From NCBI GenBank assembly GCA_030753015.1, contig JASMDC010000045.1, forward strand, positions 1-27,569: a DNA stretch of 27,569 nt. Direction: 5' to 3'. The first letter of the stretch is position 1. Each line of letters starts with the position of its first letter. Both the position numbers and the translations under genes were made by a program. The notes under the pieces are model-generated. The model was given only the letters and a program-made list of their open reading frames with translations, was not told the DNA's origin and searched no databases. This document shows, in pieces, positions 1-27,569 of the stretch. This DNA is from Candidatus Undinarchaeales archaeon (GTDB lineage: Archaea; SpSt-1190; JASMDC01).

Positions 1-198
1 CTGTTGCTGGTACTCGTCCTTGTTCCCCGGGAGAGCATCCTGCTGCTCTCTGTAGGTGACGCTTCGTTGCTCGTCCTTCCAGGCATCCCTGCGTTCCACA
101 AGAGCGTTGTTATAGAGTCGACGACAGGTCTCGAGTGTGGAGATCAGGACCGTTTCTTGAGTCTTGTTCGAATACAGACGATATTTGTAGCTACGCAT
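1..198 (-). CDS. tnpB: TnpB/OrfB-family protein, N-terminal fragment (runs off left edge)
   Basis: Read on the minus strand, 66 codons are open from an ATG at 198 to base 1. The translation begins MRSYKYRLYSNKTQE and continues with LETCRLYNNALVERRDAW, which is the characteristic N-terminus of IS200/IS605/IS1341-type TnpB proteins (RNA-guided nucleases related to Cas12). Known family members are about 350-450 residues, so most of the gene, including the RuvC catalytic residues and zinc finger, lies outside the window. An in-frame ATG at 222 would add eight residues (MVGDRERA); a TATTAAA-like box about 35 bases before it makes that start possible. Whether the element is intact or carries tnpA cannot be seen. 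The family call rests on recognition of the N-terminal motif. Confidence 0.8.
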   Translation of the reverse strand, partial: MRSYKYRLYSNKTQETVLISTLETCRRLYNNALVERRDAWKDEQRSVTYREQQDALPGNKDEYQQQ

Positions 199-384
199 TG
201 CTCTTTCCCTGTCCCCCACCATGTCTTTATTGGATGAAGTGGTATTGCAGTGTTTAATACAATAGGGGGCTGGTGTGCCGGTACTCGTCCGGAAAGTACC
301 TTCCGGGCCCGTCCCTACCAACTCGGAAGGGGATGTCCCGCCGAAACAAAAAAAGAGTTAAACCTGCAGCGCCTTGTTTCGTTC
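199..384. other. Non-coding region between tnpB and the first radical SAM gene, with overlapping inverted repeats
   Basis: No convincing gene. It would contain the left end of the TnpB element if the element starts here. Three overlapping stems can be drawn: 280-284 with 296-300 (GGTAC/GTACC), 289-294 with 301-306 (CCGGAA/TTCCGG), and 299-305 with 324-330 (CCTTCCG/CGGAAGG). They cannot all form together. IS200/IS605-type ends are known to carry hairpins, so these are candidates for an element end, but no boundary or target site can be proved. Bases 358-362 are the TATA-like box of the next gene. Confidence 0.4.
357..363 (+). promoter_or_regulatory. TATA-like box for the B12-radical SAM gene
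   Basis: GTTAAAC lies 25 bases (centre to start) before the ATG at 385, so transcription should start at about the ATG. This favours 385 over the longer reading that begins at a GTG at 250. Confidence 0.5.
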
Positions 385-1773
385 ATGGTGCGGTGGGCGC
401 TAGTGCACCCTCCCTATGGGGAGGTGTTCGGCCCTGTGTCGCGGACAGACCACAGTGAGATGCCCCTCGGGCTCGCGTACATCGCCGCCGTGCTACAGAC
501 TCAAGGGCACGAGGTCTACATCGTCGACGCCATGGGCCTCAATCTTTCCATGGACAATGTGCTCGCTCTCCTCGAGGCCCTAGGGCCTGACGTGGTCGGG
601 GCCACCTGTCCCACACCACTGGTCCCCTGGGTGCAAGCACTCTTCGACGAGGTGCGCCAACGGCTCCCTGACGCTCTCCGTGTGTGCGGCGGGCCCCATC
701 CCACAGCACGGCCCGAAGACCTCCTCCCCCACGTCCACGCCTGTGTGATCGGTGAGGCCGAGGACACGGTGATCGATGTTTCCCGCTGGGCAGAGGGCGA
801 ACTCCGACCCGCAAGCATCCCCGGGCTCTCCGTGCTCCGCGGTGGCCGTGCGGTGTCGACCGGCCCCCGTGCCCTGGTAGATCCATTGGACAGGCTCCCG
901 TTCCCTGCCCGCCACCTATTCCCTTGCGATGCCTACTCTTTCGACTATCCAGGCGAGGACGAGACCTATGCCTCGGTGATGACATCCCGAGGCTGTCCCC
1001 ACGGATGCACGTTCTGTGCCACGTCCCTTACATTCGGCCGCAGGGTCAGGTACCGCTCCACCGACTCGGTGATGGACGAGCTCCGCCACCTTTCTCGTGA
1101 GGGAGTGGGTTTCGTGTTCTTCTTCGATGACACGTTCACCCTCGACACCGCCCGGACACGAGCCCTGTGCCGTCGCATCCGCGACTCCGGTCTCGGTCTG
1201 CGCTGGGCATGCCTTGCCCGGGCCGACCGACTCGACAGCGATACCCTCTCTGTCATGCACGATGCAGGGTGCGTCGAGGTCCAGGTGGGCGTGGAATCGG
1301 GAGACCAGCGTGTGCTCGACACGATCGGAAAAGGAGTGAAAGTTGACCAGCTCCGTCATGCGTTCCGCAACCTCCGGGAGTCGGGCATCCGTTCCAAGGG
1401 CTTTTTCATCTACGGCCTTCCCGGAGAGACCCCCGAGTCCGCCAGGCGAACGACCGAGCTTGCGCTCGAGCTGGATCCGGACTACGCCTACTTCGGTGTG
1501 TTCGTCCCGTTCCCCGGAACGGCCAGCTTCTCCCAGTGCGCCGACAACCTTCTCTCCAGCGACTGGTCGGACTTCTGCTTCTTCAAGGAGCCCGTCGTCG
1601 TCATGGACGACATCTCTCCAGAGGAGGTGGAAGCGGCCCGTCGCGATGCAGTCCGCCGTTTCTACTTCCGTCCCGGCAAGTTGCTCGCACATATCCCCAC
1701 CTTTCTCGCAAGTCCCCGCCGCGCGCTCACTGCGGCCGAGGCGGCCGTGGCTTTGGGATGGCCGGGCAGGTAA
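385..1773 (+). CDS. B12-binding domain radical SAM protein (1 of 3)
   Basis: 462 residues. The N-terminal ~140 residues look like a cobalamin-binding Rossmann domain: HPPYG near the start, GLAYIAAVLQTQGHEV, and CGGPHPTARPEDLL, with no clear DxHxxG cobalt-ligating motif. The radical SAM domain carries SRGCPHGCTFC, giving cluster cysteines C204, C208 and C211, followed by FFFDDTFTLD, VGVESGDQ and GLPGETPE, all typical of this superfamily. The family (BchE-like, COG1032) includes methylases, cyclases and other radical enzymes acting on lipids, pigments and natural products; the substrate here is unknown. The start is chosen from the TATA-like box at 357-363, which predicts a leaderless mRNA, and because homology-like sequence begins at MVRWALVHPP. 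A GTG three bases downstream is an alternative start. Confidence 0.85.
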   Translation: MVRWALVHPPYGEVFGPVSRTDHSEMPLGLAYIAAVLQTQGHEVYIVDAMGLNLSMDNVLALLEALGPDVVGATCPTPLVPWVQALFDEVRQRLPDALRVCGGPHPTARPEDLLPHVHACVIGEAEDTVIDVSRWAEGELRPASIPGLSVLRGGRAVSTGPRALVDPLDRLPFPARHLFPCDAYSFDYPGEDETYASVMTSRGCPHGCTFCATSLTFGRRVRYRSTDSVMDELRHLSREGVGFVFFFDDTFTLDTARTRALCRRIRDSGLGLRWACLARADRLDSDTLSVMHDAGCVEVQVGVESGDQRVLDTIGKGVKVDQLRHAFRNLRESGIRSKGFFIYGLPGETPESARRTTELALELDPDYAYFGVFVPFPGTASFSQCADNLLSSDWSDFCFFKEPVVVMDDISPEEVEAARRDAVRRFYFRPGKLLAHIPTFLASPRRALTAAEAAVALGWPGR

Positions 1774-1776
1774 GTG

Positions 1777-1796
1777 TTACTACTACCCCGTGGTAA
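1777..1796. promoter_or_regulatory. Inverted-repeat operator, copy A
   Basis: TTACTAC (1777-1783), six-base spacer, GTGGTAA (1790-1796): seven-base arms with one mismatch. It lies directly upstream of the TATA box of the gene at 1832. Nearly the same element occurs at 2847-2865 in front of the winged-helix protein gene, and I find it nowhere else in the window. Probable binding site for that protein (inference). Confidence 0.6.
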
Positions 1797-1797
1797 A

Positions 1798-1828
1798 CTA
1801 TATAAAGGATGATAACAATAGTTATCAT
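1798..1828 (+). promoter_or_regulatory. TATA box plus perfect palindrome at the transcription start
   Basis: CTATATAAAG (1798-1807) is a strong TATA box, centred about 29 bases before the GTG at 1832. Between the box and the start is a perfect inverted repeat, ATGATAAC (1809-1816), AATA, GTTATCAT (1821-1828). A protein bound there would block initiation, so it is a likely second operator. Confidence 0.6.
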
Positions 1829-1831
1829 TAG

Positions 1832-2539
1832 GTGCGAAACGTGGTATTTGAGAGGATCCCTGTGGCGTACGGTGCTGTCAAGGATAAGATCGTCGATCAT
1901 TACCAGAAGCACGACGATCTCTACAATTCCATCGGTACGGTCGGAGTCGGCATCAGTGCCTTCTTGGGTGCACGGTACGGCCTCCAGGCTTCCGGGTGCG
2001 AGGAGTATCTCGCAACGCACATGCCCGTGTTCCAGAACTACGCTAACGCCATCGCCCACGGCACTACCTCGTTCATCGCGGCCGCCGGTGCCAAGGTCCC
2101 CGCCAAGATGGGGATGCGATACCTGACAAAGACGTTCAAGAAGGGCCAAGGCAAGCACGAAATAGCAGAGGAGTTCGGCCTCGAGGGGAGCCGTGAGCTG
2201 GCCCACGAGACCGTGGACGCTCTCTTCAGCGAGGCGGCGCAGACCGGGCTCGCCCACTACGCCATCGGAACCCCCGTGAGCATCACTGACGCCAAGGAGC
2301 TCTACAACGGGGTCAAGTCCGAGGTCAAAGGGTACCGGGAGCGCAAGGCAAACAGGCAGAAGGACGATTACTCAGCACCCACACCACCCGCCGAGTCCCT
2401 GGACAACATGCTCGACGAGATGGCGGTGGAAGCGGGCTCCGGGACCTCTGGCGGTCCCACCGGCTACCGCATCGAGAAGGCCGGCGACTACGTCGACCGG
2501 CTCCGCGAAGGCATGGAAGAGCGCGGCTTCCCCTTCTGA
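1832..2539 (+). CDS. Unknown protein, 235 aa, under dual-operator promoter
   Basis: I do not recognise a family. The protein starts MRNVVFERIPVAYGAVKDKI. A glycine-rich weakly hydrophobic segment (IGTVGVGISAFLGARYG, about residues 33-49) and a second one (HGTTSFIAAAGAKVPAKMG, about 74-92) could contact membrane. Helical sequence with many acidic and basic residues follows (GKHEIAEEFGLEGSRELAHE), and a hydrophilic proline/serine/glycine-rich region leads to the C-terminus. The GTG start at 1832 sits 29 bases from a strong TATA box, implying a leaderless mRNA; a GTG at 1841 is an alternative. Two palindromes flank the TATA box, one shared with the winged-helix gene at 2902, so the two genes are probably co-regulated. 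It ends just before the tandem-repeat region. Function unknown. Confidence 0.7.
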   Translation: MRNVVFERIPVAYGAVKDKIVDHYQKHDDLYNSIGTVGVGISAFLGARYGLQASGCEEYLATHMPVFQNYANAIAHGTTSFIAAAGAKVPAKMGMRYLTKTFKKGQGKHEIAEEFGLEGSRELAHETVDALFSEAAQTGLAHYAIGTPVSITDAKELYNGVKSEVKGYRERKANRQKDDYSAPTPPAESLDNMLDEMAVEAGSGTSGGPTGYRIEKAGDYVDRLREGMEERGFPF

Positions 2540-2570
2540 GTTACACTCCTAGATTCTTTAACGCCTCTTG

Positions 2571-2812
2571 TGGCACGCTATAGTGCGACATATAGGATCA
2601 TTTCTCGGATACGATGGGGCGACCGTGATGTTTTCCAGCATCCCTGTTGCCCCCTGCGTCGCTTAGATGGAACGCTATGGTGCGACACATAGGATTATTT
2701 CCCGGACACGATGGGACGACCGTGAGGTTGTCCGGCGTCCCTGCTGCTCCCAGCGCCGCTTATGGCACGCCATAGTGCGACACATAGAATACTTCCCTGG
2801 ACACGGCGGGGG
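2571..2812. repeat. Imperfect tandem repeats of 95-97 bp (two full units and one half unit)
   Basis: Units start at 2571, 2668 and 2763; the third stops matching near 2812. Units 1 and 2 are visibly similar along their whole length. Each starts with a short hairpin whose eight-base loop GTGCGACA is identical in all three copies. The stem is CTATA/TATAG in unit 1 and CTATG/CATAG in unit 2, a paired change that keeps base pairing; in unit 3 two pairs are broken. A second block (CGATGGG-GACCGTGA) and the unit ends (CG-CGCTT) are also conserved. No open reading frame explains them. They fill the 362-base gap between the unknown gene and the winged-helix gene. Confidence 0.75.
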
Positions 2813-2846
2813 CAATCGAAACAGTGATTAAGGTGTATTATAATAA

Positions 2847-2865
2847 TTACTACTCCCGGTAGTAA
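2847..2865. promoter_or_regulatory. Inverted-repeat operator, copy B
   Basis: TTACTAC (2847-2853), five-base spacer TCCCG, GTAGTAA (2859-2865): perfect seven-base arms. It lies just upstream of the TATA-like box (CATATAA, 2872-2878) of the winged-helix gene, matching the placement of copy A at 1777-1796. This suggests autoregulation by the winged-helix protein. Confidence 0.65.
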
Positions 2866-2871
2866 AGAGAG

Positions 2872-2878
2872 CATATAA
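2872..2878 (+). promoter_or_regulatory. TATA box of the winged-helix gene
   Basis: CATATAA centred 27 bases before the ATG at 2902; supports that start and a leaderless transcript. Confidence 0.5.
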
Positions 2879-2901
2879 CCGATAAAATACTACTATATAC
2901 A

Positions 2902-3576
2902 ATGTGGCAGGAGCGGGTTCCTCGCGAGGGCGTGGTCCGTTTTCTCAGAAACCACGGCCCGACCAGTACTGCGGACCTCGCCGCTCATTTCAACTGCTCC
3001 AAGCGCACCATATTCCGCAAGCTCGAGAGTAGCGGTCACCTTTCCTGCTATAATACCAACAGCACCATGCTCGGATTGCCCGAGACCATGGACTTCGACG
3101 AGGATGGGCTCTGGAATTGCCAGGGTGTCCGTTTCTCCCGGTGGGGGACCGTCGCGGCGACCATCCCCGAGCTCGTCGCGGCCAGCTCTGGTGGTCTCAC
3201 CCTCACCGAGCTCAGACGAACGCTCCATATCATAGTCCACGCCCATATCACCACCTGCGTGAAGGAGGCAGCTATCGTAACGGCCGGACGTCGTGGTAGG
3301 TCCGTGTACTGCAGCACCGATCCCGTCCGGCGTCGACAGCAACTGGCGAACCGTGGCCGGTTGTCCTGGGACCGTCGAATACCGGCCCGCGCTCCGTCCC
3401 CGAGGACCCTCGTCCGTGTGCTCCTGTCCGTCCTCGAGCATCACGATCTCTCTCGTGGAGTGCTGTTGGCCGCCTTGGCCTCGATACGTACAGCCGAGAA
3501 CGAGGCGACGGTGCGCTGGATCCTGGATGTGTGCAGAAGAAGTGGTAAAGGACACGGTAGGGCGATAGCTTTATGA
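2902..3576 (+). CDS. Winged-helix DNA-binding protein, probable local regulator
   Basis: 224 residues. Residues ~8-50 form a clear helix-turn-helix: VVRFLRNHGPTSTADLAAHF, then NCSKRTIFRKLESSGHL, the DeoR/MarR-like pattern in which the recognition helix is followed by a short wing. The middle region (GLWNCQGVRFSRWGTVAATI, then SSGGLTLTELRRTL) may form a second winged helix. I recall related helix-turn-helix proteins near mobile elements in bacteria, but cannot confirm that here. The C-terminal ~80 residues are arginine-rich and unassigned. The start is fixed by the TATA box at 2872-2878. The operator at 2847-2865 overlaps the upstream edge of the promoter and is shared with the gene at 1832, so the simplest reading is a repressor controlling itself and that gene. 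Direct target binding is inference. Confidence 0.75.
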   Translation: MWQERVPREGVVRFLRNHGPTSTADLAAHFNCSKRTIFRKLESSGHLSCYNTNSTMLGLPETMDFDEDGLWNCQGVRFSRWGTVAATIPELVAASSGGLTLTELRRTLHIIVHAHITTCVKEAAIVTAGRRGRSVYCSTDPVRRRQQLANRGRLSWDRRIPARAPSPRTLVRVLLSVLEHHDLSRGVLLAALASIRTAENEATVRWILDVCRRSGKGHGRAIAL

Positions 3577-3599
3577 ACGGGCTCCCGCTGGCCAAAAGC

Positions 3600-3607
3600 T
3601 ATTTAAA
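3600..3607 (+). promoter_or_regulatory. TATA box deciding the carbamoyltransferase start
   Basis: TATTTAAA ends only five bases before the ATG at 3613, too close for that codon to be transcribed, but is centred about 27 bases before the ATG at 3631. The second ATG is therefore the likely start. Confidence 0.6.
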
Positions 3608-3630
3608 AAACCATGCAGCGCTCAGAACCG

Positions 3631-5322
3631 ATGGCGGTGCTCGGGCTATGTGACGGCCACGATTCCGGTGCCGCTGTGTTCATCGACGGCAAGGTCGCTG
3701 CAGCGTGTAACGAGGAGCGCCTCACACGCGAGAAGTTCCAGACGGGGTTCCCGCGCAACTCCATCCTCGAGTGCCTCCGAACGGCAGATCTCGCTCCCGG
3801 GGACGTCCGTCATGCGATCCTTGCATCGCACATGACCCCGTCGCTCCCCCTCCGTCTATCTCAACGTACCTATAAGGCACAGCGGAAGGACCTGTCCGCC
3901 TTTGGACTAACCATGGACCTCTACCGCAGCTACCAAGTGCTCTCAACGAAGCTGCCGGGCATACGCTCCATCGAGAGTACCGGTGCCGCGGCCGTGGTGC
4001 GCCGCAGGCTCGCGGGGCTCGACATCCAAGCCCCCTTGGACATGGTCGACCACCACGCGGCCCATGCCGCGGCCGCCTACCACACCGCCGGTCTGGACGA
4101 GGTCCTGGTCATCACCATGGACCACATGGGCGACGGTCTCTCGGCCAGCGTGTCCGTCGGGTCCGGGGGTCATCTCGAGCGCATCCACACCGCCGATGCC
4201 GGCCACGGTGTCGGAGGCTACTACTCCGAGTTCACCGAGCTCTTGAAGTTCCGGCCCGGACGGCACGAGGGCAAGGTCGTCGGACTGGCGGCAAAGGGCA
4301 ATCCCGCCACGGTCCTGAGCGAGATGCGCGAGGTGCTCACCTACAGCGACGGCCAGTTCAACGTGATCAACAACCTCAAGCGTTCCCGCCCCGGCCTGTT
4401 CGAGCTGTTCCAGAGGACGGACCGGGCAGACGTGGCGGCCGCCGTGCAGACGGTGCTCGAGGAGTGCGTGTGCGCCTTCGTCTCCGACTGGGCACGACGA
4501 CGTAACCTGCCGCACCTCGCCCTTGCGGGCGGGCTCTTCGCCAACGTCAAGCTCAACCAGCGGCTCCACGAGCTCGACTGTGTCGAATCAGTGTACGTCC
4601 ACCCGCACATGGGCGACGGAGGGCTGGGTTTCGGTGCCGCGGCATCGTTCGCCTGCAAGGACACGGCCCCCACGACCATGACGTCGGCGTACCTCGGGCC
4701 CAGGTACGGGGAGGAGGAGATGGAGCAAGCGCTCAAGGAGGCCAAGCTCGAATACAAGCGGGAGCGGGACATCGATCGGATGGTGGGGCTCCTGCTGGCC
4801 GACGAACGGGTCGTCGCCCGGTACACGGGACGGATGGAGTACGGGCCCCGCGCTCTTGGGAACCGCAGCATCCTCTACTCGGCGAGCGACATCTCAGTGA
4901 ACGACTGGCTAAATGAAAAGCTCAAGCGCAGCGAGTTCATGCCGTTCGCCCCCTCGACCCTGGTGGAGGAGGCGCACAAGTGCTATGAAGGCATGAAGGG
5001 TGCCGAGGACGCCGCCCGGTTCATGACCATCACATTCAACTGCACCGAGTGGATGAGAGAGACCTGCCCTGGCGTGGTCCACGTGGACGGGACGGCCCGT
5101 CCCCAGCTCGTCCATTCTGACGTATCGCCATCCTACCACCGCGTGATCAGCACCTATTTCAAGGCCACGGGCGTCCCAACGATCCTCAACACATCGTTCA
5201 ACATGCACGAGGAGCCCATCGTGGCGACACCGGAGGACGCCGTGCGCGGGTTCGTGCGCGCGGGGCTCGACAATCTCGCCCTGGGACCGTTCCTCGCACG
5301 GGGGGTCGAGCGAGATGGCTGA
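3631..5322 (+). CDS. Carbamoyltransferase of the NodU/CmcH/TobZ family
   Basis: 563 residues, the usual length. The N-terminal Kae1-like domain starts GLCDGHDSGAAVF and has the metal-binding DHHAAHAAAAY (H141, H142, H145), then ITMDHMGDG, GLAAKGNP and LALAGGLFANVKLNQRL. The C-terminal domain has RMEYGPRALGNRSIL, MPFAPS and PTILNTSFNMHEEPI. Known members transfer a carbamoyl group from carbamoyl phosphate, via carbamoyl-adenylate, to a hydroxyl on antibiotics, Nod factors or surface sugars. All key motifs are present, so it should be active; the acceptor is unknown. Its last codons overlap the start of the next gene by eight bases (ATGGCTGA), so the two are translationally coupled and probably act on the same product. 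An ATG at 3613 is excluded by the TATA position. Confidence 0.93.
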   Translation: MAVLGLCDGHDSGAAVFIDGKVAAACNEERLTREKFQTGFPRNSILECLRTADLAPGDVRHAILASHMTPSLPLRLSQRTYKAQRKDLSAFGLTMDLYRSYQVLSTKLPGIRSIESTGAAAVVRRRLAGLDIQAPLDMVDHHAAHAAAAYHTAGLDEVLVITMDHMGDGLSASVSVGSGGHLERIHTADAGHGVGGYYSEFTELLKFRPGRHEGKVVGLAAKGNPATVLSEMREVLTYSDGQFNVINNLKRSRPGLFELFQRTDRADVAAAVQTVLEECVCAFVSDWARRRNLPHLALAGGLFANVKLNQRLHELDCVESVYVHPHMGDGGLGFGAAASFACKDTAPTTMTSAYLGPRYGEEEMEQALKEAKLEYKRERDIDRMVGLLLADERVVARYTGRMEYGPRALGNRSILYSASDISVNDWLNEKLKRSEFMPFAPSTLVEEAHKCYEGMKGAEDAARFMTITFNCTEWMRETCPGVVHVDGTARPQLVHSDVSPSYHRVISTYFKATGVPTILNTSFNMHEEPIVATPEDAVRGFVRAGLDNLALGPFLARGVERDG

Positions 5323-6766
5323 CGTCATCCTAGTCCAGCCAAAGGCCGGCGGGTATTCAGAGACCGTCCAGCGTCCCATGCTACCGCTCGCCCTCCTGGC
5401 CGCTGCACGCCGGATCGTGGGAACCCGGTCGGTACGCATCATCGATATGCGGGTGGACGACAACTGGCGTGGGCGTCTGGAGACCATCCTTTCCACCGAG
5501 CCCGTGTGCGTGGGCATCACGTCCATCACCGGGAGCCAGCTCAGGTCGGCCGTGAAGGCGGCCAGCTTGGTGCGTGAGCAGGGTGACGTGCCCATCGTGT
5601 GGGGTGGCGTGCACGCAAGCCTACTGCCCGACCAGACGCTCGCCAGCGGGCTTGCCGATGTTGTCGTTATCGGGGACGGGGATGAGACGTTCCCCCGGCT
5701 CGTCGACGCCCTTGCAGAAGGGCGTGACCTGAGCAGGATCGACGGTATCGCGTTCAGGAAGGGCAAGCGCACCGTGCACACCAAACCTGCACCCTTCGTG
5801 GACCTGGACGAACAGCCCGACCTCCCGTACAACCTGGTCGATATCGAGGAGTACGTTCAGATGTACGACGGCAGGCGCACACTGGTGGTCCAGACGTCAC
5901 GCGGATGCCCCCACTCGTGCAGGTTCTGCGTGAATCCCTGCTACAACAGCTCCAAGTGGCGGGGCCAGAGCGCTGACCGGGTTCAGGATGTGTTCGCTTC
6001 GATGCGCGAACGTTTTGGTGTCGAGAACCTGTGGCTAGCGGACGATAACTTTTTCGTCGACATGTCACGAGCTCGCGCAATCGCACGGGGGCTGGTGGAG
6101 TCGGGCTCGGAGCTCACCTGGGAGGTCCCGGGCACGCATGCCACCTCTGTGCTGGCCATGCGCGAGGGCACCCTTGGCCTGATGCAGAACGCCGGATGCC
6201 GTCGCATGTACATCGGGGTGGAGTCCGGCTCGGACCGCGTGCTAAAAGCCATCGGCAAGACCATCACCGTCGACAAGGTGCTGAAGGCCAACAAGCTTTT
6301 AGCCGACACGGAGATCATCCCCACCTACAACTTCATCCTCGGGTTCCCCGGAGAGACCGGCGAGGAGGTCCAGGCCACCATCGATCTTGTGTTCCGCCTC
6401 CTTGACGAGAATCCCCAGGCCGAGGTGGCACCGCTGTACTGCTTCACCCCCTACCCCGGCACCGTCCTCTACGACGAGGCTGTGGAGGCCGGGTTCGAGC
6501 CACCCGGCGACCTCGATGGATGGGCCGACTTCGAGTGGAGCAGGCTCAACGTCCCGTGGCTCGACGAGGAGCAGCGCAGACGGCTTGAATCACTGTACTT
6601 CTACTCGCTCTTCCTTGACCGGAAGTACCGCCATGACCTGGACTCGCCCCAGCTGCAGGCGCTAGCGCGAATCTACTCGCCCGTCGCCCGGGCACGTGTG
6701 CGGAACATGTTCCTGGACGCGCCGCTCGAGCTGAAGCTGAAGCGGTGGCTGCTCGGCGGGCCGTGA
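5315..6766 (+). CDS. B12-binding domain radical SAM protein (2 of 3), coupled to the carbamoyltransferase
   Basis: 483 residues. The N-terminal cobalamin-binding-type domain (MADVILVQPKAGGYSE, then VGITSITGSQ and VWGGVHASLLPDQTL, VIGDGDETF) is followed by a radical SAM domain with SRGCPHSCRFC, giving C198, C202 and C205, and by WLADDNFF, IGVESGSDR and LGFPGETGE. It is a close structural match to the protein at 16095-17573 (same order of motifs, VLVQP start, VWGG-H and V-GDG-t/e), so the two look like paralogues. The eight-base overlap with the carbamoyltransferase means it is made from the same message. Family members carry out methylations, cyclisations and other radical reactions on lipids or natural products; no DxHxxG motif is visible. 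The substrate is unknown, though shared with the carbamoyltransferase is a reasonable guess. Confidence 0.9.
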   Translation: MADVILVQPKAGGYSETVQRPMLPLALLAAARRIVGTRSVRIIDMRVDDNWRGRLETILSTEPVCVGITSITGSQLRSAVKAASLVREQGDVPIVWGGVHASLLPDQTLASGLADVVVIGDGDETFPRLVDALAEGRDLSRIDGIAFRKGKRTVHTKPAPFVDLDEQPDLPYNLVDIEEYVQMYDGRRTLVVQTSRGCPHSCRFCVNPCYNSSKWRGQSADRVQDVFASMRERFGVENLWLADDNFFVDMSRARAIARGLVESGSELTWEVPGTHATSVLAMREGTLGLMQNAGCRRMYIGVESGSDRVLKAIGKTITVDKVLKANKLLADTEIIPTYNFILGFPGETGEEVQATIDLVFRLLDENPQAEVAPLYCFTPYPGTVLYDEAVEAGFEPPGDLDGWADFEWSRLNVPWLDEEQRRRLESLYFYSLFLDRKYRHDLDSPQLQALARIYSPVARARVRNMFLDAPLELKLKRWLLGGP

Positions 6767-6814
6767 GGTCAGAGATTTAATACATCGCCGCCGGTGCGGT
6801 AAGGAGGCTCTGCC

Positions 6815-7372
6815 ATGTCACGTGCTCCTCTCACCGCACTCATCATCGTCATCCTGCTGGCGGCTCCCGCCCTCGGTGCCATGGCGGCCCTGCCCGATGA
6901 GGTCATCACGTCTCAGACCGAGCTCATCGTGGTGGGCGATGTCGTCTCGGTCACGAAGCTCGGGGAGGATACGGGGCGCGAGCACTACATCGCCGTGCTG
7001 GGCGTCGACGAGGTGGAGAAGGGGGAGGTGCCTGATGACCTGCGAGTGCGGTTCTTCATACCGATAGGCGACGAACTCCCGCCGGGCACGCTCTCCGACG
7101 CGATATACGGTGTGGGGGACCGGATCAGGGCCCATCTACAGAAGGACAATCGGGCGGATGCCTTCCACGATCCCTCGACCTACGTGACCGTGGAGCACTT
7201 CCAGGGATTGCATGTGCTCCAGCGGGCCACTCCGCGTCCTGTTCCTTCGTTGGTGACGGGCACGGCCTCACCGGGACCTGGCGGAAAAGGGGCGGACCCG
7301 TCTGTGGGCTTGCTCATCGGGGTGCTCCTACTCGGAGTGGTCCTGGGCGTGCTCAGGGCGAGGATGCGCTAG
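6815..7372 (+). CDS. Small exported protein with C-terminal membrane anchor, unknown function
   Basis: 185 residues. An N-terminal signal segment (LTALIIVILLAAPALGAMA) is followed by a ~110-residue soluble domain of alternating hydrophobic strands (TELIVVGDVVSVTKL, HYIAVLGVDEVEKG, LRVRFFIPIGD, VGDRIRAHLQK). A Pro/Gly/Ser/Thr linker and a C-terminal hydrophobic segment with basic end (LLIGVLLLGVVLGVLRARMR) complete it. That last arrangement resembles archaeosortase-type C-terminal anchors, with PGPGG before the hydrophobic stretch, but the exact motif is not present. The start has a strong Shine-Dalgarno AAGGAGG at 6801-6807, seven bases before the ATG, and a TATA-like TTTAATA at 6776-6782, so this gene has its own promoter with a short leader. 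The domain resembles a small beta barrel; I do not recognise the family. Confidence 0.8.
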   Translation: MSRAPLTALIIVILLAAPALGAMAALPDEVITSQTELIVVGDVVSVTKLGEDTGREHYIAVLGVDEVEKGEVPDDLRVRFFIPIGDELPPGTLSDAIYGVGDRIRAHLQKDNRADAFHDPSTYVTVEHFQGLHVLQRATPRPVPSLVTGTASPGPGGKGADPSVGLLIGVLLLGVVLGVLRARMR

Positions 7373-7414
7373 GACTGGGGACCGACAGCGGCCTCCTGCA
7401 CCATGACGAGCGGT

Positions 7415-7945
7415 CTACTCGTCGATCATCCGCAGGTAGAGCTCCAGAAGCTGCTCCATCGGCTGCTTGATCTCGTCCATCCCGCCGAGCCTGTCCACGA
7501 AGTTGCCCATGGTCTCCTTGGCCCTGGCGATGACCTCGTCCTTGGGAGTGTCGTCGGGCAGGTCGCCCAGCTTCTCCTGGATGTAGTCGCCAAATAGGTC
7601 CGAGGCGGCAGCGAGCTTGTAGGTGAGCTCGATGGTGGTGGAGAACTGGTCGCGGATCGCCTCCCGCTTGTCTCCGAGCAAGGCCAGTTCGTCGCGACCG
7701 TCGTAGGCGCTCTGGAAGGCTGTGAGCCCGTAGGCCACCGTGTCGATGAGGACGTCGATGCGTGTGTCGATGTCCGGCTCATGGATGTTGCCGTACTTGT
7801 CCTCGAACTCGGGGCCCTCCACGTAACCCTGGATGGCCTCCTGGGTCTCCATCATGACATTTGCAAGTGCAAGGCCCACGGTCATCTGCTGACTCTGGTC
7901 GAGACCGGCGACGGCCTCCTGTATATCCTCCTCTAGTCCGTACAT
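7415..7945 (-). CDS. Unknown helical protein, 176 aa
   Basis: The frame stays open to 8140, but the likely start is the ATG at 7945 (MYGLEEDIQEAVAGLDQSQQ). It has AGGAGAT about nine bases upstream, and a TATA box (TTATAA at 7987-7992) lies about 44 bases upstream, leaving a short leader. The sequence is soluble, acidic and almost entirely helical (QQMTVGLALANVMMETQEAI, AAASDLFGDYIQEKLGDL, MEQLLELYLRMIDE), without metal-binding or catalytic motifs that I recognise. It follows the Tes-like enzyme on the same strand, and its TATA box begins before that gene's stop codon, so it has its own promoter and may also be reached by read-through. A partner or adaptor role is possible but unsupported. Confidence 0.75.
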   Translation of the reverse strand: MYGLEEDIQEAVAGLDQSQQMTVGLALANVMMETQEAIQGYVEGPEFEDKYGNIHEPDIDTRIDVLIDTVAYGLTAFQSAYDGRDELALLGDKREAIRDQFSTTIELTYKLAAASDLFGDYIQEKLGDLPDDTPKDEVIARAKETMGNFVDRLGGMDEIKQPMEQLLELYLRMIDE

Positions 7946-7994
7946 GATAATAATCTCCTGATGACCCGCCCGGCCCTGGAGGTCTCTTATAAGT

Positions 7995-9380
7995 CTAGAC
8001 TTGGGGTGTGCCCACTTCCGTGCTATTATCGGCCCGCAGGTCACGCTCGCGGTGGAAGTTGCTGGCCCACAGTGTGGGGAAGGTACCGTCGTCCACGGTG
8101 ATCTCCCCGCCGATGCAGAACTTGGAGGCTTGGGCGTCATAGGTGTACGGATCGCACACCGAGCCGAAGGCCAGGATCAGGGAGCGTGTGGACATCGTTG
8201 CGCCAGTGAACCGTTCGCCGTACACGATGCGGTGGAGCGTGGTCGAGATCGCGTCACGGAGCAACGGCCATGCCCGTGGCCGGAGCAGGTGGGGGAGCAT
8301 GGACAGCACCAGGAACGGTGTGGCCAGCGAGCTGCCCTTGACACGGCGGTCCTTGTACACCTCGAGCGCAGGCTGGATGGCCGCAAGGTCGATGAGCTCG
8401 CCCACCATGCGGAACCCGTCCTTGGCGTTGGTGTCACGCAGCACCAGATAGTAGTGGTTGAACAGGCACCGGTGCATGCGCAGGATGTCGTAGAAGGCGA
8501 TGAGCGCGCGCTGGAAGTTCAGTACGTCCTGTCGGGAGAACCGTCCGTCGAAGCGCTCGATGAGCACGTCCATGAGGTCCTCGGGCGTGACCTTGAGGTC
8601 CACGTCGACACCTGCCTTGCCCAGGTATGAATAGGATTTGAAGAGTACTGCGCGCACGTTCGGCCGCTTGACCGCTTCCTCGAAGATATCACCCACCTGG
8701 TCGAGGTTCAGGTCGCGGACGTGGGTGGTCTCGAGCACGGTTGCCACGCCTGCCTCCTGGAGGACGTCCATGGCCTTCCGCCTGTTGTCGGCCATCGGTG
8801 CACCCCTGAGCACTAGAGCGCCCTTGTCATCGTACCCGTCGAACTGCATGTGGACTACCTCGAGCCCGGCTTTCAGGAGCCCGTCGAGGTAGTGAGGGTC
8901 CTTGAGCTTGATACCGTTCGTGTAGAGGGCCGGGATGTTGCCGGTGCGGCGGATTAGCCTGATGATGTTCATCAGGTCGTCGCGCATGGTCGCTTCGCCT
9001 CCCCACAGCCCGATCTTGAAGTTCTTGAAGTCCTTGATGGTCCTCTCGATCTCTTCCAGGGTGGGCTCCCGCTTGGGTGCGTTGGCGTCCGTGAGGCAGA
9101 TGGGGCAGTTGAGGTTGCAGCGCAGGGTCATGTAGTAGTTGTAGTAGTTGAGGATGCGCTCGGGGCCCTCGCGTCCGGGGGGGAAGAGGATGGGAAAATA
9201 GTAGTCGGAGAGCTCCTTGTAGTAGGTGGAATCGCGGGAGAGCAACCCCTTGGCCTCGCCATGGTCGGGGCACTCTTTTACCTGGTAGACCTTGTCATCC
9301 TCCTCGATTATCTGGACGGGAAGGTCCTTCATGCACGTGGGACAGAAGCCTCGCGTCTCGCGTAGCACGGTCCCGGGCAT
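7995..9380 (-). CDS. Radical SAM protein of the tetraether-lipid-synthase-like (COG1964/MJ0619) type
   Basis: 461 residues. The N-terminus has CPTC at 13-16 and ECPDHGE at 36-42 around a VYQVK strand, the zinc-binding-like module typical of MJ0619/Tes relatives. The radical SAM cluster motif is RCNLNCPIC (C88, C92, C95), followed by WGGEATMRDDL and LYTNGIKL. Tes joins two archaeal lipid tails by radical coupling and normally has an extra cysteine cluster between the N-terminal module and the radical SAM motif. Here that stretch (YYFPILFPPGREGPERILNYY) has no cysteine, so it is probably a different branch with another lipid or cell-envelope substrate. Other cysteines near the C-terminus (VCDPYTY, KFCIGGE) may bind a second cluster, SPASM-like. 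The TATA box at 9404-9410 is centred 27 bases before the ATG, so the mRNA should be leaderless. Confidence 0.85.
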   Translation of the reverse strand: MPGTVLRETRGFCPTCMKDLPVQIIEEDDKVYQVKECPDHGEAKGLLSRDSTYYKELSDYYFPILFPPGREGPERILNYYNYYMTLRCNLNCPICLTDANAPKREPTLEEIERTIKDFKNFKIGLWGGEATMRDDLMNIIRLIRRTGNIPALYTNGIKLKDPHYLDGLLKAGLEVVHMQFDGYDDKGALVLRGAPMADNRRKAMDVLQEAGVATVLETTHVRDLNLDQVGDIFEEAVKRPNVRAVLFKSYSYLGKAGVDVDLKVTPEDLMDVLIERFDGRFSRQDVLNFQRALIAFYDILRMHRCLFNHYYLVLRDTNAKDGFRMVGELIDLAAIQPALEVYKDRRVKGSSLATPFLVLSMLPHLLRPRAWPLLRDAISTTLHRIVYGERFTGATMSTRSLILAFGSVCDPYTYDAQASKFCIGGEITVDDGTFPTLWASNFHRERDLRADNSTEVGTPQV

Positions 9381-9403
9381 GCGACGGCGAAGGTCGTGGT
9401 TCG

Positions 9404-9410
9404 TTATAAA
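9404..9410 (-). promoter_or_regulatory. TATA box of the Tes-like radical SAM gene
   Basis: On the minus strand TTTATAA, centred 27 bases before the ATG at 9380; predicts transcription starting at the start codon. Confidence 0.6.
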
Positions 9411-9448
9411 CGTTTCCCCGAGCCAGAACGATCGCTACGACCCTGCGC

Positions 9449-9973
9449 TCAGTCCTCGCGCCACACACGCATGCGACGCTTGTGGGCGATCTCGCTCAGC
9501 TCCTCGGACCGCTGCATGAACGGCTTGTACCGCGTGTAGGCCCGCACCAGTGGAGTCCCCCGCTCCACACCCCAGAACTCGTGGGCCTTGAGGGTGTTGC
9601 CGTTCATCACCTCGATGTGGTGCTTGTCGTTGATGGAATAGGAGTAGCTTGAGGTCTTCACGCTGGACCGACCGGGGGATATCTCGGTGCGTTCGAGCTC
9701 CACCGTCTTTGTAATACGCACCCGGTCGTGGGAGAATGTGTGGTCCTCGGTCTCCTGGTCGAGCTCTACCCGGTAGATGTTGCCCGTGGACACGGCCAGC
9801 TCGTCGTAGAGGTCGACGTCGCGCATGTCGATGACGCTGTAGTGGGTGTCGTCCTCCCGTTTCAGCACGAAGGCGTAGTTGTGGGCATGGAGGTCCTCCA
9901 CCGAATCGATGCGGTCGAGGTCGTTGCAGTCCATGAAATCGCGAAGGTCATGCGTGAGGTAGATATCGTCCAT
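9449..9973 (-). CDS. Unknown soluble protein, 174 aa
   Basis: Starts MDDIYLTHDLRDFMDCNDLD. No signal peptide or membrane segment. It is strand-rich with many charged residues (YAFVLKREDDTHYSVIDMRD, NIYRVELDQETEDHTF, RVRITKTVELERTEI, SYSYSINDKHHIEVMNG). The C-terminus is basic (IAHKRRMRVWRED). Start choice: a TATA box (TTTAAATA, 10008-10015) lies about 38 bases upstream of the ATG at 9973, with GGTGA four bases before the ATG; a TTG at 9985 would be leaderless and adds four residues. It ends about 70 bases before the Tes-like gene starts on the same strand, which has its own TATA box. I do not recognise the family. Confidence 0.75.
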   Translation of the reverse strand: MDDIYLTHDLRDFMDCNDLDRIDSVEDLHAHNYAFVLKREDDTHYSVIDMRDVDLYDELAVSTGNIYRVELDQETEDHTFSHDRVRITKTVELERTEISPGRSSVKTSSYSYSINDKHHIEVMNGNTLKAHEFWGVERGTPLVRAYTRYKPFMQRSEELSEIAHKRRMRVWRED

Positions 9974-10007
9974 TGTCTCACCCAAGGGCCTCGCGCCCGG
10001 AAGGTGG

Positions 10008-10015
10008 TTTAAATA
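10008..10015 (-). promoter_or_regulatory. TATA box of the gene starting at 9973
   Basis: TATTTAAA on the minus strand, about 38 bases from the ATG; leaves a ~12-base leader containing GGTGA. Confidence 0.55.
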
Positions 10016-10053
10016 TCTGGGTTTTGGGGTGCCCGACGGACGGGCCGCGGCCC

Positions 10054-11541
10054 CTAGGCCTCGATGTCTTCTACGAGGTCAAGGTACAGGGCCCCGGTCC
10101 AGGTCATGTACCGGGCCCCCAGGGGATCGCCGGCCTCGTGCTTCCCCTCGCTCTGGGGCGCATAGTACTCGGCAAAGGAGGGTCCAGTGTCCGAGGTACC
10201 GTCGTAGACCGGGACCTTCTCGTCCACCTTTGACCACCCGATCGCGGCGAAGACCGAGTCCCACAGCCAGCCATGGCAGTACTGATCATGCGCTGGCGTA
10301 GTGAACTCCTCTCCGAAGCTGTTGTACTCCATGACACCAGCGGCCTGCTTCTTTACAGCGTCCCGGTCCGCGTACCCCTCCGCGATCATCCCCACGGTCC
10401 GCTCACGGACCTCGTCTGCCAGGACGGGACTGTAGTGGTCCAGGCCCTTGGCGAGCATCCAGTTGGTGACCGGCCAGCTAGGACCCTTCCAGTAGCGCGC
10501 GTTATCGAACCGCGGTGCGTTCATGGGTGTGGAGGGGATGGGTGTGCCGTCCACCGGCCAGAACTCGTCCGGGTCAGTCAGGTGCGCAAGGAGGCGTCCT
10601 GCCTGCTCAGGGCTTGCTACGCCGCCATAGAGCGGCATGAGCGAGCGGATGGTCGGGTGGTCCAGGTGCTTTCCCGCCTTCATGTCGTAGCTGAAGAACA
10701 GGCCCGCGTCCTCGTCCCACAACTTCGTCCGGATGGCCTCCCCGATGCGGTCCGCCTCTGAGTCGCTAGCACCCGCCTGCTCCCGATAGTAAGCGGCTTG
10801 TGCCTCGTGCTCCTTGCGGTGGATGGGATCCATGTCCGCCAGGTTGTCGTACTTCAGGGCGAGCTCGCCGGCGATGAGCCCCATGGAGCGGACGGACTCG
10901 GCGAACACCGTGTTCACCAGCACGTCCTGGACCGCGAAGGGTGACTCCTTGTAGATGCGCTCCTGGTCGAAGCCCAGCTGGTCCATCTTGCCCACGAGAT
11001 AGAAATAGCAGTCGTAGGCTTCCTTGGACGGTCGCTCGTCAGGGTCCACGTTGTCCTGGTCACGGCGTGTGAACTTGTCGATGTCAACATCCCCGCTCTC
11101 CAAGGCCTTCAGGATGCGCGGGAAGGTGTCGTCGAAATCGGGCGCGTTGTCGGTACCCGACGCCCATGGATGGGCTATGAAGATAAGATGCTCGCCGTCG
11201 GGATCGCGCTCGCGCAGGAGGAAATCGTGGTACTTCTGGACCTTGGGGAACCACTCCTCGATCTTGTCCAGAATCGCGTCCTTGTGCTCGGCGTTCTGGT
11301 AGACCTCCCAGATGCCAGCGGCGACAATGGGTGGTTGCGTGATGCCCGAGGTGTCCACGTCGGGATTGCCCGAGATCTGCCGGGTAACACCCCATTCCTC
11401 TGCGTCCGGCCCATAACCGGTCTCACCAGGTGTGAAGCGGATATGGGGCAGCATACCGTTGGCCCACTGGGAGCGGAGGATGGACTCCATCTCGTTTACG
11501 GCACGGCGCTCCCCGTAATTGAAGTCCGCAGAAGTACCCAT
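10054..11541 (-). CDS. GH63-type glycosidase, mannosylglycerate-hydrolase-like
   Basis: 495 residues, no signal peptide, so cytoplasmic. The order of motifs fits the (alpha/alpha)6-barrel glycosidases of family GH63 that include mannosylglycerate/glucosylglycerate hydrolases: NGMLPHIRF (about 28-36), SGITQPPIVAAGIW, AHPWASGTDNAPDFDD (about 123-138, holding the acidic residue equivalent to the family's general acid), WKGPSWPVTNWMLAKGL, FGEEFTTPAHDQYCHGWLWD, and MTWTGALYLDL near the C-terminus. Such enzymes release sugar from compatible solutes or short alpha-glycosides. Which sugar is cut cannot be told; trehalase and glucosidase relatives share many motifs. A TATA-like TTAAAA (minus strand, 11569-11574) lies about 30 bases before the ATG, leaving a few bases of leader. 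It is transcribed separately from its neighbours. Confidence 0.85.
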   Translation of the reverse strand: MGTSADFNYGERRAVNEMESILRSQWANGMLPHIRFTPGETGYGPDAEEWGVTRQISGNPDVDTSGITQPPIVAAGIWEVYQNAEHKDAILDKIEEWFPKVQKYHDFLLRERDPDGEHLIFIAHPWASGTDNAPDFDDTFPRILKALESGDVDIDKFTRRDQDNVDPDERPSKEAYDCYFYLVGKMDQLGFDQERIYKESPFAVQDVLVNTVFAESVRSMGLIAGELALKYDNLADMDPIHRKEHEAQAAYYREQAGASDSEADRIGEAIRTKLWDEDAGLFFSYDMKAGKHLDHPTIRSLMPLYGGVASPEQAGRLLAHLTDPDEFWPVDGTPIPSTPMNAPRFDNARYWKGPSWPVTNWMLAKGLDHYSPVLADEVRERTVGMIAEGYADRDAVKKQAAGVMEYNSFGEEFTTPAHDQYCHGWLWDSVFAAIGWSKVDEKVPVYDGTSDTGPSFAEYYAPQSEGKHEAGDPLGARYMTWTGALYLDLVEDIEA

Positions 11542-11718
11542 CCAGTCAATACATGCGGGACAAGTGACTTTTAAGTGTTACTGTCGCCAGGTGACGAAAA
11601 TCGTAGAGCCCTGGACGTCGTTCGGGAGTGAACGCTGACAGGAGGGCGTGGATTAGGTGTGCAAAAGGGAATGTTTAAAAGGCGGACCTCGGGCGCGGAG
11701 AGTCTAGAAAAGGTGAAA
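11542..11718. other. Divergent promoter region between the glycosidase and the small membrane protein
   Basis: Contains the TATA-like boxes for both directions (11569-11574 minus, 11674-11680 plus) and a small inverted repeat CGTTC/GAACG around 11619-11634. I see no RNA gene or ORF in it that I trust. Confidence 0.45.
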
Positions 11719-12012
11719 ATGATGTACGACATGGACCTTGACACCTCGATGGCTGGCTCCTCGCTATCGGCCGACGGCTACCAGCAGGCTGAGGACCTGA
11801 GCATCCTGAGCTCCTGCATCAAGGTGGGCATCGGCGGCATGCTGGGTGGCATCGGCGGCGGTTTCCTCTGCAGCATGACCAACGCCGACGACTACCTGGG
11901 CAAGGCCCTCGACACCGCCCCGGAGAACGTCGAGTACGCCTTCGAGGGCATCGGCACTGCCGCGGGAGTCGGCGTGGCCGGTTTCCAGATCTACAAGGAA
12001 TACAAGAGCTAG
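11719..12012 (+). CDS. Small glycine-rich membrane protein, 97 aa
   Basis: Starts MMYDMDLDTSMAGSSLSADG. A glycine-zipper segment follows (IKVGIGGMLGGIGGGFLCSM, about residues 35-54), then a short acidic loop, then a second glycine/alanine-rich stretch (GIGTAAGVGVAGFQIYKEY) to the end, which suggests two packed membrane helices. GGTGA stands just before the two ATGs at 11719 and 11722, and a TATA box (TTTAAAA, 11674-11680) is about 42 bases upstream, leaving a short leader. The frame is open from 11659, but that would place the start upstream of the promoter. No known family recognised; its IGT-xx-GVG motif weakly echoes the unknown protein at 1832, which may be coincidence. Confidence 0.7.
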   Translation: MMYDMDLDTSMAGSSLSADGYQQAEDLSILSSCIKVGIGGMLGGIGGGFLCSMTNADDYLGKALDTAPENVEYAFEGIGTAAGVGVAGFQIYKEYKS

Positions 12013-12023
12013 CGCACCATCTC

Positions 12024-12045
12024 GCGGGATACGAACGGATCCCGC
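12024..12045 (+). other. Hairpin after the small membrane protein gene
   Basis: GCGGGAT (12024-12030), eight bases, ATCCCGC (12039-12045), perfect seven-base stem twelve bases after the stop codon. No T-run follows, so I do not call it a terminator; it could protect the 3' end of the message. Confidence 0.35.
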
Positions 12046-12097
12046 AGGACCGGCTCCCTCAGCCGTGGCACGATAGAGCGCGACCGGACCGAAACCA

Positions 12098-12103
12098 TTA
12101 TAA
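12098..12103 (+). promoter_or_regulatory. TATA box of the phosphoesterase gene
   Basis: TTATAA centred 27-28 bases before the GTG at 12128, which supports that non-ATG start and a leaderless transcript. Confidence 0.6.
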
Positions 12104-12127
12104 CCAACTTTACCTGCTGCATTTCTC

Positions 12128-13036
12128 GTGGGAACACTGCAGGTTCTCGACGAGGAGCACCGGTTACATCTGACCGTATGCTCGGACCTGCACGGGAGCA
12201 CATCGCAGCTAGCCCTGCTCGCCGATCACGCACGGTCCGAGGGGCGCTCTGTCATCTCTGCCGGCGATTACCTTCGTGCGTACGTCGCTGACGACCTCTC
12301 TGACCACGAAGAGCGTGTGGAAGAGGCCGTTGGACAGCTCGACATCCTCGCCGGCCTTGGTGCATATGCCATCCCGGGCAACCACGACCATCCCTCCGTG
12401 TACCAAGAAGCGCTGACGCGGACGGCCGACGGACTGCGTGAGATCCACCAGGTTACGGATGTCATCGGGGACGGGTTCACTGTCGTCGGTTGGGGCGGGA
12501 TGGAGCACTCGGACCCCATCTTCGAGAACTTCAAGATGGGGCATTATTATGCTCCCGATCACATCGTCAAAGGGATGGAGGGGCTTCTCGCTGGCGTGGA
12601 CGACCACACAGACTGCGTGCTCGTCACCCATCAACCCGTCCGCGGCTATCTCAGCAAGGGCCACGAAGGCCAGGAGCTCGGCTCCGAGGCGATGCGCGAG
12701 GTGTACGACGCCAATCCGGACATAGGTCTGGTCATCTCGGGTCACTCCCACCAGGCGGGCTACAGTTCAGACAAGGCCATCGACTTCGTGGCCCGGGCCC
12801 GCTACAAGGAACTGACTCCCGATCCCGATGCCCTCCGCGTGTACCAGATGGACGGCTACGATTCGGCCCATCCGAAGAAGGTGGTCATCGAGTACGATAA
12901 GGATCAGTACGACCTCACCTGCTTCCTCAATCCCGGTTCCCTCGGCCACCCGCACTCCTTCTCGGACTGCCTCGACGTCGATGTGTACGAGAGCGGGGGC
13001 GTCCGGCGGATCGAGGTCACATTCGTCGAGCTCTAG
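12128..13036 (+). CDS. Calcineurin-like metallophosphoesterase
   Basis: 302 residues. All five motifs of the superfamily are visible in order: CSDLHGS (D20, H22), SAGDYL (D47), PGNHDH (N85, H86, D87), VTHQP (H168) and ISGHSHQ (H206, H208). Two metal ions are held by these residues, and the family hydrolyses phosphomono- or diesters. No signal peptide, so cytoplasmic. FLNPGSLGHPHS near residue 275 is the conserved NPGS element of the YfcE/MJ0936-like group, which act as small phosphodiesterases. The start is a GTG with a TATA box 27 bases upstream, so it is probably leaderless. The site-2 protease gene follows on the same strand after a ~70-base gap with its own TATA-like element. Substrate unknown. 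Confidence 0.92.
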   Translation: MGTLQVLDEEHRLHLTVCSDLHGSTSQLALLADHARSEGRSVISAGDYLRAYVADDLSDHEERVEEAVGQLDILAGLGAYAIPGNHDHPSVYQEALTRTADGLREIHQVTDVIGDGFTVVGWGGMEHSDPIFENFKMGHYYAPDHIVKGMEGLLAGVDDHTDCVLVTHQPVRGYLSKGHEGQELGSEAMREVYDANPDIGLVISGHSHQAGYSSDKAIDFVARARYKELTPDPDALRVYQMDGYDSAHPKKVVIEYDKDQYDLTCFLNPGSLGHPHSFSDCLDVDVYESGGVRRIEVTFVEL

Positions 13037-13072
13037 GACATCGCTCGCGCAAGGGAAATACCTTTAAAGCAT

Positions 13073-13078
13073 CCGGCT
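13073..13078 (+). promoter_or_regulatory. TATA-like box of the site-2 protease gene
   Basis: TTTAAA is only ~15 bases before the GTG at 13091 but ~33 before the ATG at 13109; the ATG is favoured. AAATAC at 13067-13072 could serve the GTG instead, so the start is not certain. Confidence 0.45.
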
Positions 13079-13108
13079 CGTCCTCCGCCCGTGGATCCGC
13101 AGACGCAG

Positions 13109-14281
13109 ATGGCCTTTGCGTTCTATGGCTCCCTGCTGTTCCTCATGCTCGTCGTGTGGCGGGACAAGATCGAGCGCAACGGCCTCCTGTTCCTCAAGCG
13201 GACCGAGGAGGGCGTCGCCGGTATCAACGCGTTCGGGACGGCGCATGCCGACCTCCTCAAGATTGTGGGCAACATATCCGTTGGCATCTCCCTCCTGATC
13301 ATGGTCTTGGCATCGGGTGCTCTCATCCACGGGGTATGGACCATATTCAACGCCCCGACCGTCACTCCCAACGCCACGGTGGGCATCGTTGTACCTGGCA
13401 TACGCATTCCAGGCGCGCCCTTCTACATCCCCCTGTTCGAGGGTCTCATCGCTATCGTCTCAGTGATGGTCATCCACGAGTTCTCACATGGCATCTTCGC
13501 GGCTGCCCATGGTGTCAAGCCCAAGAGCCTCTGGCTCTTCCTCCTCATAATCATCCCTGGTGCAGGTGTGGAGCTGGACGAGACGATGATCATGCGCAAG
13601 AGCCTGCGAGCCCGGATGCATATCTATGCCGCCGGCTCCTTCGCCAACGTGGTCACCGCCGTGACCGCCGCACTGTTCATCAACTTCGTCCTCGTCCCCG
13701 CGTTCCAGGCAATGACCCTGTCCGTGGGCATCGAGGTCATCGACACGACCGAGGGGCTGCCTGCCGCGCTCGCCGGGATACCGAATGGCACGGTCATCAC
13801 GTCGGTCAACGGAGTGGACGTCTCCAACTTCAACACGTTCACCACGGCGCTCGAAGAGGTGAAAGCGAACGAGACCGTCAATCTCGCCACCGACGTTGGC
13901 CCCTTCAGCGTCTTGACCACGGCCCACCCGGATAACCCCGAGCACGGCTATCTCGGCGTAATCGTCGATCCGAGAGGCAAGCGTGAGGTCCGGCCTGAAT
14001 GGTCCGGGAAACTCGGAGAGGTCGCACGCTATGTCATCGAGAAGAGCGTGGGGCTGTTCACGTACATCTTCATCCTCCACCTCTCGATCGGGCTCATCAA
14101 CCTCCTGCCCGTGTTCCCGCTCGATGGAGGGCGGATCCTGGTCGACATCGCCGAGGATTACGGCGGTGGGATCAAGACGACAGCAGCAAAGATGCTCTCC
14201 AGCTTTCTTCTCATCGTGTTCATTCTGAACCTCATAGGCCCACAGGCCGTGACCTGGACGGCACGGTTGTTGGCGTATTGA
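13109..14281 (+). CDS. Site-2 protease (M50) membrane metalloprotease with PDZ domain
   Basis: 390 residues. It has several transmembrane segments (GSLLFLMLVVW near the N-terminus, GISLLIMVLASGALIHGVW, LFEGLIAIVSVMVIHEFSHGIF, then one or more after the PDZ). The zinc site is HEFSH (H123, E124, H127), and the second motif NLLPVFPLDGG supplies D339. A PDZ-like region lies at about 207-285 (GIEVIDTTEGLPAALAGIPN, then GTVITSVNGVDV). Site-2 proteases cut other membrane proteins inside the membrane, often anti-sigma factors or transcription factor anchors; the target here is unknown. The ATG at 13109 is chosen by the position of the TATA box; a GTG at 13091 adds MDPQTQ. The small membrane protein at 14295 is convergent and begins right after its stop. 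Confidence 0.92.
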   Translation: MAFAFYGSLLFLMLVVWRDKIERNGLLFLKRTEEGVAGINAFGTAHADLLKIVGNISVGISLLIMVLASGALIHGVWTIFNAPTVTPNATVGIVVPGIRIPGAPFYIPLFEGLIAIVSVMVIHEFSHGIFAAAHGVKPKSLWLFLLIIIPGAGVELDETMIMRKSLRARMHIYAAGSFANVVTAVTAALFINFVLVPAFQAMTLSVGIEVIDTTEGLPAALAGIPNGTVITSVNGVDVSNFNTFTTALEEVKANETVNLATDVGPFSVLTTAHPDNPEHGYLGVIVDPRGKREVRPEWSGKLGEVARYVIEKSVGLFTYIFILHLSIGLINLLPVFPLDGGRILVDIAEDYGGGIKTTAAKMLSSFLLIVFILNLIGPQAVTWTARLLAY

Positions 14282-14294
14282 GGGTGTCGCGGCC

Positions 14295-14543
14295 CTATTC
14301 CCTGGGCGGTGGCGGCAGGAGCAGCATCTTCACCGTCGGCCTGATTCCCATGGCGAGGGCGATGCCGAAGAGCTTGAAACGACGACGCTTCACCACCCCG
14401 CTGAGATGTGCACCCCACAGAGCTCCCGTGATGAACGCGCTCCACTTCACAAGACCGTAGTCGAGAGCATCGAGGTTCTTGACACGGTCATCGAGCGTCG
14501 TGAGGAAACGGAAGGCTTTGCCGAGGTTCTTCGCCCGGTCCAT
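14295..14543 (-). CDS. Small membrane protein, 82 aa
   Basis: MDRAKNLGKAFRFLTTLDDR starts a basic N-terminus, followed by two hydrophobic stretches (LVKWSAFITGALWGAHLSGVV and LFGIALAMGIRPTVKMLLL) separated by KRRRFK, so it is probably a two-helix inner-membrane protein. Support for a real gene: a TATA-like box (TTTAAC, minus strand, centred 27-28 bases before the ATG), which gives a leaderless reading, and the gene is divergent from the NYN-LOTUS gene with a shared intergenic region. It ends 13 bases past the end of the site-2 protease, in convergent orientation. No family recognised. Confidence 0.6.
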   Translation of the reverse strand: MDRAKNLGKAFRFLTTLDDRVKNLDALDYGLVKWSAFITGALWGAHLSGVVKRRRFKLFGIALAMGIRPTVKMLLLPPPPRE

Positions 14544-14590
14544 GGATTAGATGAGGACGGCCAACGATTTAACCCTTTCTCAGTCGCGCC

Positions 14591-14615
14591 GGGCACCAAG
14601 GGGTGCCCTTATAAA
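14591..14615. promoter_or_regulatory. Inverted repeat and TATA box of the divergent 14543/14639 promoter
   Basis: A perfect stem GGGCACC (14591-14597), AAGG, GGTGCCC (14602-14608) abuts the TATA box TTATAAA (14609-14615), which lies 27 bases before the ATG at 14639. The small minus-strand gene has its own TATA-like box at 14568-14573. The repeat sits where the archaeal BRE (TFB contact) would be, so binding by a regulator would compete with transcription initiation. Confidence 0.6.
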
Positions 14616-14638
14616 GGGAACCGTATTGGACGATATAT

Positions 14639-15466
14639 ATGGCAGATCAAAAGGTCTCAAACATCGCTCTCCTCGTCGATTATGACAACATGGCCATCGG
14701 GGTCGAAACCACGTTCAAGAAAGAGCGGTTCGATGTCACCAAGGTCATCGACACGATCCGCGACCGGGGTCGTCTCATCATCAAGCGCGCCTACGCCGAC
14801 TGGAAGCGGTGGGGACGCTGGTACCAGGATACCCTGACGTCCAGCGCCGTGGAAATGGTCCATCTCCCCACCCATCCCGGATCCAACAAGAACAATGCCG
14901 ACATACGCATCGCAGTGGACGCGTTGGAGATCGTGTACCAGAACCCGCTCATCGACATCTTCGTCATCCTCTCGGGCGACTCGGACTTCGCTCCGATGGT
15001 CTCCCGCCTGCGCGAGAACGGCAAGTACGTCATAACCGTGGGTGTCAAGGATCGCACCTCCGCCCTCCTCATCTCGAACTCGGACGAGTTCATCTCATAC
15101 GATTCGATGCTGGGGACGGTCAAGCAGGACGCGGACGCCGGGTTCAAGATCCTAGTGGATGTCCTGAGCACGACCGATGGGGAGGATATCCGCCTCTTCG
15201 GTATCAAGAACCACCTTCTGCGCAAGGATCCCTCGTTCAACGAGCGGGAGTACGGGTTCAAGCAGTTCAAGGCCTTCGTGAAGGAGGCTGCGAACCGCGG
15301 ATACATCGAGCTCAAGGACGATGCCAGAGGCAATCCCATCCTCGTACCGAAGACCTCGGATAGGACTGCGGATAGGACTGCGGATAGGACTGCGGATAGG
15401 ACTGCGGATAGGACTGCGGAGAAGACCACAGATAAACCCACGCGAAACAGACGCCGGCGTCGCTAG
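14639..15466 (+). CDS. NYN-domain (LabA/DUF88-like) protein with LOTUS domain and repetitive basic tail
   Basis: 275 residues. The N-terminal NYN/PIN-like nuclease fold has LLVDYDNMAIG (D14, D16, N17), NKNNADIRIAVDAL (D88, D94) and ILSGDSDFAPMV (D114, D116), the acidic residues of family members thought to cut RNA. Residues ~165-235 form an OST-HTH/LOTUS-type module (FKILVDVLSTTDGEDIRLFG, FKQFKAFVKEAANRGYIEL), which in other proteins binds RNA. The C-terminal tail is five perfect DRTA repeats (241-260) and ends RNRRRRR. Start fixed by the TATA box; leaderless. Likely an RNA-processing or RNA-decay protein. The tail repeats are identical at DNA level and hence a slippage site. Confidence 0.88.
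   Translation: MADQKVSNIALLVDYDNMAIGVETTFKKERFDVTKVIDTIRDRGRLIIKRAYADWKRWGRWYQDTLTSSAVEMVHLPTHPGSNKNNADIRIAVDALEIVYQNPLIDIFVILSGDSDFAPMVSRLRENGKYVITVGVKDRTSALLISNSDEFISYDSMLGTVKQDADAGFKILVDVLSTTDGEDIRLFGIKNHLLRKDPSFNEREYGFKQFKAFVKEAANRGYIELKDDARGNPILVPKTSDRTADRTADRTADRTADRTAEKTTDKPTRNRRRRR
15359..15418 (+). repeat. Five perfect copies of a 12-base tandem repeat inside the NYN gene
   Basis: The unit GATAGGACTGCG is repeated five times without a single change, and encodes DRTA each time. Perfect identity suggests recent expansion and possible copy-number variation between strains. Confidence 0.9.
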
Positions 15467-15478
15467 TCCGACCTCTTG

Positions 15479-15490
15479 GCGCTGCAGCGC
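15479..15490. other. Twelve-base perfect palindrome
   Basis: GCGCTGCAGCGC lies in the ~190-base gap between the NYN gene and the gene at 15658. Could be a protein-binding site or chance; nothing else in this gap looks like a gene. Confidence 0.3.
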
Positions 15491-15584
15491 ATCATACTTC
15501 GGCGAGCTCCGTTGTAGAGAGCCTCCTCGGTAGGATGAGCGTTACAAGAGCGAGTGGCGCTCACAGGCCGCGCGCCGTGGTCCG

Positions 15585-15615
15585 TGACACCGAGTGTCAA
15601 TGCGGCTTTTATAAA
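15585..15615 (+). promoter_or_regulatory. Inverted repeat and TATA box of the gene at 15658
   Basis: TGACAC (15585-15590), CGA, GTGTCA (15594-15599) lies just before the TATA box TTATAAA (15609-15615). The predicted transcript starts near 15638 and carries GGTGA at 15648-15652. Confidence 0.5.
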
Positions 15616-15657
15616 CGATTGACGCACCTTTCAATCCTACCCCCCCAGGTGAAAGAG

Positions 15658-16083
15658 ATGTTAGAATCCTTATACTCAGAGGTAGGTGGACCGCTGTCCT
15701 CCTACGGCATCATCGACGATCTCGAGGCCAGTCTTGGTCGCATCGAGGAAGTGTTCAATCAGGGCACCTACATCGAGACCTGGAACGGCTATGTGGTCTC
15801 CGCAGGCGGTTACCTCCCCGAGGCGCCCAAGATGTTCATCTACGAGGATGAGGGTGGGCTCCATATCGAGGGCAGAGGGGACGACCTATCCGAGGATCCA
15901 TGGCTCAATGTCCAAGTCGAGACGGGCAGCTATGCTCGCGACGAGAGTGGGTTCTACGTCGGGAGCGATGTGCTCGACGGCCGCACCCTGTCCATCGCCC
16001 GCGCAGAGGAAAGGTTGATCTTCATGCTCACTGACGGCATGGTCCGGCCACCGATCTTTCTCTACGCCGATATCCTGTCGTGA
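15658..16083 (+). CDS. Unknown soluble protein, 141 aa
   Basis: Starts MLESLYSEVGGPLSSYGIID. The frame is open from 15535 but the start is set by GGTGA five bases before the ATG at 15658 and a TATA box 46 bases upstream. The sequence alternates strand-like segments (YIETWNGYVVSAGGYL, KMFIYEDEGGLHIEGRG, WLNVQVETGSYARDESGFYV, RLIFMLTDGMVRPPIFLY), suggesting a small beta-rich fold; the N-terminal 35 residues are helical. There is no cysteine or obvious active-site motif. It ends 12 bases before the convergent B12-radical SAM gene. A GTG at 15649 is a possible alternative start. Family not recognised. Confidence 0.7.
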   Translation: MLESLYSEVGGPLSSYGIIDDLEASLGRIEEVFNQGTYIETWNGYVVSAGGYLPEAPKMFIYEDEGGLHIEGRGDDLSEDPWLNVQVETGSYARDESGFYVGSDVLDGRTLSIARAEERLIFMLTDGMVRPPIFLYADILS

Positions 16084-16094
16084 GGGGATCGCCC

Positions 16095-17573
16095 TCAGGA
16101 GCACTTGGCATCGTATCCCAGACGGTAGGCCATCTCCTCGGCGCCCATGAGGTCCGTGTTCAAGTTGAAGAACCTCTTGCGTGCTATCGGCCGATAGAGC
16201 CGATAGAGGATGCGGATGACCGGGTCCCCGATGAAGTCCAGCTTGTCATCGGTGAACGAGGAGAGCATGTAAAGGCGTCTGAGCAGCGCTGCGCGCTCCG
16301 GCGTCACCCATGGGAATGAGTGGTCGAGACCATCCTGCAGCACCGCATAAGCGTCGTACCGCGCCCATCCCTCCAGCGAGTCGGGAGGGACCAGACCGTG
16401 TCGCTTAGCCTCGGCCAGATAGGTCGAGTTCGGGTAGGGGATCACAGGATTGAGGGCGGTGGTCGAGGCGCGCGGGTTCTCGTCCAAGAGGGTGTGCATG
16501 AGCCGGACGGTGTCAGCAAGCTCTTCCTCGGTCTCGCCCGGGAACGCGGTCATGAAGCAGTACCGTGGATGGAACGAGTAACGGGCGATCCGCCGGTTAA
16601 AGGGGACCACGGTATCGATCCTGAGGCCCTTCCTGATCGAGTCAGCGATCCGTTGGGAGCCGGTCTCCACGCCGATGACGACGTCGGCCATCCCGGCCCG
16701 CGCCACCAAGGCCAGCTCGTCATCGGTGAACCGGGACATACCGGTGACATGGGCCTCTGCCTCCCAGAGGATGTCCAGTCCGCGGTCCACGAAACCCTGA
16801 CAGATATCGAGCATGCGCCGTCGATCGACGAAGGCGTTCTGCTCGGCGAACCACACGAATCCCAGGTTGAACCGCTCCACCGCGGAGGTCACCAGGTCCA
16901 GGGCCCGCGGCGCTGACATGCCGCGCCATCTTCCGTTGCACTCCACGGGCGAGAAGCAGTAGGTGCACTGGTAGGGACAACCACGCGAGGTGCAGAGGCT
17001 TATACAGCGTCGGTTCCTGCGTCGGATGATGTACTTCTCGATGTCCACCAGGTGGAAGGGCGGATCGGGGATATCGTCGAGGTCCGTGTGGGGACGGCGC
17101 GGGTTCACGTGCACCGCGTCACCCTCCGCGTACACGATGCCCTTCACCGAGGACAGGGGCCTACCCGTCTCCAGAGCGTTCACGAGGTCCTCCAAGGTGT
17201 ACTCGCCATCGCCCACGACGGCCACGTCCACCAACGGATGGCTGACGGTGCCTTCAGGATCGAGAGTGGGATGGGGACCACCCCACACGACAGGGATCTC
17301 GGGGTCCTCTTCCTTCACCACCGCTGACGCGGCGAGCGCACCCGTGATCTGGACGCCTGTCATGGCCGTGATGCCCACGCAAGTGGGCCCCGAGCGCACA
17401 GCGGCACGCAGCTCGCCCTCCCAGTCACGGGTGGTGCGCTGGTCGAAGAGGACGACCTGGTGGTCCTGGGCCACCACCGAGGCGGCCGCGAGGAGGGAGA
17501 TGGGGAGCGTGGAGCGGTCGAGCAGCTCGTCGAGCATGGCGATATGCGGCTGGACAAGCACGATGTCGCTCAT
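16095..17573 (-). CDS. B12-binding domain radical SAM protein (3 of 3)
   Basis: 492 residues. It shares the architecture of the protein at 5315-6766: MSDIVLVQPHIAMLDELL, VGITAMTGVQI, VVWGGPHPTLDPEGT and VVGDGEYTLEDL in the cobalamin-binding-type domain, then SRGCPYQCTYC (C199, C203, C206), WFAEQNAFVDR, VIGVETGSQR and FMTAFPGETEEEL in the radical SAM domain. These two are paralogues; the 385-1773 protein is more distant. The start: a TATA-like box (TATATTAA, minus strand, 17610-17616) gives a ~14-base leader with GGAGG nine bases before the ATG at 17573; the longer reading to 17594 adds MEREDDP and is unlikely. Substrate unknown. Confidence 0.9.
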   Translation of the reverse strand: MSDIVLVQPHIAMLDELLDRSTLPISLLAAASVVAQDHQVVLFDQRTTRDWEGELRAAVRSGPTCVGITAMTGVQITGALAASAVVKEEDPEIPVVWGGPHPTLDPEGTVSHPLVDVAVVGDGEYTLEDLVNALETGRPLSSVKGIVYAEGDAVHVNPRRPHTDLDDIPDPPFHLVDIEKYIIRRRNRRCISLCTSRGCPYQCTYCFSPVECNGRWRGMSAPRALDLVTSAVERFNLGFVWFAEQNAFVDRRRMLDICQGFVDRGLDILWEAEAHVTGMSRFTDDELALVARAGMADVVIGVETGSQRIADSIRKGLRIDTVVPFNRRIARYSFHPRYCFMTAFPGETEEELADTVRLMHTLLDENPRASTTALNPVIPYPNSTYLAEAKRHGLVPPDSLEGWARYDAYAVLQDGLDHSFPWVTPERAALLRRLYMLSSFTDDKLDFIGDPVIRILYRLYRPIARKRFFNLNTDLMGAEEMAYRLGYDAKCS

Positions 17574-17618
17574 AGGATCATCCTCCCGCTCCACCTGAGA
17601 TGATGGGTGTTAATATAC

Positions 17619-18131
17619 CTATCGTGGACCCGGGGTTCGGTCCGGGAGCGAAAGCTCCCCGTCGTGGTCCTCGACCCTGCCCTCGCGTACGAGCTCGTCC
17701 ACGAGGGGGGAGAGATGCTCAATATCGAGGTGAACGGCGTCTGCAAGAAGACGTCGGTCAGCCCGGCCTGACAGGGCAAGAGCATGGTGGACGACGTGCT
17801 TCATGGGCTCTGTCCGGCCTGCACGGAGGTCGTCCAGCGCATGTACGAGGGCATCAGCGGGGACGGGGGACACCTCGCCCAGGACGAACCGCTCCTTCCG
17901 ATCGAAGGCCTCGGCCATCTGCCGGTCCCGCTCGCGCAACCGCTTCTCATCGCGACCCATGAAGCCGTTCTCCTTGAGACGCTCGGTGGCACGGTGCACC
18001 GCCTGGAAGGCAAGGTCCTGCGAGGAAGGACTGGGGGAAACTCCCTTTGCTGCATCCTCGAGGTCGACACCTCCGCGCGAGAGCTCGAGCAGAGGAAGCT
18101 TGTGCCTACCCAATCGGATCTTGTCGTCCAT
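17619..18131 (-). CDS. Unknown protein, 170 aa, possible C-terminal winged helix
   Basis: Starts MDDKIRLGRHKLPLLELSRG. The frame extends to 18188, but a TATA-like box (TTTTAATAC, minus strand, 18155-18160) centred 26-27 bases before the ATG at 18131 predicts leaderless initiation there. The protein is basic and helical (RDEKRLRERDRQMAEAFDRK), and its last ~55 residues (RADRRLLADAVHLDIEHLSPLVDELVREGRVED) look like a helix-turn-helix/winged helix with a recognition-type helix. It ends just before the TATA box of the next gene on the same strand. A regulatory or nucleic-acid role is possible; I do not recognise the family. Confidence 0.7.
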   Translation of the reverse strand: MDDKIRLGRHKLPLLELSRGGVDLEDAAKGVSPSPSSQDLAFQAVHRATERLKENGFMGRDEKRLRERDRQMAEAFDRKERFVLGEVSPVPADALVHALDDLRAGRTEPMKHVVHHALALSGRADRRLLADAVHLDIEHLSPLVDELVREGRVEDHDGELSLPDRTPGPR

Positions 18132-18154
18132 GGTGCGATGGATGAACGCGAGAG

Positions 18155-18160
18155 TATTAA
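18155..18160 (-). promoter_or_regulatory. TATA-like box of the gene at 18131
   Basis: TTAATA on the minus strand, 26-27 bases from the ATG; decides the start within a longer open frame. Confidence 0.5.
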
Positions 18161-18184
18161 AAAAGGTTGCCCCGGTCGGAGCGG

Positions 18185-18445
18185 TCACTGGTCATCCATA
18201 GAGCGGCCGAGCCCCTCCACCCAAAGGGATACGGAGTCCTCCATCGTCTCTTGGGCATCCTCTGAGAGCTCCTCCTTCTCGGAGCACAGTGAACTGATGC
18301 GCCCCTTGAGGTTGTCGTCGAGGCAGATGGCCGCGTCCGTGGGTATGTTCAGCTTGAACCTCTGCTTCTTGTGCTGGTGTTTGTGACACTTCTCACCGAC
18401 GGCTTCACCAACGACCCGTTCTACGATACGTGAGTTCTCATCCAT
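18185..18445 (-). CDS. Small basic/acidic protein, 86 aa, weakly histone-fold-like
   Basis: Starts MDENSRIVERVVGEAVGEKC. A His/Lys-rich stretch (KCHKHQHKKQRFKLNI) precedes a region LKGRISSLCSEKEELSEDA and a long helix (QETMEDSVSLWVEGLGRSM). The spacing GRI-xx-L, then SEDA, then a long amphipathic helix resembles helices 1 and 2 of archaeal histones, but the third helix is missing, so this is only a hint. A TATA-like box (AATAAATA, minus strand, 18499-18506) about 57 bases upstream leaves a leader of about 30 bases carrying GGAGAGAG. A TTG six bases upstream of the ATG is an alternative start. Confidence 0.6.
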   Translation of the reverse strand: MDENSRIVERVVGEAVGEKCHKHQHKKQRFKLNIPTDAAICLDDNLKGRISSLCSEKEELSEDAQETMEDSVSLWVEGLGRSMDDQ

Positions 18446-18539
18446 GGTCAATCTCTCTCCTATCGCTCGTACCAGCCATTTCTAGCAGCTGAGCCTGTAT
18501 TTATTGTTTCCCCCTCACGGCTACCGGTCCCGAGGGTCG

Positions 18540-18845
18540 CTACCCGTACCCGAGGCTGAAATAGCCCAGGACGGCCACGATCAAGAGGAAGAGAGCGATG
18601 TTCAGGATCTTACGGGCCGACACCATCAACCCCGAGCTGAAAAAGGATCGAACACGGGCAAATATGCCTCTCGATGCATTCTGCTTTGCATTCTCTCCGG
18701 CCGGTGCCGTTGGTGGTTCCCCGGGAGGCCCGGCCGCTTGCACCGAAGTTCCTGCGGTGAGCTGGTCTGGATCGTACGGACGGATCTCGCCGTAGATAGC
18801 GACCATGTGGCCGCAATGTGGACACTGGCCCAGTCCGCGGAACAC
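18540..18845 (-). CDS. Half zinc-ribbon protein with C-terminal membrane anchor, 101 aa
   Basis: GTG start at 18845, set by a TATA box (TTTTTATA, minus strand, 18871-18878) about 29 bases upstream. The N-terminus carries a single CPHCGH motif (C8, C11) that would be half of a zinc ribbon, possibly completed by dimerisation. A Pro/Gly/Ala-rich linker follows, then a basic stretch (RGIFARVRSFF) and a C-terminal hydrophobic segment (ILNIALFLLIVAVLGYFSLGYG) that should span the membrane with the N-terminus in the cytoplasm. Family unknown; small tail-anchored zinc-ribbon proteins are common in archaea. Confidence 0.65.
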   Translation of the reverse strand: MFRGLGQCPHCGHMVAIYGEIRPYDPDQLTAGTSVQAAGPPGEPPTAPAGENAKQNASRGIFARVRSFFSSGLMVSARKILNIALFLLIVAVLGYFSLGYG

Positions 18846-18870
18846 GATGCATCACTTAAGGAACCGATCC

Positions 18871-18878
18871 TATAAAAA
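18871..18878 (-). promoter_or_regulatory. TATA box of the zinc-ribbon gene
   Basis: TTTTTATA on the minus strand, about 29 bases before the GTG at 18845; the only support for that non-ATG start. Confidence 0.5.
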
Positions 18879-18888
18879 CCCACTGGCC

Positions 18889-19356
18889 TCAGTCTCGCAG
18901 GGGCAGGCAAAAGAACAGCTGGTCCTCACCTTTGCCGTAGAAGTCGGGGAGGGTCGCGTCATGGGACAGCCCCATGGCCTTGTAGAAGGCACGTGCCGCT
19001 GTGAAGGGCGCAGTCGAGCTCGTGTCCACGTACAGGCGCCTATTGTTCCCGTCCCTTGCCGCTTCCACCGCTAATTCGAAGAGCTGCTTCCCCAGCCCCC
19101 GACGATGGTGGGCAGGGTCTACTGCGAAGTAGCCGAGCCAGACGATATCGTCGACCTCGTCGTCGCGCATGATCCCTACCAGTCCGATGACCGTGCCGTC
19201 CTCCTCCGCCACCCAGCATCTCCCTCCCTTCGTTCCCTCAAGGATCCCGGAGAGCTCCCGGCGACAGGCACGCCCGTCCTGTGCGTCCATGGTCGTGCGT
19301 ACGATCTTGACGCATCGGTCCAGGTCACCGGCCTCGAAGGAGCGGACCGTGACCAT
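18889..19356 (-). CDS. GNAT-family N-acetyltransferase
   Basis: 155 residues, complete. Residues ~73-95 hold motif A with the acetyl-CoA pyrophosphate loop: YFAVDPAHHRRGLGKQLFE (R/Q-x-x-G-x-G/A form, RRGLGK). Motif B is near RAFYKAMGL. The family moves an acetyl group from acetyl-CoA to an amine on a protein or small molecule; substrate unknown. The ATG starts one base after the stop codon of the upstream PPC-domain lipoprotein gene on the same strand, so the two form an operon, with GGTGA about nine bases before the ATG. No promoter of its own is visible. Confidence 0.9.
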   Translation of the reverse strand: MVTVRSFEAGDLDRCVKIVRTTMDAQDGRACRRELSGILEGTKGGRCWVAEEDGTVIGLVGIMRDDEVDDIVWLGYFAVDPAHHRRGLGKQLFELAVEAARDGNNRRLYVDTSSTAPFTAARAFYKAMGLSHDATLPDFYGKGEDQLFFCLPLRD

Positions 19357-19357
19357 C

Positions 19358-20596
19358 CTAGCTCACCACGACCGTGAGCTTGTAGGTCCCCCGATAGGCC
19401 GCAGGGTCCTTGTTGCAGTCCACGGCGACGGTCACGTTAACATCGTCCCACGCCCGCCATCGAAGGCTCTCGGTCCGGCCGACACCCTGGCGCGATGATG
19501 TGATCTCCGCGCCGATATCGCTGCGCACCGATACGTCCAGATCCAGGTCGAGTCCGGCGTCCAGCTCAGCGATGAGAACTTGACCACGAAGGAGAGAGAA
19601 GGCATAGTGGTCCTGGGCATCACCGTCGCCCACGAAACCGCTCACTGTCCCTTGCGATCCATCGAGCGCCGTGGCGAGCGTGGCCCCTGCATCCCGACCG
19701 CTCTTGGCGTCATCGGGTGGCGTGACCGCGGTAGTGAGCGTGTAGGTGCCCTGGACACCGGTAATGGCGGGGACCACCATGATGACATAGGGCCCCTTGT
19801 ACCCGACAGCGTACACGATCTCCTCGGGACGTCCCGGTCCCAGTCTGGATTTCCGGAGCTCGGTCCCGTTCTCATCAACGAGCAGGAGGTCAAGGTCGTA
19901 GTCCCCATCGCTCTCCATCCTGGCCGAGAGGGCGTCCCCCGGGCCGAGCGCGAAGGAGTAGGCATCGGCTGCATCATCATCCCCCACGAAACCGGTAAGG
20001 GTACCAGGTCCGGTCTCCTGAGGCGAATCTTCAGGGACATCGTCCCCGGTCCCTGCATCGTCCTGGCGGGTTATGGCGACACTGAGGGTGAAGGGAGCGT
20101 CATCGGCGAGCGGGCTCAATGCGGCCACAACATGTAGCGTCAGGTTCGCGGGTCCACCGACGGCGAACTTTATGGTGTCCATCTGGACCGCACCGTTCCG
20201 AGAGGCCCGTACAATGTCTCCCTGTCTGTCCAGGAGGATGAGGTCGAGGTTCGTCTCGGAGGACAGGGTCGCATCCAGGACATCGCCCGGCACGAGCAGG
20301 ACCGGGACGTCCAGGAACTCCCGCTCAGGTCCAAGGCGACCACGAACGGTGCGCTCGCCGATCCCGATGACGGGCTCGGGCGGTGGTTCGGGTGTCGGTA
20401 CCGTTGCAGCGGTGGCGGGTGACGGCGCCTCCATCCGACCCGGGTCCGCAGGCCTGTCCCGTGGGGGCGGGGTCACGGCCAGCGGGGTGGTCGTCGGGGT
20501 CTCGGCAGGCGTTCCGCTCCGGAAGCATCCGGTGAACAGGAGCAGGACGAGCACGAGAGCAAATACCCGTCCTGACCGGGCCCCGATAACCACCAT
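19358..20596 (-). CDS. Secreted PPC-domain lipoprotein
   Basis: 412 residues from the ATG at 20596, which is 29 bases from a strong TATA box at 20621-20629; the open frame to 20695 is not used. N-terminal signal with a lipobox-like LLFTGC (cysteine 24) then a Pro/Thr-rich spacer of about 55 residues, so it is probably tethered to the membrane. Three PPC-like beta domains follow (about 85-185, 200-300, 305-412), each with the order GFVGD-DAxDxYxF, LxxGD-L-A-L, DLDLxLxD and a final strand-rich YxLTV. PPC domains are usually attached to secreted peptidases; none is visible here, so it may be a binding or scaffold protein. The GNAT gene overlaps its 3' end region by one base spacing. Confidence 0.85.
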   Translation of the reverse strand: MVVIGARSGRVFALVLVLLLFTGCFRSGTPAETPTTTPLAVTPPPRDRPADPGRMEAPSPATAATVPTPEPPPEPVIGIGERTVRGRLGPEREFLDVPVLLVPGDVLDATLSSETNLDLILLDRQGDIVRASRNGAVQMDTIKFAVGGPANLTLHVVAALSPLADDAPFTLSVAITRQDDAGTGDDVPEDSPQETGPGTLTGFVGDDDAADAYSFALGPGDALSARMESDGDYDLDLLLVDENGTELRKSRLGPGRPEEIVYAVGYKGPYVIMVVPAITGVQGTYTLTTAVTPPDDAKSGRDAGATLATALDGSQGTVSGFVGDGDAQDHYAFSLLRGQVLIAELDAGLDLDLDVSVRSDIGAEITSSRQGVGRTESLRWRAWDDVNVTVAVDCNKDPAAYRGTYKLTVVVS

Positions 20597-20620
20597 CGGG
20601 CTGGATGTGGCCCGTGTATC

Positions 20621-20671
20621 TATATAAATCGTTCCTCTGAGGATCCGGCGACGTCGGCGAATAGTATTTAA
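20621..20671. promoter_or_regulatory. Back-to-back TATA boxes of the divergent lipoprotein and RAM-domain genes
   Basis: TTTATATA (minus strand, 20621-20629) serves the gene starting at 20596, and TATTTAA (20665-20671) serves the gene starting at 20695. Both are 27-29 bases from their start codons, and the two promoters are only ~40 bases apart, so a regulator bound between them could affect both. Confidence 0.65.
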
Positions 20672-20694
20672 CTCTTCATCACCGGTCTTATACA

Positions 20695-21345
20695 ATGACG
20701 CTTTATGTGGTGCGTTGCGATGTCCTCGCAGGCCTGGAGGAGCAGACGTGGAAGGATATCAAGGCAACCTGCGGTCCCGAACAGGATGGGATCGACTTCA
20801 TCACGATGTCCACCTGTCAGACATCATCGGACATCAACGTCACGCTCCGCAGCGACTCGCCCGAGGCGCTCGCCGTCTTCATCTTGGACTGTCTGTGCCC
20901 GATCGCCGGCGTCACCGATCTCAAGATATTCATGTTGCTCCAGCCCCGTGTGTTCACACCTTTCACCACTCTCGGTTCTGACATGAAGCTGTTCACCCTG
21001 GCCATCGATGCGGACCCGCGGCTGTACAAGGACGTGTATACGGCCATCTGCGAGCTCCCCGACGAGGGCCTGGTCACCAAGACGTTCCTTGCGTACACGT
21101 TCCAATCCTACGATGACGACATCCTCCTCAACTTCGTGGCACCTTCCGTTGACGAGGCCTACAAGTACGTCACTGAGGTGGTCCGCACAATCCCCGGCGT
21201 GAGCGACACGAAGCTCTTCTATCAGGCTCGGGGCGAGTTCCTCGTCCCCAAGGGTACCTGGACAGCGCTCTCGTCCGAGTTCGTTGACTCGGCAGCACCA
21301 GAGGAGGAGATGCCCATGCCCTCCTTCGTAGTCACAGGCCTGTAG
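20695..21345 (+). CDS. Two tandem RAM/Lrp-ligand-like domains, no DNA-binding domain
   Basis: 216 residues. The sequence falls into two similar halves of about 95 residues. Half one: MTLYVVRCDVLAGLEEQTWK, ending IAGVTDLKIFMLLQPRVF. Half two: MKLFTLAIDADPRLYKDVYT, ending IPGVSDTKLFYQARGEF. The (I-x-G-V-x-D) signature near the end of each and the beta-alpha-beta-beta-alpha-beta pattern resemble the ligand-sensing domain of Lrp/AsnC regulators (RAM). With no helix-turn-helix, it may be a stand-alone sensor that partners another regulator. TATA box 27 bases upstream; leaderless. The ABC genes follow 50 bases downstream under their own TATA box. Confidence 0.75.
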   Translation: MTLYVVRCDVLAGLEEQTWKDIKATCGPEQDGIDFITMSTCQTSSDINVTLRSDSPEALAVFILDCLCPIAGVTDLKIFMLLQPRVFTPFTTLGSDMKLFTLAIDADPRLYKDVYTAICELPDEGLVTKTFLAYTFQSYDDDILLNFVAPSVDEAYKYVTEVVRTIPGVSDTKLFYQARGEFLVPKGTWTALSSEFVDSAAPEEEMPMPSFVVTGL

Positions 21346-21367
21346 GTCCGGCGCCCGCCCATTGGCC

Positions 21368-21376
21368 TTTTTATTA
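21368..21376 (+). promoter_or_regulatory. TATA-like box of the ABC transporter operon
   Basis: TTTTTATTA centred 26 bases before the ATG at 21398; leaderless for the first gene. The T-run also directly follows the upstream gene and could serve as its terminator. Confidence 0.55.
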
Positions 21377-21397
21377 CTTACTCCACTCTGAGCACCC

Positions 21398-22063
21398 ATG
21401 GACGCCGTGGTCGTCAAGGACATCGTGAAGTCCTACGGTGACCGTCGCGCCCTGGACGGTGTCTCCATCAGCGTCAAGGAGGGGGAGACGTTGTGCATCG
21501 TCGGACCCAACGGTGCCGGTAAGAGCACTCTTCTGGAGTCGCTGGCCGGGCTCGTCGCGCCCACCGCGGGAAGCCTTTCTGTCATGGGACGGCCCGTGAA
21601 CGGAAGCGATGCTCAGCTGGCGGGCCAGGTCGGCTTCATGCCGCAGGCACCCAGCGTCCACACCATGCTCACGGTCGAGGAGAACCTCGAACTCTTCGCC
21701 CGACTGAACGGTACGAGCGAGGCCGTGGGATCGACCATCGAGCGTCTCGGGCTCAAGGGAGTGCGCTCTCAGCGGGCGGACACGCTCTCGTTCGGTTATC
21801 TCCAGCTGCTCTCCCTGGGCGTGTCCCTCGTACATGGCCCACGGGTACTGCTCCTGGACGAACCGACGGCAAGCCTCTACCCATCGGTCCGGAAGCGCGT
21901 CTGGGGGATCATCCGCGAGGAGTGCGAGGGCGGTGCTGCGGTACTGTACGCTACGCACACACCCGAGGAGGGGACCGCCGACCGCGGCATCGTGCTCGAG
22001 GATGGGAAGATCGCCTTCGAGGGGGTGATGAAGGATGTCCGCGCGCACGTACTGGGCGACTAG
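21398..22063 (+). CDS. ABC transporter ATP-binding protein
   Basis: 221 residues, a complete nucleotide-binding domain of the ABC-2 type. Walker A is GPNGAGKST (36-44), Q-loop Q83, Walker B VLLLDEPTASL (150-160), and the H-loop histidine is H187 (ATHTPEE). The signature motif is degenerate: LSFGYLQ (130-136) rather than LSGGQ. This could be tolerated, since ABC dimers can keep one consensus site, but both sites here would be identical. It shares its last 29 bases with the start of the permease gene at 22035, so the two are made together. Likely exporter of a drug, lipid or peptide. Confidence 0.93.
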   Translation: MDAVVVKDIVKSYGDRRALDGVSISVKEGETLCIVGPNGAGKSTLLESLAGLVAPTAGSLSVMGRPVNGSDAQLAGQVGFMPQAPSVHTMLTVEENLELFARLNGTSEAVGSTIERLGLKGVRSQRADTLSFGYLQLLSLGVSLVHGPRVLLLDEPTASLYPSVRKRVWGIIREECEGGAAVLYATHTPEEGTADRGIVLEDGKIAFEGVMKDVRAHVLGD

Positions 22064-23225
22064 GTACGGACTTCTGGCCCTGACCAGGGACCGGCCCCTG
22101 CTCTTCCTGGCACTGGTGCTGCCCATCGCCACCATGATGCTGGGCGGGATCGTGTTCTCCCACGGTCTTGCGAACGTGCCCCTGTGCATCACTAACGAGG
22201 ATGTTGGATCGTACGGAGCCAAGCTCGTGACCGAGTTCGACCGCTCGGCCCGTTTCGACATGACCGAGACCGACCGCGCAACGTGCGACGCGATGCTGCG
22301 TGATGGTACCGTGGCCGCCACGGTCGCTGTGGAGGCGAACCACACCGGTCGCCTGTCCGCAGAGGGTAGGGTCGATGCGACGGTAACTGTAGACAACTCC
22401 CTTCCCTTCCTGGGATGGCTCACCATGCTCGAGTGCCGGAAGGTGCTGTACGCCCACCTCCTGGACACGTTCGCCAACGATCCGCCACCGGCCCTCCTCC
22501 ACATGCGTGAGAACGATCCGTTCCTCAGCTGGGTGTACGGGCAGGTGTCCGCCTTCATCACGCCCGAGCGGGTGTACTTCATAATCGGTGCACTGCTGGG
22601 GACACAGGAGCGCCTGGTCCACCTCGATCCCGTGTTCCTGCACTACTACCTGCCCGGCCTCCTAACCATCGCGGTTGTGTTCACTGCAACGACCCTCGCG
22701 TCCATCCTCGTCGTGCGGGACCGCGAGGACGGTAGCCTCACACGGCTCCTGGCAAGCCCCCTCACACCGGGGGAGTACCTGGCGTCGCGCATGGCCGTGG
22801 CCCTTCTCATGTCGCTCGTCCAGATCACTATCATACTTGCAGTGCTCGGCTGGTACCTGGGTAGCAAGCTCTCCCTGCTATCGCTTTTCGCAGTGCTCGC
22901 AGTGCTCGCTCTGGCCTCCTGCGCTCTGGGCATACTCGTGTCCACCATGGCAGGCAACGCCCTCCACGCGCTGGAGGTCGCAGTGCTCATCATAGTAGTC
23001 CAGATCCTCCTTGGCTCCATGGTGTTCCCGAACGTCATCATGCCCGACGCTGTACGCTCGATCGAGCCTCTGCTCCCCGCCACCCACTCCGTCGCCGCCC
23101 TGCGAGAGGTCATCCTCTGGAAGGAGCCTGCGGGCGCACAGGGGCCTATGAGCACGCTCGTGGTCCTGGCAGCGTTGTGGTGGGGGGCCGCCTGGATGCT
23201 GCTGACGTACCGCGAACAGCGCTAG
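22035..23225 (+). CDS. ABC-2 type transporter permease
   Basis: 396 residues, the usual length. One N-terminal membrane helix (YGLLALTRDRPLLFLALVLP) is followed by a large extracellular domain of about 180 residues, then five C-terminal helices (for example LLTIAVVFTATTLASILVV, MAVALLMSLVQITIILAVLG, LFAVLAVLALASCALGILV, ALEVAVLIIVVQILLGSMVF and LVVLAALWWGAAWMLLTY). The region RDREDGSLTRLLASPLTPGE is the typical ABC-2 exporter coupling element that meets the ATPase. The start ATG at 22035 overlaps the ATPase gene by 29 bases and lies just after GGTGATGAAGG. It ends with TAG at 23223-23225, sharing CTAG with the stop of the convergent large protein gene. Confidence 0.92.
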   Translation: MSARTYWATRYGLLALTRDRPLLFLALVLPIATMMLGGIVFSHGLANVPLCITNEDVGSYGAKLVTEFDRSARFDMTETDRATCDAMLRDGTVAATVAVEANHTGRLSAEGRVDATVTVDNSLPFLGWLTMLECRKVLYAHLLDTFANDPPPALLHMRENDPFLSWVYGQVSAFITPERVYFIIGALLGTQERLVHLDPVFLHYYLPGLLTIAVVFTATTLASILVVRDREDGSLTRLLASPLTPGEYLASRMAVALLMSLVQITIILAVLGWYLGSKLSLLSLFAVLAVLALASCALGILVSTMAGNALHALEVAVLIIVVQILLGSMVFPNVIMPDAVRSIEPLLPATHSVAALREVILWKEPAGAQGPMSTLVVLAALWWGAAWMLLTYREQR

Positions 23226-26200
23226 AAATCCCACTGGTTGTCGTCGCTCACGTCAGAGTAGTCCATCGCTTGCTGGTTCCATGCGGGCTCCTGCTCGCCC
23301 CATCCCTGGCTCTGCTCTTGTTCGCCCCAGGACTGGCCCTGTCCCTGGTCGCCCCAGCCTGCCTGGGAGGATGCACCCTCCCAGCCACCGCTCTGGGCAT
23401 AGCCTTCTCCAGTGTATCCCTCGCTCCCGCCCTGCTCGTAGTATCCCTCGTACGGATCGGGCTGCAACTCGGTGACCCACCGGCTCGCCAGCACGACGGC
23501 AAGGAGCACGACACCCATGACGACGGAACCGGCTGTAGCGTACAACCTGAGCATGTTCCCGGTCTCGACGTCAGGGAGCGTTCTGATGAGAGAGGCGGAC
23601 TGTTCGACGAGCTGCATCGCCCGTTCAACGTTACCCTCTGCCATCATTCGTTCAGCCTCCTCCAGCAGGCCCTTTGAACGCTCGAACACGACCGCGCTCT
23701 CACCTGAGAGCGAGAGCTTCTCGATGGCGGCGAGCTGGTTGATAGCTACCTCGTGGGCGAGCTCCAGCCGCTTCGTGTCGACCTTCACGGTAGACTCAAC
23801 GGAATAGGGTAGCTTCTCCTTGTCGATCCAAGTGAGTTTGTTCCCCGAGCGCTCATCAGGCTCCGGATCTGGTTCCACCGTATCGAAGGTGGCAATCGCC
23901 GAGTCCTCGAACTTTATCGTCGTTGTGCGCCCGAGGATCGGACCGCTGAGCAGGAATACCTTGTTCGACTCCTCCATGAGGTCCGCCAGCTCAACTGTTG
24001 CCGATAACCTTTGTGCATAGATGGAGAGCGTTCCGGACAGCGGACGTGGTATATGATAGGGAGCTTCCATGTTAACGGCAAGAGTGAGATTGCCGATGAG
24101 GGGATCTATGTTCGCACCCTTAGCGCCGAACTTGAACTCCTGGCCCGATGACCGCGGTCCCGTGGAGAAACTGAGATAGGTCATATCGATTCTGAGAGCG
24201 CTGGTCACGATATCCGAGATCAGTACGCAGCGTGCTGTGCATTCGGTACCGGTAGCGAGCTCAGCTAACATGGATGAGACTCCTGAATCCCGATAGCGTC
24301 GTCGCTGCACCTTGCTCTCTTCGCACGATTTCAGGCAGGACCGACGGAGGGATGCTCCCACGGACGACACGTCATAGTCCACATGCTCGAAGGAGCCGAT
24401 GCCACGGACCTCTACCGTATCGTTCACTATGATGAAGAAGGAGGTGCTCCCCTCACGGAGTATCGGGATGCCGGATGGTGCGTCCGCAAGCTTCATGATG
24501 GGTTCGATCACCTTGTCCAGGTTCTGCGCCTCTAATGTGAGAGAAGCACGAACGGTACCTACCTCCTGTACGGTGTAGAAGTCGAGCTTGAACTCCAGCG
24601 CCTGAAGGGCCGTTGCCAGCTCTTCGCGCACTTCGGCCTTGGCCTCGGACACGAAGATGTCCGGCCAGTTGATAAGGTCCACTTCAATGTACCCATCCTT
24701 GGCGATGTACCGCTCGACCTGGGTGGCCACCCCCTGTCGCAGGAACTGCTTGTTCATGTCCTCGAGCATCATCTCGGCAGGTGCGCCGGGGATCTCAGGG
24801 GAGGCGAGCTCCACGGTCAGGGTTCCCTCCTTTACTTCTAATGCAAGGGTGATATCTGGCATCTCACCCGGGTTCGCGAACGCGGTGGCGCCTGTGATGT
24901 CCACGCTCGACCGGGTGGTCGTAGCGTTCACGTCGAACCAGAACGAAGGGAAAGGGAAGAACATCCGTCGGGCGTATGGATCGTCAGGGATTAGATTGAG
25001 AGAGGCGTTGAACTCGTAGCTCATCCTCTTTCCGTCCGAGCTGTAGAACAGGTCGGCCCTCCCGATCCGCTCCTCCAGGGGTGCCCAGCCATCGGACTCG
25101 ATAGCGAAATCGCTCTGGAGGTCCGCTGTCACGTCGAAGCTGAAGCCCTTGGGTGAGTTGATCGGGCCCGTCATATTGAGCAGCCCCGTGTTGTCCGTGC
25201 GGACGAGCAGGTCACAGGTCTCGATGTATTCTTTCTCGTTACGGGGTGGCCGGCAGTCGTCAGGGCAGTTGTACAGGTCCTCGAACCGGTGGTCACACAG
25301 TCCATCACCGCACTCCTCCCTGCGCATGAGCTCCTTGTCAATGCTCGTTGTTTCTTTCCGCATCCGTCCAGTTGCCGTTGTAGGCCCTGCATCGACACAG
25401 TAGTAACGCTCGCGGTTACAGATCTTGTCCTCATGGCAGTCAGCGTTCGACCTGCAGCAGGTCTTTCCCTGGAGGCAGCACACGGTGCCGCAATTGCTGG
25501 AGAAGCACTCTTCATTTGAGTAGCAACGCTGGCCGTTGGGTCGCTGGACGACCTCCTCTAGCGGTGGGGGCGTAGGTGTGGCAAGACGCTGGAATCCTAT
25601 ACCATTGATTCTATCCAGTGCTTTGAGCATTTCGGAATCTGGACGCGGAGGACCTATCTCGTTCCTGAGGAGCTCAATGACACTTCTAGTTGACGTGATC
25701 CCGTGCGTGATAGCTGCTATCTGATCATCGATCGTGACCATGAACTTGGGTGTCTTGCTGATCCCGGCCTTTTCAGCATCGATGACGAGTCGTGCGACCT
25801 CGAACTCCTTCGATCCGCTCTCAAAACAACGGATGAAGGTGTCCGCATCTGGCACTACCAGAAGTGCTAAATCTGCAATTGCGGCGACATGGTCAATTTC
25901 GATTTTTCCAGCGAGCCCCTGCAGCAATTCGTCGCCCTGACCTTGATCCTTGGCACATAGGTACGCCTCGGTTGCCTTGAGCGAGAGCGGATCAGCGGCA
26001 TCCGGGAGCGGCTTGAACTCGTACGTGATGACGTTCCTGTACATGATGCGTGTGATTCTGATCTCCTTTAGTGTCTCCCCGATACGCAACGGGTCCATGT
26101 ACTCGACGATAGTGACCTTCTTCCCGGGCGGTTGAGGGGTCGGTTTTCCGATGTCGGAGACCTGCGGTGTGGAAGGGGGACGCGTGGGCTCAGGTAAAAG

Positions 26201-27569
26201 GTCCGGTATCTCCAGGTCATCTTCCGGGATATCGGGGATCTCAAGGTCATCATCGGAAATATCGGGCACCTCGAGAGCGTCGTCGATTATTTCTAGATCC
26301 TCGTCATCGATCACCGCATCCTCGACGCAATAGTGCCGGTCGCTGCAAACGTTACCTGGCGGGCAGTCGGTGGTCGAGAAGCAGCACTCCATCCCTTCAA
26401 CACAGCATGCCCCATTGTCACAGTTACCGCTATGGCACTGGTCGCTGGCGGTACAGGGGGAGCCATTGGAGCGTTTGGAAGGCGCCTCGGACGGCACGGG
26501 TGTTGGTTCGGGCGTGCTCTCCGGACGGGCAGTGGGTACTGCTGTCGGTTCAGGTGTGGGTACTGCTGTGGGCTCGGGTGTGGTCTCGATACTATCATCC
26601 TCAAAGATCAACCAGAGCTCTGCTGCATCCCCGTAGTGCTGTGTGTCATAATCCACTATAAGGGTAAGATCGCCAATTTCTCTTGTGATCAGTTCATCCG
26701 GATTCGAATAGATATACTCATAAATCGGGGAAAAATCATATTCCCACCCGGACGGTGTAACGATGAAGTAGTAGGCGACTCTCTTATCCGATCTAACTTT
26801 CGTGAGAGTGATGTTGTATCCACTATGCTCGATAGTTTCCCCCAGATTGATAAGGACCTTCTCACCAGGAACCGGTGGGCGATTGCCGCACTCACCATCG
26901 TAAACCAGCCATAGCTCGGCCGTGCTGAGAGAGTTCCACGTATCGGGTTTAATGAGAAGTGTCAGCTCGCTGATTACCTTCTTGACCTCATTCTCTTCGA
27001 TTGAATGGACGTCGTCGTAGTTCGGCGAGAACATATGCGTTTGCCCGGACGGATCCACGATCTCGAAGAAGGCCGTGTTCGAACCGCTCGCGACATCATT
27101 GAGCGTGATCTTGTACCCACAGAAATCCGTGTTCCTTCCTTTGTGGATCACCTTCTTCTGCCCGGGAACGGGTGTGGGTCTCGGTGTGGGTACGGGAGTC
27201 GGTACGGGTATGACATCCGGAGGTTCTATAGAAGCCTCCTCCCCGCACGCCTCCACATTGGTGAGCGTACCATAGATAGCACCGAACACCGGCCAGCCGT
27301 CAGAATACCCATAGAGGACCGTGACCTCGTTGATGCCCGAGACGTCCGCCATCAGCTCACAGTCCTTCGATGCTTGGTTCTCCGCAAGCTCACAAGATGT
27401 CAGCGATTCCTGGACCCATTTTCCAGCAAGAGATGCACTATTGCGGGAGCAGACCTCGCGGTCCCCATTGTCGCAAGCGATAGTGCCGTCGAACACCGCG
27501 AGAGTGGTCGGTTTCCGGTCGAAGGGTGCGGGATTGTTGGAGATGCGCCCCTTGAACGTGAACGTGTCG
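23222..27569 (-). CDS. Giant cysteine-rich surface protein with C-terminal membrane anchor and low-complexity tail (5' end outside the window)
   Basis: At least 1448 residues; the frame is open to the right edge with no stop, so the GTG at 27496 is not the true start. Numbering from the edge: Pro/Thr linkers; two similar beta domains of about 90 residues at ~138-227 and ~234-323 (shared pattern GY-ITL, PSG...FSP, LTLI/LLI, AELWL); a Pro/Thr linker; a cysteine-knot domain ~367-415; acidic DLEIPD repeats ~433-460; a second cysteine-knot domain ~674-724; and a CGDGLCDHRFEDLYNCPDDC motif ~751-773. A long beta-rich part follows, then a helical, probably coiled segment ~1276-1338. A membrane helix (~1343-1365, MGVVLLAVVLAS) ends in an 83-residue Gly/Gln/Ser/Trp/Tyr-rich cytoplasmic tail. 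Likely a cell-surface adhesin or structural protein. Confidence 0.85.
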   Translation of the reverse strand, partial: DTFTFKGRISNNPAPFDRKPTTLAVFDGTIACDNGDREVCSRNSASLAGKWVQESLTSCELAENQASKDCELMADVSGINEVTVLYGYSDGWPVFGAIYGTLTNVEACGEEASIEPPDVIPVPTPVPTPRPTPVPGQKKVIHKGRNTDFCGYKITLNDVASGSNTAFFEIVDPSGQTHMFSPNYDDVHSIEENEVKKVISELTLLIKPDTWNSLSTAELWLVYDGECGNRPPVPGEKVLINLGETIEHSGYNITLTKVRSDKRVAYYFIVTPSGWEYDFSPIYEYIYSNPDELITREIGDLTLIVDYDTQHYGDAAELWLIFEDDSIETTPEPTAVPTPEPTAVPTARPESTPEPTPVPSEAPSKRSNGSPCTASDQCHSGNCDNGACCVEGMECCFSTTDCPPGNVCSDRHYCVEDAVIDDEDLEIIDDALEVPDISDDDLEIPDIPEDDLEIPDLLPEPTRPPSTPQVSDIGKPTPQPPGKKVTIVEYMDPLRIGETLKEIRITRIMYRNVITYEFKPLPDAADPLSLKATEAYLCAKDQGQGDELLQGLAGKIEIDHVAAIADLALLVVPDADTFIRCFESGSKEFEVARLVIDAEKAGISKTPKFMVTIDDQIAAITHGITSTRSVIELLRNEIGPPRPDSEMLKALDRINGIGFQRLATPTPPPLEEVVQRPNGQRCYSNEECFSSNCGTVCCLQGKTCCRSNADCHEDKICNRERYYCVDAGPTTATGRMRKETTSIDKELMRREECGDGLCDHRFEDLYNCPDDCRPPRNEKEYIETCDLLVRTDNTGLLNMTGPINSPKGFSFDVTADLQSDFAIESDGWAPLEERIGRADLFYSSDGKRMSYEFNASLNLIPDDPYARRMFFPFPSFWFDVNATTTRSSVDITGATAFANPGEMPDITLALEVKEGTLTVELASPEIPGAPAEMMLEDMNKQFLRQGVATQVERYIAKDGYIEVDLINWPDIFVSEAKAEVREELATALQALEFKLDFYTVQEVGTVRASLTLEAQNLDKVIEPIMKLADAPSGIPILREGSTSFFIIVNDTVEVRGIGSFEHVDYDVSSVGASLRRSCLKSCEESKVQRRRYRDSGVSSMLAELATGTECTARCVLISDIVTSALRIDMTYLSFSTGPRSSGQEFKFGAKGANIDPLIGNLTLAVNMEAPYHIPRPLSGTLSIYAQRLSATVELADLMEESNKVFLLSGPILGRTTTIKFEDSAIATFDTVEPDPEPDERSGNKLTWIDKEKLPYSVESTVKVDTKRLELAHEVAINQLAAIEKLSLSGESAVVFERSKGLLEEAERMMAEGNVERAMQLVEQSASLIRTLPDVETGNMLRLYATAGSVVMGVVLLAVVLASRWVTELQPDPYEGYYEQGGSEGYTGEGYAQSGGWEGASSQAGWGDQGQGQSWGEQEQSQGWGEQEPAWNQQAMDYSDVSDDNQWDF

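Follow-up and report, generated by a model that had tools for sequence, protein, structure and literature searches.

A mosaic archaeal surface protein with an aromatic- and glutamine-rich tail that is probably disordered and cytoplasmic

The stretch of DNA analysed here (hereafter the window) is a whole contig, C57, of 27,569 nucleotides from a Candidatus Undinarchaeales archaeon, and it ends within the gene of a giant surface protein, in which a mosaic ectodomain, a stalk, one membrane helix and a low-complexity tail can be recognized. This tail is no one-off, as comparable tails are carried by a genome-wide set of large surface proteins. Then, what can such tails do beneath the cell surface? 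We tentatively propose, with a probability of about 0.45, that disordered multivalent tails cluster or tether surface proteins from the inside. Every sequence feature named in the initial annotation is present in the minus-strand frame 23222-27568, and a thioredoxin-fold domain, a link to the S-layer, a paralogue on contig C55 and the stalk are additions made here.

The assembly is of metagenome type, with 3.85 Mb in 117 contigs, 98.92% completeness and 5.01% contamination. The organism is assigned to archaea because of the kinship table, a PF05124 S-layer protein and a thermosome-type motif; an archaeal SSU rRNA was looked for in the assembly and is absent. It is to be noted that nine class relatives of the comparison set have genomes of 0.6-1.1 Mb, an unusual gap from 3.85 Mb. 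We read 1.02 Mb (27%) of the genome as stretches, some of which were selected for their homology with the window protein; the 0.8 Mb not selected in this way served as an unbiased sample. Membrane helices were assigned by Kyte-Doolittle hydropathy only, and tail composition was compared with 11,450 windows of equal length from the sampled proteome of the same genome.

The gene and its mosaic ectodomain

The N-terminus of the protein is missing, since the 5′ end of the gene lies beyond the contig edge; it was sought on the other contig ends of the assembly, none of which carries it. At the opposite end, the gene terminates with TAG (23222-23224), a codon that overlaps the stop codon of an ABC-2 permease gene (Pfam) convergent with it. 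It can be argued that the tail is genuinely coding, because its last 22 residues are kept in the same frame in the C55 paralogue. The features are as follows.

23222..27568, minus strand: giant surface protein ORF, at least 1448 aa (1448 open codons), running off the contig
27245..27568, minus strand: truncated N-terminal domain (aa 1-108), of which aa 1-63 are 81-82% identical to a paralogue on contig C63
26903..27163, minus strand: S-layer-type repeat domain 1 (aa 136-222), by homology to the C25 S-layer protein
26603..26872, minus strand: S-layer-type repeat domain 2 (aa 233-322), which aligns with repeat 1 and with the C25, C31, C43 and C29 copies
26321..26473, minus strand: ten-cysteine module 1 (aa 366-416; Cys span 372-414), by Cys pattern
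26201..26308, minus strand: acidic DLEIPD repeats (aa 421-456), by sequence and TRF
25727..26119, minus strand: DsbA-like thioredoxin-fold domain with CxxC deleted (aa 484-614), by hmmsearch and hhalign
25391..25543, minus strand: ten-cysteine module 2 (aa 676-726; Cys span 682-724), by Cys pattern
25253..25318, minus strand: CGDG-x-C...CPDDC motif, CGDGLC...CPDDC (aa 751-772), by sequence
23771..25222, minus strand: membrane-proximal ectodomain family (aa 783-1266), common to the C55 paralogue only, fold unassigned
23567..23770, minus strand: alpha-helical hairpin stalk (aa 1267-1334), by profile A2, recurring before membrane helices of archaeal surface proteins
23489..23545, minus strand: membrane helix (aa 1342-1360), Kyte-Doolittle mean 2.32 over 19 residues
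23225..23488, minus strand: low-complexity tail, probably cytoplasmic (aa 1361-1448), rich in G/Q/S/W/Y/E, by composition and a single-sequence model
23225..23290, minus strand: conserved C-terminal motif EPAWNQQAMDYSDVSDDNQWDF (aa 1427-1448), Y-x2-V-x5-W-D, common to the C55 paralogue

The link to the S-layer comes from aa 105-223, which share about 60% identity with a domain in the S-layer protein that this organism encodes on contig C25. The C25 protein matches PF05124 (S_layer_C) with an E-value of 1.9e-18, and the window protein gives no match to this model. Both the window protein and archaeal PF05124 S-layer proteins are large and of secreted type; what the window protein adds are Cys-rich modules, a dead DsbA domain, a stalk, a helix and a long tail. 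The duplicated beta domains of the initial annotation correspond to the two tandem repeat domains, and the CGDG-x-C motif and the DLEIPD repeats were likewise located, the latter encoded in part by a 30-bp DNA unit at 26208-26266 (TRF). The two domains called cysteine knots are present as ten-cysteine modules, whose pattern occurs in 21 copies in the loci read from this genome, though the name cysteine knot comes from the sequence pattern only.

The thioredoxin-fold domain was found by comparison with the organism's own DsbA domains (hmmsearch E 1.9e-12; hhalign probability 97.5), with 30% identity over 129 columns. It has the fold signature of DsbA/Thioredoxin_4 and differs from these in having no CxxC: SDFQCPFCxR is aligned to MD---PL--R. 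Since CxxC is deleted, the domain is no oxidoreductase of the usual kind, and its sequence points to a role in binding or structure. Elsewhere in the genome, two membrane-anchored proteins (L034:4403-6688, plus strand; L049:124-2001, minus strand) have two DsbA-like domains apiece with CxxC intact.

Over aa 768-1360, the C55 paralogue is 39% identical to the window protein (E 8.4e-113), with which it has the ectodomain family, the stalk and the helix in common. No other full-length match to the membrane-proximal ectodomain family was found in 10 genomes of the phylum, and a search for viral relatives of the family found none. Searches against solved structures and NCBIfam gave no match of weight, and a single-sequence AlphaFold model of the C-terminal ectodomain, with a pLDDT of 33, was discarded. 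The initial annotation took the protein for a receptor or adhesin. No domain supports a receptor role; S-layer-associated surface protein or adhesin is a better label.

Other genes of the window deserve a brief mention. At 14639-15466 (plus strand), NYN nuclease and OST-HTH/LOTUS domains are joined in one protein on this archaeal contig (Pfam E 5.5e-34 and 1.1e-6). Several B12-binding/radical SAM proteins are encoded at 250-9380 and 16095-17594, and a radical SAM protein at 7995-9380 (minus strand) has an HMPTM N-terminal zinc ribbon.

Stalk, membrane helix and tail

A single C-terminal membrane helix followed by a hydrophilic tail is found in the window protein, and the sole other stretch above the Kyte-Doolittle threshold (561-579; 1.68) is part of the DsbA-like domain. 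In a single-sequence model, which is weak and alignment-free, the stalk (local pLDDT about 60-82) and the membrane segment are helical and the tail is without secondary structure. Against Pfam, the window copy of the stalk gives no match over the curated cut-off, and the remaining copies give weak matches only.

On which side of the membrane does the tail lie? The C55 paralogue has a signal peptide and the residues RRR directly after its membrane helix. In the window protein, all 38 Cys and all 7 N-x-S/T sequons are in the ectodomain and none are in the tail. The same division, with Cys and sequons ahead of the helix, holds across the proteins with such tails, apart from Cys of zinc ribbons and an occasional sequon in some of the tails, and most basic residues of these proteins fall just after the membrane helix. 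These observations agree with the surface protein with a cytoplasmic tail of the initial annotation, and we infer that the tail is disordered and likely lies inside, a topology that is well supported. If the helix is inverted or the C-terminus secreted, the tail would instead be a sticky adhesive region outside the cell. The flanks of the window protein's own helix would allow this, being nearly uncharged with one Arg before and one after and thus uninformative for topology; but the signal peptide and RRR of C55, the Cys-rich, sequon-bearing ectodomains preceding the helix across the set, and tails of the same architecture that end in zinc ribbons make an outside tail very improbable.

The tail is 83-88 aa long. 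In the last 83 residues G+Q+S+W+Y amount to 60%, against a proteome mean of 21%, and none of the 11,450 windows reaches this value, in line with the Gly, Gln, Ser, Trp and Tyr richness noticed in the initial annotation. W+Y (14.5%) is matched in 8 of these windows and Q+N (19%) in 7, and aliphatic content is 5%. In a charge-hydropathy (Uversky) plot the tail lies among disordered sequences, and part of it is encoded by a 27-bp tandem repeat. Absent from the initial annotation was its acidity: the net charge is -0.20 per residue (20% net acidic), and Arg occurs once at most. Its description as prion-like therefore stands for the low complexity and the predicted disorder, while the strong acidity, the one Arg and the modest Q+N fit yeast-prion or FUS-type composition poorly. 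Judged by its sequence, it may be better called a disordered, acidic, aromatic tail that is weakly or partly prion-like.

The C55 tail is also disordered, but it is Pro/Ala-rich and not aromatic. As for whether homologues lack the tail, the paralogue thus keeps a disordered tail with the last 22 residues and loses the G/Q/S/W/Y composition. The last ~22 residues of the two proteins align with a score of 55, which none of 5000 shuffles equalled, and the best of 728 other C-termini scored 31. A scan of the whole genome for Y-x2-V-x5-W-D gave six matches versus about four in a reversed-pattern control; the motif was seen at a frame end only in the two family members, the other four matches having been only partly checked in their own frames. 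That composition changes and the end is retained, as would be expected of a linker with a docking motif, is suggested by this one comparison of two sequences, and the last ~22 residues are likely a candidate docking motif.

Recurrence of the tails

Ten proteins of this genome, the window protein and at least nine others, have Y/W/Q-rich cytoplasmic tails; they are encoded on contigs C57, C73, C43, C34, C51 (three), C11, C29 and C27. These are large, single-pass surface proteins, mostly unrelated to one another. The C27 protein, with a Tyr/Gly-rich tail, was found with a profile of stalk and membrane helix which excludes the tail sequence. In the unbiased 0.8 Mb, Y/W/Q-rich C-termini are carried by 3 of the 12 bitopic proteins with an ectodomain of 300 aa or more and by 1 of the 571 other ORFs, for which the Fisher p of 2.6e-5 is indicative only, as thresholds were set post hoc and related ORFs are non-independent. 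The lone ORF among the 571 is itself a bitopic Cys-rich protein whose helix is below threshold. In other bitopic proteins of this genome, the tail is rich in Lys or acidic.

In relatives, one case was found in G004 of the same class, a genome sampled on account of its match: the protein at L212:6339-9623 (minus strand) combines a sequon-rich ectodomain with the stalk described above and a tail rich in Q, Y and R. No Y/W/Q-rich tails were present in the sequence read from G002 (about 417 kb), G005 (123 kb) and other archaea (360 kb). Two tails of this genome, including that of C34, and one in G022, a genome outside the class, end in apparent zinc ribbons; the G022 protein (L179:1129-3267, minus strand) has a stalk, a helix and a tail ending in zinc-ribbon-like CPSCGMRLVNGRCLRC.

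Some members of the set may be described further. One of the C51 proteins (L114:4057-16449, minus strand) is a surface protein of 4130 aa with 636 Cys, whose Q/N/G/Y/W tail ends in GLHPG-type repeats. Near it, a second Cys-rich protein of the CGDG-x-C type (L215:2752-4023, minus strand) has a Q/G/Y/W tail, and the tail of the remaining C51 protein is Y-rich. On C34 (L041:3167-4618, minus strand), an amidohydrolase-like N-terminus is joined to a Cys-rich surface module, a helix and a tail, which may be an assembly chimera.

Possible roles of the tails

In the mechanism that we propose, a large mosaic protein would be embedded in, or project through, the archaeal S-layer, with its S-layer-type repeats, Cys-rich modules and an inactivated DsbA-like, putative binding domain facing outward. 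The helical stalk and one membrane helix would span the membrane, and the disordered acidic tail, rich in aromatic residues, Gln and Gly, would lie inside. There, the tails may act as weak multivalent 'stickers' which gather or space surface proteins, or may attach them to a partner in the cytoplasm; the final 22 residues of the window protein and C55 would serve as a specific docking motif. This clustering or tethering is the conjectural part of the model. A stronger form of it, in which the shared aromatic/Gln-rich tails build a submembrane condensate or scaffold that organizes the cell surface from inside, is unlikely. Against sticker-like tails, the Pro/Ala composition of the C55 tail means that composition is not conserved within the family, which a generic spacer could explain, and an acidic tail with one Arg seems unlike typical condensate-forming tails.

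Indeed, it is quite possible, although we consider it doubtful, that the tails have a passive role as fast-drifting disordered spacers, or as anchors of charge or bulk that hold the helix, their composition arising from repeat slippage in a GC-rich genome. Tail length and composition vary even between paralogues, the polyQ/PGQQQQQ and WGEQEQSQGWGEQE stretches are obvious repeat expansions, part of the window tail is encoded by a tandem repeat, and the Lys-rich or acidic tails of the other bitopic proteins fit such a role. Passive spacers do not readily account for a Y/W enrichment well above the proteome that recurs on unrelated proteins, for the conserved C-terminal 22 residues, or for zinc-ribbon ends, which imply working cytoplasmic modules. 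Sequence does not separate stickers or tethers from passive spacers, and we favour the former. Another thought is suggested by BY-kinases (Wzc), membrane proteins with a Tyr-rich cytoplasmic C-terminus: the Tyr-rich tails might be phosphorylation or signalling substrates that couple surface binding to signalling. Tyr clusters such as YEGYYEQGGSEGYTGEGY, YNRPYYRYDYY and SDYSSYYSARQYYNYDAY and the position of the tails on the inner side speak for this. However, the window protein has another topology and gives no match to a kinase domain in Pfam or NCBIfam, the other tail proteins are also without one, and no BY-kinase in the genome passes the curated cut-off (TIGR01007, best 53 bits versus 108), which makes a substrate role improbable.

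If the tails act together as stickers or tethers, this would be a prokaryotic example of a mechanism known mainly from eukaryotic receptors, in which multivalent disordered tails organize surface proteins from within the cytoplasm; the condensate form would be comparable in principle to receptor-clustering condensates, and the proteins listed above would be a defined set for testing such organization. Even if the tails are spacers, the genome-wide pairing of a large surface protein, a helical stalk and an aromatic/Gln-rich tail was not found described in archaea. Disordered tails are known, and in Thermoplasmatota, too, a C-terminal helix can be followed by a tail rich in Pro, Gln and Tyr, which would make the architecture less novel. 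The initial annotation had supposed that a surface receptor or adhesin with a low-complexity cytoplasmic tail was undescribed in archaea, and we found no description of this architecture in the open-access literature; prion-like domains as such are already known from archaea, according to passages in PMC9676014, which cites Zajkowski (2021), and in PMC7582709, which cites the same work as a preprint.

Like prion-like and FET-type domains, the window tail is of low complexity, rich in Gly, Gln, Ser and aromatic residues and predicted to be disordered; unlike them, it is net acidic, and it belongs to a membrane surface protein, not a nucleic-acid-binding one. A much better prion-like fit than the window tail is given by the C73 tail (24% Q, 14% Y) and the C11 tail. 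The latter belongs to a surface protein (L100:2141-5257, minus strand) whose 127-aa tail, 42% Gln with PGQQQQQ repeats, is the most prion-like that we have seen.
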